From Candidatus Zixiibacteriota bacterium (GTDB taxonomy: Bacteria; Zixibacteria; MSB-5A5; GN15; FEB-12), in the NCBI GenBank assembly GCA_029860345.1, contig JAOUBJ010000022.1, forward strand, positions 1 through 48,542: a DNA stretch of 48,542 bases, read 5' to 3'. The notes under the pieces were generated by a model. It made no database searches and was not told where the DNA came from. It saw nothing but the letters and a program-made list of their open reading frames with translations. Positions 1-48,542 of the stretch are shown piece by piece; within the stretch, counting starts at the first letter, position 1; each line of letters starts with the position of its first letter. Position numbers and translations under genes: made by a program.

Positions 1-3
1 GTA

Positions 4-19
4 TGTGACACAATTCACA
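4..19. promoter_or_regulatory. CRP/FNR-family-like operator, copy 1
   Basis: The sequence TGTGACACAATTCACA fits the CRP consensus TGTGA-N6-TCACA at all ten defined positions. It is part of a 19-base direct repeat whose second copy begins 99 bases downstream. Which regulator binds is unknown, because no CRP-family gene lies in the window. The adjacent gene is the DUF819 membrane protein. Confidence 0.5.
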
Positions 20-102
20 AACCAATTAAAACCAATAGCGACCAAATTCAGAGATAGCCCATACCCGCCTGAATATCCAGGTCCATGATGTTATGTAGAG
101 AT

Positions 103-118
103 TGTGACACAATTCACA
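103..118. promoter_or_regulatory. CRP/FNR-family-like operator, copy 2
   Basis: Second exact copy of TGTGACACAATTCACA, again inside the 19-base direct repeat. It sits 157 bases before the ATG of the DUF819 gene, a plausible activator position if a promoter lies between. No clear -35/-10 pair was recognised there. Confidence 0.5.
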
Positions 119-274
119 AACATCCGCATGCTGAGTGCCCAAATAGGTGACCCGGCCAGCCTTCTTCGGGCCAGCCAAATGGCGGTCGAGGCTTTTGGGG
201 AAACTCAAGTTTGCATTTTCCGGCTCGATTTGCTACCTTCGCCACATGCCCATTCCAACCCAAAAGGACATCTT

Positions 275-1450
275 ATGAACGATACGCTCATAACTTCGGC
301 GGCCGGAATTCTGGCCATTTTGGCCGGTGTAACCTCGCTGTTTTTCTTCCTTGAGAAAAAGACACAGTGGACGTTTTTCAACTATTTCCCGCCGCTGATT
401 TTTATTTATCTGATGCCGGTCGCCTTCTCCAATTCGGGCATTATCCCGACTCAGTCGCCGGTCTACGATTTCATGGGCAGCACTATTTTGCCGATGTTTT
501 TGCTCATTATGCTTTTGGAGGTCGATATCCTGGCCACAATTCGGGTCATGGGGAAGGGCGTATTCGTGATGCTGATTGGGACGCTGGGTGTTGTGATCGG
601 CGCGCCTATTGGATTCATGCTGGTGAAACATGGCCTGGGACCCGAAGCCTGGCGAGCCTTCGGCGCGCTGGCCGGGAGTTGGATTGGCGGGACCGGAAAT
701 ATGGCGGCGGTGGCCATTGCCTTCGATCTTGATGAAAGCACGCTCGATTTTGGCTACGCGGTGATTGCCGACAACGGCGTATATCTGGTTTGGCTACCGA
801 TTATGCTGGCCTCGAAAAGCCTGGCCGGCAAGTTCAACAAGTTCACCGGCGTCTCCAAAGGGCGACTGGAGCAGATGGAAAAAGCCGCCGCCGAGCTGAC
901 CGCCGATAAAGGGAAAGCTGAAATGAGGCACTATCTCTATCTGGCCTTTTTCGGGTTCGGCGTGACCGCAATTGCGACCTGGTTGGGGCAGATGCTGCCG
1001 CCGGTGCCGCCTGTGCTTTCGGCCAATACCTACAAGATTTTGATTGTGACCTTTGCCGGGATTGGCTTGTCGTTTACTCGGGCCAGCCGGATTCCCGGTT
1101 CTCACGCTTTGGCTATGGCGCTGGTCTATTTGTTTGTGGCTCGGATGGGGGCCAAAGCTGACTTGTCCAGCCTGGATGAGTCGGTTTTCTGGTTCTTGCT
1201 GGGGGCGTTTGTCTGGATATTCATTCATGGTGGTTTTTTGGTTGGAGCGGCGAAATTGTTCAAAGTCGATGTCCACACGGCGGCCATTGCTTCGGCGGCT
1301 AATATTGGTGGAGCGGCCTCGGCGCCGATTGTGGCGGCCCACCATAAACCGACTTTGGTACCGGTCTCAATTCTGATGGCCTTGCTGGGTTACGCAATCG
1401 GCAATCCGATGGCGATCCTGGCCGGGACACTTTGCAGGCTGGTGGGGTAG
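275..1450 (+). CDS. DUF819 family integral membrane protein
   Basis: A 391-residue polytopic membrane protein of the DUF819 (YjcL-like) family. It has about ten hydrophobic segments, among them LAILAGVTSLFFFLE near the N-terminus and ILMALLGYAIGNPMAILAG at the C-terminus. Glycine-rich stretches such as GSWIGGTGNMAAVAIAF (about residues 140-156) and a late AANIGGAASAPIVAA resemble the broken helices of carboxylate or peptidoglycan-fragment transporters, but the substrate is not known. The ATG at 275 is chosen because AAAAGGACA lies just upstream. The reading frame continues open to 104, but that stretch is not membrane-like and overlaps the operator region. The gene stands alone, and repeat-rich intergenic DNA follows it. 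Confidence 0.85.
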   Translation: MNDTLITSAAGILAILAGVTSLFFFLEKKTQWTFFNYFPPLIFIYLMPVAFSNSGIIPTQSPVYDFMGSTILPMFLLIMLLEVDILATIRVMGKGVFVMLIGTLGVVIGAPIGFMLVKHGLGPEAWRAFGALAGSWIGGTGNMAAVAIAFDLDESTLDFGYAVIADNGVYLVWLPIMLASKSLAGKFNKFTGVSKGRLEQMEKAAAELTADKGKAEMRHYLYLAFFGFGVTAIATWLGQMLPPVPPVLSANTYKILIVTFAGIGLSFTRASRIPGSHALAMALVYLFVARMGAKADLSSLDESVFWFLLGAFVWIFIHGGFLVGAAKLFKVDVHTAAIASAANIGGAASAPIVAAHHKPTLVPVSILMALLGYAIGNPMAILAGTLCRLVG

Positions 1451-1572
1451 GGGGGGATTCAGTTAGTGTGGCGTCAATAAGAGAGCTTAGATTGCCGCGT
1501 CGGACACAAGGTGCCCTCCTCGCAATAACGGAGCATAGCATGTCGAGGTTTATTAGACAACAAAACACGCCA

Positions 1573-1626
1573 GAGTCGTCATTGCGAGCGAGTCCGCCCA
1601 CGGCGGATGAGCGCGGCAATCTCATG
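1573..1626 (+). repeat. Dispersed intergenic repeat, family 2
   Basis: The block begins GAGTCGTCATTGCGAGCGAG and ends GCGGCAATCTCATG. An inverted, slightly shortened copy lies at 11716-11765, and a partial one at about 1490-1530. Its two ends are complementary (ATTGC..GCAAT with an inner CCGCC..GGCGG), so it can fold into a hairpin. The rest of the 1451-1649 gap holds no gene that I can support. Confidence 0.65.
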
Positions 1627-1649
1627 CTAATCCTCAACTGGGAGACTAC

Positions 1650-2135
1650 ATGCCCAAAAAATACTGGCTGTTAAAATCTGAACCGGACTGCTTCTCAATC
1701 GATCATCTGGCCGATGAGCCGAACCAAACCACCCACTGGGACGGCGTCCGCAATTATCAGGCCCGAAACATGCTCCGCGACGATATCAAAAAAGGGGACG
1801 AGGCGTTCTTTCACTATAGCGGCTCCAACCCGCCCGGAATCGCCGGGATCGTGAAAGTTGTCAAAAGCGGCTACCCAGATCACACCGCCATGGACCCCTC
1901 AAGCCAACACCCCGACCCCAAGCACACCAAAAACAACCCGATCTGGTACATGGTCGACGTTAAGTTTGTCCGCAAGTTCTCAGAAGTAATCTCACTCGCT
2001 ACGCTCAAACAGACGCCCGGTCTGGAAGAAATGGAAGTGTGCAGGCGAGGGAGTCGGTTGTCGATTCAGCCGGTGCGTCCGGAGGAGTGGAAGATCGTGC
2101 TGAAGCTGGCCAGGGGTTTCGACCTACAAGACTGA
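1650..2135 (+). CDS. EVE domain-containing protein
   Basis: A 161-residue protein that is a single EVE domain, related to PUA domains and to eukaryotic THYN1. The family hallmarks are visible: an opening KYWLLKSEPDCFSIDHL, then WDGVRNYQARNMLRD, then KGDEAFFHYSGSNPPGIAGI, and the late RRGSRLSIQPV. Known members bind modified bases in DNA or RNA through an aromatic cage. The tryptophan and asparagine of WDGVRNYQ are typical. Length equals the family norm for stand-alone bacterial members. The start ATG follows GGGAGACTAC. There is no obvious functional partner, and the downstream gene is on the other strand. Confidence 0.93.
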   Translation: MPKKYWLLKSEPDCFSIDHLADEPNQTTHWDGVRNYQARNMLRDDIKKGDEAFFHYSGSNPPGIAGIVKVVKSGYPDHTAMDPSSQHPDPKHTKNNPIWYMVDVKFVRKFSEVISLATLKQTPGLEEMEVCRRGSRLSIQPVRPEEWKIVLKLARGFDLQD

Positions 2136-2138
2136 AGT

Positions 2139-2164
2139 TCATCCTTCGACTCCGCTCAGGATGA
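2139..2164 (+). repeat. Dispersed palindromic repeat, family 1 (copy A)
   Basis: A 26-base self-complementary element of the form TCATCC-TTCGACTCCGCTCA-GGATGA. An exact reverse-complement copy lies at 47916-47941, and variants with compensated arm changes lie at 11673, 39210 and 48063. All copies are intergenic. Confidence 0.75.
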
Positions 2165-2293
2165 CACGGGCAAGCCGTGGTTTGCGCGCTACGCGCGGTG
2201 GCATCTACAGAAGTGTCAACCAGTGGTCTCGATCTCCAAGAATCTCTACTCAAGTGATCTGTAAGGCATGTGGAGCTCTGAAAGGTGGTTTGC

Positions 2294-3178
2294 CTAACAA
2301 GGCTGTCCGCAGCACTTTTTGAACTTCTTGCCGCTACCGCATGGGCAGGAATCGTTGCGACCGATTTTCGGGGACGGACGTACAAACGGCTCAGGTTCAT
2401 CCGGGAGTTCAGACGGCCAAGGATCTTTTGTGGTCAATAACTCATCATCAAGAGCATCCACTCGCGCGCCGAATTCCGGGTGATCAAAATCGATATCCTC
2501 ACGGAGTCGGACCAGCACTTCGCTACTATCAATGTAAGCGCCGACCATCGGGTCTCTCAGGCGGGCATAGAGCCCCCGTGGGTAGATTTCGAACTCGTTC
2601 AGATGTCGCGCAGTACTTCGGACATAGCGGTCAACCAAGGGCAGGAGTTCACGATCACCGTAACTGCCGATATAAATCAGGGCTAAGACTGTGTTGTAAG
2701 AAAAGAAACGTTGAAGGGCTTTTGTGATTCTCGGGTCACGCACTTCTATCTGCGACAGGATGTCCAGCCAGGCCGATGCCCGATCCGGATCGCTTTGATC
2801 CTCTTCGTATTTGGCATAGACGGGCTCAAACACCGGGGGACCGATCTTGGCCAGAGCCAGGAGAGTGGAGTCATACATGTCCAGCTCATCATTCTCCCTC
2901 ACGCTATCGAGAATCTTGACGAGTATGTCGATGGCGGCCTCGGCCTTCAGCGCGCCGAGAATGCGACATCCCTGAATGCACCCTCTTTCAAGAGCAGAAT
3001 CCCACGGTTCGTTTTTAATGGCCATCCGATGACACGCCTGTAGTTTGGCGATTAGAAACTGGATACAATGATCCCGCTCCGGGTACTCTCTCAGCTTCCT
3101 CAGGGATGAGTCTTTCGGGTCCTTGACGCTGACTGCTCGGAACAACTGCTCGAGCTTGGTGTTTTTTGTATCTGTCAT
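2294..3178 (-). CDS. HEAT-like helical protein with C-terminal SEC-C motif
   Basis: A 294-residue protein whose last 25 residues contain [19 protein letters not shown], the SEC-C zinc-binding motif (CXCX8CC type) best known from the SecA C-terminus, where it contacts SecB and ribosomes. The preceding 240 residues look alpha-helical with HEAT-like pairing ([49 protein letters not shown]), as in several bacterial SEC-C proteins of unknown role. No signal peptide is visible, so it is probably cytosolic. The start is supported by GAGGA about 11 bases upstream. The function of the helical part is not known. Confidence 0.85.
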
Positions 3179-3254
3179 AATGGTTCTGTCCTCACAAATT
3201 CTCGACGCCCAGTGCGCAATCTAATCAGATCAGATGCGCCCAGCAACCGTCAAT

Positions 3255-3926
3255 TCACTCCTCAACCTGGCCGACCATGGGGACGAAGCGGACCTCATAG
3301 AGCGTGCTGCGCTTGAGGCCGTCTGATTCCCTGGTCAACCTGGTCAGAAACTGGCGGCCATAGGCATCGGTGGTCAACGGAATAATAATGGTGCCGCCAA
3401 CCGCCAATTGCGCTATCAGAGGTTCTGGTAGTTTGGGCGCTGCGGCCGTGACGATGATGCCGTCATACGGTGATCTCTCCGGCCAGCCGAGAAAACCATC
3501 GCGAACGTCGGTGTGCACGTTGCGACAGCCGAGTTTTTTCAGGATACGTCGCGCCTTGTCGGTCAACTCGGGAATGACCTCGACCGAGTACACTTCCTTG
3601 GCCAGGTCGGAGAGTATTGCCGTCTGGTAGCCACAACCGGTGCCGATTTCCAATACTCGTGACGTATCTCTTAGCCTCAACGCCTGGGTCATCGAGGCAA
3701 CGATGTATGGCTGGGAGATTGTCTGGCCGTGTCCGATCTGCAACGGACCGTCCGAGTATGCTTCGTCCTGTCGTTTGGGCGGCACGAAAAGATGACGTGG
3801 AATCCTGAGCATGCTGTTCAGCACGTTCGTGTCCGTGATGTCACGGCTCTTCAGTTGGTCATCGACCATTCGGCGACGCTGTTCGTCGAAGGAGATACTG
3901 CTGTTGTAGCTTCGTCGTTTTTTCAT
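3255..3926 (-). CDS. pcm: Protein-L-isoaspartate O-methyltransferase
   Basis: A 223-residue cytosolic SAM-dependent methyltransferase that starts repair of L-isoaspartyl residues in damaged proteins. The SAM-binding motif I is VLEIGTGCGYQTAIL (residues 91-105). It is preceded by the PCMT signature IGHGQTISQPYIVASM (64-79) and followed by VYSVEVIPEL (motif post I) and YDGIIVTAAAP (motif II). Length matches the family. The gene lies 76 bases after the SEC-C gene start on the same strand and may be cotranscribed with it. The start is preceded by GGCAGGCAAGAC. The assignment is firm. Confidence 0.95.
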   Translation of the reverse strand: MKKRRSYNSSISFDEQRRRMVDDQLKSRDITDTNVLNSMLRIPRHLFVPPKRQDEAYSDGPLQIGHGQTISQPYIVASMTQALRLRDTSRVLEIGTGCGYQTAILSDLAKEVYSVEVIPELTDKARRILKKLGCRNVHTDVRDGFLGWPERSPYDGIIVTAAAPKLPEPLIAQLAVGGTIIIPLTTDAYGRQFLTRLTRESDGLKRSTLYEVRFVPMVGQVEE

Positions 3927-4033
3927 GTCTTGCCTGCCGGGTCATTATACGTGATGCAGGCTGGAGTTGTCAGGTGGAAAAATGGAGGCAGGCACCAATC
4001 GTGATTTCGACCTGCTCAAGACTAAAGAAGAGC

Positions 4034-4062
4034 TTGACTGATTCCGAAAACGGCATTACTTA
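4034..4062 (+). promoter_or_regulatory. Candidate sigma70-type promoter of tRNA-His
   Basis: TTGACT (4034-4039), 17 bases, TACTTA (4057-4062). The predicted transcription start falls a few bases before the mature tRNA end at 4073. The -10 box is weak, so the call rests mostly on position. Confidence 0.4.
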
Positions 4063-4072
4063 GGCTGATACT

Positions 4073-4146
4073 GCTGGGGTAGTTCAGTTGGTTAGAACGC
4101 CTGATTGTGGATCAGGAGGTCGGCGGTTCAAGTCCGCCCCCCAGTA
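4073..4146 (+). tRNA. tRNA-His (GTG), atypical acceptor end
   Basis: The cloverleaf folds by hand. The acceptor is GCTGGGG/CCCCAGT with a G1-U72 wobble. The D stem is GTTC/GAAC, the anticodon stem CCTGA/TCAGG with loop TTGTGGA and anticodon GTG at 4107-4109. The T arm is GGCGG-TTCAAGT-CCGCC. CCA is not encoded. The base before position 1 is T (not G), and the discriminator at 4146 is A. Most bacterial tRNA-His genes encode G-1 opposite C73. The G1-U72/A73 set seen here is the one known from alphaproteobacteria that lost G-1. Confidence 0.95.
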
Positions 4147-4292
4147 CTTACTTATCCTGAGAATCAGCCCCCTACCCACCCTGGGATAAGTCCGCCGGCC
4201 TTCACTTTAGCCGCTTCTTTGCTGCTCCAGAAGGATCAGTCGGGCAGTCAAGGAATCGCCGCACCAGCCGATAAATCCCAGTGTAAACTATT

Positions 4293-4306
4293 TCGCGATA
4301 TCGCGA
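4293..4306. promoter_or_regulatory. 14-base perfect palindrome before the PAS-LuxR gene
   Basis: TCGCGATATCGCGA is a perfect palindrome ending 18 bases before the chosen ATG at 4325. It overlaps the place where the leader or ribosome site of the regulator should be, so it could be an autoregulatory operator. No matching second copy was noticed in the window. Confidence 0.35.
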
Positions 4307-4324
4307 TACACGCATGCGGACAAC

Positions 4325-6253
4325 ATGACAATAGACAACCAGGCCCAACGCAGTGCTCACCATTTGCAGCAATCCGGTTTTGTGCCGACCTGTTGTGCTT
4401 CAGATGAAGCTCAGGCTGCATCTTCTTCAATCGAAGATCTGGAGCATTACCTGGCAAGCATGTCGGTGCGTTTGGCCAGAATCGATCACAATCTGGCCGG
4501 GGACCACTTCCGGTCGGATATTGAGGCCATCGGCCGAATCGTTGGCGCCGATGCCGCCTATCTGACCTGGCTTGACGACAAGCAATCTTCAGTCTCTGAG
4601 AGTTCCGTTTGGTCAAGTGATGACCGCTTGCCGTTCTCGGCGGAAGCGGGGATGGCGATCGACGATCTTCCGTTCTCACTGACGAAATTTCGATGGTTCG
4701 ACCGACAGCACGAGCAGGAAGCAATCGAGTTAATGACCTCGGGAATGAAGGATCGTGAACGACTGTTCCAACAGACCGCAGTTAACTCGCTGGTCAACAT
4801 TCCGCTGGTAAACATCAGGGGTGCAGTCGGTGCTATCGGCTTTGTGACCTGGTCACCGTCTGAACCGTGGTCGGAGAGCACCGTGTCCCTTCTGAGGCTG
4901 GCCGGTCAGACCCTGTTGGTTACACGTGAACAGATACTCCTCCACGGGAACCTGACCCAAACCGCAGACAACTTCCGAGCCATGGTGGACTACGCCCACG
5001 ACTGGGAGGATTGGATAGGCGCAGACGGTCGTCCCCAATATATCAATCCAGCCGTCGAACGGGTAACAGGGTATACACCCGACGAGTGTATGTCCATGAA
5101 GGGCTATCCGATGCCACTGATTCACGAGGAGGATCGTGGCAAAGTTGCGACTGAGTTCAGTACGGCCATCGACGGGTCTTCGGGCACAGATTACAGATTT
5201 CGCATACGCAAAAAGGACGGAACCGAATGGTGGATGACGGCATCCTGGCGACAGATTTCCGACAAAAACGGAACTGCCTGCGGTTTTCGCGTGAGTCTCC
5301 GGGACGCATCGCGGCAGGTAGAAAAAGAGCGGCAACTGGCTGACAGCGAAAAGACGCTGCGAACGCTGATTGACTCGATGGTTGATTCAGCCGTTCTGTT
5401 CGATACCAAGGGGTCGATTAAGGCAGTTAACGAGGTTTTCTCCGGACATTTCGACACCACCCCGGCCGACATGATCGGCAAAAATCTCTTTTCACTACTT
5501 CCGGCTGAAATAGCAGAAGATCGCCGTCGCCTGGCCGATCAGGTCATTCGTACCGGGCAGAGGGCTCATTATGAGAGCAATGTTTTCGGCGTGTGTCTAA
5601 TGGTAACCGCCGTTCCGATCCTGGATGTCGAGGGAGGAGTGACCGGGCTGGTGGTTTTTGCTCGGGATGTGACGGAATTCAAGGCAATTGAAGAAGAACT
5701 CATGAGGTCGCAGGATCGTTTGGAGAGGCTGGTCGAAGAGCGCACATCGGAACTGGCTGCCGCCCACGAAGCACTTTGTGTCGAACGAGCGAATCTCGAA
5801 CAGAAAAATCTGGCCCTGCAGGAATTGCTGTCGCACATTAAGAACGGACGAACCGAAGTCGTGGATCAGATTCGCACCAATATCGACAAGATAGCCGTGC
5901 CGATTCTGGAAGCTGTGGAAGCGTGCAGCAATCCCTCCACCTGCCATTCGATCTCCTTGTTGAGAAACTGTCTGGATAACATCACCTCTCCTTTCATCAG
6001 TGAAATAGAAAAGTCATGTTCACGACTTACGCCCAGAGAGCTGGAAGTATGCAACATGGTCAAAAACGGTTTCTCCAGCAAACAGATAGCATCTGTGTTA
6101 CATATTTCCCCGCAGACAGTCCTCAGACAGCGCAAGCTGATACGCAAGAAACTGAGCATATCGGGTAAAAAGATCAACCTGGAAACATTCCTGAGATCAC
6201 AATCGCCCGAACTACCCGCTGTCGGCGACGAAGAGCTCACCTCAACTGCCTGA
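4325..6253 (+). CDS. Soluble GAF-PAS-PAS sensor with LuxR-type HTH output
   Basis: A 642-residue protein with no signal peptide or membrane segment. Residues about 40-205 look like a GAF domain. Two PAS domains follow at about 215-335 (DGRPQYINPAVERVTGYTPD, then RFRIRKKDGTEWWMTASWR) and 345-455 (DTKGSIKAVNEVFSGHF). A coiled coil lies at about 458-510. A LuxR/GerE helix-turn-helix closes the protein (LTPRELEVCNMVKNGFSSKQ, then TVLRQRKLIRKKLSI, about 570-615). It therefore probably binds DNA directly in response to a cytoplasmic signal, without a kinase. The first ATG is used although no clear ribosome site precedes it. The next genes on the strand are a porin, a binding protein and a chemoreceptor, which are candidate targets (inference). 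Confidence 0.85.
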   Translation: MTIDNQAQRSAHHLQQSGFVPTCCASDEAQAASSSIEDLEHYLASMSVRLARIDHNLAGDHFRSDIEAIGRIVGADAAYLTWLDDKQSSVSESSVWSSDDRLPFSAEAGMAIDDLPFSLTKFRWFDRQHEQEAIELMTSGMKDRERLFQQTAVNSLVNIPLVNIRGAVGAIGFVTWSPSEPWSESTVSLLRLAGQTLLVTREQILLHGNLTQTADNFRAMVDYAHDWEDWIGADGRPQYINPAVERVTGYTPDECMSMKGYPMPLIHEEDRGKVATEFSTAIDGSSGTDYRFRIRKKDGTEWWMTASWRQISDKNGTACGFRVSLRDASRQVEKERQLADSEKTLRTLIDSMVDSAVLFDTKGSIKAVNEVFSGHFDTTPADMIGKNLFSLLPAEIAEDRRRLADQVIRTGQRAHYESNVFGVCLMVTAVPILDVEGGVTGLVVFARDVTEFKAIEEELMRSQDRLERLVEERTSELAAAHEALCVERANLEQKNLALQELLSHIKNGRTEVVDQIRTNIDKIAVPILEAVEACSNPSTCHSISLLRNCLDNITSPFISEIEKSCSRLTPRELEVCNMVKNGFSSKQIASVLHISPQTVLRQRKLIRKKLSISGKKINLETFLRSQSPELPAVGDEELTSTA

Positions 6254-6277
6254 CACACATTCTGTTAGTCTCCTTTG

Positions 6278-6292
6278 GGGTACGTCGCTTGC
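6278..6292 (+). promoter_or_regulatory. Candidate sigma54 (-24/-12) promoter before the porin operon
   Basis: GGGTACGTCGCTTGC matches the sigma54 consensus TGGCACG-N4-TTGC at nine of eleven defined positions, with GG and GC exactly ten bases apart. It would give a leader of about 125 bases before the porin ATG. A 7-bp hairpin TTTGGGG/CCCCAAA overlaps it. No sigma54 activator is encoded nearby, which weakens the call. Confidence 0.35.
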
Positions 6293-6428
6293 CCCAAAAA
6301 CACCCTTCTGTATACCCTCAAGCGGAAACAGCCTGTTTCGATAACCCCAGCAAAGGGAATCGAACATAGAAACAATCTGCACACGCCGAAGACGGCGGTG
6401 TCTACGCGGACAACAGGAGGTACGAATC

Positions 6429-7595
6429 ATGAGAGCAAAGCATTGTATGACGATCAGTCTGCTCTGCCTGCTGGCCCTGGCCACGACGGCGATGGCCGAG
6501 AAGCCTTCGATTGACTTGGATTGGTACGGGTATGTCAAACTTGATGCATCCTATGACCAGAATCCGACCAGTCACGGCAATTTTGTCATGTGGGTTAAGC
6601 CCCAATCACTTCAACAGGATAACTCGCAATTCAACATGACCCACAAGTCGACTCGCTTTGGGTTGAAAGCAGCTGGCAAAGGTTACGAGCGCGTAACCGT
6701 AGGCGGTAAGTTGGAGTTCGACATGTATGGAAGCGGCGGTACGGAAAACAAAGCCATGTTGCTCCTGCGTCATGCCTACTTCACGGTGAAGGCGGGTCGT
6801 GTTATGTTGTTGGCCGGGCAGAGTTGGGATTTGATCTCACCGCTGAACCCGTCCACGCTCAATTACCCTGTCATGTGGGGTGGCGGCAACATCCAGTATC
6901 GACGCCCGCAGGTCAGCCTTTTCTACACCATGGCGTCTAACGAATCGACCAATGTGACTGCCGCGGCCGGTTTTTTCCGCACCATCGGCAGCGACTTGAC
7001 GCCAACCTTCTCTCTGGCCACGGGCGAGGCGGCTGATGGCATCGATGACGGCACCGATGCAGCCGTGCCGTCCTTCCAGGGTCGGTTGGACGTTAAACAT
7101 AAGTTCGAGTCCGGCACCTCCCTGCGTGTAGGCGTTTCGGGCCTCTGGGGTCAGTTGAAGTCGGAGACCAACCAAGGCAACTCCGAAAAATATGAATCTT
7201 CAGGATTGATGGGCCACTTGATGGTCAGTCTGGCCAACGGCGCAGGTTTTTCAGGTGAGTTTTTCTCAGGTTCCAACCTCGGGTCCTACTTCGGTGGCGT
7301 GTTGAACGGCAATCGGATCGATGGTCTGAAGGCCAAAGGTGGTTGGGTATCAGCTTGGGTCAAGCCGCACAAGAAAGTGAAACTCACCAGCGGATTCGGT
7401 ATGGACGATCCGGACGATGCCGATCTCGGTCCCGGTAACCGTTCCAAGAACCAAGCCTTTTTCGGCAACCTGAAGTACACGTTGGTGCCGGCAGTCACGC
7501 TGGGCGTTGAAGTGTCACAATGGGAAACGAGCTATCTGGATGCCGACGCAGCCAAAGCGACGCGCGTTGAATCATCCTTCATTTTGAATTTCTAA
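6429..7595 (+). CDS. Outer-membrane porin, DcaP-like
   Basis: A 388-residue protein with a signal peptide (cleavage near AMA-EK, residue 23), alternating beta-strand pattern throughout and a C-terminal Phe (SSFILNF), the signature of BAM-inserted barrels. The opening DWYGYVKLDASYDQN and the segment TRFGLKAAGKGYERVTVGGK followed by LRHAYFTVKAGRVMLLAGQ match DcaP-like trimeric porins, which pass small anionic or dicarboxylate solutes. A strong ribosome site, AGGAGGT, lies eight bases before the ATG. The gene is followed after 48 bases by a periplasmic binding protein, suggesting that the two handle the same solute. The substrate cannot be read from the sequence. Confidence 0.8.
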   Translation: MRAKHCMTISLLCLLALATTAMAEKPSIDLDWYGYVKLDASYDQNPTSHGNFVMWVKPQSLQQDNSQFNMTHKSTRFGLKAAGKGYERVTVGGKLEFDMYGSGGTENKAMLLLRHAYFTVKAGRVMLLAGQSWDLISPLNPSTLNYPVMWGGGNIQYRRPQVSLFYTMASNESTNVTAAAGFFRTIGSDLTPTFSLATGEAADGIDDGTDAAVPSFQGRLDVKHKFESGTSLRVGVSGLWGQLKSETNQGNSEKYESSGLMGHLMVSLANGAGFSGEFFSGSNLGSYFGGVLNGNRIDGLKAKGGWVSAWVKPHKKVKLTSGFGMDDPDDADLGPGNRSKNQAFFGNLKYTLVPAVTLGVEVSQWETSYLDADAAKATRVESSFILNF

Positions 7596-7643
7596 GGACG
7601 ACAAAGTCCTGTTTGAAGACATGTGAAAAGAAAGGTAAGACTG

Positions 7644-8918
7644 ATGACTCCTACAAAATGCTTTCTGATTGCAATTGCCGTGATATCCCTGGTTGCCATT
7701 CCGGTATTCGGCGGCGAATCCGTGAAGCTGGGATTGAACTATCCCAAGACCGGTCCCTACCATGTACAGGGTCTTGATCAGTGGCGGGCCGCCAATATGG
7801 CCGTCGAAGAGATTAACGCAGCCGGTGGGATTCTCGGTAAGCAGGTCGAGTTGGTCTGGACGGACTCAAAGTCCAATGCCGACGATTCCAAAGCCCATGC
7901 CGTCGATCTCATCGACAACCAGGGCGTCAAGATGATCTTTGGCGGCTCGTCCTCGGGCGTGGCCTGCGCTGTGGGTGACGTCTGCCAGGAAAAGGGTGTG
8001 CCTTTCTTCGGTACCCTGACCTATTCGACCGCGACAACCGGCAAAAGGGGTCATCGCCACACCTTCCGTGAATGTTACGACGCCTGGATGGGTGCCAAAG
8101 CTATTGGCGATTACCTGAACTCGAAGTTCGCCGGAAAGAAATACATGTACATTACGGCCGATTACACCTGGGGTTGGACCACGGAATCGTCGGTACGTAA
8201 GTTCACCAACACCGATGACAAAGATGCGCACAAGGGTGTTCTGACACCCCTTGGCACCAAGGATTTCGCCAAGCAGCTTTCACTGGTCAAGATGATCAAG
8301 CCGGACGTACTGGTGCTGGTGCTGTTCGGTCAGGATATGGTTAACGCCATCCGGCAGGCAACCTCGATGGGGCTTAAGAACTCGACCCAGATCGTAGTTC
8401 CGAATCTCACACTTGGTATGGCCGAGGGTGGTGGCCCGAAGGTCATGGAAGGCGTTATTGGAGCTCTTCCCTGGTGCTGGCAGGTTCCTTACAAGTATGG
8501 ATACGACAAAGGCAAGAAGTTTGTCGAGGCTTTTGCGGCCAAGCACAACAGGTATCCGAGTACATCCGGAGCCTCGGCCTATACTATCGTTCATCAGTAC
8601 AAAGAAGCCTGTGAGCGGGCCGGTAGTTTCGATGCACCCAAAGTTATCACCGCCTTGGAAGGACACGAGTATACTTCGCTGAAGGACAAACAGTGGTGGC
8701 GGAAATTCGATCATCAATCTGTTCAAGCGGTTTTCGCAGTAAAATGCAAACCGCAGGTTGACGTCATGAAGGATAAATTCCACCTGGATTACTTCGAGAT
8801 TCTCAGTCGGGTCGAAGGTGCCGAGGCCGCCATCTCCAAAGCGGAGTGGGAAGCGGTCAGAGCCCAGAACAACCTGCCGAGCAACCTGGAGCCTCTAAAG
8901 TCCATGGCCACTCGGTAA
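7644..8918 (+). CDS. ABC-type substrate-binding protein, branched-chain amino acid/urea/amide class
   Basis: A 424-residue periplasmic binding protein of the type I fold (Peripla_BP_6, LivK/UrtA/AmiC-like). After a signal peptide of about 24 residues it has VKLGLNYPKTGPYHVQGLDQ, then AVEEINAAGGILGKQVELVW, then MIFGGSSSGVACAVGDVCQE, a typical ligand-hinge architecture. The ATG at 7644 is preferred over an in-frame GTG at 7623 because AAAGGT sits eight bases upstream and the signal peptide then starts normally. No permease or ATPase genes are present in the window. It lies between a porin and a chemoreceptor, so it may present its ligand to the receptor rather than, or as well as, to a transporter. 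The ligand is unknown. Confidence 0.88.
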   Translation: MTPTKCFLIAIAVISLVAIPVFGGESVKLGLNYPKTGPYHVQGLDQWRAANMAVEEINAAGGILGKQVELVWTDSKSNADDSKAHAVDLIDNQGVKMIFGGSSSGVACAVGDVCQEKGVPFFGTLTYSTATTGKRGHRHTFRECYDAWMGAKAIGDYLNSKFAGKKYMYITADYTWGWTTESSVRKFTNTDDKDAHKGVLTPLGTKDFAKQLSLVKMIKPDVLVLVLFGQDMVNAIRQATSMGLKNSTQIVVPNLTLGMAEGGGPKVMEGVIGALPWCWQVPYKYGYDKGKKFVEAFAAKHNRYPSTSGASAYTIVHQYKEACERAGSFDAPKVITALEGHEYTSLKDKQWWRKFDHQSVQAVFAVKCKPQVDVMKDKFHLDYFEILSRVEGAEAAISKAEWEAVRAQNNLPSNLEPLKSMATR

Positions 8919-8934
8919 GACTCCCCGCGCCCTC

Positions 8935-8979
8935 GGAAGCCGGCAGCATTTGTCTCCTCCCCGCGATGCTGCCGGTTCC
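8935..8979 (+). other. Strong intercistronic hairpin between binding protein and chemoreceptor
   Basis: GGAA-CCGGCAGCAT pairs with ATGCTGCCGG-TTCC (10 bp perfect plus 4 bp after a single bulge) around a 16-base loop. No U-tract follows, so it is not a classical terminator. Such hairpins often protect the upstream mRNA and lower downstream expression, which would fit a binding protein needed in excess over its receptor. Confidence 0.6.
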
Positions 8980-9045
8980 TGAGGCGCAAACGAGATGATA
9001 GGACTGTACGCGGTCACACACCCTGCAGGAAAGAGGAAGAACAAG

Positions 9046-11148
9046 ATGAATATTCTGAATATTCGCAATCAGATACTTGGAACCGGTTTGGTGAGCCTGG
9101 TTGTGCTTGTGGGCGTGATTGCGTACTTCTATGGCTTTGCCAAAAGTGAATTCACCGGAAGTAGCCAGGACCTGGTCGGACTGATAAACCAGCGTTTCGC
9201 CGACGAAATGGATCGTGGCTTTGCGACCGATGCCAAAACTTTCAATGACTGGACCAAGGACGACGTCTTTGGTATTGCTATTGAATTCAGCACCACAAAA
9301 GAACTGACCGGCGAGTTCGAACGTTGGCTCATGAACGCCCCCGGCTTTTCTCTGATTGTCCTGGTTGACCAAGCCGGCGTGGTACTTGAGGCGACCGGAT
9401 CAAGCGCTCTTTCCACGTCGGCAAGCACGTTGGCCGGGAGTGCGCTGTCGGACTACGCCTGGGCAGGCAGACAGACCAAAAAACGATCGACATTCGGTAC
9501 CAGCACGGTTCTGGCCAACCTCGGCTCTGATGCCACTAAGACCTGGTCGTTTTATTGTCCGTCGTACAGTAGCTCGGGAGAGCGCAACGGTGCCCTGGTT
9601 GCCTTTACCGATTGGTCCAAGACTCAGGCGCAAGTAAGACGCTGCACCGAGGCTTTGGCCGACAAAGGGTATTCAAGCGCCAGGTCGGCCATCATTTTCC
9701 CGGGCCAAAGCGGCTCTCTGGCCTCCTACGAATCGGCCAACTCAGAAAGTGCAAGCCAGGATGAGACCTCTATGCTCACAACCTGGGCGGACAACGCCGC
9801 CGGTTTTGCAGTTAACACCGGCAGCATCTCAGGCGAGGATGTCTTTGTCGGTCAGAGCCCGTTGTCGGGACCGACTTTGTCGGATGACGACGTATCGGCG
9901 ACCGGACCGGTATTGCTGACAGTCGTCCCCGAAGAAGAGGTCATGGCCCAACTGAACAGTCAGCTGATAAAGATCCTCCTGTTAAGTATGTTGGGAACGG
10001 TCCTACTGATTGGTATCAACTATTTCATAGCCCGCCGGATCTCGCGTCGAATCACCCTCGGTTCGGAAATCGCCGAAACGATGGCCGCCGGTGATGTAAA
10101 TCAGACTATTGAGATCCACGGCAACGATGAACTGGGAGCGCTGGGTGCTTCCTTCGCCAAACTGGCCGCCTACATGAAAGAGATGTCGACAGCCTCGGAG
10201 AGGATTGCCGACGGCGACTTAACCGTGTCGGTGCAACCGAAGTCCGAAACAGACCTGCTGGGCAATTCATTCAAGAAAATGGGTTTGAATCTGACTATCA
10301 TGATCCGTCAACTGACCGAAAGCGCCGGCGAGGTGGTTTCGGCTGCCACCGAAATCTCAGCTTCGTCGGCCCAGATGTCCCAGGGGGCCAAACAACAGAC
10401 CGACCAAATCGACCAGGTATCTACCGCCATTGAAGAGATGACAGCCACCATAGTGGAGTCCTCGAAAAACGCCGGAGAAGCCTCCGAAGGCGCCAAAAGC
10501 GCCTCCGAAACAGCCGACACCGGTGGCGAAGTGGTCGGTAAGACAATCGACGGCATGCAGCGCATCGCCGGGGTAGTTCGCGAGTCTGCGGAATCGATCT
10601 CCAGGTTGGCCTCGTCGGTTGATCAAATCGGTGAGATCATCGGTGTCATCGACGACATCGCCGACCAGACCAATCTGCTGGCGCTCAATGCAGCCATCGA
10701 GGCCGCCCGCGCCGGCGAACAGGGTAGAGGCTTCGCTGTAGTCGCCGATGAAGTGCGCAAGCTGGCCGAGAGAACCGGCACCGCCACCGGTGAAATCACC
10801 GGTATGATCAAAGGTATCCAGTCGGAAACCGATCAGGCCGTCAACTCCATGGAAGCCGGCATTCAGGAGGTGGACAAAGGCAAGGAGCTGGCCGACAAAG
10901 CCGGCAACAGCCTCAATGAAATCGTGTCCATGTCACAGCAGGTTATGCGAATGATCAATCAAATCGCCGACGCCGCCTTAGAACAGTCCACCGCCGCTGA
11001 AGAGATAGCCAAGAGTGTTGAGGATGTGTCGTCCATTGCCAAAGAGACCGCGGGCGGCGCCGACCAATCGGCCAGCGTGGCCGAACAACTCAGCCGTCAG
11101 GCCGATCACCTCAAGAGCATGGTAGCAAAATTCAAGGTGGAACATTAA
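9046..11148 (+). CDS. Methyl-accepting chemotaxis protein
   Basis: A 700-residue chemoreceptor. TM1 is at about residues 9-30, a periplasmic sensor region follows to about 305, TM2 is at about 308-328, then a HAMP region. The stretches EIAETMAAGDVNQTIEI and RIADGDLTVSVQPKSETDLL suggest two successive HAMP units. A long coiled-coil signalling domain ends the protein. The conserved hairpin tip is present: DQTNLLALNAAIEAARAGEQ, then GRGFAVVADEVRKLAERT. The ATG at 9046 is preferred over 8995 because AGAGGA precedes it and TM1 is then positioned normally. The periplasmic part is about 275 residues with LVDQAGVVLEATGSS, suggestive of a Cache-type sensor. It is probably cotranscribed with the porin and binding protein. 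No CheA or CheW is encoded in the window. Confidence 0.93.
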   Translation: MNILNIRNQILGTGLVSLVVLVGVIAYFYGFAKSEFTGSSQDLVGLINQRFADEMDRGFATDAKTFNDWTKDDVFGIAIEFSTTKELTGEFERWLMNAPGFSLIVLVDQAGVVLEATGSSALSTSASTLAGSALSDYAWAGRQTKKRSTFGTSTVLANLGSDATKTWSFYCPSYSSSGERNGALVAFTDWSKTQAQVRRCTEALADKGYSSARSAIIFPGQSGSLASYESANSESASQDETSMLTTWADNAAGFAVNTGSISGEDVFVGQSPLSGPTLSDDDVSATGPVLLTVVPEEEVMAQLNSQLIKILLLSMLGTVLLIGINYFIARRISRRITLGSEIAETMAAGDVNQTIEIHGNDELGALGASFAKLAAYMKEMSTASERIADGDLTVSVQPKSETDLLGNSFKKMGLNLTIMIRQLTESAGEVVSAATEISASSAQMSQGAKQQTDQIDQVSTAIEEMTATIVESSKNAGEASEGAKSASETADTGGEVVGKTIDGMQRIAGVVRESAESISRLASSVDQIGEIIGVIDDIADQTNLLALNAAIEAARAGEQGRGFAVVADEVRKLAERTGTATGEITGMIKGIQSETDQAVNSMEAGIQEVDKGKELADKAGNSLNEIVSMSQQVMRMINQIADAALEQSTAAEEIAKSVEDVSSIAKETAGGADQSASVAEQLSRQADHLKSMVAKFKVEH

Positions 11149-11182
11149 TCGACTGTCTTGAGAGGTTGACAGCAGCAGTGAA

Positions 11183-11509
11183 ATGACAAGCAGCGAGGAC
11201 ATGATGCCCACAGATGTAGAAGACAAAGTCGGCAGCCCAGTCTGCACCCAAGGGGGTACGAAACCACCGACATCCAGGCCTGGTCGGCTCAGCGTCAGAA
11301 TATTACTCAAAGACCTTGATAAGGCGCTGAAGGCCAAGTCGTCGCATAGTGTCGCACAGGCCGCGCACGCCTTGGCCGAGCTTGCGCTCAGAACCGGCAG
11401 GATCGAGTTCTTCAGAGTGGCCTTGACCCTGGAGACGATGGGCACCTACGACGAACTTGATGGAGCACCGGCAATGAGGGCAAGGCTGGACCAGGTGATC
11501 GCGCGGTAG
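11183..11509 (+). CDS. Small Hpt-like helical protein
   Basis: A 108-residue protein starting 34 bases after the chemoreceptor. Residues 35-108 look helical. The segment QAAHALAELALRTGRIEFFR (60-79), followed by ALTLETMG, resembles the Hpt phosphotransfer pattern AHxLKGxxxxxG...A..LE, with His62 at the phosphorylated position. The usual Lys-Gly after it is replaced by Ala-Glu. It could be a degenerate Hpt, a phosphate sink or only a structural relative. The start is uncertain: the ribosome site is distant, and Met7 or Met8 are alternatives. Its position points to a signalling role. Confidence 0.6.
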   Translation: MTSSEDMMPTDVEDKVGSPVCTQGGTKPPTSRPGRLSVRILLKDLDKALKAKSSHSVAQAAHALAELALRTGRIEFFRVALTLETMGTYDELDGAPAMRARLDQVIAR

Positions 11510-11522
11510 GCCGAGTCCCTTC

Positions 11523-11604
11523 TTGTCATTCCCGCGCCTTCTTGTCATTCCTGCGCCCCTTTGTCATTCCCACGCCCCTTTGTCATTCCCACGCAGGCGG
11601 GAAT
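11523..11604. repeat. Four tandem 19-base units, TTGTCATTCC type
   Basis: TTGTCATTCC starts at 11523, 11542, 11561 and 11580, an exact 19-base period with small changes in the second half of each unit. The last unit continues into a GCAGGCGGGAATCC tail of the sort seen in common dispersed bacterial repeats. The whole 11510-11814 gap holds only such repeats and no gene that I can support. Confidence 0.8.
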
Positions 11605-11672
11605 CCATCTTCTCTTGTAGGTCAGGTCTCTCTTCTCTTGGAGACCTGACAGAATTCATGTGCGCGGCAATC

Positions 11673-11698
11673 TCATGCCTCGACTCCGCTCGGCATGA
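11673..11698 (+). repeat. Dispersed palindromic repeat, family 1 (copy B)
   Basis: A 26-base element TCATGCC-TCGACTCCGCTC-GGCATGA. The arms are changed relative to copy A but still complementary to each other, i.e. compensated substitutions. Confidence 0.7.
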
Positions 11699-11715
11699 CA
11701 GACGCACAGCGAACT

Positions 11716-11765
11716 GAGATTGCCACGGTACGTCCGCCGCGGCGGACACCTCGCAATGACGACTC
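11716..11765 (-). repeat. Dispersed intergenic repeat, family 2 (inverted copy)
   Basis: Reads GAGATTGCC ... GCAATGACGACTC, the reverse complement of the block at 1573-1626. Its centre CCGCCGCGGCGG is palindromic. Confidence 0.65.
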
Positions 11766-11814
11766 CTGTGCTTTTCAACAAGTAGGTCAGGTGCCCTCTG
11801 CTCCTGACAACGAT

Positions 11815-14442
11815 CTACTCACACACCGGCGGCGGGCCGCCGCCGAACATAAAGTCCACCATATAAACAAGATCGGCGATGTCGATGGCACCGGAACCAT
11901 CCACATCGGCCGCTGCTACAACCGGCGGGGGAGGGCCGCCCGCAAACATGTAGTCAACGAGATAAACCAGGTCACCGATGTCCGGGTCGCCGCCTGAACC
12001 ATCGATATCACCGCAGATAAACAGCGGACTAACCCAGATGTCGAAAGCTCGTTCATGGAAGTCGCCGGCTTGGTCCTCGGCATGAGCGGTGAACGAAAAA
12101 GTCCCTGCGTCACCCGGCGTCCCGGAGAGCATGCCTTGGGCCGAAAGTGTGATACCGGTACCGCTGAGATCGTCAAACAGATCGCTCCAGGTGAACACAC
12201 CATCGCCACCGGCGGCGCTAAGAGTCTGCGAGTATGGTTCGTTCACAATGCCGTTCGAGAGTTGTTCGGTGATGATTCGCGGATCACATGTGGATTGGGT
12301 GATACGGAAGGCATCGACGGCTGCCTCAACTCTGGAATCGGCCCCCAGGTCTTCGGCGTGAAATACAAACTGAACCGAGGCCGGCATCGGCATGATTTCG
12401 TCCAACTGGAATCGATACAGCTCCCAACCGCCGTCGGCGTTTTCCACCGGCCCCAACTGTTGCAGCAAGGCCCAACTCTGACCGCCATTGGGGGAGACAT
12501 GGACCCGGAAGTCGTCGCTGTAGGGATTCGCCTCAGAAGAGTTCGAGAACCAGATGGCGTACTCCACCTCGGCTCGTTCATAGGTCAGGTCGATTATCGG
12601 TGAGTACAGATTTGTCACGCCGTGATCGACATCGTACAATCCGTCCTGTTCGGTGAGGTAACACATGCTTCGATCAGGGAGATTGTAGTAGCCGGAACTA
12701 TCATAGTCTCCCTCCGGGGCGCCCACCCCGCCGTCCGGAAAGGCACGTTCCCACATACCGAATGTGGCGTCGCCGACAACCGTCCAACCGAGATCAAACT
12801 GGAAGTTATCATGGAAAGCCACGTCAATCTCGGTCACAACGTTCTTGATTATCGGACTGGCCGTATCGGGGTGATACGCCACGCCACTTTGCACGCCTTC
12901 AGCGCTGAAGTAGTACTTCACCACGCTGTGGCAGCTCTGCCCTGGAATGGTTGCGCCGAAGTCGGCGCTTCCCAGGTCATTCAACGGGATGGAGACGAAC
13001 GGTCCATCGTCCACAGAGTAATGCAGTTGCCCGCTGAATGGCACAATCTCCTCACCAGAATAGGTTGACAAGGCTACGACCATCTGAGTGTCGAGGCCGG
13101 GGTATATAAGAGGCGGATCATCAAGTGGATGTTCGAACACCAGCGTTGGTTCAGCCCAGTAAGTGGCGGCGGCCACAAAAGCCGTGGCCAGGCTGGCTTT
13201 TGTCATTCGGGTGTAGTAATCCAAATCCATGTACTCAATACTGTCGTTGGGACTATGGTACACTGGAGACAAGCTACCTTCAGAGATTTCCATGGCGTCA
13301 TAACCGTAAATGTAAAAGAAGAAATGGTCCGACCCTTTTGGACCATAAGGTTCGGTTACGTTAGCTGCAATGCTGATGTCTTCCAGAGAATCGGCCAGCG
13401 TTCCCCAGAGTTGACCGTATGGGTTGGTGCCGAAGGGGAAGGGAAGTACCATAGCCTGGTCCATACTGCCAATGGAAGCGATCATATCCATGTTCAGCAT
13501 TATCACGATCTGGTCGCCACGGGAAGCTGCATCTGCCGCGTAATGTTTGGACCCGCACAGTCCCACCTCTTCAGCGTCAAAGAGTACGAACTTGATCGTC
13601 AGGCGGGTATCGATATTATTTAGGACGCGGGCAATCTCAAGCACGGCGCAAGTACCGGAGGCGTTGTCGTCGGCTCCCGGTGAGAAGGGCACGGCGTCAC
13701 GGTGGGCGCCGATAACGATCTCCCGCGAAGGCACTTCGGTCCCCACTTTGACGCAGACGACGTTCGAGTACTTCACGGTATCTTCTTCCCAATACCTGGT
13801 CTCTGCAAAGCCTGAGTCTATAATTATCGAGTCGTAGCCGAACTCGGTCAATTTGTCGACAATCCAGAAGCGACTTCCGATGTTGGAGCTGGTTTCCACA
13901 ACCCGGGTCCAGTACGAAGTTAAAGTTACAACATACGATTCAAGCGAGTCCTGATTGACCAGATCAATCAGCGAGTCAAGGTCCATAACTTCATTCAGCC
14001 GATCCATGTCGAGCAGTCGTGGCTCGCGATAGACAATCGGTAAATTTTCCTTACCCAACCAAGCCAGACCGGGCAGTTCATCACCGGTTGGTAGCAGGGC
14101 CGGATCAACATCGAAGAGCCGCATGCCGTCTGCTTCATGAAGCACCTGGTAGCGGTTCCGGTTCGAGTCGTCACGGCGGATGTCGATGGCGAGTTTTGAT
14201 CGGTTAACGTCGGATGCGACCAACTCAATCGTCAGACCGGACTGCGATAACCGGTCCAGACCCTTGTCATCCGCCAACACCAGGTAGCCGTTGGTGACGC
14301 GCAGTACGGCGTCTACTTCGCATGCAGTCAACTGCCGCACAGCTTCGTGGCTGTCGACGACAACCATGTATAGGTCACCGGCGATAGCCGTTGGGCAGAC
14401 CGCTGCCACGAGAGCCGCCAAAAAGAGCACCTTCTTGAACAT
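11815..14442 (-). CDS. Secreted M28-family metallopeptidase with C-terminal Cys-bracketed dockerin-like module
   Basis: An 875-residue exported protein with a signal peptide MFKKVLFLAALVAAVCPTAIAG. The catalytic M28 domain spans about 170-430. Zinc ligands and catalytic residues are readable: H247 in GAHRDAV, D258 in GADDNASG, E291/E292 in DAEEVG, D319 in NMDM and H396 in YHSPND. Beta-sandwich regions follow, including a putative Ig-like stretch (GIVNEPYSQTLSAAGGDG). The last 66 residues start at a Cys and hold two calcium-loop helices (DIGDLVYLVDYMF, DIADLVYMVDFMF) separated by GGPPPP, with a final Cys one residue from the end. The ribosome site is AGAGGTGATGTT. It is likely an extracellular or surface aminopeptidase or carboxypeptidase. 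The cleavage preference is unknown. Confidence 0.9.
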   Translation of the reverse strand: MFKKVLFLAALVAAVCPTAIAGDLYMVVVDSHEAVRQLTACEVDAVLRVTNGYLVLADDKGLDRLSQSGLTIELVASDVNRSKLAIDIRRDDSNRNRYQVLHEADGMRLFDVDPALLPTGDELPGLAWLGKENLPIVYREPRLLDMDRLNEVMDLDSLIDLVNQDSLESYVVTLTSYWTRVVETSSNIGSRFWIVDKLTEFGYDSIIIDSGFAETRYWEEDTVKYSNVVCVKVGTEVPSREIVIGAHRDAVPFSPGADDNASGTCAVLEIARVLNNIDTRLTIKFVLFDAEEVGLCGSKHYAADAASRGDQIVIMLNMDMIASIGSMDQAMVLPFPFGTNPYGQLWGTLADSLEDISIAANVTEPYGPKGSDHFFFYIYGYDAMEISEGSLSPVYHSPNDSIEYMDLDYYTRMTKASLATAFVAAATYWAEPTLVFEHPLDDPPLIYPGLDTQMVVALSTYSGEEIVPFSGQLHYSVDDGPFVSIPLNDLGSADFGATIPGQSCHSVVKYYFSAEGVQSGVAYHPDTASPIIKNVVTEIDVAFHDNFQFDLGWTVVGDATFGMWERAFPDGGVGAPEGDYDSSGYYNLPDRSMCYLTEQDGLYDVDHGVTNLYSPIIDLTYERAEVEYAIWFSNSSEANPYSDDFRVHVSPNGGQSWALLQQLGPVENADGGWELYRFQLDEIMPMPASVQFVFHAEDLGADSRVEAAVDAFRITQSTCDPRIITEQLSNGIVNEPYSQTLSAAGGDGVFTWSDLFDDLSGTGITLSAQGMLSGTPGDAGTFSFTAHAEDQAGDFHERAFDIWVSPLFICGDIDGSGGDPDIGDLVYLVDYMFAGGPPPPVVAAADVDGSGAIDIADLVYMVDFMFGGGPPPVCE

Positions 14443-14577
14443 AACATCACCTCTTGTATAGGATCAATCAGAGGGTCAGGATGGTGCCGTCGTTATGGGG
14501 ATATCAGTCGATTCAATCTGCCAACCTGACCGACTGCGTGGACAAGCGGTGACGCCTGTCCGTCAGCACTTACCAGA

Positions 14578-14606
14578 AGTATAGCCCGATCGTTCCATGA
14601 TGTCAA
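14578..14606 (-). promoter_or_regulatory. Sigma70-type promoter of the M28 peptidase gene
   Basis: On the minus strand TTGACA (14601-14606), 17 bases, TATACT (14578-14583). The predicted start near 14571 gives a leader of about 128 bases. Confidence 0.6.
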
Positions 14607-14881
14607 CTGATTCTCGCCGACAATCGCGGACGGAGAGTCCCCCGACCAAACGAGAGTTATCATAGCCTTATATTTCTCAAGCGTATCCCAGTTTGATACG
14701 TACATAATGGCAAGGCTAACAACTGGCGTATATGCATCTAAAGGTGAGCGGCCGAGGCTCTTTGGTTGGGAAGGAGTACCGTCAATGGCATAGTCTTTAC
14801 ATAAGGCGGTCGACGGATCGACGGTTTTATTGTGCGCGGCAACGATGCAATCGAATCAATAACTTCAGATGGAGAAATAGT
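14607..14881. other. Intergenic region before the TenA-like operon, no gene seen
   Basis: The frame of the TenA-like protein is open back to 14732, but that stretch is not protein-like and a ribosome site supports the ATG at 14882. A weak candidate promoter for the plus strand (TTGGGA, 17 bases, CATAGT, near 14766-14795) can be read. I give it little weight. Confidence 0.4.
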
Positions 14882-15577
14882 ATGAGAAGCCCAAGAAGAT
14901 TAGTCCTTTCCGATGAACTCATAGCTAAACACAGTATGGTGACAGACCCTCCACCCCAGGATTCTCTTTTCTGGAAGATGTGGAACGCCTGTACGCAGAT
15001 CGCTGCCGATGCTCTGGCCACCGGCTACATACAAGGAATCAAGGCGGGCAATCTTGATCCTGTCAAGTATGGCGCCTTCATGGTCAGCGACGCCTACTAC
15101 TGCTTCAACGGAGCGCAGGATTACCTGGCCGCTGAAACTCGCACCAGCGATCCCGAACTTAAGGCCTACCTGTTGGCCAAGTATTCCAGTTACCAAAAAT
15201 ACAATCAGACGTTCCCGGATATATGGCATGTCAGGGACGCCAGGGGGGTGGTCCCGCTGGACATCTGCAAAGAGTACTCAGCGTGGGAGTCGACTGTCGC
15301 CTCCCACGAAGACCCGGTCTACACCGTTGTGGCCTTGCTTCCCTGTGAATACATTTGGTACTGGCTGGCCAACCAATTGGCCCCGCCCACGCCGGGCAAT
15401 CTGTATGCTGAATGGATTACCGACAACGACTCGCCCAAGGGTGCCTACGCCATGGGTAACTACCTGGTCAAATACATGGCTGAAAACCCGGGTGTGATCG
15501 ATGAAACCAAGGCAATCCAGCTTTACACTCAGGCGATTACCTATGAACAGAAGAACTTCGCGGCGGCGACCGCATAA
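14882..15577 (+). CDS. TenA/heme-oxygenase-fold enzyme homologue
   Basis: A 231-residue all-helical protein of the TenA/PqqC superfamily. The residues that define TenA catalysis are in place: Asp70 in FMVSDAYYCF (the QDxxYL position), Cys155 in ALLPCEYIWYWLANQL, and Glu222 in ITYEQKNFAAA (the YE..F position). In thiamin salvage TenA hydrolyses amino-pyrimidines, but no thiamin gene is near, so another amide or amine substrate is possible. Length is normal. The ATG at 14882 is chosen because GGAGAAATAGT precedes it. It is the first of four genes transcribed together (gap of 24 bases to the next). A role in making or modifying a product with the following proteins is inference. Confidence 0.75.
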   Translation: MRSPRRLVLSDELIAKHSMVTDPPPQDSLFWKMWNACTQIAADALATGYIQGIKAGNLDPVKYGAFMVSDAYYCFNGAQDYLAAETRTSDPELKAYLLAKYSSYQKYNQTFPDIWHVRDARGVVPLDICKEYSAWESTVASHEDPVYTVVALLPCEYIWYWLANQLAPPTPGNLYAEWITDNDSPKGAYAMGNYLVKYMAENPGVIDETKAIQLYTQAITYEQKNFAAATA

Positions 15578-15601
15578 CCCAAACCATTAAGGAAACCAAT
15601 C

Positions 15602-15979
15602 ATGGCACAAAAAACTTACAACATCGACTCCTTCCCCACGGGAGACTACATGTCCTGGTTCGTGACGACCCAGGCGGCTTTCAAGGTCAACGCGAAACTG
15701 TTCGACAGCAGCAAGACCTATTTCGACGCGTCCAAGCAGAGCACCAATATCGCTCCACCGCTGGCGCAGGGAGCGGACACCATCACAGGCAATAACCTGC
15801 AACTGACTATCGACGAGCCGCAGTCGACCAATATGGATGCCAGTATCAACACCTACAACATTACGACCAGCAACGGTACGATAGTCGGTTACGGGTACTC
15901 CATCTGTATTGAGGACCAGGACGACCAGGACTACAACGACGTAGCCATCTCTCTGGTGGCCTGGAAGAACAAGGGGTAA
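15602..15979 (+). CDS. Small acidic protein of unknown function
   Basis: A 125-residue protein with no signal peptide, probably a beta-sandwich. The C-terminal segment CIEDQDDQDYNDVAISLVAW (102-121) has a dense Asp cluster, with the DQDYND pattern also found in DUF4114-type calcium-binding domains. Otherwise I do not recognise it. Polar, Thr/Ser/Asn-rich strands (NLQLTIDEPQSTNMDAS) precede it. The start follows AAGGAAACCAATC. It lies 24 bases after the TenA-like gene, so the two are probably translated from one mRNA. It may be a structural partner or a substrate of the neighbouring proteins, but nothing in the sequence proves that. Confidence 0.75.
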   Translation: MAQKTYNIDSFPTGDYMSWFVTTQAAFKVNAKLFDSSKTYFDASKQSTNIAPPLAQGADTITGNNLQLTIDEPQSTNMDASINTYNITTSNGTIVGYGYSICIEDQDDQDYNDVAISLVAWKNKG

Positions 15980-16116
15980 CAGCGGCTCAAGTCTTAGGGA
16001 CAATAGTAGTCGAGTACTCTCCGACTCTCGACTGTCTTGGAGCCTCGCAGAATCATCGGTATCGACTGGTACCGGTGAATGAGTAGTATAACCGTTTCAA
16101 TCCACAGGAGATCGTC

Positions 16117-17001
16117 ATGACCACAACTTTATACGGTCACGCCATTCCCATCACGTTCCTCCATATCGCCGACCACACCTATGTTACGAGCAGCGATGGC
16201 AGGCGTTGGCATTGCTGGGGCAGGGATGAGGGTGGAGAAGTAATCTGCTCCGGTGCTGGAAACTCAGATATTGCCCAATGTGATTCAACACCGGACAGTC
16301 ACGCCGATATAGAGTACGGGGCCACCGGAGTGTGCCATCAAACGGCCAACCGAATACTGTTTCCGGCCAGTGTGAATGTCCGAAAGGCGAGGATGTCAAG
16401 CGTAACCTACAAAGCCTACGGCGTTCTGGGAAAAGACCACTGGTATGACTCTCCCGGATACTGTCCTAAGTTCTTGGCCAAAGCCGCCGCCTGCGCCCGG
16501 TCTCACAAAGATGTAGCGGGATCTCCGTTCGCCGCAGCCGGCGCCGGTGATAGTGGCAGCGTCGACGAAGAGAAACAGGCGTCGTTCATGAGAGAAATAG
16601 TCGATCTCCATGCACCGGCAATCGAGAGCTTTCACATGGTTCTCAAAAGAGAAGTGCCTGCCAGAGACGACTCTGATCTGAAGGCTGACATCTCGGCCGG
16701 AGAACTCAGGACTATGGTGAAGTATTTCTTGCGCGATGGATACGATTCAACGAAAGTTGCGCAGTTGGTGGATGTGCGGGCCGCCCTGCATGAAAGAATG
16801 AAGGATGCCTCGGCCGCGATCCTGTCCGCCGACGGTTCTCCGGAGAGCCTGGCCGAGAAGATCAACGCCGAGATAATACGAATGCAGGTCGAGATGAAGG
16901 AAGTGTTGGGCGAGGATGACTTTACCGAATTCTTCGGACATTCAGATACCGATGTCCTGGCCGTCGACCCTGAGCTGTTGGCCGCATCCATGAATCGATA
17001 G
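16117..17001 (+). CDS. Possible permuted papain-fold protein with helical C-terminus
   Basis: A 294-residue protein in two parts. Residues 1-115 are beta-rich and contain HIADHTYVTSSDGRRWHCWG (16-35) and YGATGVCHQTANRILFP (67-83). A His-first, Cys-later order with the Cys at the start of a helix (H20, C73) is what permuted NlpC/P60-type papain folds show. This is an inference, and the catalytic role is unproven. Residues 140-290 are helical and charged. They share a pattern with the next gene: R-rich helix, a dG.spe turn, then I...I..M..E...iL..d.f..lfG. The ribosome site is ACAGGAGATCGTC. No signal peptide is visible. It is the third gene of the TenA-like operon, after a 137-base gap. Confidence 0.65.
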   Translation: MTTTLYGHAIPITFLHIADHTYVTSSDGRRWHCWGRDEGGEVICSGAGNSDIAQCDSTPDSHADIEYGATGVCHQTANRILFPASVNVRKARMSSVTYKAYGVLGKDHWYDSPGYCPKFLAKAAACARSHKDVAGSPFAAAGAGDSGSVDEEKQASFMREIVDLHAPAIESFHMVLKREVPARDDSDLKADISAGELRTMVKYFLRDGYDSTKVAQLVDVRAALHERMKDASAAILSADGSPESLAEKINAEIIRMQVEMKEVLGEDDFTEFFGHSDTDVLAVDPELLAASMNR

Positions 17002-17045
17002 CCTTTCGAAGTGATGAAGGATTTAGTGGCATTGGAACCGATGCC

Positions 17046-17546
17046 ATGATACCTTATAAGGCGATCTGGCCCAAAAAGGTAGAACAGGCAGAAGACATGC
17101 GCTATGGACAACGCCTTACTGAGGATGAATACGACCGCAAACTTTCCGAGATTCATCAGGAGTTGGCATCCGATGCATCACGAGTTCGTCCGGAGGATTT
17201 TGCGGCCAGGGAGTTCGATTTATTGGTCGATCACAAGTTGGGTGTGGATTTTCCTGAAGAAAAACGGGTTAGTCTCAGAGAGGCCTCGATGCGTATCCAT
17301 GAGCACCAACTACGATTGACAAAACGTTTTCGGGACGGCGAGTTCTCGCCGCAGGAATTCGCCGTTGAGATAGGGCGGGCTATCCCGGCCATGATGGCCA
17401 AGGAGTATTCGGAGATTCTGTCTCCTGATGAGCTTGAACAATTGCTGGGTATTGTTGACGGTCAGGCACCAGAAATGCCCATTGACCCGACCATGATATC
17501 CCCAACGCAGGACATTCAGGAGCCCGGTCCGGAGGACACTTCGTAG
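17046..17546 (+). CDS. Helical protein of unknown function, related to the C-terminal part of its upstream neighbour
   Basis: A 166-residue, highly charged helical protein with no signal peptide and a Pro-rich acidic tail. I do not recognise a family. The region REASMRIHEHQLRLTKRF, DGEFSPQEFAVEIGRAIP, AMMAKEYSEILSPDELEQLL follows the same helix plan as the end of the preceding protein (RAALHERMKDASAAIL, DGSPESLAEKINAEIIRMQ, EMKEVLGEDDFTEFFG). They may therefore be duplicated modules that pair with each other. The start ATG has only a weak ribosome site, and an in-frame ATG at 17097 is an alternative. The gap of 44 bases to the upstream gene supports one operon. Confidence 0.6.
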   Translation: MIPYKAIWPKKVEQAEDMRYGQRLTEDEYDRKLSEIHQELASDASRVRPEDFAAREFDLLVDHKLGVDFPEEKRVSLREASMRIHEHQLRLTKRFRDGEFSPQEFAVEIGRAIPAMMAKEYSEILSPDELEQLLGIVDGQAPEMPIDPTMISPTQDIQEPGPEDTS

Positions 17547-17609
17547 CGTCCGCGCGGTGTTCCTCGGGTATTAGAAGTTATTCTTGGCGTCGGTGATGAG
17601 TGTGGCAGC

Positions 17610-19310
17610 CTACCCACACACCGGGGCCGGGCCGCCGTTGAACATATAGTCGACCACATAGACCAAGTCGGCGATATCTATACCGCCGGAACCGTCGACA
17701 TCGGCTGCTTCCATCATCGGCGGCGGAGGACCAGCGGTGAACATGTAGTCAACCAGGTACACAAGATCACTGATGTCGGGTCCAGCCCCATCGTTGTTAA
17801 TATCGCCGCAGACATAATCGACCACGAACTGTTGTTCGACTGCAAACTGAGAACCCTCGAAGTTGTTATCGATCGCCTGAACGCTCCAGAAATAGGTTCC
17901 GGCGGGCAGACTGTTGAGTTCCCATGTCAGGTTCTGGAATACATTACCCATGGCAACTACCCGGCGATAGCCTGTGGATGGATCGGCTGTTGGGGAGACG
18001 ATATCAACCCCGCCCGATGTTGTTCCAACTCTCACGTTGTATGTAAGTCCGGTCGAGCCCGTTTCCAGATCGGATGCGGCCAGCCAGTTCAGCGTGACAC
18101 TGTTGCCAGTCACTGTCGATTGAAGTGAGGTTGGGGGCGACGGCGGCGTATTGGCCGTCGTCACGTCATTGCGGTACAGCTCAGTGCCGAAATTGCCGGC
18201 ATGCAGGGATGCTACCACAAAGTCAAGATCACCGTCGCGGTCGAAGTCACCCCAGGCCAGAGAGCCGCAACAGCCGAGATTAAGAGTGGTATCTAAAGGC
18301 GTAAAGGTAGAGTCTCCTTCGTACTTGTGAACACCGTCGATCCACGACGCATTGACCAGGACATCCAGATCACCGTCGTTATCACAATCACCCCAGGCGA
18401 TAGAACTGCTCTCACCAGCGTCGGGTATGTTGGCGTGGATGTCGGTGAAAACATCGGAGCCGTCGTTGCGGTAAACGAAAGCGTGAATCATACCTCCGGT
18501 GCTGTCCAGTCCATCGACCAGAATGTCGAGATCGCCGTCACGGTCATAATCCCCCCAACGAGCCTGCCCGTCAAAAGTGCCGAAGTCGCCAATCCACAGG
18601 TGTTGGAACAGATCGTCGCCGTCATTACGGAAAACTACCGTCCGAGTATCCCAGAAACCGGCAGTGCCGGTGGTCAGGATGTCCAGATCGCCGTCGCTGT
18701 CGTAATCACCCCACTCGATGGAGCCGCGACTCAAACCCATTAGCCCGGCCTCAATATCTGTGAAAAGATCGCCCCCGTCATTTCGGTACACTCGGGCGAT
18801 GTCCCTGGTCGGCCATCCGGCGTAACCCATTATGGCAAAATCCAAGTCGCCGTCATTGTCATAATCGGCCCAGTCGACTGCTCCCTGGTAGACACCAAGA
18901 ACACTGATGTCGACCAATGTGAATATGTCGTTTCCGTCGTTTCGATAGACGACCGTCAGCCGGTCTTCGCCGATCTCAATGTTTGTGATGATGAAATCCA
19001 GATCACCGTCGTTATCGTAATCTCCCCAATCGACGCCGCCTTCGCTGACTTCGATGAACCCGGCGTCGATGTCGACGAATTCACTGTCGTCGTTGCGATA
19101 CAGAATTGTCACATCGCCACCGCCCCCGTTGATCTTCCCGGTCAGCAGGAAATCCAGGTCGCCGTCGCCGTCGTAGTCGCCCCAGTCGGATGAGCTGCGA
19201 AACACATCGGCAAACAGCGGATCGACCGGAGTGAATGTCTGAGCATATACCGTTGCGCAGCAAGCCAGCGTTGTCAGCACCAGCATGGCTACCGAGCCGA
19301 GAGTCTTCAT
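17610..19310 (-). CDS. Secreted FG-GAP/VCBS beta-propeller protein with fibronectin III domain and Cys-bracketed C-terminal module
   Basis: A 566-residue exported protein with a signal peptide MKTLGSVAMLVLTTLACCATVYA. About eight repeats follow, each with an Asp-rich calcium loop of the form WGDYDGDGDLDFL and a YRNDG strand (residues 30-390), typical of FG-GAP/VCBS seven- or eight-bladed propellers. A fibronectin type III-like domain (PPTSLQSTVTGNSVTLNWLA) lies at about 400-490. The 66-residue C-terminal module with paired Cys residues and a GPPPP turn ends the protein. The ribosome site GAGG lies eight bases before the ATG. It is probably an extracellular binding or adhesion protein. The gene converges with the TenA-like operon. 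Confidence 0.88.
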   Translation of the reverse strand: MKTLGSVAMLVLTTLACCATVYAQTFTPVDPLFADVFRSSSDWGDYDGDGDLDFLLTGKINGGGGDVTILYRNDDSEFVDIDAGFIEVSEGGVDWGDYDNDGDLDFIITNIEIGEDRLTVVYRNDGNDIFTLVDISVLGVYQGAVDWADYDNDGDLDFAIMGYAGWPTRDIARVYRNDGGDLFTDIEAGLMGLSRGSIEWGDYDSDGDLDILTTGTAGFWDTRTVVFRNDGDDLFQHLWIGDFGTFDGQARWGDYDRDGDLDILVDGLDSTGGMIHAFVYRNDGSDVFTDIHANIPDAGESSSIAWGDCDNDGDLDVLVNASWIDGVHKYEGDSTFTPLDTTLNLGCCGSLAWGDFDRDGDLDFVVASLHAGNFGTELYRNDVTTANTPPSPPTSLQSTVTGNSVTLNWLAASDLETGSTGLTYNVRVGTTSGGVDIVSPTADPSTGYRRVVAMGNVFQNLTWELNSLPAGTYFWSVQAIDNNFEGSQFAVEQQFVVDYVCGDINNDGAGPDISDLVYLVDYMFTAGPPPPMMEAADVDGSGGIDIADLVYVVDYMFNGGPAPVCG

Positions 19311-19392
19311 GGAAAAACCTCATCCTATATGGTTTTGTTCAGACGACGGTGTCGAGTCAACGATGAACTTGGTTGAAATGTACCTACGTTAT

Positions 19393-19410
19393 CTATGTTT
19401 GTTAACATAG
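19393..19410. promoter_or_regulatory. Inverted repeat upstream of the FG-GAP gene
   Basis: CTATGTT-TGTT-AACATAG is a 7-bp perfect inverted repeat about 85 bases before the FG-GAP start codon. It could be an operator or part of a leader hairpin. No second copy was noticed. Confidence 0.3.
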
Positions 19411-19436
19411 CATTGTTCGGGAAGTTCCTGGGTTCC

Positions 19437-19471
19437 AAAAGAAAGCGGAGAGAGTGGTGAACCGCCTCCGC
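19437..19471 (-). terminator. Probable Rho-independent terminator of the first arylsulfotransferase-like gene
   Basis: On the minus strand GCGGAG ... CTCCGC forms a 6-bp stem with an inner GGT/ACC pairing, followed directly by TTTCTTTT. It starts 64 bases after the stop codon at 19535. Confidence 0.5.
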
Positions 19472-19534
19472 CGGGCTTGTCATGGAATTGGTTTAGCGTT
19501 GTAGCACAGGAGTCTTGCGCACCCGACCGGAGAG

Positions 19535-21451
19535 CTACTCACACACCGGCGGCGGACCGCCGTTGAACATAAAGTCGACCACGTAGACAAGATCAGCTAT
19601 ATCAATGGCGCCGGAACCGTTAACGTCGGCTGCTTCCAAAACCGGTGGGGGCGGTCCACCGGTGAACATGAAATCGACCAGCCAGACCAAATCAGAGATA
19701 TTCATACCGTCTCCGGCGTGATCGATGTCACCACACTCGTAACCGGGCAGGACCATAAACGAGTAAGTGGTCGCGGGCGGGTTGGCCGGATTGCTTGTCA
19801 CGCCACCGATGCTGTCTTCACAATAGATGTAGTAAGAGACCAGGGTCGATTCGGCGATAGGCGCCAGGACGGCACCGAACAAACTGTCACCGGCCAAGCC
19901 GTCGTCGTGAGCACCATCGTCCAGCAATGCGATGGACTCATACCCGTTTCCGGTGTCTACATACAGTTCGGCAACCATCAGTCCGGAGTCGGCGGCAATG
20001 ATTGCTGTGACAATCACCGAGTCGTCGGATCGCGGAGCCAATGGCGCGTGCGATGCTGCTGCTATACTGACGGGATACAACTCAATGGGTGGACCGGGCG
20101 TCAAGTCACGACCCTGCAAGCCGGCGTAATCGGCCGATATCCGCGTACATCTGAAAACATTGTTGCCATCAGCGGCCTCACCTTGCGCCACCGGTCCGGC
20201 GTTGCCAACCGGACTGATATACTCCCACACGATCTCGCCGGCTGTAGTTACTTCAAAGAGCCGACCTTGCGGGCCGGAACAGATGAGAGTGTTGCCGTTG
20301 GGCAGACGCTGGGCGCCGGAAATAAACGAAGCATAGAAATCACCGGTGGGGTCAGCAATATAGAACCACGAAGCTGCGCTTGGGCCATGAGCGACGCCGG
20401 GCGCGGGCTGGGGGTAGTGACCGTTGCCGTCGACGGTGGTTTCTATCTCATCCACCGTGGACCACAGCCGACCCTGCCCGCCGTTATTGAACAAAAGAAC
20501 ATTGCCCTCACCCGGAAGACCAGGCGGTATCCACTGTGCGTCGTGTTGAAGGAACAGTTGCTGATCGAGCTCCGTTCCGGCATCATAGCCTATTGGGTTC
20601 CCCCAGCGATAGAGGAAATCACCACCCATGCCGCTGTTGCCGCCTGAGTGCGAGGCTGCTTCCTCGGTGGTGGTACTGTGGTCGATTATCCATATCTCGC
20701 TCGGCCTGCGACAACTGATTATGATCTGATCCAGAACCGGGTTGTACTGGACCGAATTGGCGTGAATCCAATCGTCATCACCGTTCAACGCAAAATTGAT
20801 GTCCATCAGTTCCGGGTGATCGGCCACGACACCGTAGTTCAGTTTGGTTGCATCAAAATCCTGTATCAGATGGTCCCACAAGTGCCATTCCCAAACTATG
20901 TTTCCGCCGCTGGGATATATCGGCTCAACCTCGACCACATGTGTCGGCCACAGTTGCAGAATGCCCGCATCCATGATCGAAGAATCTCTTCCATTGGCGA
21001 TAGCCTCTTCCAGGGTCAGGAATTCCCAGGCCAATAGGAGGACGTTGCCGTTGGGCATCGGTTCGATATCGTGGTGTTGCTTGACCGTTGAGTCGCTATA
21101 GATGTATTCCCAGAGCAGGGTGCCGTCCCAGTCAAGTTCCCTGATCAGTCCACCGCCGCCGACAGCCGGTGAACGTTGAGGCATAAGCAGGTGCCCGTTC
21201 TCCAAAAGGTAAACGGAATTGCCGGGGGAGAACTCTGTAGTCCAGGAGTGTATCTGCCGTCCGTGCATGTCGATCAGATAGGTAGCCTCAGCGCGCAGGG
21301 GTGAGTACAAAGTGTAACCGTCATAAGCTGCCGAATCGTGAATATACAAGCCGACTGTTTGGTCCTGTGCCGTAGCTTGACCGATAAACAAGTTGAAAAG
21401 AACTGCGGCAGCTAACACCATCCCGCCAATCGACAATAACATTTTCTGCAC
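19535..21451 (-). CDS. Secreted arylsulfotransferase-like (ASST) protein, paralogue 1, with Cys-bracketed C-terminal module
   Basis: A 638-residue exported protein of the arylsulfotransferase-like propeller family. After the signal peptide comes QTVGLYIHDSAAYDGYTLYS, then LIDMHGRQIHSWTTEF and the family signature HHDIEPMPNGNVLLLAWE, then LQHDAQWIPPG. A known relative transfers sulfate between phenols through a catalytic His. Whether this one does is unknown. A region near 480-570 looks like an Ig-like domain, then the 66-residue two-Cys calcium-loop module. The GTG at 21451 is chosen because GGAG precedes it by nine bases, while the first in-frame TTG (21487) has no ribosome site. Two closely related paralogues follow. 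Confidence 0.85.
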   Translation of the reverse strand: MQKMLLSIGGMVLAAAVLFNLFIGQATAQDQTVGLYIHDSAAYDGYTLYSPLRAEATYLIDMHGRQIHSWTTEFSPGNSVYLLENGHLLMPQRSPAVGGGGLIRELDWDGTLLWEYIYSDSTVKQHHDIEPMPNGNVLLLAWEFLTLEEAIANGRDSSIMDAGILQLWPTHVVEVEPIYPSGGNIVWEWHLWDHLIQDFDATKLNYGVVADHPELMDINFALNGDDDWIHANSVQYNPVLDQIIISCRRPSEIWIIDHSTTTEEAASHSGGNSGMGGDFLYRWGNPIGYDAGTELDQQLFLQHDAQWIPPGLPGEGNVLLFNNGGQGRLWSTVDEIETTVDGNGHYPQPAPGVAHGPSAASWFYIADPTGDFYASFISGAQRLPNGNTLICSGPQGRLFEVTTAGEIVWEYISPVGNAGPVAQGEAADGNNVFRCTRISADYAGLQGRDLTPGPPIELYPVSIAAASHAPLAPRSDDSVIVTAIIAADSGLMVAELYVDTGNGYESIALLDDGAHDDGLAGDSLFGAVLAPIAESTLVSYYIYCEDSIGGVTSNPANPPATTYSFMVLPGYECGDIDHAGDGMNISDLVWLVDFMFTGGPPPPVLEAADVNGSGAIDIADLVYVVDFMFNGGPPPVCE

Positions 21452-21564
21452 GATCCTATTCTCCGTGACTTTAGAAGTTCCTGACAAGCAATCTCTGTAC
21501 GGGTCTGTTCATATCCACCGATGAGAATAGTCGACGGTGCATGCACGTCATCGTAGTAGCAAGC

Positions 21565-21592
21565 AATATAGAACGGAACTCGGTTTTGTCAA
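21565..21592 (-). promoter_or_regulatory. Sigma70-type promoter of arylsulfotransferase-like gene 1
   Basis: On the minus strand TTGACA (21587-21592), 16 bases, TATATT (21565-21570). The same hexamers and spacing are used in front of paralogues 2 and 3. Confidence 0.65.
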
Positions 21593-21836
21593 TGTCTAGT
21601 TCAGGCGCGGCTTTATGTTGGGCCTGTAAGTATTTACATGACAAGAACGTAGGCGCAGTTGCACGTTTGGGCGGTTGGCATGAGTAAGATCACGGCCAAA
21701 AGTGTACACAAGATTACATCGCGCACGGAACTGACGGTACCCCACCCAGAGGCTTTGCGTCGGGTCGGATCATTGGTGCTCACAGGGTGAAGTTCTCCCG
21801 GTTTGGTGGACACCAAGAGAAGAAAGACCTGAGCCA
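21593..21836. other. Intergenic region without a supported gene
   Basis: A 70-codon minus-strand frame with a TTG start runs through this region and overlaps the end of the next gene. It has no ribosome site or recognisable features, so I do not call it. Confidence 0.4.
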
Positions 21837-23771
21837 CTAAAGACAAATCGGCGCCGGTCCGCCACCGAACATGAAATCCACCAGGTAGACCAGGTCGGCG
21901 ATGTCTATCGCCCCGGTGCCGTCAACATCGGCTGCTTCCAGAACCGGTGGGGGAGGCCCCCCCGTGAACATCCAGTCAACCAGAAAAACCAGGTCGGAAA
22001 TATTCACATCGTGGCCGTCACCGTCGATGTCGCCACATATTGGGATTGCACCGGATTCCACAGCCACGAAGTAGGTCGTCGTTGGTGGGTTGGGTGGGTC
22101 GGTCGTGATGGAACCGGCGTTGTCGGTAACGCTGAGATAGTAGGTACAGCCGGTCGAATTCAATAGCGGCGGAATCACGGCTGCGAACAGACCGTCGCCG
22201 GTCAGAGAATCGTGATGATTGCCGTCATCATAGAGAGTGAGTGTCGAGTATCCACTTCCGATGCTATAATGAAGTTCAGCCGTCTGGATTTGAGAGTCGG
22301 CAACTATCCAAGAACTGATCACGATTGAATCATCCTGAGCGGGGACCAGCGGGAAATGGGCAGTACTTGAGATGTTTGTAGGATACAGTTCCAGCGGTCC
22401 ACCCGGTGTCAGGTCGCGCCCCTGCAAGCCGGGGTAATCCGGAGCATAGCGGAAACACCTGAAAACACGATTGGTGGCCACCGTATCGCCCTGCGCCCCC
22501 GGTCCATCGACGCCGACCGGGTTGATATACTCCCACACCTTTTCCCCATCCGACGTTACCTCAAAAAACCACCCATGAATGCCGGCGCAAATAAGGGTGT
22601 TGCCGTTGGCCAGGCGCGATGCGCCGGATAGAATCGTCGAGTAGAATTCATCGGCGGGATCGGCGCCGTAAACCCAGGATGCTGCGGCCGGACCGTGCGC
22701 CTCGCCGGGTGCGGGCTGGGGGTAGTGGCCGTTAACGTCAACGGTGGTCTCGATCTCATCCACTGTCGAGTGCAGCCGATCCTTGCCGCCGTTGTTATAC
22801 AAGAGAATTCTGCCTTCGCCCTGCAGACCGGGGGTAATCCATTGGGCATCATGCTGAAGGTATAGCTTCTGGTCTTCTTCGGTACCTCTGTCGTACCCCT
22901 GAGGGTTACCCCAGCGGTAAAGGATGTCACCGCCCATACCGCTGTTGCCGCCTGAGTGCGAGGCTGCTTCCTCGGTGGTGGTACTGTGGTCGATGATCCA
23001 GAACTGGCTGATTTGCCGACAACTGATAATAATCTGATCCAATTGCGGATTATAATCGACGGCGTTGGCATGAAGCCAGTCATGACCGTCACTGATGGCG
23101 AAGTTTATATCCACCAGTTCCGGGTGATCGGCTACGACCCCGTAGTTAGCCTTGGTTGAATCGTAATCCTGAATCAGATGGTCCCAAAGATGCCATTCCC
23201 ACACGATGTTGCCGCCTGATGGATAGATCGGTTCAACTTCAACGACATGTTCCGGCCAAACTTCAACTATCTCGGACTCGAACAGGAGCGAATCCCTGCC
23301 GGCCGCAATTGCTTCCGGCTTACTCTTGAACTCCCAAGCCAGCAGGAGTACATTGCCGCTGGGCAGAACCTCAAAATCATGATGCTGTCGGACGGTCGAA
23401 TCAAAATAGTTGAACTCCCACAACACTGTGCCGTCCCAATCGATCTCACGGATCAGTCCGCCGCCGCCCGGGACGACTCGTGACGATCTCATTAGATGTC
23501 CGTTTTCAAGCAGATAGGCACAACCATTGGGGATATACTCAGCTTCCCAAGCGTGTACACGACGGCCGTACATGTCAATCAGGAAGGTGGTCGTTGAGTG
23601 CAGCGGCGCAAACAGCGTGTATCCATCAAAAGCGGCGGAGTCGTAGCGGAACAGTCCGAGGGTCTGTTCTTGTGCCTGAAGGGGTGAGACAAGCCAGCCG
23701 GACGACAACCCGATACTCAGCACCGCCAACATGAATAACATCTTGAAAAGCTGAGCTATGTTCAATTTCAT
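21837..23771 (-). CDS. Secreted arylsulfotransferase-like (ASST) protein, paralogue 2, with Cys-bracketed C-terminal module
   Basis: A 644-residue protein collinear with paralogue 1. It has QTLGLFRYDSAAFDGYTLFA, FLIDMYGRRVHAWEAEY, HHDFEVLPSGNVLLLAWE and LQHDAQWITPG, and the shared segment IVEVWPEHVVEVEPIYPSGG. HHDF replaces HHDI. The Met at 23771 gives a good signal peptide (KMLFMLAVLSIGLSSGWLVS). The open frame runs 90 codons further upstream, but that stretch is basic, not conserved between the paralogues, and contains the promoter. The final 66 residues are the calcium-loop module ending in ICL. It is divergent from paralogue 3, and each has its own promoter. The enzymatic activity is not established. 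Confidence 0.85.
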   Translation of the reverse strand: MKLNIAQLFKMLFMLAVLSIGLSSGWLVSPLQAQEQTLGLFRYDSAAFDGYTLFAPLHSTTTFLIDMYGRRVHAWEAEYIPNGCAYLLENGHLMRSSRVVPGGGGLIREIDWDGTVLWEFNYFDSTVRQHHDFEVLPSGNVLLLAWEFKSKPEAIAAGRDSLLFESEIVEVWPEHVVEVEPIYPSGGNIVWEWHLWDHLIQDYDSTKANYGVVADHPELVDINFAISDGHDWLHANAVDYNPQLDQIIISCRQISQFWIIDHSTTTEEAASHSGGNSGMGGDILYRWGNPQGYDRGTEEDQKLYLQHDAQWITPGLQGEGRILLYNNGGKDRLHSTVDEIETTVDVNGHYPQPAPGEAHGPAAASWVYGADPADEFYSTILSGASRLANGNTLICAGIHGWFFEVTSDGEKVWEYINPVGVDGPGAQGDTVATNRVFRCFRYAPDYPGLQGRDLTPGGPLELYPTNISSTAHFPLVPAQDDSIVISSWIVADSQIQTAELHYSIGSGYSTLTLYDDGNHHDSLTGDGLFAAVIPPLLNSTGCTYYLSVTDNAGSITTDPPNPPTTTYFVAVESGAIPICGDIDGDGHDVNISDLVFLVDWMFTGGPPPPVLEAADVDGTGAIDIADLVYLVDFMFGGGPAPICL

Positions 23772-23868
23772 TTGCAAAGCGCTCTTAGTGCGTGACCGGC
23801 TCACAGGTCGGGTTAAGGCGTCGGCAGCGGGAATTGGACCATACCTATCACACCTGGAAGTTACCTGC

Positions 23869-23896
23869 AATATAGTCGACTTCCCAAGCCTGTCAA
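23869..23896 (-). promoter_or_regulatory. Sigma70-type promoter of arylsulfotransferase-like gene 2
   Basis: On the minus strand TTGACA (23891-23896), 16 bases, TATATT (23869-23874). The predicted start is about 90 bases before the ATG at 23771. Confidence 0.65.
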
Positions 23897-23977
23897 GACG
23901 AGGCCGAAGCTGCCCTTGAGATATTCCACTCAAATCAATGTGTTCGTGCATGTTATCCCGGGGTAGCTGTTCCATCC

Positions 23978-24005
23978 TTGACAAAAAGTCAATCGCGGCT
24001 ATATT
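23978..24005 (+). promoter_or_regulatory. Sigma70-type promoter of arylsulfotransferase-like gene 3
   Basis: TTGACA (23978-23983), 16 bases, TATATT (24000-24005) on the plus strand. The predicted leader is about 215 bases, unusually long. The 23772-24226 gap holds the two divergent promoters and nothing else that I can identify. Confidence 0.6.
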
Positions 24006-24226
24006 GATTTCGTTAACACGGTTGGTGTCCTGAGAGATCAAGTTGCTCTCGCTGAGTTGATGCCGATCACTTTGATACTTCTATGACGGTGATTGTTCCA
24101 GTCTGAGACCGCGCCCGAGACACACGACCAACAAAACAGTTGGCAGATCCATTCAAGCCGATAGGCCGGCATAGGTACAACCGAGGCCAGGACCGTTACC
24201 GCGAAGACCGAAAGATTGAGAGGCTT

Positions 24227-26566
24227 ATGGTTTCGACAGGTCTGAAATACACGTGGCTACTCAGTATGTTTCTGGTCATCGCCATGCCCGGGGCCGTGCT
24301 TCAAGCTCAAGATCAGACAATCGGATTATTCGTATATGATTCTGCGGCTTACGAGGGCTATACGTTTTGGTCGCCGCAGCGTAACGTGAACACATTCCTC
24401 ATCGACATGTATGGACGCATGGTGCATACCTGGGCCTCTGAGCATCCCCCCGGGAATGGCGTCTACCTCCTGGAAGATGGCAGTATTCTCCGGCCCGGCC
24501 GGGTGTTGGCCGACGGCAGCAGGGTCATTCAGAGGATAACCTGGGAGGGGACACTCGTCTGGGAACTTCCTTTCACCGATTCTCTGTACAGTCAACATCA
24601 CGACATCGCACCGATGCCCAACGGCAACGTGTTGATCCTGGCTTGGGAGTACAAGACGATGGAGGAGGCCATTGCGGCCGGGCGCGACCCCGCCCTGTTG
24701 ACCGAAAGCGAACTGTGGCCCGAGCATCTGGTCGAGATAGAGCCGGTCGGCTTGAACGGTGGTAACATCGTTTGGGAGTGGCATCTCTGGGATCATGTTA
24801 TACAGGATTTGGACTCGACCAAGGGTAACTACGGAGTCGTAGCCGAGCATCCGGAACTGATCGATCTGAACTTTGCCTTAAATGGCAACGCCGACTGGAT
24901 TCATGCCAACGCCATAGACTATAATGCCGAGTTAGACCAGATTCTGATATGCAGTCGCAGTTTTTCGGAGTACTGGATAATCGATCACAGCACTACTTCG
25001 GCTGAGGCTGCCGGTCACACCGGTGGCTACAGCGCTATGGGTGGGGACATACTATACCGTTGGGGTAACCCCCAGACCTATCGGGCCGGATCGGATTCGG
25101 ATCAGGTTCTGTTTGTCCCGCACAACGCTCAATGGGTCCCTCCGGGTTCGCCGGGTGAGGGAAACATATTGGTCTTCAACAACGGTGGTGACCGCCTCTA
25201 TTCCTCGGCCGATGAGATTGAAACTACCGTGGACGGAAACGGACTTTACCCGCAACCGGACTCCGGTATTGCCCACGGCCCGGCTGAAATGTTCTGGTCC
25301 TACGTAGCCGATCCTCCGGAGGAGTTCCACTCGGCTTTTCTCTCCGGTGTCGAACGAATGCCCAACGGCAATACCCTGATCTGCTCCGGTCGTCCTGGCA
25401 TCTTGTTTGAGGTCACGGCCGACAGTGATGTCGTGTGGCAATATGTCAACCCGGTGGACAAAAACGGCCCACAACCGCAGGGTAACATCCTCACTCAAAA
25501 CCAGGTGTTTCGCTGCAGCCGATTCGCTCCGGACTATCCGGGTCTGCACGGTCGTGACCTGACAGCGGGCGCCGCTTTGGAAATCTATCCAATTACCATA
25601 TCGGGGACGGCCCACAAACCCCAGCTGCCGACTGTGTGGGATTCAGTAGTAATCACGACAACGCTGACCGCCGACTCCGGCCTATTGGCCGCACAACTGT
25701 ACATCGATACCGGCGACGGCTACAACGTGCAAACTCTGTTTGACGACGGCAACCATCATGACGGGCTGGCCGGTGATGATCTGTTCGGCGCCGTCTTGCC
25801 ACCGCTCCCGGAGGGTCTCAGGGTACGCTATTACGTTAACGCTTTGGACGGTGCCGGTCTACTCACCAACGATCCCTCCAACCCGCCCGCGACTGTGTTC
25901 TCTTACCAGGTCGGTTATCGCTCACCCTATATTTTCATAAACGAATTCATCACCAACAACGCCACTTGTTGTCCCGACGAGCATGACGACTATGATGACT
26001 TTATAGAGTTGTACAACTCAGAACATCAGGATGTAAACCTGACCGGGTTCTATCTCACCGATGACAAGTCCAGCCCGGTAAAGTTCCTGATTGGTGACAC
26101 GACGATAGCTGCCGGTGGTTTTGTTACTTTCTGGGCCGACAACCAGCCCGGGCAGGGGATTACTCACACCAATTTCACACTGGAGTTTATCGGCGGCGAG
26201 ATCGGGCTGTACGACACTGATTCACACCGCAACGATCCGGTCGACACGACAACATACGGCCCCCAGGAGACCGATGAGTCCTACGGCCGACTGCCCGACG
26301 GAGGAGTCAACTGGACCAGGTTCCTGGTTCCCACGCCCGATACGGCCAACATTGGATTCCTGTGCGGCGATGTGAACGGTAGTGTAGAGCCGCCCGACAT
26401 TTCTGATCTGGTCTATTTGGTCGATTATATGTTTCTGGGTGGGCCGCCGCCGCCCATGGCCCAGGCGGCCGACATGGACGCAAGTGGTGGACCGCTGGAC
26501 ATTGCCGACCTGGTATACCTGGTCGACTTTATGTTCCAGGGCGGACCGGAACCGATTTGCTTCTAA
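24227..26566 (+). CDS. Secreted arylsulfotransferase-like (ASST) protein, paralogue 3, with lamin-tail-like domain and C-terminal module
   Basis: A 779-residue protein with the same propeller as its two neighbours (QTIGLFVYDSAAYEGYTFWS, HHDIAPMPNGNVLILAWE). HNAQW replaces HDAQW. It is longer because about 120 residues are inserted before the C-terminal module. That insert begins YIFINEFITNNATCC and includes DFIELYNSEHQDVNLTGFYL and PVKFLIGDTTIAAGGFVTFW, the pattern of bacterial lamin-tail domains (LTD), which are often found on surface nucleases and adhesins. The module has 67 residues and ends ICF. The Met at 24227 starts a clear signal peptide. The earlier in-frame TTG at 24140 gives a basic, unlikely N-terminus. 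The activity is not established. Confidence 0.85.
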   Translation: MVSTGLKYTWLLSMFLVIAMPGAVLQAQDQTIGLFVYDSAAYEGYTFWSPQRNVNTFLIDMYGRMVHTWASEHPPGNGVYLLEDGSILRPGRVLADGSRVIQRITWEGTLVWELPFTDSLYSQHHDIAPMPNGNVLILAWEYKTMEEAIAAGRDPALLTESELWPEHLVEIEPVGLNGGNIVWEWHLWDHVIQDLDSTKGNYGVVAEHPELIDLNFALNGNADWIHANAIDYNAELDQILICSRSFSEYWIIDHSTTSAEAAGHTGGYSAMGGDILYRWGNPQTYRAGSDSDQVLFVPHNAQWVPPGSPGEGNILVFNNGGDRLYSSADEIETTVDGNGLYPQPDSGIAHGPAEMFWSYVADPPEEFHSAFLSGVERMPNGNTLICSGRPGILFEVTADSDVVWQYVNPVDKNGPQPQGNILTQNQVFRCSRFAPDYPGLHGRDLTAGAALEIYPITISGTAHKPQLPTVWDSVVITTTLTADSGLLAAQLYIDTGDGYNVQTLFDDGNHHDGLAGDDLFGAVLPPLPEGLRVRYYVNALDGAGLLTNDPSNPPATVFSYQVGYRSPYIFINEFITNNATCCPDEHDDYDDFIELYNSEHQDVNLTGFYLTDDKSSPVKFLIGDTTIAAGGFVTFWADNQPGQGITHTNFTLEFIGGEIGLYDTDSHRNDPVDTTTYGPQETDESYGRLPDGGVNWTRFLVPTPDTANIGFLCGDVNGSVEPPDISDLVYLVDYMFLGGPPPPMAQAADMDASGGPLDIADLVYLVDFMFQGGPEPICF

Positions 26567-26600
26567 CACCGCCGGTCAACCACTCCAAAAACGCCCTCGT

Positions 26601-27827
26601 TCACTTCTGATGGCACTGGATGCATAGATTCATAGTCGGATCGAGGGGCAGGTGTTTTTCATAGTCCGCGCCGTGCAACTGGTGGCAACTCAGGCAGGTC
26701 ATCGCTTGCCCCGTCCGTCGATCTATGGCTTCGGCGCCGATCGGGTGAGCCGACTGGTGGGCGCCGGAATGGCACGACTTGCACAAGTCGACATCCAGAC
26801 TCTTCAACAATAATGAGTTCTCGGAGCCGTGCGGCTGATGGCAGGCGGAACAGGCCTGTGCCTCGTGGGTGATATACTGATCTTTCGGTTTGTCAAACTC
26901 CGGTTTCTGGAAATGACAACTCATGCAAAGATCGACTTGCTTGGCAGCCAGCAGAGCGTCTCCGTTGGCAGCGTGTGGGTTGTGGCAATTGAGGCATGAG
27001 AGTTCGTCATCCAGATTGTGATGATAACTTTCGGCCTTATCATTGCCCATCTGTCCGTGACAACCGGCGCAGAGGTCCCTCACCGGGCTCCTGATGGCGA
27101 ACGCCGCCGTGGCATTGGATGCATGGCACGCCTGGCAGTTACCCTCGGCGAATGGGGCATGCCGGTTGGCCCTCAACAAGCCGGGCATAGATGAAGCATG
27201 TGGATCGTGGCAGGCGACACAATTGGATGAGGCGATTCCTTCCGACTCATGTTTGGCCGTAAAACTCTGGTCGACGGCGTGACAACCCAGACACAGTTGG
27301 GGCGCCGCACTGGTCAGCAAGCGGCCGTTGTCGGAACCATGGGGTGCATGGCATGCGGAACAGCCGTCCGACTTCAGAGGTGCGTGAACAACCGCCGCCT
27401 CGCTCCAGGCCGTGGCCGATTGGTGACAGGACTCGCAAAGAGCGGACCTGGCGCGGTGCAACTGGGAAGGGAAAGATGAGGCGTGCGGGTCATGGCAGTC
27501 CAGGCAGGAACCGGTTTTGGCCGGCGGATGAATCGAATGTTTCTCAATATCGGCGCCGACATCCTCATGACAAGATAGACACAATTCAACAGCATCGTCG
27601 GCCAACAGGGTCGCATGGCGCGAGGCGTGCGGGTTGTGACACGCAGAACACCGGCCGGATGAATAGGCCGTGTGAACATGCTCACCGGCTGCCAATTCCT
27701 CCATGTCGGCATGACACTGGTAGCAAACATCGGGTTGGTCGACAGTGACATTCAGAACTTGAGCCACTGCCGCGCCTGCCATGAATGTTGTCAAGAAAAG
27801 GGTCAATATCCAGCTGCAGGTTTTCAT
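26601..27827 (-). CDS. 16-heme c-type cytochrome of the paired-CXXCH class
   Basis: A 408-residue exported cytochrome with a signal peptide MKTCSWILTLFLTTFMAGAAVAQ. I count 16 CXXCH motifs, from CYQCH to the final CIQCH, arranged as eight repeats in which one motif is followed by PHAS or PHGS and the next by a short helix. This is the doubled-CXXCH pattern. Many extra His residues (HTAYSSGRCSACH, VHAPLKSDGCSACH) can supply distal ligands. It has no membrane anchor, so it is periplasmic or passed to the outer surface. Its ATG overlaps the stop of the 26-heme gene as ATGA, so translation is coupled and both products are probably made in similar amounts. Confidence 0.95.
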   Translation of the reverse strand: MKTCSWILTLFLTTFMAGAAVAQVLNVTVDQPDVCYQCHADMEELAAGEHVHTAYSSGRCSACHNPHASRHATLLADDAVELCLSCHEDVGADIEKHSIHPPAKTGSCLDCHDPHASSFPSQLHRARSALCESCHQSATAWSEAAVVHAPLKSDGCSACHAPHGSDNGRLLTSAAPQLCLGCHAVDQSFTAKHESEGIASSNCVACHDPHASSMPGLLRANRHAPFAEGNCQACHASNATAAFAIRSPVRDLCAGCHGQMGNDKAESYHHNLDDELSCLNCHNPHAANGDALLAAKQVDLCMSCHFQKPEFDKPKDQYITHEAQACSACHQPHGSENSLLLKSLDVDLCKSCHSGAHQSAHPIGAEAIDRRTGQAMTCLSCHQLHGADYEKHLPLDPTMNLCIQCHQK

Positions 27828-29836
27828 TGTTCGTCCTCCTCGGCAGAAGGTGCTTCATGGCAGATAGTACACTCACCTTCGGCAAACGGGCTGTGCGAGT
27901 TGCGTTGCATCATGCCCTCATCCGGCGACGAATGGGCGTCGTGACACATTCGGCAGTCGAGTTTATCGCCCGTCAGACCCAGGTGTTTGGTTGTGAAATC
28001 GGATGTCTCGCCGTCGTGACAAGTCAAACAGAGATCGGCCACCGGTTGCAGCATGAGTCCTTCCTGGACGCTGTGGTGCGGTTGATGGCACTCCAGACAA
28101 TCGCCTTCAGCCGCCGGTGGATGGGCTGTTTCAGATTCCAGTCGCTCTGCCAGCGTTTCATGACAGGTCAGGCAGAGTCGCTGGGGGCGATCGAGCAAAA
28201 AGGCCTCAATCTTGCTGCCATGCGGCTGGTGGCATTCTGTGCACTGTCCTCTCATAACCGGTTCGTGCGCGGATACCATGCCGGCGGCATCGGTTGCATA
28301 ATCGTCATGGCAACCTGAGCAGACCTCACTTTGCTTTTCGACCAGCAGGTTCAGGTGGTTGGAAGAGTGTGGTTGGTGGCAGACATCGCACGCTCCCTCC
28401 TCGTAGGGTGCATGAAGAGCGTCGCCATTGGCCTCGGCCATGGCCGACTGGTGGCACTCGAGGCACAACCCGTTGCGGTCATCCAGTAAGAGCGAGGGAC
28501 CGGCCGAGGCGTGCGGCGCGTGGCAACTATTACATTGTCCAATCTTTATCGGCGCATGAACACTCTTGTGGGTCAGCCAGGATTGCGGATCGTCGTGACA
28601 ATCGAGACAGAGTTCGAAGCGATTCTTCACGGTGAGCGCGCCGTGATCCGACCCGTGCGGCGAATGGCAGTCGGTACAGGAGCCACCCTCAAAAGGTGGA
28701 TGTACATTGTCGAGTTCCTGCTCGTGTCTCTGTTGCTCGTGACAGCCCAGGCACCCTTCGGAGACGTCCCCGGCAATCAAGCCCTCGCTGTTGCCATGAG
28801 CGACATGGCAAAGCGTGCAGTCCTCCCCGGCCGGCTGGTGGCGTGAACTCTTGACCAATTCCAGCGAGACATCGTCATGGCATTCGACACACAGTTGACG
28901 CGGCTTTTTCGATACCAGGGCGGCCCTCCCTGAGCCGTGAGGATTGTGGCAGGAAAGACACTCACCACCCTCGACCGGTGCATGGACCCCCTCCGGCGCG
29001 ACATCTGCCATATCATGACAAGATTCGCAAAGAACCTCGGCCTCGTCAATCAGTCCCCACGGCTGGGCGGCATCCGGCGACTTGTGGCAGGCTTCGCAGT
29101 CCCCGCCCACGACCGGATCGTGAATGCTGTGGGTAAGTAATTTGTCGGTATCAGAACTGTGCGGTGTGTGGCACTGGCTGCAGTCTGAGTCGGCCACCGG
29201 ATAGCCTGAGTGAGCCTTAAGGAATGAGCCGGACGAAGCGTCATGGCAGCTCTTACAAAGTCCTTCATGAGGCTGGTTTAACAGGTACGCATGATCGGCG
29301 CCGTGGATTTCGTGACATGAGGAGCAACCGTCCTCCATGGGGGCGTGCCTGTGTTGTCGTTCAAATTGTTCACGCCCATGACACCCCAAACAAGTCTCAA
29401 TTGCCGGTCGGTCAAGCAGGTTCGGGTGCGAAGCGGCGTGGGGATCATGACAATCCAGACATGCCCCTTTGGCCACCGGCGTATGAACGTGCGACCGCTC
29501 AGCGCCTATCTGATCGGATTCGTGACAACCCAGACACAGGGCCGAACCATCCCGTTTGAGGCGCAGGATACCTATCTTACCGTGTGGTTTGTGACACGAG
29601 AGGCATTCGTTGTCGGCAAACGGTTTGTGTTTGACCGAGCCTTCGAAATCATTGGATGGATGGCACTGGAGACAGTCACCCTTTTTGGCAAATCGTTGGC
29701 CCTTCTTGACCTGACCCCAACTGTGAGGTGTGGCCGCCAGTAAGGCAAAGACCAGAGCAAGAACCATGCTTGGAAGGATGCTCGTTCGTAAGACAACTCT
29801 CGGTCTAAAACGGTTATATGAATTGTAATCGTTCAT
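27824..29836 (-). CDS. 26-heme c-type cytochrome of the paired-CXXCH class
   Basis: A 670-residue exported cytochrome with 26 CXXCH motifs, from CLQCH after the signal peptide to CTICH near the C-terminus. That is about one heme per 25 residues. Thirteen paired modules follow the pattern H.P...G.C..CH.PH.S....L......LC..CH. The N-terminal SMVLALVFALLAATPHSWGQ is the signal peptide. This density gives a heme chain long enough to cross the periplasm or extend from the cell surface, so a long-range wire role is likely (inference). The gene lies 25 bases after the parvulin gene and overlaps the 16-heme gene by four bases. The start ATG lacks a strong ribosome site. Confidence 0.95.
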   Translation of the reverse strand: MNDYNSYNRFRPRVVLRTSILPSMVLALVFALLAATPHSWGQVKKGQRFAKKGDCLQCHPSNDFEGSVKHKPFADNECLSCHKPHGKIGILRLKRDGSALCLGCHESDQIGAERSHVHTPVAKGACLDCHDPHAASHPNLLDRPAIETCLGCHGREQFERQHRHAPMEDGCSSCHEIHGADHAYLLNQPHEGLCKSCHDASSGSFLKAHSGYPVADSDCSQCHTPHSSDTDKLLTHSIHDPVVGGDCEACHKSPDAAQPWGLIDEAEVLCESCHDMADVAPEGVHAPVEGGECLSCHNPHGSGRAALVSKKPRQLCVECHDDVSLELVKSSRHQPAGEDCTLCHVAHGNSEGLIAGDVSEGCLGCHEQQRHEQELDNVHPPFEGGSCTDCHSPHGSDHGALTVKNRFELCLDCHDDPQSWLTHKSVHAPIKIGQCNSCHAPHASAGPSLLLDDRNGLCLECHQSAMAEANGDALHAPYEEGACDVCHQPHSSNHLNLLVEKQSEVCSGCHDDYATDAAGMVSAHEPVMRGQCTECHQPHGSKIEAFLLDRPQRLCLTCHETLAERLESETAHPPAAEGDCLECHQPHHSVQEGLMLQPVADLCLTCHDGETSDFTTKHLGLTGDKLDCRMCHDAHSSPDEGMMQRNSHSPFAEGECTICHEAPSAEEDEQ

Positions 29837-29861
29837 AGTTGTATCAACAACACTCTACAGG

Positions 29862-31556
29862 TCAATTGTCTTCGCCGAAATATGCGGCTATGGCCGCTTC
29901 GTCGTATACTATCTCGGAGGCATCTTTGAGTGACGCCAGCAAGTTGTCGAGCAATTCATTGAATTTGCGCTGAAACATCACTTCACGAATCTGACCGTCG
30001 ACGTCGTCCATACTCTTGACTTCTCCGTCGCGGCGTCCGATGAGTTTGAAAATGACCCAGCCCTCGGCCAAAGCGAAAGGTTCACTGGTTTGTCCCAGAC
30101 TCAAAAGCTCTAAGGCCTCGGAGACAGGACGCGGAAATGTCTTGAGACTCAGCCATTGGTTTTCGTCGTGATCGTCCCCATCCTTGCGTCCCAGCCGGGA
30201 GGCGACATAATCGAAATCGGCGCCGTCAGACAAAAAACCAGCTCCCTTTTCGGCATCGGCTCGATCCTTTAGTTGAAGTACGGCCAGCCGGACTTCGCCC
30301 GGTTCGCGGAATTCTTCGAGATGTTGATCGTAGTAGTCCTTAAACTCCTCACGATTGAAAACCATCTGTTCAACGATGTTCTCATTGAGGTATATCTGCA
30401 CCAGCAGGCTGTCACGCAACGTCGCGATATGTTGGAGTATGGAAGGCCGGTCCGGAAAACCCCGCTCGACGGCGGCAGCCATCAAGCGCGACTGGTGAAT
30501 GGATGCTTCCAGCGCCGTGGCGAGTATCTCTGAAAACGTCTGGTCGCCTGAGTTCATGGCGGCATGGGATATCTCACGTCGCAGGGCTTGCTCCGAGATA
30601 ACTTCGTTTAAGGCGACGCGAACCACACTACGCTCCGAACCGCGCAGAAAATCGCCGAGAAAGACTTTGGATGAGTCGGCTTGTATCCGGGCAAGTGCAC
30701 CGGTATCCACAACCTGGGGGTAGTGTCCGGCCAGGCTGTCCAGAAACTGATTCCAGGCCGACGCTTTGCGTGCATTGGTGAGAACCGTCTTGATTTCCTT
30801 CTCAAAGTAAGCTCTTTCGGCAGGGTCGGCCTCGCTGCGCTGCTCCACTCGGAGAAACATGAAAGCATCACGGAACCTAAAGACCTCCGAGAACTCTCCG
30901 GCGGCCAGGTCGAGGGCCGCTTCGCGCACTTCCATAACCACATCTTTCCAGTGTTTCAGGTTGTGCAATCCCCCTAAGAAACGGCGCGAATCCAGCGAAA
31001 CTTCTCGGGCGATGCTGTCCATCGAGGCGCCCGCTTTGACCTGTGCTAACAGACGTTCGGCCTCGGTGGCCGTGGTGACGCCGATTGTCCGCACCTGCAT
31101 TTTCCAATAGAAGCGTTCAAACTGTTTGGTGATGTCGTCTTCGGACAGCTCAAGAGCGGGCCTAAAAGTTTCTCTCACAAACAGTCGACGAGCCTTCTTG
31201 CGTTGTTCATCACGCAGTCGTTCCACAAAGTCTTCCTCAGCGTCCATCCCCATAGCCTTTGCTTCCTGCATGATCAAACGATCATTGACAAGTTTCTCAA
31301 GCAGCTTTCGGTATTGGAACGACTCTTTCTTTTGGACAGACATGGCGCGGTGAGATGTTACCAGCAACCTGTCCATATCTTCGGAGTCAATCGTATCACC
31401 ATTGACTACGGCCAGGCGCACGGCGCCGGCTCGGGGAGAACTGTAGGCCAGACTACAGGCGGCGAGTATCACAGCAAATAACAGCAGTGTTCTCTCTGCT
31501 ATGCCTGCTCGGCGGTATAGAGTCAATCGTCGTTCAAGGAGTCTGTTTGTGTTCAT
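29862..31556 (-). CDS. Lipoprotein peptidyl-prolyl isomerase/chaperone, SurA/PrsA-like
   Basis: A 564-residue protein with a lipobox ILAAC (Cys34), so it is probably anchored to a membrane on the periplasmic side. A SurA_N-like segment comes first (VRLAVVNGDTIDSEDMDRLL, FQYRKLLEKLVNDRLIMQEA). Two parvulin-like regions follow: one around ASMDSIAREVSLDSRRFLGG, a second around FDYVASRLGRKDGDDHDENQ and WLSLKTFPRPVSEALELLSL. Such isomerases are commonly encoded next to multiheme cytochromes, where they are thought to help folding or export. It overlaps the preceding gene by 23 bases and is followed closely by the 26-heme gene, so it probably serves these cytochromes. Confidence 0.85.
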   Translation of the reverse strand: MNTNRLLERRLTLYRRAGIAERTLLLFAVILAACSLAYSSPRAGAVRLAVVNGDTIDSEDMDRLLVTSHRAMSVQKKESFQYRKLLEKLVNDRLIMQEAKAMGMDAEEDFVERLRDEQRKKARRLFVRETFRPALELSEDDITKQFERFYWKMQVRTIGVTTATEAERLLAQVKAGASMDSIAREVSLDSRRFLGGLHNLKHWKDVVMEVREAALDLAAGEFSEVFRFRDAFMFLRVEQRSEADPAERAYFEKEIKTVLTNARKASAWNQFLDSLAGHYPQVVDTGALARIQADSSKVFLGDFLRGSERSVVRVALNEVISEQALRREISHAAMNSGDQTFSEILATALEASIHQSRLMAAAVERGFPDRPSILQHIATLRDSLLVQIYLNENIVEQMVFNREEFKDYYDQHLEEFREPGEVRLAVLQLKDRADAEKGAGFLSDGADFDYVASRLGRKDGDDHDENQWLSLKTFPRPVSEALELLSLGQTSEPFALAEGWVIFKLIGRRDGEVKSMDDVDGQIREVMFQRKFNELLDNLLASLKDASEIVYDEAAIAAYFGEDN

Positions 31557-32613
31557 TTTCGATTATCCTGGATTGAAAGCGTTTCATGGTATCTTTGAAG
31601 GCGCGGCGAAGCAGCCCGCCCAGTGTGTAACATCGTCCTAATCCAAAGGCCACTTCCGTTTCGGCGCCGTCAAGTTCGGCTGAATGAACGGCCAGTATGC
31701 GTCCGGAAGCGGCATCGATCATCCTGGCGCCAAATCCGAATTCCGGTTTGGAAGATGGTGAGCCGCCCCGCGCCGAGGTGAAACGGTCCACCTGTCCGGT
31801 AATGACAAAGTCCACCTGGAGAGTCTGGTGCAACCTGGCCAGTTGCTGATAGTCGATAGCCCCTACCGGGAATCCCAGGCTGACCGTTTGTTCGTAGGCC
31901 GCGCCCGGCTCAAGCACCGAGAAGCCGCGATCAACCAACTCAGCCAGCATCGAGTTGGCCACGATAAACCCGGCTTGACGATTGTCGGCGATGTTTTCAA
32001 ACGGCAGGACCACTATTCGTGGCGAGGATGAGTCAACGATCACCGCCTCCGGCCACAGAAGCGGTGCATACAATTCGGTCACGGCTTGCGCGACCACTTT
32101 CACGGTCAGGCTGTCGGCATTGCCGATCCGCCCGGTTCCGAAAAGCCCGTAGCCGCCGGCGGTTGCGGCATGACTCACGGCCGAGCAAACAATCATGTCA
32201 TTCGGAGACACCAATCTCAGCGACAGACCAAACTCCGGATTCTCACCGCGGCGGCAAAAATCGACCGAGCCGGTCAACAGCAGATCGGAGCCGGTTTCCT
32301 GCTTGATAATTGCGGCATCAGCCGGAGCGATGCGACCGGCAGAACGGATACGATGCCGTCTGAGAATCGGGCGCAACTGGTGGGAATCGACGACTTCTAT
32401 TTTGAGATTACGTAGGTTGGTATAGATAGCTTCAACAGTCAGGTCGTATGATCGGGTGTCGTCGGTGAAGTTGGCAGGGGAGAGGACCACCGTTTTCAGA
32501 CCGGGTACGGGTATGGGCGTGGTTGATTTCACGGTGTCGGCACGCCCTCCCGAGGCGCAGGCCGGTAGCATCAACAAGGTCAGTATGATTCTTTGTGCAA
32601 CGCTGACTTTCAC
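31534..32613 (-). CDS. CsgG/FlgO-like outer-membrane lipoprotein, two-domain
   Basis: A 359-residue lipoprotein (lipobox LPAC, Cys19 from the GTG start). Two repeated CsgG-type alpha/beta domains are visible. The first has LKTVVLSPANFTDDTRSYDL and GSDLLLTGSVDF, the second has RIVVLPFENIADNRQAGFIV and VDFVITGQVDRF. The GTG at 32613 is chosen because GGAG lies eight bases upstream, five bases after the stop of the previous gene. An in-frame ATG at 32655 would place the lipobox too far from the start. CsgG itself forms the export channel for curli, but relatives also act as plain periplasmic assembly factors. It is in the middle of the cytochrome operon and overlaps the parvulin gene. Confidence 0.7.
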   Translation of the reverse strand: MKVSVAQRIILTLLMLPACASGGRADTVKSTTPIPVPGLKTVVLSPANFTDDTRSYDLTVEAIYTNLRNLKIEVVDSHQLRPILRRHRIRSAGRIAPADAAIIKQETGSDLLLTGSVDFCRRGENPEFGLSLRLVSPNDMIVCSAVSHAATAGGYGLFGTGRIGNADSLTVKVVAQAVTELYAPLLWPEAVIVDSSSPRIVVLPFENIADNRQAGFIVANSMLAELVDRGFSVLEPGAAYEQTVSLGFPVGAIDYQQLARLHQTLQVDFVITGQVDRFTSARGGSPSSKPEFGFGARMIDAASGRILAVHSAELDGAETEVAFGLGRCYTLGGLLRRAFKDTMKRFQSRIIENEHKQTP

Positions 32614-32618
32614 GATAA

Positions 32619-33203
32619 CTACTCCACCAATGTCGAAAGCACTTTCTTCACGCAACGCCGCATGACTTCACTTTGCGACCTTCCTCCGGCGCCGAAGAGC
32701 GAGGCCCAGAAACCACGACCGCTCTCGGTATGAGTGGCCGACCAGACAGTTTCGCCGGTTTCTGTTTCCACCATGCGCACGACCAAAGTGACGACATGTT
32801 CAGGCGCAGATCCACTTCGAGAGGCCGAGGTCTCATTGACCGTACCCAGAAACAAACCCTGCACCCCAAGCGCCTGACCTACCGCTATGATCTGATCTTT
32901 GGTCAAATCGCCGGTGCGCACGGTGGCTTGTTCGTTCAGGACGCGAGTAACTTCGCCCGGCTCGACCACGTCGAAGCTCTCCGACGAGAGAAGTTGTGCG
33001 ATAAAGTATCGGCTGGCCCGTGAGGCGGCGCCGCGCTCGTTGGTCAGGTTTTCAAACGGCACTACCGCCACCCGCTCCACATATCCGAAGTTGTATTCCG
33101 GGTGCAAAAACAAAGTCGGTCGAAGCCCCCCACAGCCGGCCAGTAGCGCCGCCGTCAGCATGACTGACAGCGCGAGTATTCCAGGTATCTTTTTTCTCAG
33201 CAT
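32619..33203 (-). CDS. CsgG-like outer-membrane lipoprotein, single-domain
   Basis: A 194-residue lipoprotein with lipobox LLAGC (Cys24). The domain is a CsgG-type fold: VERVAVVPFENLTNERGAAS, RYFIAQLLSSESFDVVEPGE, IIAVGQALGVQGLFLGTVNE, and a terminal RRCVKKVLSTLVE helix. It is shorter than CsgG (about 260 residues), closer to the LpoB/GNA1162 kind of relative. It is followed five bases on by the two-domain relative, so they were probably made by duplication and may work as one complex. Its place after the beta-barrel gene suggests assembly of, or export through, that barrel. This last point is inference. Confidence 0.75.
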   Translation of the reverse strand: MLRKKIPGILALSVMLTAALLAGCGGLRPTLFLHPEYNFGYVERVAVVPFENLTNERGAASRASRYFIAQLLSSESFDVVEPGEVTRVLNEQATVRTGDLTKDQIIAVGQALGVQGLFLGTVNETSASRSGSAPEHVVTLVVRMVETETGETVWSATHTESGRGFWASLFGAGGRSQSEVMRRCVKKVLSTLVE

Positions 33204-33218
33204 CAGGTTGCTCCTATA

Positions 33219-35321
33219 TCAAAACCCGGACCGCAGGCCCATCTGTAGCGTCCTGGTATGGCGGCCGGCCGCCCGGCTGAAATCGTTATCGTTATAGCTT
33301 ACATAAACGCTGCTTCGATTGTTCAAGCGACAATTCAATCGTGCGCTGTACCGCTGCGAGCGATAGCTGTTGTCGTCCTCGGACAGACGATAGATGAAAC
33401 TGGCGCTGAGGGCCCGACTCATATTCCAACCGGCGCCGATTTCCTTGGTGAGATAGCTGGAGCTTCCTCGTGACCAATCCAGGTCTCCGCGCACAGACAG
33501 CTTGGAGGTCAGGCGCAACCTGAGACCCACCGAATACTGATCACGCAGAAAACGCCCGTCCGTTTCCTGGATCGTGGATGCCTGGTGCGTATAGGCCAGG
33601 GTCGCTTCAATGGAACGCGTGGCGCGGGCGTCGATGGAAAGCCGACGATCCCAGGTGCCGGTAGTGTGGCCGAGCGCGTGTCGGCGGCCCCGACCGTAAC
33701 CGATCTCGCCGTTGAGCCTCAATCCGTTCAATGGTGTCGCGTTGACGTGAGTCATCAGTCGTTGGTTTTCGCTGTCGGCGTCGCCGTCGGCAAACGAACG
33801 GCGGTCGGTGGCCGACCATGACCAATCGAAAGTGGGCAGCGGACTGTACTTCAGGTTATACGCTATTGAATGATCTCTGAGATCGGCGATCTCTCCCCGG
33901 GTGATCTGAAAACTGTGCTGCCACCTGAGGCCGTGAGTAAGTTTATCCGTCTGCAAGCACTGTATCGATCCCGAATGGTAAATGTTGTGGCGGCTGCCCC
34001 GAAGTCCGACCGACGGTTCTCGTTGGTATGACAGGTCGGCCATACTCGACAACCGGTCGCTGATCTTGTAAGTGCCGGCGAGATTGATCGTATGAGCGGT
34101 GTGTTGCTGGGCGATAACACCGGATGTCGGTACTTCGGCCACCGCCTGAATCTCAGTAACAAGCACCCGGCCGGCCTGGTTGAAACCAGAACTGACCGCT
34201 TTGACATAGCGAGCCACAACGGCAGGGAAGACTATCTCGTAACGCTTGACTGAGGCATCGAAGCGAATCTCCGGGTTTACCGCATGAGGCGCCCAGTTGA
34301 AGTTGTCGACCGAGGTGTACACCTGCCATGCTAGCTGATCGTCGGATATCTTGTTGGTGTAAATATACAACGCACCGACCGCTCTCGGCGTACCGAGATG
34401 GACGCCCAGGCTTTGATTCACCATGCCGGTTCCGATATCGATCAACGGCTGGGCCGGCTGCGTAAGGTCGCCGTCGTTCAGAGCCGGGCGAGTTTGCAGC
34501 TGACCGATTTCGACAGCTTCACGATCGCCATACAGTCCGGATGAAATCGGAAGTACGTGCAACACCGTTCCTTCCACAGGCAACTCATCCTTCTGCGAAC
34601 GACGGTTGAAAGAATAATCTGCAGACAGTCTCAGTCGCCGGTCATTCATCATTTTCGAATAGGCCAACCGCAATACGTGCTGGGTCTGCGTTGTTCTAAG
34701 TTTGGAAACTTGGTTTTCGGTTCGGCTGAGAGTAACTCTGTAATTGGAGCCAAAGGAACCGTGCTGGTAATCTACGGTACCGTTTAATCTTTGATCCAGG
34801 AGGTTGCGCCCGGCCACGCCGGGCACGCCGTATAGATGATTGTAATCGTAGCGGCCTGAGATCAGGGCGAATCTTCGTGCACGAGTCCGGAAGCCGACAT
34901 CGAAGGTCTCGTTGGTAAGGCGGTCGGTGGCCGTGGTGCCGTCGGCCACGCGCCTGCGACCATTGGCGCTGATACTGACGGCGGGATGGTTATACAGTAC
35001 CTGAACTGTTGGCTGAGTTTCCTTCTTCCACAGCCCGATCTGCTGGCTGCGTTCGAAAGAGAAGCGGTAATAGCGGTATGATGCCCTGAGCGTCAGGAGG
35101 GGGGTCATATTCCGATACCAAGTACCGGTGAACTCCTGCCTGATTGTGGACCTTAATTCCTCATTTGACCTTGACCTAACGCCGGACAGACTTATATTTC
35201 CGGAGAGGTTGTCCGATAGAATAGCGTGAGACGATTCAGCCGTCACTAATTGCAGGCTGATCAGAACGATAAAACTGAGGATTCTCGTGAGCCATCGATC
35301 AGAAACCGTGTTGGCGCCCAA
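33219..35321 (-). CDS. Large outer-membrane beta-barrel protein, candidate electron-conduit porin
   Basis: A 700-residue protein with a signal peptide (RILSFIVLISLQLVTAESSH) and a continuous alternating strand pattern ending RTLQMGLRSGF, a C-terminal Phe as BAM needs. About 280-405 departs from the barrel and looks like a discoidin/F5-8C-type beta-sandwich (YIYTNKISDDQLAWQVYTSV, YVKAVSSGFNQAGRVLVTEI). Porin-cytochrome conduits of the MtrB or Geobacter kind use barrels of similar size, and the gene context fits. Direct similarity to MtrB was not evident, and no CXXC is present. The start is uncertain: TTG at 35321 has AAGG six bases upstream, while the longer TTG at 35444 has its AGGA directly abutting. 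Confidence 0.7.
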   Translation of the reverse strand: MGANTVSDRWLTRILSFIVLISLQLVTAESSHAILSDNLSGNISLSGVRSRSNEELRSTIRQEFTGTWYRNMTPLLTLRASYRYYRFSFERSQQIGLWKKETQPTVQVLYNHPAVSISANGRRRVADGTTATDRLTNETFDVGFRTRARRFALISGRYDYNHLYGVPGVAGRNLLDQRLNGTVDYQHGSFGSNYRVTLSRTENQVSKLRTTQTQHVLRLAYSKMMNDRRLRLSADYSFNRRSQKDELPVEGTVLHVLPISSGLYGDREAVEIGQLQTRPALNDGDLTQPAQPLIDIGTGMVNQSLGVHLGTPRAVGALYIYTNKISDDQLAWQVYTSVDNFNWAPHAVNPEIRFDASVKRYEIVFPAVVARYVKAVSSGFNQAGRVLVTEIQAVAEVPTSGVIAQQHTAHTINLAGTYKISDRLSSMADLSYQREPSVGLRGSRHNIYHSGSIQCLQTDKLTHGLRWQHSFQITRGEIADLRDHSIAYNLKYSPLPTFDWSWSATDRRSFADGDADSENQRLMTHVNATPLNGLRLNGEIGYGRGRRHALGHTTGTWDRRLSIDARATRSIEATLAYTHQASTIQETDGRFLRDQYSVGLRLRLTSKLSVRGDLDWSRGSSSYLTKEIGAGWNMSRALSASFIYRLSEDDNSYRSQRYSARLNCRLNNRSSVYVSYNDNDFSRAAGRHTRTLQMGLRSGF

Positions 35322-35460
35322 GGCGGACCTTGCCGGTCGTTCGGCAGTCAGCTTTTGGCGCGCAATCCGGCCGCGATTTGGGCTGCTTTCAATCGGCAGC
35401 GAACAGTTGTGGAATCTCGCTTCTGACAATTTCGGTCTCGACAATCCTTTTTAACCGGTC

Positions 35461-35487
35461 AAAAACGCCCGGGCTTACGCCCGGGCG
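35461..35487 (-). terminator. Rho-independent terminator after the OmcS-like gene
   Basis: On the minus strand CGCCCGGGC-GTAA-GCCCGGGCG followed by TTTTT: a perfect 9-bp GC stem, a four-base loop and a U-tract. It starts 51 bases after the OmcS-like stop codon and precedes the barrel gene, so the downstream genes are read through it or from their own promoter. Confidence 0.85.
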
Positions 35488-35498
35488 CGCTACCACGG

Positions 35499-35530
35499 TG
35501 CGAGACCAGCCGAAAGGCTGTTGTCTCGCA
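35499..35530 (-). other. 3'-UTR hairpin of the OmcS-like transcript
   Basis: TGCGAGAC pairs with GTCTCGCA and CAGCC with GGCTG, with a two-base bulge between the stems and a four-base loop (TTTC in the transcribed minus strand, GAAA on the plus strand). It lies between the stop codon and the terminator and probably protects the mRNA 3' end. Confidence 0.65.
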
Positions 35531-35537
35531 TCGTCCT

Positions 35538-36620
35538 TTATGGCGTAATGTGGTCGTCCACATCCTTCACATGACACTTGTTGCAAAGTGAACGCTGATT
35601 CGGGTTGCCATACGCATTCGGAATGGCGTAGGAACCGGACTCATGACCGTCCTCATCCAACAAGGTTACACTGAAATCCCAGCGACCTGCGTTCGGTGCC
35701 GACGTGGCGTGGGCGCGATGGCAGGTCAGGCACATCACTTTACTGGTGGCCGTGGGACCGACAGTAGAGTTGGTGGCCGCACCGGCGTCTTCAAACGGTA
35801 CTGCCGCCAGATATGCCGTCAACTGGCTTCCACCGAGTTGATCGTGAGTGCCGTTGTACAGGTTATAAGCGGTCGCAAGAGTACCGCCGATCGCTGCATC
35901 CGACTTATGGATCAACTTGGTGTTGTTGGCATGGAAATCACCGTGACAGTTACCGCACCAGCCGCTCATACCGGATTTGTAAGCGGTATGATTGCCGTTA
36001 GACTCGCCGCCGCCAAAGAAGAGGCTGGGGCCTCCCGCGGCGTCCGGAGCGTCGTTGGTGAACGTATACAGGCCGTCCTGTACCGTCCGGCCCTGCCCAT
36101 AAAGCATACGGAAATTGGTGTTTCCGTGCGGGTCATGGCAAGAGGAGCAACCCAGCGCCGAAGCCGGGAAAGCTCCACCGGGACCGGCGGCCAATGTAGC
36201 GTCGGCGGCAATACCGCGCGAAGGAGCTACAATGTTGTGACCGGCGGCATCACCCGGGATGGCTTCGGCCCAGGAACCGTCGTCCAGCGTATCACCACCG
36301 CCATGGCCGTCGTTCAAATTGTCTTCCAGCAGAAAGACAAAGTTACCGGCGCCGATCAGTCGCGGCGGAGCCAGCGGATCATCACCAAAGACAGAGCCCA
36401 GGTGATCACCGTGGCAGGAAAGGCAAACGTCACTCGGGGTGGCATCCTTGAGCAGCCAGGCATTGCCGTTGGGGCTGTCCGGATCCACCAGAGTGCCGTC
36501 TTCGCTGTTATGCATGGTATGACATCCGTTGCAGTGCGCCACTCCAGCATCGTGGAAAGCAAAGGCGGAGCCGGCAAGCATAAAGCAAAGGCCAGCTGCT
36601 AACATCAGAAATGTCCGCAC
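35538..36620 (-). CDS. omcS-like: Six-heme OmcS-like nanowire cytochrome
   Basis: A 360-residue exported hexaheme cytochrome. CXXCH motifs start at residues 30, 66, 158, 222, 297 and 346. Segments shared with Geobacter OmcS, as I recall that sequence, run in the same order: FAFHDAGVAHCNGCHTMHNS, GHNIVA, GGAFPASALGCSSCHDPHG, GMSGWCGNCHGDFHANN, AYLAAVPFEDA, CLTCHRAHATSAPNAGRWDF and RSLCNKCHVKD. OmcS polymerises into micrometre filaments that carry electrons outside the cell. This protein is about 70 residues shorter, mainly in the long loops. The GTG at 36620 is chosen because GGAGGT lies seven bases upstream, within the end of the NHL gene. The upstream in-frame TTG has no ribosome site. A terminator follows, so it may be the most abundant product of the locus. 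Confidence 0.85.
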   Translation of the reverse strand: MRTFLMLAAGLCFMLAGSAFAFHDAGVAHCNGCHTMHNSEDGTLVDPDSPNGNAWLLKDATPSDVCLSCHGDHLGSVFGDDPLAPPRLIGAGNFVFLLEDNLNDGHGGGDTLDDGSWAEAIPGDAAGHNIVAPSRGIAADATLAAGPGGAFPASALGCSSCHDPHGNTNFRMLYGQGRTVQDGLYTFTNDAPDAAGGPSLFFGGGESNGNHTAYKSGMSGWCGNCHGDFHANNTKLIHKSDAAIGGTLATAYNLYNGTHDQLGGSQLTAYLAAVPFEDAGAATNSTVGPTATSKVMCLTCHRAHATSAPNAGRWDFSVTLLDEDGHESGSYAIPNAYGNPNQRSLCNKCHVKDVDDHITP

Positions 36621-36621
36621 T

Positions 36622-37800
36622 TCAGTTACCTCCAAAAATAGCAAGTTTCCCCATTGGATTATGATTAGACTCCGGGGCAGAGACTAACATTCTCTCATAG
36701 TATTGGTTTTTGTCTTCGTTTGTAGGGGTACCTCCTTTAACGTGTAGGGTTGATTGCAACCACCCAAGAAAATAGGTGTTCAGATTCTCAATATCTACAT
36801 CCCCCTGATCGGAGTCGCTTGGTGTGACAGACTTCCGGATGAACTCCGGAGTGCGACAAACCTGTATTTTGTTTTGGAATATCTGCCCAATGTAGACGAG
36901 ACCAAGTTGATCCACGTCCAGCAGCGTCGGGTGGTAGAACCAGCCGGGATTGTTGCCGCGACCGCCGAACTCCCCACGGAACTCGCCGTTCAGGTCGTAG
37001 CAAACCACATTAAATCGATGTTTGTCCAGAACCATCACCAGACCGTCACTCAAAACGGCGGCCACCGGGAAATTCAACTCGCCAATACTGGTTCCCTTGT
37101 AACCGACTGAGCGCAATTGTCTGCCATCAAGGCTGTGCATGTACACTCGTCCCAGTGAACCACAGGGAATGAGAATCCGGTCAGCCTGAACGCGCAACTT
37201 GCCCAGCACCTGGCGCCGCCTCACATCCTCTTCCATACTGGTCAGCAGTCCGAAAGAACGCCGGGTCACACCCTCAGGGTCCAGAACGACCACGCGAAAA
37301 GCGATCTCATCGAGGACAAAAAGCTCACCTTGGGGACCGATATCAAAGCTGCCGACCGACCTCCCGCTGCTGTCGAGGCCTTCCGGCAGCTGCACCTCGC
37401 GCAGAAAGAGCCCGTCGAAATCGAAAACGAAAAGTTTCCGGCCTTCTTTGGTGGTTCCCAACACCCAAATGAACCCGTCTGAATCTACGGCCAGATCGAC
37501 CGGCGTGGAGAAGTGCCCGGCGCCTGAGAATTCAAACCGAAAGACGCCCTGGCTGTCGAAAATGGCGACACGGTTGTGACCGGGGTCGGCCACGAGGATT
37601 TCGTTAAACTGTCGGTCGACATAAACCGCTGATGGACGCAGAATCTGGTTGGAGCGTCCGGGGGTCTGCAGATTGCGGATGTATTCGGCCGGAACCGATT
37701 GGGGTTGGGTTTGGGCGCTTGTGGGTGGGGGGTAGTATGAGAAAAAAATCACAAGCAATATGGTAACTTTTCCGATCATGATACTTCTCAATCCAATCAT
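36622..37800 (-). CDS. Secreted NHL-repeat beta-propeller protein
   Basis: A 392-residue exported protein, with a signal peptide of the form ILLVIFFSYYPPPTSAQ and then six NHL-type blades. Examples are ILRPSAVYVDRQFNEILVAD, NRVAIFDSQGVFRFEF, GHFSTPVDLAVDSDGFIWVL and GSFDIGPQGELFVLD. The polar tail after the propeller (about 330-392) has no recognised domain. NHL proteins are frequent neighbours of multiheme cytochromes in Geobacter-type clusters. Their role there is unclear, and a protein scaffold or export function is possible. Its ATG overlaps the stop of the 65-residue ORF as TGATG, and its stop is followed after one base by the OmcS-like start, so all three are translationally coupled. 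Confidence 0.85.
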   Translation of the reverse strand: MIGLRSIMIGKVTILLVIFFSYYPPPTSAQTQPQSVPAEYIRNLQTPGRSNQILRPSAVYVDRQFNEILVADPGHNRVAIFDSQGVFRFEFSGAGHFSTPVDLAVDSDGFIWVLGTTKEGRKLFVFDFDGLFLREVQLPEGLDSSGRSVGSFDIGPQGELFVLDEIAFRVVVLDPEGVTRRSFGLLTSMEEDVRRRQVLGKLRVQADRILIPCGSLGRVYMHSLDGRQLRSVGYKGTSIGELNFPVAAVLSDGLVMVLDKHRFNVVCYDLNGEFRGEFGGRGNNPGWFYHPTLLDVDQLGLVYIGQIFQNKIQVCRTPEFIRKSVTPSDSDQGDVDIENLNTYFLGWLQSTLHVKGGTPTNEDKNQYYERMLVSAPESNHNPMGKLAIFGGN

Positions 37801-37997
37801 CAGGCCCGTAAATAAGAGAATGGGGGTCGCGATTCTCCTGTGGAATGGTAATTCAAACCACCGGAGTGTTCATTGATATTGCGATCTATGTAGCTGTAAC
37901 GCTGTGTAGTACTGCTTGTTGAGCCATTGGCTACGTAGTTTGTTCCACGTAGCGTGGTGAAAGCAACTGAAACCGTGGTAGCATTATTCCAGTTCAT
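37800..37997 (-). CDS. Small leader ORF of the nanowire operon
   Basis: A 65-residue polar protein rich in Ser, Thr, Asn and Tyr, with no signal peptide, Cys or recognised domain. I do not know it. It is called as real for three reasons. A good ribosome site AAGGACGGAAAG precedes the ATG. A near-consensus promoter lies about 30 bases upstream with the leader length expected. Its stop overlaps the NHL start codon as TGATG. It may be a regulatory leader peptide that couples translation, or a small partner of the system. Confidence 0.6.
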   Translation of the reverse strand: MNWNNATTVSVAFTTLRGTNYVANGSTSSTTQRYSYIDRNINEHSGGLNYHSTGESRPPFSYLRA

Positions 37998-38029
37998 GAC
38001 TTTCCGTCCTTAATCACTGTCTTGTGAAT

Positions 38030-38058
38030 AAAATAACAAACTAACTATGCAATGTCAA
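38030..38058 (-). promoter_or_regulatory. Sigma70-type promoter of the nanowire operon
   Basis: On the minus strand TTGACA (38053-38058), 17 bases, TATTTT (38030-38035). The predicted start near 38023 gives a 25-base leader to the 65-aa ORF. TGTGA-ATAAAA-TAACA at 38023-38038 (plus strand) overlaps the -10 and matches the CRP half-sites at nine of ten positions. Confidence 0.7.
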
Positions 38059-38168
38059 GCATTTCTCAATTTTATTTTCAGGAAAAGTGAAATAAAGGGA
38101 GATTTGCTCAGATTTGTATCAGTTTCAGCCGGATGCAGCCAAAACGCCTGCTCCCACCACGAATCCAG

Positions 38169-38969
38169 CTATGGCTCGAAAGCCAGGGTCTTGTCGGATT
38201 GGTCGTGACACCCAAGACAGAGGTCATAAACAGCGTCAAACTTCACCAGACTGTAATCGGCTCCGGAAGTCAAGGAATGGCATGACTGACACTGTATTTC
38301 GTCTTCGAAAAGTCGGATGCGAGGGTCGATCGGGTCTTTCAGCGATCTGTTTTTGCCGGCGGCGACTTCACACTCAATTGGATGGGAGGAATGCAAGTTG
38401 ATGGCGACAGCCTGACGACTATCGTCGTATGGCGCCTTGGAATGTGAACCGTCGGTGTGGCAGGCCAGACAAGACTGGGAGGGACTTTGGTCGCTTGGCC
38501 TTGGGTTTTCCGCATGGTAAAACCCCACCGCGGCATCCCGATGCGCCTCAGACAAGTTAGTCAGAGAACCGGATGAATTATGGCAGGAACGGCACTGGTA
38601 TCGCCCGCCTTCATTAGCCGGTGATGCAAACATTCGGTCACCTGCTACCAGCCTGGCCGTCTCATGAAAGGAATGGCATTTAGCACAGTTCATGTCATTC
38701 CGGCTGTGAAACTGTTCGGCCAGGCTCCCCGGCTCTGATGCACTATTAGTATGGCATGAGCGACACTGGTTTTCTCCAGAGACAGGGGTGGCATCGGCAG
38801 CACTAACTTGCCAGTGACAACCCCGACAGGATGCCTGCTGATGCGCTATCGGCGCCGATGCCTGGGTCCTCGTCGCCGCTTGGGGTGAGCGCTGTCGGTC
38901 TGTGGAACTGGTGGCAGTTGACAGACCTATGATGAATACGGCTAAGGCCGTTAGTAATCGTGGCCGCAT
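38169..38969 (-). CDS. Seven-heme c-type cytochrome
   Basis: A 266-residue exported cytochrome with seven CXXCH motifs (CRGCH, CRSCH, CAKCH, CRSCH, CLACH, CQSCH, CLGCH) and a signal peptide MRPRLLTALAVFIIGLSTAT. The Met at 38969 is chosen. The frame is open 70 codons further upstream, but that part is basic and Arg/Ser-rich and is probably untranslated. The order of motifs does not match a cytochrome I know. It has extra His and Phe residues near the motifs (KCHSFHETARL). It ends 171 bases before the nanowire operon starts on the same strand, so it is probably a separate unit of the same system. No membrane anchor is present, so it is likely periplasmic. Confidence 0.85.
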   Translation of the reverse strand: MRPRLLTALAVFIIGLSTATSSTDRQRSPQAATRTQASAPIAHQQASCRGCHWQVSAADATPVSGENQCRSCHTNSASEPGSLAEQFHSRNDMNCAKCHSFHETARLVAGDRMFASPANEGGRYQCRSCHNSSGSLTNLSEAHRDAAVGFYHAENPRPSDQSPSQSCLACHTDGSHSKAPYDDSRQAVAINLHSSHPIECEVAAGKNRSLKDPIDPRIRLFEDEIQCQSCHSLTSGADYSLVKFDAVYDLCLGCHDQSDKTLAFEP

Positions 38970-39168
38970 AAAGTCTTTTATCGGCCTTTGACTTCGTAAA
39001 GAGAATACTGTGCGACCAGACAATCTGTTTGACCGTGGCCGATGTTTAGAATCTGCACAGGCGCGCTTGTTCTCTGTGCTTCGCGCGCTTCGCATTAATA
39101 AGATAACGTAAACACAAAGACACGGCTTGACCGCTCGTTCTCCGAGTGGGCTCGAACTGACATGGTTC

Positions 39169-39194
39169 GGCGGACACAAGGCCTGCCGCTACGC
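39169..39194 (+). repeat. Dispersed repeat, family 3 (copy 1)
   Basis: A 26-base block GGCGGACACAAGG...CCGCTACGC, matching 47803-47828 at 23 of 26 positions. The 39000-39312 gap also holds a family 1 element at 39210 and no gene that I can support. Confidence 0.55.
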
Positions 39195-39209
39195 AACAGA
39201 AAAGACACC

Positions 39210-39235
39210 TCATGTTGAGCGGAGTCGAACCATCA
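39210..39235 (-). repeat. Dispersed palindromic repeat, family 1 (copy C)
   Basis: A 26-base element with the GAGCGGAGTCGA core in the inverted orientation relative to copy A. Its arms are less perfect (TCATGTT/ACCATCA). Confidence 0.6.
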
Positions 39236-39312
39236 GCGCCGTCGAGGGGCGAACATTACTAACCATCGCATTAGGGGCGGCCTTGCGCCGTTCCGATGAA
39301 AGCTGCTGGTGG

Positions 39313-39352
39313 ATAAAACAAAAGAAGGACAGCACTGATAAGTGCTGTCCTT
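39313..39352 (-). terminator. Rho-independent terminator of the RRM protein gene
   Basis: On the minus strand AAGGACAGCACT-TATC-AGTGCTGTCCTT, a perfect 12-bp stem, followed by CTTTTGTTTT. It starts 29 bases after the stop codon. Confidence 0.9.
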
Positions 39353-39381
39353 GATCTTTAGCCTTGGCTGTAGATTCTCGA

Positions 39382-39726
39382 CTACCAGCCGCGACGATCT
39401 CTGCCGCCGCCGCCGCCGCCGCGACCACCACCGCCGCCACGGCCACCACCGCCGCCACCGCCACCGCCACGGCCACCGCCTTCGGTGCGGGGGCGCGCTT
39501 CGTTCACGTTCAGGGTGCGTCCGTTTAAGTCTGTGCCGTTTACGCCACTGATGGCAGCCGTTGCTGCCTCCTGGTCGGGCATCTCCACAAAGCCGAAACC
39601 TCTGGACTCGCCTGAGTACTTGTCCTTGATGATGTTAACGCTGGAGACTTCTCCGAAGCCGGCAAATGCTTCGCGCAACTGATCGTCGGTCGTATCAAAC
39701 GACAGGTTGCCAACATAGATGTTCAT
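39382..39726 (-). CDS. Glycine-rich RNA-binding protein with one RRM
   Basis: A 114-residue protein: an RRM at residues 1-78 and a Gly/Arg-rich tail (79-114). Both RNP motifs are present, RNP2 as IYVGNL and RNP1 as RGFGFVEM. Members are known as Rbp proteins in cyanobacteria and several other phyla, where they bind RNA during cold or stress. The tail has four RGG-like blocks within poly-Gly, typical of the family. The ATG at 39726 is used because it starts the RRM directly. An in-frame GTG four codons earlier is less likely. It is a single-gene unit with its own strong terminator. Confidence 0.95.
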   Translation of the reverse strand: MNIYVGNLSFDTTDDQLREAFAGFGEVSSVNIIKDKYSGESRGFGFVEMPDQEAATAAISGVNGTDLNGRTLNVNEARPRTEGGGRGGGGGGGGGRGGGGGRGGGGGGRDRRGW

Positions 39727-40395
39727 GCTGCATTCCACTCTTCGCTATCTCGACACCGCCCCCTATCCTTCGGGGACTGAGCACGCCGAGATAATCCTGT
39801 TAAAGCGCACTATTGCGGGTTGGCTCCATACACAGCTTCTTCAGGGATTTGTTTGGGAAGAGCAAAACCTAGACAAAAGCGATCACGGATACCATTCTTG
39901 ATGGCCCAGTATATCAATTTGGCCGGGTAATGTCCAACAAAAAATGAACCTGTTTTGCTCCAGGTCGATGGGGAAAGACAGTCTCAAAAAGTGTTTCGTT
40001 GGATTCCGGTTTTCCACGGTCGGCTGTCGAGTCCCGCTAAAACCACGTCTTTCGACGTTTTCAGGAACCGGATGCTTGCGATCACTCATCATACGCTATT
40101 GTAATCCAAGCACTCGCGACACTGGGTTTTTTACCGAAAGTATTTGTTGCCAAGAGGATTGTAACTGTCAACATTATGGGCCAAGACAGAGATGATGACA
40201 GAGGCGGTCTTTTTTGCTTAGATAGAGGTGTCAGGCCCTTTTGAAGTACTTTTGACCTGTGAGTCATCACTCTCGCGTGGTCCTCCCCGTAGGAAGGGAT
40301 GGCGTGTAGGATGATCTATTTGAGACTTTATTCGCACAGGATGAACTATAAACAACTGAATCATAAAACCAATTGATCACAGGAGGTGCATCTAA
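39727..40395. other. 669-base intergenic region between the divergent RRM and porin genes
   Basis: No protein-coding gene is supported. TTGACA on the minus strand (40165-40170) has no good -10. The leader of the RRM gene may be long, as for cold-induced genes, but no known structure was recognised. Near 40258 a short GTGA-GTCA-TCAC palindrome occurs. A strong ribosome site AGGAGGT closes the region in front of the porin gene. Confidence 0.5.
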
Positions 40396-41592
40396 ATGGT
40401 TAACGTCAAACGGTTCGCGTTGGTGCTCGGGCTGGCCTGCTTGGTGCCGGTCATCACGGTCTCGGCCGGCATGGAGCCGGGAGAGTTCAAGTTGGGTGGA
40501 AAAGGGTACTTTTTCTACAATCACTCTATGAGCGATGGCGGGGCAGGTCAAGACAATGAATTCGACGTCTCACGTCTGTATTTTGGAGCCAAGTTCCAGA
40601 TTTCGGAGAAGTTCATGGCCCAGTACATGACCGACATCGCTCACGAGGGTGGCGGAGAGTTTGAGTCGTTTGCCAAGTATGCCTTGCTTGACTGGAAAAT
40701 GGATGCTTTGAGCCAATGGAACGGTCACTTGGTGTTGGGCTTGCAGTCCACTTACAACTGGAAGATCCCCGAAGCCGCCTGGGGTTATCGCTCCATTCGT
40801 TACTCACCCATGGAGTCATTCGGGAAATACTTCAGTAGTGCTCGTGGAGACTACGAAGACATGCTCGAAGCTTGGGCGGATAGCCTCTATGATGAGGACA
40901 CATCGGCCGACGACGCCAAGGCGGACGAGGTCATGAGTCAAATGAACAATTTCCACGATGTCTCAACGAGTAAAATGGCCTCCTCGGCCGACCTCGGCGT
41001 GGCGCTTAAACTCAAGCCTACTGACAGACACTATGTGTACTTGATGATTCGCAACGGTGGCGGCTACAAAAAAGCCGAGACCGACATGTACAAGAACTAC
41101 CAGGCGCGGGTCGGATTTTATCTCCTCGAGAACAAGGAATTGCATTTTTCGGCGATGGCCGAGCTTGAGCCGATTGAGGGACACGACAAGGACGGCGCGG
41201 TGAAGAGGCGTCAGAACCTTCAGTGGGACCTGATGGCTGCCTACGAGCAGAAGGGCAAATTCCTCATCGCCGGCAACGTAAACGCCAAAAAGTTTCCGGG
41301 CGTGATCGACGACATTACTGCTACCTGCCTTTCGGGTTTCGGCAACGTCTATCTGGCTGCCAATAAGTTGAAGGCGCTGGGGCGTGTGGATTTGTACAAG
41401 ACCGGCTTCAACGATGCTCAAATGAATCCCGCAATGCCGAAGATGGAGTCCAACGCCACTCTGATCATTGCCGGACTGGATTGGATGCCCGACAAAAAGG
41501 TTCACATCATGCCGAATGTGCAGATACTATCTTTTGAAGGCGAAGGTGATAGCGTGAAGGACTTCTACATTCATGTGGAGTTCAAGTTCTAG
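40396..41592 (+). CDS. Outer-membrane porin-like protein
   Basis: A 398-residue exported beta-barrel: signal peptide MVNVKRFALVLGLACLVPVI, TVSAG cleavage region, then strands such as EFKLGGKGYFFYNHSMSDG and FDVSRLYFGAKFQISEKFM and a C-terminal Phe (FYIHVEFKF). The opening resembles phosphate-selective (O/P-type) porins. A long polar loop at about 145-190 (FSSARGDYEDMLEAWADSLY) may line or cap the pore. The ribosome site is AGGAGGT, nine bases upstream. It lies 453 bases before the ArrA-type reductase gene on the same strand. An oxyanion-uptake role for this reductase is a reasonable guess and no more. Confidence 0.8.
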   Translation: MVNVKRFALVLGLACLVPVITVSAGMEPGEFKLGGKGYFFYNHSMSDGGAGQDNEFDVSRLYFGAKFQISEKFMAQYMTDIAHEGGGEFESFAKYALLDWKMDALSQWNGHLVLGLQSTYNWKIPEAAWGYRSIRYSPMESFGKYFSSARGDYEDMLEAWADSLYDEDTSADDAKADEVMSQMNNFHDVSTSKMASSADLGVALKLKPTDRHYVYLMIRNGGGYKKAETDMYKNYQARVGFYLLENKELHFSAMAELEPIEGHDKDGAVKRRQNLQWDLMAAYEQKGKFLIAGNVNAKKFPGVIDDITATCLSGFGNVYLAANKLKALGRVDLYKTGFNDAQMNPAMPKMESNATLIIAGLDWMPDKKVHIMPNVQILSFEGEGDSVKDFYIHVEFKF

Positions 41593-42045
41593 TGTGACCA
41601 AAGACACCACTGGAAAGCTAAGAGCAACTCCGGCGGCACTCGTCGCCGGGGTTACTCCGATGGTGAGGATTGTTGATAAAGCCATGGTAGCTCGTTGCGG
41701 TGGGTCTTGCCGATTCGCTAGAGCGAATCTGTGTGACCCGCCGCTGTTGTCGAACAAAGAGAAATGTGTCGAGTCACAACCCCGCCTGCGGCGGTGCCAA
41801 GACCCGACACAACGGTTCGAGGGTTCTTCGACAAGCCCGGCGGTGTCGGCATCCTTCGAAGTTGCGAAACTGGCCCCGTCCGCAGTGAAGGTTGCTGTGC
41901 AGTCCAACGCCGTGCCGGTCATCCCGTGGGATAGTATGGGTATGGGTACAAACCCGACGAGGAGATAGTCCCGCGGGTGATGGTTTTGTAAGGTATAAGT
42001 GGCAGCGTGCCACGAACGCTTTGATGACACTGACTGGAGGAATAG
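41593..42045. other. Intergenic region before the ArrA-type gene, with one hairpin
   Basis: No gene is supported. At 41626-41653 AACTCCGGCG pairs with CGCCGGGGTT around an eight-base loop (9 pairs plus one G-T), without a U-tract. The middle of the region looks like a mosaic of dispersed-repeat fragments. A GGAGGAATAG ribosome site stands before the ATG at 42046. Confidence 0.5.
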
Positions 42046-44634
42046 ATGAAAATCAAACGAAGGGAATTCCTGAAAGCAGGTTCCGCCGCCGCCGCCGCAG
42101 TTACATTGGGCGGGCCGACTTTGAATGCGCTCGCGGCTGAATCGGTGAAAAAAGCAATGGGCATAAGCTACGGCCAGTGGAAACCAAGTACTTGTCTTGG
42201 TTGCACCACATGGTGCCCGGTGGAGATATTCGTTCAAGATGGCCGAGCTGTGAAAGTACGAGGCAATCCACACTCCAAGCAGAATGACGGCTACGTCTGC
42301 CCGCGCGGTCATCTGTCTTTGCAGCAAGTTTATGATCCGGACAGGGTCAAGGTGCCTATGATCCGCACCAACCCGACAAAGGGCAGAGGCGTTGATCCGA
42401 AGTTCGTACCGATTTCATGGGACGACGCCTTGAACATGATTGCCGATAGGATGATGGAACTGCGCAATGCTGAGGAGCCGGAAAAATTCGCGGTGCTGCG
42501 CGGCCGCTATACCTATATGCGTGACACCATATACAGCGCCTTGCCCAAGGTTTTCGGTTCACCCAACGGCATTTCGCACAGCGCCATTTGTGCGGAAGCC
42601 GAGAAGTTCGGCTCCTATTTCACTGAGGGGTACTGGGGATATCGTGATTACGATCTCAGCAACTCAAAGTACATCCTGGTTTGGGGTTGCGATCCAGTGA
42701 GCAGTAACCGGATGGTGCCTGCCTCGATCAGACGACTTGGTGACTGTCTGGACAAGGCTACGGTAGCAGTCGTCGATCCCAAGCTCAACAATACAGCGGC
42801 CAAGGGGCAGGAATGGTTGCCGGTCCTGCCCGGTACCGACGGAGCACTGGCCGGAGCTATTGCCCACGTGATCCTCACGGAAGGGCTATGGCACAAGGAG
42901 TTTGTTGGAGATTTCACTGATGGCAGCAATCGGTTTGCCGCCGGCGAGACAGTTGATGAGTCCACCTTCGCTGAGAAGGAGACTCACGGTTTGGTCAAGT
43001 GGTGGAATATCGAACTCAAGGACCGAACTCCAGCCTGGGCCGAGAAAGAAACCGGTGTGCCAGCCAAGCAGATAATCCGTGTCGCCGAGGGATTGGGCAA
43101 GGCAGCCCCTAATGTTGTCGTCTGGATGGGTCCCGGCGCGGCTATGCATGTACGGGGCGCTTACTCGGCCATGGCCGTTCATGCGCTGGCCGGTCTGTTG
43201 GGCGCGGTCGACAATGAAGGCGGCAGCTTGGCGGGCGCTAAGATTCCGGTCAAGAAGATACCCTCTTACAGTAAGTATCAGGATGCGTTGGCCAAGAAGC
43301 ACTCCAAGATGCAGAAAATCGATCAGCGTGGCTACAAGCGGTTTCCAGCTCTGAACAAAGGTAAGTCGGGTGGCGGCGTTGTCACCAACAACGTGGCTGA
43401 CGCTCTGCTGGCGGGAGACCCTTATGACCTGAAGGTAGTGATCGGTTACATGAACAATTTTGTCTTCTCATGCACGGGAACCGAGCGCTGGGAGAAAGCC
43501 ATGGAAAAGGTCCCGTTTACGGTTCATTTGACCACCCATGCTTCCGAGTTCAGCCAGTATGCCGACATTGTACTTCCCTGCACAGTCAGCAAGTATGAAA
43601 AATGGGGTTACGAGAAGACCAAGGCCAATCGATATGCAACCGCCACATTGTTGCAGCCGGTTATCGATCCGGTGTGGGACGTGATGACTGACGAGACCGA
43701 GATTCCCTGGCTGATTGCCGAAAAGCTGAGAGAAAGAGGCTTTTCCAACCTCTACGACTACTATCACAATGAGTTCGCGGACGTGGAGACAGGCATGAAA
43801 CCGAGAAACGCAAGGGAGTTCACACTTTCCAGCCTGAAACTCCAGACCGCGCCGCTCTGGGATGGTAAGAAGGATGTCGGTGGGGACAAGATCGACGGTT
43901 GGGATCAGTTTGTCAAACGCGGCATGTGGAACTCTTCCCCCTATAAATACAAGAAACGATGGGGTGGACATTTCGGCAAAACCACTACCGATGAAAAGAC
44001 AGGCAAAGCAAGCACAAGCGGCACGGTTACACACAAGTTTGAGTTCTACAGTGAAACGTTGAAAGTCGCCCTGGAAAAACACGCCGGAAAACACAACACC
44101 GATGTGGACGATATCCTAAAGGTGTGCAATTATACCGCCACGGGCGAACTTGCATTTGTGCCTCACTATGAACCGCCGTTTCGGGACGGTGATGTCGAGG
44201 AATACCCGTTCGCCTTTATTGACTACAAGTCCCGCCTTAACAGGGAAGGTAGAAGCGCCAACTGCCCGTGGTTCCATGAATTCAAACACGTGGACCCCGG
44301 CGATGCCGGCTGGGACGACGTCCTAAAGATCAACCCGGTTGACGCCAAGAAACTCGGTATCAAAACCGGAGATCAGATCAAAGTATCCTCTACCGTGGGC
44401 AGCATTGATTGTTCCGCCAAGCTTTGGGAGGGTGTACGCCCCGGCACCGTTACCAAGGCATACGGCCAGGGTCACTGGGCGTATGGCAGGACAGCGGCTC
44501 ACGATTACGCAGCGGGCGTTCCCCGAGGCGGCAACAACAATACGATCATTGCGGCCGAGTATGACCGGTTGAGTGGATCAACTGTGCGTAACGGCGGCTT
44601 TACGGGCGTGAAAGTCGAAAAGATCAAGGGTTGA
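42046..44634 (+). CDS. arrA: ArrA-type molybdopterin oxidoreductase (respiratory arsenate reductase catalytic subunit family)
   Basis: An 862-residue Tat-exported enzyme of the DMSO reductase superfamily (twin-arginine KIKRREFLKAG). The N-terminal [4Fe-4S] motif is C50-x2-C53-x3-C57-x27-C85. The Mo ligand is Cys182 in ISHSAICAEAEK. The pocket residues I recall for Shewanella ArrA (Arg165, Tyr166, His189, Cys193, Lys198, Tyr210) occur here as R154, Y155, H178, C182, K187 and Y199, with every spacing identical. Adjacent segments TTWCPVEIFVQDGRAVKVRG and QQVYDPDRVKVPM also agree. Substrate assignment remains inferred: the arsenite oxidase ArxA is close, and other oxyanions are possible. The gene is followed by ArrB-type and TorD-type genes. 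Confidence 0.85.
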   Translation: MKIKRREFLKAGSAAAAAVTLGGPTLNALAAESVKKAMGISYGQWKPSTCLGCTTWCPVEIFVQDGRAVKVRGNPHSKQNDGYVCPRGHLSLQQVYDPDRVKVPMIRTNPTKGRGVDPKFVPISWDDALNMIADRMMELRNAEEPEKFAVLRGRYTYMRDTIYSALPKVFGSPNGISHSAICAEAEKFGSYFTEGYWGYRDYDLSNSKYILVWGCDPVSSNRMVPASIRRLGDCLDKATVAVVDPKLNNTAAKGQEWLPVLPGTDGALAGAIAHVILTEGLWHKEFVGDFTDGSNRFAAGETVDESTFAEKETHGLVKWWNIELKDRTPAWAEKETGVPAKQIIRVAEGLGKAAPNVVVWMGPGAAMHVRGAYSAMAVHALAGLLGAVDNEGGSLAGAKIPVKKIPSYSKYQDALAKKHSKMQKIDQRGYKRFPALNKGKSGGGVVTNNVADALLAGDPYDLKVVIGYMNNFVFSCTGTERWEKAMEKVPFTVHLTTHASEFSQYADIVLPCTVSKYEKWGYEKTKANRYATATLLQPVIDPVWDVMTDETEIPWLIAEKLRERGFSNLYDYYHNEFADVETGMKPRNAREFTLSSLKLQTAPLWDGKKDVGGDKIDGWDQFVKRGMWNSSPYKYKKRWGGHFGKTTTDEKTGKASTSGTVTHKFEFYSETLKVALEKHAGKHNTDVDDILKVCNYTATGELAFVPHYEPPFRDGDVEEYPFAFIDYKSRLNREGRSANCPWFHEFKHVDPGDAGWDDVLKINPVDAKKLGIKTGDQIKVSSTVGSIDCSAKLWEGVRPGTVTKAYGQGHWAYGRTAAHDYAAGVPRGGNNNTIIAAEYDRLSGSTVRNGGFTGVKVEKIKG

Positions 44635-44652
44635 GGTTAGGAGGATATGACA

Positions 44653-45408
44653 GTGACGCAATTCGCGATGGTGATAAACTTGCAGAACTGCGTGGGGTGC
44701 GGTGCCTGCGCGCTTAGCTGTAAGACTGAGAATAATACCGCTCTGAGGAAAAACGGCCAGACGCACAACTGGGCCGATTTCATTCATGAAACGACCGGCA
44801 AATTCCCTGACGTAAATTACCGGACTTTACCCGTGCTCTGTAATCACTGCTCGGCTGCACCCTGCGTGGAAGCATGCCCTGTTGATCCCAAGGCGATGTA
44901 CAAGACGCCGGAGGGGATTACTATGCACAACGATGAACGTTGCATCGGATGCAGAGCCTGCCAGGAGGCCTGTCCGTATAGCTTGGACGAAGTTGCCGCG
45001 GATGGCGGTTACAGTGTGATCAGCTACAATGAAGAAGATGGACCGGACCCGGCTTTCTACAAGAGTAGTAACGCGATTATCCCCGGTTGCACTTCATCCG
45101 GTATAGATACGGCGCGTGCCGCCCGCGCAACACCGCCGCATCGGAACCGATATGGTCACACAGACTACGAAGATGTACGCCGACAAGGTATAGTTGAAAA
45201 GTGCGTTTTCTGTGACCACAGGGTAAAGTACGGAGATGCGCCTTACTGCGTGACAGCCTGTCCGGCCGGCGCCAGGGTTTTCGGCGATCTCAATGATCCG
45301 TCAAGTAGTGTCGCAGAACTGCTTAATCAGCACAAGAGCTTTGTTCTGAAACCAGACGAAAAGACGGAGCCCAACGTGCACTACATCAGGGAGTATAAGA
45401 AAGGTTAG
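44653..45408 (+). CDS. arrB: ArrB-type iron-sulfur subunit with four [4Fe-4S] clusters
   Basis: A 251-residue ferredoxin-type electron transfer subunit of the DMSO reductase family. Four clusters are visible: CVGCGACALSC, CNHCSAAPCVEACP, CIGCRACQEACP and CVFCDHR with DAPYCVTACP. It has no signal peptide and would be carried out by the Tat signal of its partner ArrA. The GTG at 44653 gives a normal eight-base distance from AGGAGG, while the ATG at 44647 would be only two bases away; the difference is two residues. The insert between the third and fourth clusters (about 35 residues, with PGCTSSGIDTARAARATPPH) is longer than in the usual chain. No NrfD/ArrC quinol subunit follows. Confidence 0.93.
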   Translation: MTQFAMVINLQNCVGCGACALSCKTENNTALRKNGQTHNWADFIHETTGKFPDVNYRTLPVLCNHCSAAPCVEACPVDPKAMYKTPEGITMHNDERCIGCRACQEACPYSLDEVAADGGYSVISYNEEDGPDPAFYKSSNAIIPGCTSSGIDTARAARATPPHRNRYGHTDYEDVRRQGIVEKCVFCDHRVKYGDAPYCVTACPAGARVFGDLNDPSSSVAELLNQHKSFVLKPDEKTEPNVHYIREYKKG

Positions 45409-45420
45409 TTGATTTGTGCG

Positions 45421-45458
45421 CCGCGGCCCTAGTGAAGCACTGTTTCACTTGGCCGCGG
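45421..45458 (+). other. Intercistronic hairpin after arrB
   Basis: CCGCGGCC pairs with GGCCGCGG, then AGTGAA with TTCACT after a small bulge, around a short loop. There is no U-tract. It separates the catalytic genes from the chaperone genes and may lower expression or mark an RNA processing site. Confidence 0.65.
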
Positions 45459-45481
45459 CTCGAACGACTACCCCTTAAACC

Positions 45482-46141
45482 ATGCAGTTAGAAAACAGCC
45501 GGAAGCTCAAACAACAACGGACCGATTGTTACCGGTTGCTGGCCGCGCTCTTCTATCCGCCGCAGCGGGAGGTTCTCCTTAGTGAAAGTGTGTGCCAGAA
45601 CCTTGCATTACTACTCGATGCCGTGTGCCCCGAAGCCGGACGGTACGCCGGTGAAATGCTACAGTGTCTTGAGAAAAGCAGCGATAGTGAGTTGGCGGTT
45701 GAGCATGCCGCTCTCTTTGTCGGCCCTTTCGAGCTCAAAGCTCCGCCCTACGGTTCAGTCTACCTGGAAGAGCATCGAAGAGTATTGGGTGAGACCACTA
45801 TGGCAACGCTTGCAATGTATCGGGAAGCAGGCTTGAAGTTGGATATAAGGGAGCCTGCCGACCACATCGCCGTTGAACTTGAGTTTATGTATTTCTTGGC
45901 TGTCAGGGAAGTCGAGGCGTTGCTGTCTGAGGATCAGGGCCGGCCTGATGTGTGGCAGAAGAGACAAGCTGAGTTTCTCCTGGGGTACCTGGGACGCTGG
46001 ACCCCCGACTTTTGTAGTAGCATCAAAAACGGCACGCAAAACGAATATTATCGGGCACTGGCGAATTGCCTCGCTGCTTTTATTGCCTGTGAGTGTGAAA
46101 AGGTCAAGCAGCCGGCCAACGCCGGGAGTCGGTCGGAATGA
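45482..46141 (+). CDS. TorD-family Tat/molybdoenzyme chaperone 1
   Basis: A 219-residue helical cytosolic chaperone of the TorD/DmsD family. Landmarks are RTDCYRLLAALFYPPQREVL near the N-terminus, LAVEHAALFVGPFELKAPPY with GSVYLEEH, and the signature EPADHIAVELEFMYFL (about residues 123-138). Members bind the twin-arginine signal and the unfolded catalytic subunit until the Mo cofactor is inserted. Its position 73 bases after arrB indicates service to ArrA. The start ATG has no clear ribosome site, perhaps because the preceding hairpin matters for translation. Confidence 0.9.
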   Translation: MQLENSRKLKQQRTDCYRLLAALFYPPQREVLLSESVCQNLALLLDAVCPEAGRYAGEMLQCLEKSSDSELAVEHAALFVGPFELKAPPYGSVYLEEHRRVLGETTMATLAMYREAGLKLDIREPADHIAVELEFMYFLAVREVEALLSEDQGRPDVWQKRQAEFLLGYLGRWTPDFCSSIKNGTQNEYYRALANCLAAFIACECEKVKQPANAGSRSE

Positions 46142-46174
46142 CCTCGGACGGGGAGGAGTAGTACTGGAACAACC

Positions 46175-46840
46175 GTGACCAAGCCGTCAGATGCAAGGAT
46201 CTATGAATCTCGCGCCGTTGTTTATGGTGCCATGACTCGGTTGTATCTTGCTCCGCCGGAGCCTGAGATACTGATCGATGTCGAACGCACTGGTTTTCTC
46301 CAACTCATGTTAGAGGTCGGTGGGGAAGAGGCTGGAGTTGGTTCGTTGCTGGTCGATTCGGATGAGTTGTCTGCCGAATTCACCCGGCTCTTTTTGGGAC
46401 CGGGGCATCATGTATCCCCGCATGCCTCAGTCTACCGAAAGGATGAACCGCAATCGGGCGAGCTATGGGGTCATAGTACAGGCGAGGTCAAGCGCTTCAT
46501 GGAGCACTACGGCCTAACTTTGCACCAATCTGCAATCATCCCGGACCACATAGCGGTTCTCTTTGAATTCATGCAGCAAGTACAGATGAAGGTTCACGAG
46601 CTTATGACATCTGACCGGCCGGAGTCGGAGACCAAAGTTGAGATCGATCTGGCCGTCCAAGTAGAGCGAGATTTCTTTAATAACTACATCAGTGGCTGGA
46701 TTGACTCTTTTCTGGACGCGGTAGAAAAAGCCAACCCATGCCTTTTTTATGCCGTTTTAGCCCGGTTTACACGCCTTTTCATGGCCAACGAAAGGTCGGA
46801 CCTCAGCCCGGATTCCTGCACGCACGGTTCTACCAACTAA
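46175..46840 (+). CDS. TorD-family Tat/molybdoenzyme chaperone 2
   Basis: A 221-residue TorD-family protein, 33 bases downstream of chaperone 1 and in the same frame. Landmarks are ESRAVVYGAMTRLYLAPPEP, ELSAEFTRLFLGPGHHVSPH with ASVYRKDE, and IIPDHIAVLFEFMQQVQMKV. The two chaperones share the family pattern but not close identity. The duplication is therefore not recent, and the products may bind different parts of the enzyme or different partners. The GTG at 46175 is the only start near the beginning. Its GGGGAGGAG ribosome-like stretch is rather far (about 18 bases). No third oxidoreductase is visible in the window. Confidence 0.85.
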   Translation: MTKPSDARIYESRAVVYGAMTRLYLAPPEPEILIDVERTGFLQLMLEVGGEEAGVGSLLVDSDELSAEFTRLFLGPGHHVSPHASVYRKDEPQSGELWGHSTGEVKRFMEHYGLTLHQSAIIPDHIAVLFEFMQQVQMKVHELMTSDRPESETKVEIDLAVQVERDFFNNYISGWIDSFLDAVEKANPCLFYAVLARFTRLFMANERSDLSPDSCTHGSTN

Positions 46841-47018
46841 CAGTGCTGCCCAGGTTTGCCGGTTCCGGTTGCTTGGTAAACAACCGTGCTGGAGGGACTT
46901 TTCTGACATCGGGTATTAGCGATTCCTTAGCCCAAGGCTCAAAGCAAACGCCAAAGATGCCGATACGACTTGAATAAGTAGTAGGACGTACCAGTTTGCG
47001 AATTCTGAGGACCAAGTT

Positions 47019-47402
47019 GTGACTGATTCCAGAAAACACCCCCGTGGATACACCGATGGATACTTAGTAGTGTGGAATGATAAAACAGGAATGCCGATCG
47101 GTCGCCTGCGCAATCTGACCATTGACGGTTGTATGCTGATCTGTACGGACCCTGTTAAAACACCGGCGGTGATACACTGCCGCATGACTTTGCCGGACAT
47201 AATCGAGGGCATCCGCGACCTTACCTTCATTGTAGATGGAAAGTGGTGCCGACAAAACCAACGGGCCGGATGGTATGAACTGGGCTGCGCCTTCGTGAAT
47301 CTTAGTGTCAAGGGCTCGAAGATCATCAATCACCTGGTGGAAGAGTGGATGATCATCGGCGAAACTGCCGATGCCGCCTGTCGCGGCACCATTCCCCGAT
47401 AG
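47019..47402 (+). CDS. PilZ domain protein
   Basis: A 127-residue protein consisting of a PilZ domain, a cyclic di-GMP receptor fold. The N-terminal RKHPR (residues 5-9) is the RxxxR arginine motif, and NLTIDGCML (about 32-40) replaces D/NxSxxG with Ile-Asp in the middle; a strand-rich core follows. The GTG start is preceded by GAGGA about eight bases upstream. Because the second motif is slightly changed, binding should be tested. It is likely a separate unit from the chaperones (178-base gap) and could tie surface or pilus activity to cyclic di-GMP. Confidence 0.8.
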   Translation: MTDSRKHPRGYTDGYLVVWNDKTGMPIGRLRNLTIDGCMLICTDPVKTPAVIHCRMTLPDIIEGIRDLTFIVDGKWCRQNQRAGWYELGCAFVNLSVKGSKIINHLVEEWMIIGETADAACRGTIPR

Positions 47403-47423
47403 CCTCACTTTGCGGCCGCAAAC

Positions 47424-47648
47424 TCAGCCGCCACCCAGCGCGATCCACAACAGCACAACGATTATGGCCACCATTATCGAGCGCATGGCAACAACCAGCA
47501 CCTTGAAGTTTCTCTCATGGAAGTCGGCCAGCCAAATCAGGTGCAGTTTTTTCAATACCAGGATTCGAAACTTAAGCATCTTTGGCGCAATTGGGATCAG
47601 GACCGCTGTGATTGCGGTGACTATCAACATGACCGTCTGCTCTTTCAT
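47424..47648 (-). CDS. Small two-helix membrane protein
   Basis: A 74-residue protein with hydrophobic segments at about 5-22 (TVMLIVTAITAVLIPIAP) and 52-71 (MRSIMVAIIVVLLWIALGG), joined by a basic cytoplasmic-type linker. The ATG at 47648 has GGAGGT five bases upstream. The in-frame upstream extension adds a Pro/Arg stretch and is unlikely. I do not recognise a family. It converges with the PilZ gene across 21 bases. Confidence 0.65.
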   Translation of the reverse strand: MKEQTVMLIVTAITAVLIPIAPKMLKFRILVLKKLHLIWLADFHERNFKVLVVAMRSIMVAIIVVLLWIALGGG

Positions 47649-47802
47649 CTCACACCTCCGGGTTGGTGGACTCATCACTTATACGCACATTGAGGAGGGT
47701 TATTCATGGAAAGGCGCTATGTGTGCGGCAAGTGAGAGCCACTCTTTACACGAGAATCGCCTGAGCCGCGTAGGGGGCGGCCTTGTGTCGCCCCTTGGTT
47801 CC

Positions 47803-47828
47803 GGCGGAGACAAGCCCCGCCGCTACGC
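47803..47828 (+). repeat. Dispersed repeat, family 3 (copy 2)
   Basis: A 26-base block GGCGGAGACAAGC...CCGCTACGC. It is preceded from 47767 by an imperfect inverted version (GCGTAGGGGGCGG...). The region 47649-48460 contains repeats of this kind and no gene that I can support. Confidence 0.55.
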
Positions 47829-47915
47829 GATAATAACAACGCCTTTTGGGACAGCCTGGCCTGTCTGCCCCATGTTCCGTCCCAAACAAGGTTTGAGACG
47901 GCCACCCAACCAACC

Positions 47916-47941
47916 TCATCCTGAGCGGAGTCGAAGGATGA
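47916..47941 (-). repeat. Dispersed palindromic repeat, family 1 (copy D)
   Basis: Exact reverse complement of the 26-base copy A at 2139-2164. Confidence 0.75.
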
Positions 47942-48062
47942 ACGAACGTTCGACTCACAGCGCTCAAAATGGGTTTGTTTTGCGGAAAAACACTTTTTCT
48001 GATCCGCCAATTCATAGGTGTGGCAGATAACTGGCCATAAGTTGAACGGGTACAAGCCAGTG

Positions 48063-48088
48063 TCATGCCGAGCGGAGTCGAGGCGTGA
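48063..48088 (-). repeat. Dispersed palindromic repeat, family 1 (copy E)
   Basis: A 26-base variant with GAGCGGAGTCGA core and TCATGCC/GGCGTGA arms. It is closest to the reverse complement of copy B. Confidence 0.65.
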
Positions 48089-48460
48089 GCGCCGTGAAAT
48101 GGGTTTATCCGGGGAAACATCACACTCACCCCACAAGATCGATGGTGAAAGCGAAGCGGGTATGGGTATGGCGTGTTCTGTTCTGCGCTGATAGTCATAG
48201 GGACATCCTTTTTCAATCAAGGCTGGACCGCGATTTGCGGCAGATTGGTAGGGTTGTTGTGAACGGGGGAGCGGAAGCGCGGGGTCTCACGTTGCCTGTG
48301 GTAACGAAGGACCCCGCGCAGCAGTATATACGTGGTGCACGAGGACGTACACCACGCACGGGTATGATGGAAAATGACAAGATGGATTCCGGGTCAAAGC
48401 CCGAGATGACAGAATAACAAATCCGGAATGACAGATCAGTGTTGCAGGTGGCGTTGGACG

Positions 48461-48542
48461 CCCCCCCCCCCCCCCCCCCCCCCCCCCACCCCCCACACCC
48501 CCCCGCGGGCCCACCCCCCCCCCCACCACCACACAACAAACA
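48461..48542. other. Poly-C low-complexity contig end, probable artefact
   Basis: A run of about 27 C, then C-rich sequence with occasional A, G and T to the last base. It does not resemble the rest of the window and is most easily explained by a sequencing or assembly artefact. Confidence 0.8.

Follow-up and report, generated by a model that had tools for sequence, protein, structure and literature searches.

The locus described here is an osc (omcS-companion) operon of eight genes from an uncultured member of the phylum Zixibacteria, and its genes correspond one to one with most of the machinery that builds and exports heme-protein nanowires in Geobacter. We estimate a probability of about 0.8 that this operon makes, folds and exports OmcS-like hexaheme filaments and probably also feeds them electrically. 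It is a further member of a recently described system and not a novel type of system.

Gene content, order and distribution of the operon

The window, meaning the whole stretch of 48,542 nucleotides that was analysed, contained ORFs with 16, 26, 6 and 7 CXXCH motifs, all on the minus strand, as determined from the ORF list and a motif count. Between these heme ORFs lay genes for an NHL propeller, a barrel, two CsgG-like lipoproteins and a parvulin (Table 1), in agreement with the initial annotation, which had given the same gene order and heme counts of 6+26+16+7. Residue-shuffled versions of the same proteins averaged 0.02–0.4 CXXCH motifs, with a maximum of 3. Searches against Pfam and NCBIfam returned matches to NHL/6-bladed propeller, CsgG/LpoB-like, FlgO/CsgG-like, SurA-N plus two rotamase domains, and paired-CXXCH cytochromes. 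The PDB, searched with the sequence of the first CsgG-like lipoprotein, gave no match. From the NHL gene through the 16-heme gene the operon is tightly packed, with overlaps or intergenic gaps of 93 bp at most, and the start of the 16-heme gene overlaps the stop of the 26-heme gene (ATGA). The gene downstream of OscJ is arylsulfotransferase-like and lies on the opposite strand.

Table 1. Features of the Zixibacteria osc locus (positions in the window)
Feature	Position	Strand	Evidence
OscJ-type 16-heme cytochrome	26601..27827	-	16 CXXCH; MtrA 6r2q_A E=1e-21
OscI-type 26-heme cytochrome	27824..29836	-	26 CXXCH; MtrA 6r2q_A E=1e-15
OscH-type lipoprotein, SurA-N + two parvulin (rotamase) domains	29862..31556	-	PF13145 4.6e-20, PF00639 6e-9
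OscG-type CsgG/FlgO-like lipoprotein	31534..32655	-	PF17680 5e-5; synteny
OscF-type CsgG/LpoB-like lipoprotein, lipobox LAGC	32619..33203	-	PF03783 1.2e-6, PF13036 1.4e-6; synteny
OscE-type outer-membrane beta-barrel, discoidin-like insert	33219..35444	-	AlphaFold pLDDT 89
OmcS-like hexaheme cytochrome, proposed filament subunit	35538..36644	-	6 CXXCH; OmcS match; 12 conserved His
NHL/6-bladed beta-propeller, secreted	36622..37800	-	PF01436 4e-9, PF17170 3e-7
65-aa ORF, probably not a gene	37800..37997	-	no domain, no relatives
7-heme cytochrome upstream of the operon	38169..38969	-	7 CXXCH

Two ORFs upstream of the NHL gene were considered separately. The 65-aa ORF, initially listed as a member of the locus, is probably not a gene: it had no Pfam match, none of the fetched loci contained a relative, and visual inspection revealed no signal peptide. 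The 7-heme ORF spans 38169–39179, with a likely start at M71 that sets the end of the gene at 38969; such a cytochrome was seen beside the closest osc clusters only, at the same place in four of them (L001, L002, L015 and L017).

In Geobacter sulfurreducens, the osc operon (GSU2493–GSU2505) is the machinery for folding and secretion of OmcS nanowires (Shen et al. 2025, Cell Chem Biol 32:239, as cited in PMC13194489 and PMC12977616). The former of these papers describes the operon and the roles of OscD, OscE, OscF, OscG and OscH, and the latter an eight-gene osc block. The two operons share the order and orientation of genes for NHL, the hexaheme OmcS family, barrel, two lipoproteins, parvulin, and the 26- and 16-heme cytochromes, so that here, too, the genes from barrel to 16-heme cytochrome adjoin an omcS-family gene. 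The NHL gene holds the GSU2505 position, upstream of omcS, as it does in most relatives and in a Geobacteraceae genome (G158). The operon described here differs in having a single hexaheme copy in place of OmcS, OmcT and OscC, adds the upstream 7-heme cytochrome, and lacks both the NHL gene after OscJ (GSU2493 position) and the YVTN propeller that would lie between the hexaheme gene and the barrel gene. The propeller at the GSU2500 position is probably OscD; neither the operon nor the rest of the genome contained it, and the same queries detected it in osc-positive Zixibacteria genomes. Its occurrence in the family is patchy (21 of 44 loci; the tree requires at least 11 changes), indicating that OscD does not define the operon. 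The Zixibacteria proteins are only about 20–38% identical to their Geobacteraceae counterparts. A further likeness was found in Desulfovibrio ferrophilus, where NHL genes also adjoin large multiheme cytochromes in the clusters DFE_0448-0451 and DFE_0461-0465 (PMC9769857, PMC7005843).

The initial annotation had made its proposal depend on conservation of the gene set in relatives. About ten phyla were found to share the order NHL-OmcS-E-F-G-H-I(26)-J(16). Among the genomes concerned is one of Geobacteraceae, G158, which reads NHL, OmcS, a copy at the OscC position, YVTN, barrel (a 758-aa ORF), F, G, H, I (26 hemes) and J (16 hemes). Within the phylum, genes for an OmcS-like protein and for the parvulin OscH occurred together in 16 of 132 genomes, with 3 discordant (Fisher p=1.6e-17). 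The central claim, that an OmcS-like filament-type cytochrome sits within a conserved assembly and export gene set in a lineage other than Geobacter, was therefore upheld, and the machinery has apparently moved between phyla as a cassette. Its description as 'self-contained' was overstated, since the analysis found no electron donor for it.

The OmcS-like hexaheme cytochrome

OmcS was the sole PDB relative of the hexaheme protein by sequence, matching 6ef8 with a phmmer E-value of 1.4e-38 and, over the full length, a profile E-value of 1.4e-105. Compared with the OmcS filament (PDB 6EF8/6NEF), the protein has six CXXCH motifs in the same order and shares the mature N-terminus FH(S/D)xGVAxCxGCHTMHNS, probably beginning at F30 (F1 in OmcS); it is about 31–33% identical and about 70 residues shorter, chiefly in loops. 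In OmcS, 11 of the 12 axial histidines are supplied within the subunit and one by the neighbour (PMC6584659). The alignment places all 12 of these positions in the hexaheme protein, including the equivalent of the inter-subunit ligand, and in 74 homologues exactly 12 histidines were at least 99% conserved, six of them in CXXCH motifs and six others. An AlphaFold monomer modelled without heme was poor (pLDDT 52), and the only Foldseek match of this low-confidence model was again 6ef8 (TM 0.41). We infer that the Zixibacteria protein forms filaments.

The OscE barrel and the OscI and OscJ cytochromes

The likely start of OscE lies near 35306. Its AlphaFold model has about 28 barrel strands, with the discoidin-like insert after strand 11, and appears nearest to MtrB in size and fold; a sequence search of the barrel against the PDB gave no match. 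The insert is conserved across 31 aligned sequences, Geobacteraceae included. We considered it as a substitute for the missing OscD and rejected this idea, since it is present with or without OscD and in Geobacteraceae too.

The cytochromes OscI and OscJ had been thought much longer than usual for linker cytochromes. We found instead that 26 and 16 hemes are their standard sizes: of 28 complete relatives of OscI, 21 carry 26 hemes and five, which are fused with OscJ, carry 41–42, and OscJ has 16 in all eight complete relatives. The counts are near-constant at 35–49% identity and hold in the Geobacteraceae genome as well, and GSU2495 is itself a 26-heme protein (PMC12977616). Fusion of OscI and OscJ into a single 42-heme protein has occurred twice, independently.

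Proposed mechanism and significance

The mechanism that we propose builds on what was determined here, namely which genes are present, how they are ordered and conserved, and the set of 12 axial histidines; the roles in folding, secretion and morphology are taken from the Geobacter literature. The OmcS-like protein would be exported to the periplasm through the Sec pathway and take up six hemes, and the parvulin lipoprotein OscH would aid its folding. It would then leave through an outer-membrane machine composed of the OscE barrel and the CsgG-like lipoproteins OscF and OscG, and polymerize head to tail outside, His45 of one subunit serving as the distal ligand of its neighbour's heme, as in OmcS. 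OscI and OscJ would act as MtrA-like periplasmic wires, most likely taking electrons to the base of the filament. The lack of the YVTN propeller and of an NHL gene after OscJ weighs against this scheme.

It is unlikely that the hexaheme protein, as the substrate of an osc-type secretion system, is an OscC-like terminal reductase, soluble or on the cell surface, with polymerization confined to the Geobacter-type OmcS. The hexaheme gene directly precedes the barrel gene, much as OscC adjoins the block, and its product lies at about the same distance from both copies. It branches outside the OmcS/OscC split, for which reason we rejected a strict assignment to either. Wire formation is known for OmcS only, and a different function is possible for the OscC-type paralogue next to the block (PMC12977616); the physiological role of OmcS filaments is also disputed (PMC11077965, PMC13194489). 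However, the equivalent of the cross-subunit histidine is 99–100% conserved in all homologues, the distant group included, and no spare conserved histidine is available as a replacement. A monomer would have one heme without a distal ligand.

We also regard as improbable that the barrel, OscI and OscJ form primarily a porin-cytochrome conduit of the MtrCAB type, with the OmcS-like protein as outer cytochrome, instead of a secretion machine. Like MtrCAB (PDB 6R2Q), the operon encodes a large outer-membrane barrel and MtrA-like paired-CXXCH cytochromes; the best PDB match of both OscI and OscJ was the MtrA chain of 6r2q, and MtrB (6r2q_B) gave the highest TM for the approximately 28-strand OscE model among its top 50 Foldseek matches. 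This TM was 0.41–0.43, below 0.5, and many other large barrels matched with better E-values. In contrast to MtrCAB, the barrel carries the discoidin-like insert, the cytochromes hold 26+16 hemes against 10, and the operon contains no MtrC-type outer cytochrome. The partners that it adds, a SurA-like parvulin and the pair of CsgG-like lipoproteins, are of a type that points to secretion, and OscE, OscF and OscG have been proposed as components of OmcS secretion in Geobacter (PMC13194489). A conduit role for the barrel, as initially annotated, is thus not required, and the two functions may coexist.

Within the favoured scheme of filament assembly and export, the electron-feeding role of OscI and OscJ is inferred. 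Their fusions and the MtrB-like barrel model suggest that, together with OscE, they could supply the filament with electrons in the manner of MtrAB. A more specific version, which we hold tentatively and rate below even odds, is that OscI and OscJ make up a continuous, fixed-length 42-heme cable that runs through the periplasm into the MtrB-sized OscE and couples there to the base of the OmcS filament; the export machine would then double as an electrical socket. The two independent 26+16 fusions and the near-constant heme counts across divergent sequences support end-to-end joining and a constraint on length.

Accounts of how an OmcS filament is attached to the cell surface and charged there are still termed speculative (PMC12307469). 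Our comparative data give a testable answer: two cytochromes of 26 and 16 hemes, nearly constant in size and in some cases joined as one 42-heme protein, beside an MtrB-sized barrel. The nanowire machinery is not limited to relatives of Geobacter and extends to candidate phyla that are common in the subsurface, namely Zixibacteria, Krumholzibacteriota, Eisenbacteria and Acidobacteriota.

Operon content and conservation

Eight tightly packed minus-strand genes encode, in order, an NHL propeller, a six-heme cytochrome, an outer-membrane barrel (OscE), two CsgG-like lipoproteins (OscF and OscG), a lipoprotein parvulin (OscH) and the 26-heme and 16-heme cytochromes (OscI and OscJ), with a 7-heme cytochrome ahead of the set. 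The CXXCH counts made by hand in the initial annotation agreed exactly with the computed ones, shuffles of the same window proteins averaging well below one; the 65-aa ORF it had named was without support as a gene.

Coordinates of the features discussed
Feature	Location	Strand
Eight-gene operon	window 37800 down to 26601	minus
Six-heme OmcS-like cytochrome	window 35538..36644	minus
65-aa ORF	window 37800..37997	minus
Large secreted proteins	window 11815-26566	
Respiratory enzyme cluster	window 40396-46840	plus
Second multiheme region (loci L087-L089)	host contig C12:59751-93812	

The conservation in relatives on which that annotation had made its proposal depend was borne out, since the order from NHL propeller to 16-heme cytochrome was found again in Zixibacteria, Krumholzibacteriota, Acidobacteriota, Gemmatimonadota, Fibrobacterota and Calditrichota, and in a more diverged version in Nitrospirota, Myxococcota and Desulfuromonadia. 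Within the host phylum, about 18 of 132 genomes carried a real copy. OmcS-like and OscH-like genes co-occurred in 16 genomes, and 3 genomes had one without the other; at least two of these 3 have contigs truncated at that place. The host genome is 4.76 Mb and 99% complete, and no real copy is present in the other six genomes of its genus. Three relatives' loci from Candidatus Zixiibacteriota (L002, L003, L018) fall within the host phylum, so that the host is probably a member of Zixibacteria. L001, labelled Calditrichaeota, was grouped there too; GTDB and NCBI names can differ. The 7-heme cytochrome was seen upstream of the NHL gene in L001, L002, L015 and L017. That it is limited to the closest relatives of the window operon suggests a possible role as lineage-specific electron donor. 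As for a donor upstream of the osc system, the host genome gave just weak NapC/NirT matches.

In the Geobacteraceae genome G158 the order was NHL, OmcS, a copy at the OscC position, YVTN propeller, barrel, CsgG, CsgG, parvulin, 26-heme, 16-heme and NHL, which matches the published osc operon, described in PMC12977616 as an eight-gene block, GSU2500-2493, with 26 hemes in GSU2495. OscI is GSU2495 and OscJ GSU2494 in PMC13194489. Judging by letter order and reported length (473 aligned residues), OscD is probably the YVTN propeller encoded at the position of GSU2500. Unlike that of Geobacter, the window operon contains a single hexaheme gene, and lacks both the YVTN propeller and the NHL gene after OscJ. 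The query that detected a YVTN propeller in five osc-positive members of the phylum found none in the whole host genome. The propeller was present in 21 of 44 loci, with at least 11 changes on the OmcS tree, and is thus an optional module.

The OmcS-like cytochrome

The initial annotation had correctly recognised an OmcS-like protein at the centre of the locus: OmcS was its sole PDB sequence match, and a profile built from 26 relatives aligned with OmcS from first to last residue (E=1.4e-105). An AlphaFold monomer was poor (pLDDT 52), its sole PDB fold match again being OmcS. In the OmcS structure (PMC6584659) all 12 axial ligands are His, of which the subunit itself supplies 11 and its neighbour one. 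Among 74 homologues twelve His were 99-100% conserved, six in CXXCH motifs and six others (H31, H45, H136, H173, H246 and H312 of the window protein), and the same twelve were kept in a distant group of 12 sequences. In the profile alignment, H45 corresponded to OmcS His16, in CEGCHTMH, the neighbour-subunit ligand. As there is no spare conserved His, a monomer would have one heme lacking a ligand, which is the best, if indirect, sequence argument for polymerisation.

The tree placed the window protein outside the group holding both G158 copies, OmcS and that at the OscC position (support 100/100), so that it is co-orthologous to both. Phyla were mixed in this tree, with Acidobacteriota within Krumholzibacteriota, for example, and near-identical OmcS-like proteins in MAGs labelled Latescibacterota, Fibrobacter and Gemmatimonas (L046, L047 and L048). 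The mixing points to transfer from phylum to phylum or to errors of MAG binning, and the near-identical set to recent transfer or to MAGs that were misbinned or mislabelled.

A distinct short six-heme family (323-349 aa; 23-28% identity to the window protein) was observed in Zixibacteria genomes (L112-L123), with all 12 axial His kept and genes adjoining other 4-9-heme cytochromes and OscJ-like proteins; it is possibly another filament family. The second multiheme region of the host genome encodes cytochromes with 13, 17, 9, 10, 4, 4, 7, 5 and 11 hemes (the last a 2719-aa ORF), NHL proteins, possible cytochrome c biogenesis genes and a possible barrel protein of 719 aa. Five large secreted proteins have a common C-terminal dockerin-like repeat (DISDLVYLVDYMF..GGPPPP), and three of them, arylsulfotransferase-like, adjoin the osc operon. 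In the respiratory enzyme cluster, oriented away from the operon, a 398-aa barrel-like protein, for which a Pfam match was absent, is followed by a molybdopterin oxidoreductase exported via Tat, a 4Fe-4S subunit and a pair of TorD/NarJ-like chaperones.

Linker cytochromes, barrel and proposed function

The linker cytochromes had been described as much longer than usual, but 26 and 16 hemes proved ordinary: among 28 complete OscI relatives, 21 had 26 hemes, one had 25 and one 21 (in an odd overlapping frame), and all 8 complete OscJ relatives had 16. The two were joined as a single ORF of 41-42 hemes and 1077-1354 aa in five loci (L039, L040, L044, L047 and L048) from Gemmatimonadota, Fibrobacter-labelled and Krumholzibacteriia MAGs. 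Simple frame errors are not the explanation, since the junction, as shown in L044, no longer contains the OscJ signal peptide. The fusions arose at least twice, a single origin being rejected on a quick tree of the OscI part, in which they fell at two separate places (p-AU 0.0084). For both OscI and OscJ the best PDB match was 6r2q chain A, MtrA of the MtrCAB complex (the entry is that complex, odd as its printed molecule name is). At the OmcS rise of 48 Å per six hemes, ~8 Å per heme (PMC6584659), 26 hemes would span ~21 nm and 42 hemes ~34 nm, by arithmetic rather than a model.

The barrel was modelled confidently (AlphaFold pLDDT 89) with ~28 strands and a discoidin-like domain inserted past strand 11, present in 31 of 31 aligned barrel sequences, which would face outward if the N-terminus is periplasmic. 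The highest TM among its top 50 PDB fold matches was to MtrB (0.41-0.43, below 0.5).

Most likely, the OmcS-like protein would undergo Sec export and then heme loading, fold with the assistance of OscH, leave via OscE/F/G and polymerise head-to-tail outside the cell, with OscI and OscJ feeding electrons to the filament. The roles in folding (OscH), secretion (OscE/F/G) and morphology (OscD) come from Geobacter genetics, as given in PMC13194489, while the feed role is suggested by the resemblance to MtrA, the constant number of hemes and the fusions. Taken together, the window locus is a real, well-conserved additional member of the known osc system, and its most interesting aspect is the comparison that it allows, with heme numbers that hardly vary, 26+16 fusion on more than one occasion, and secretion factors next to a barrel the size of MtrB.
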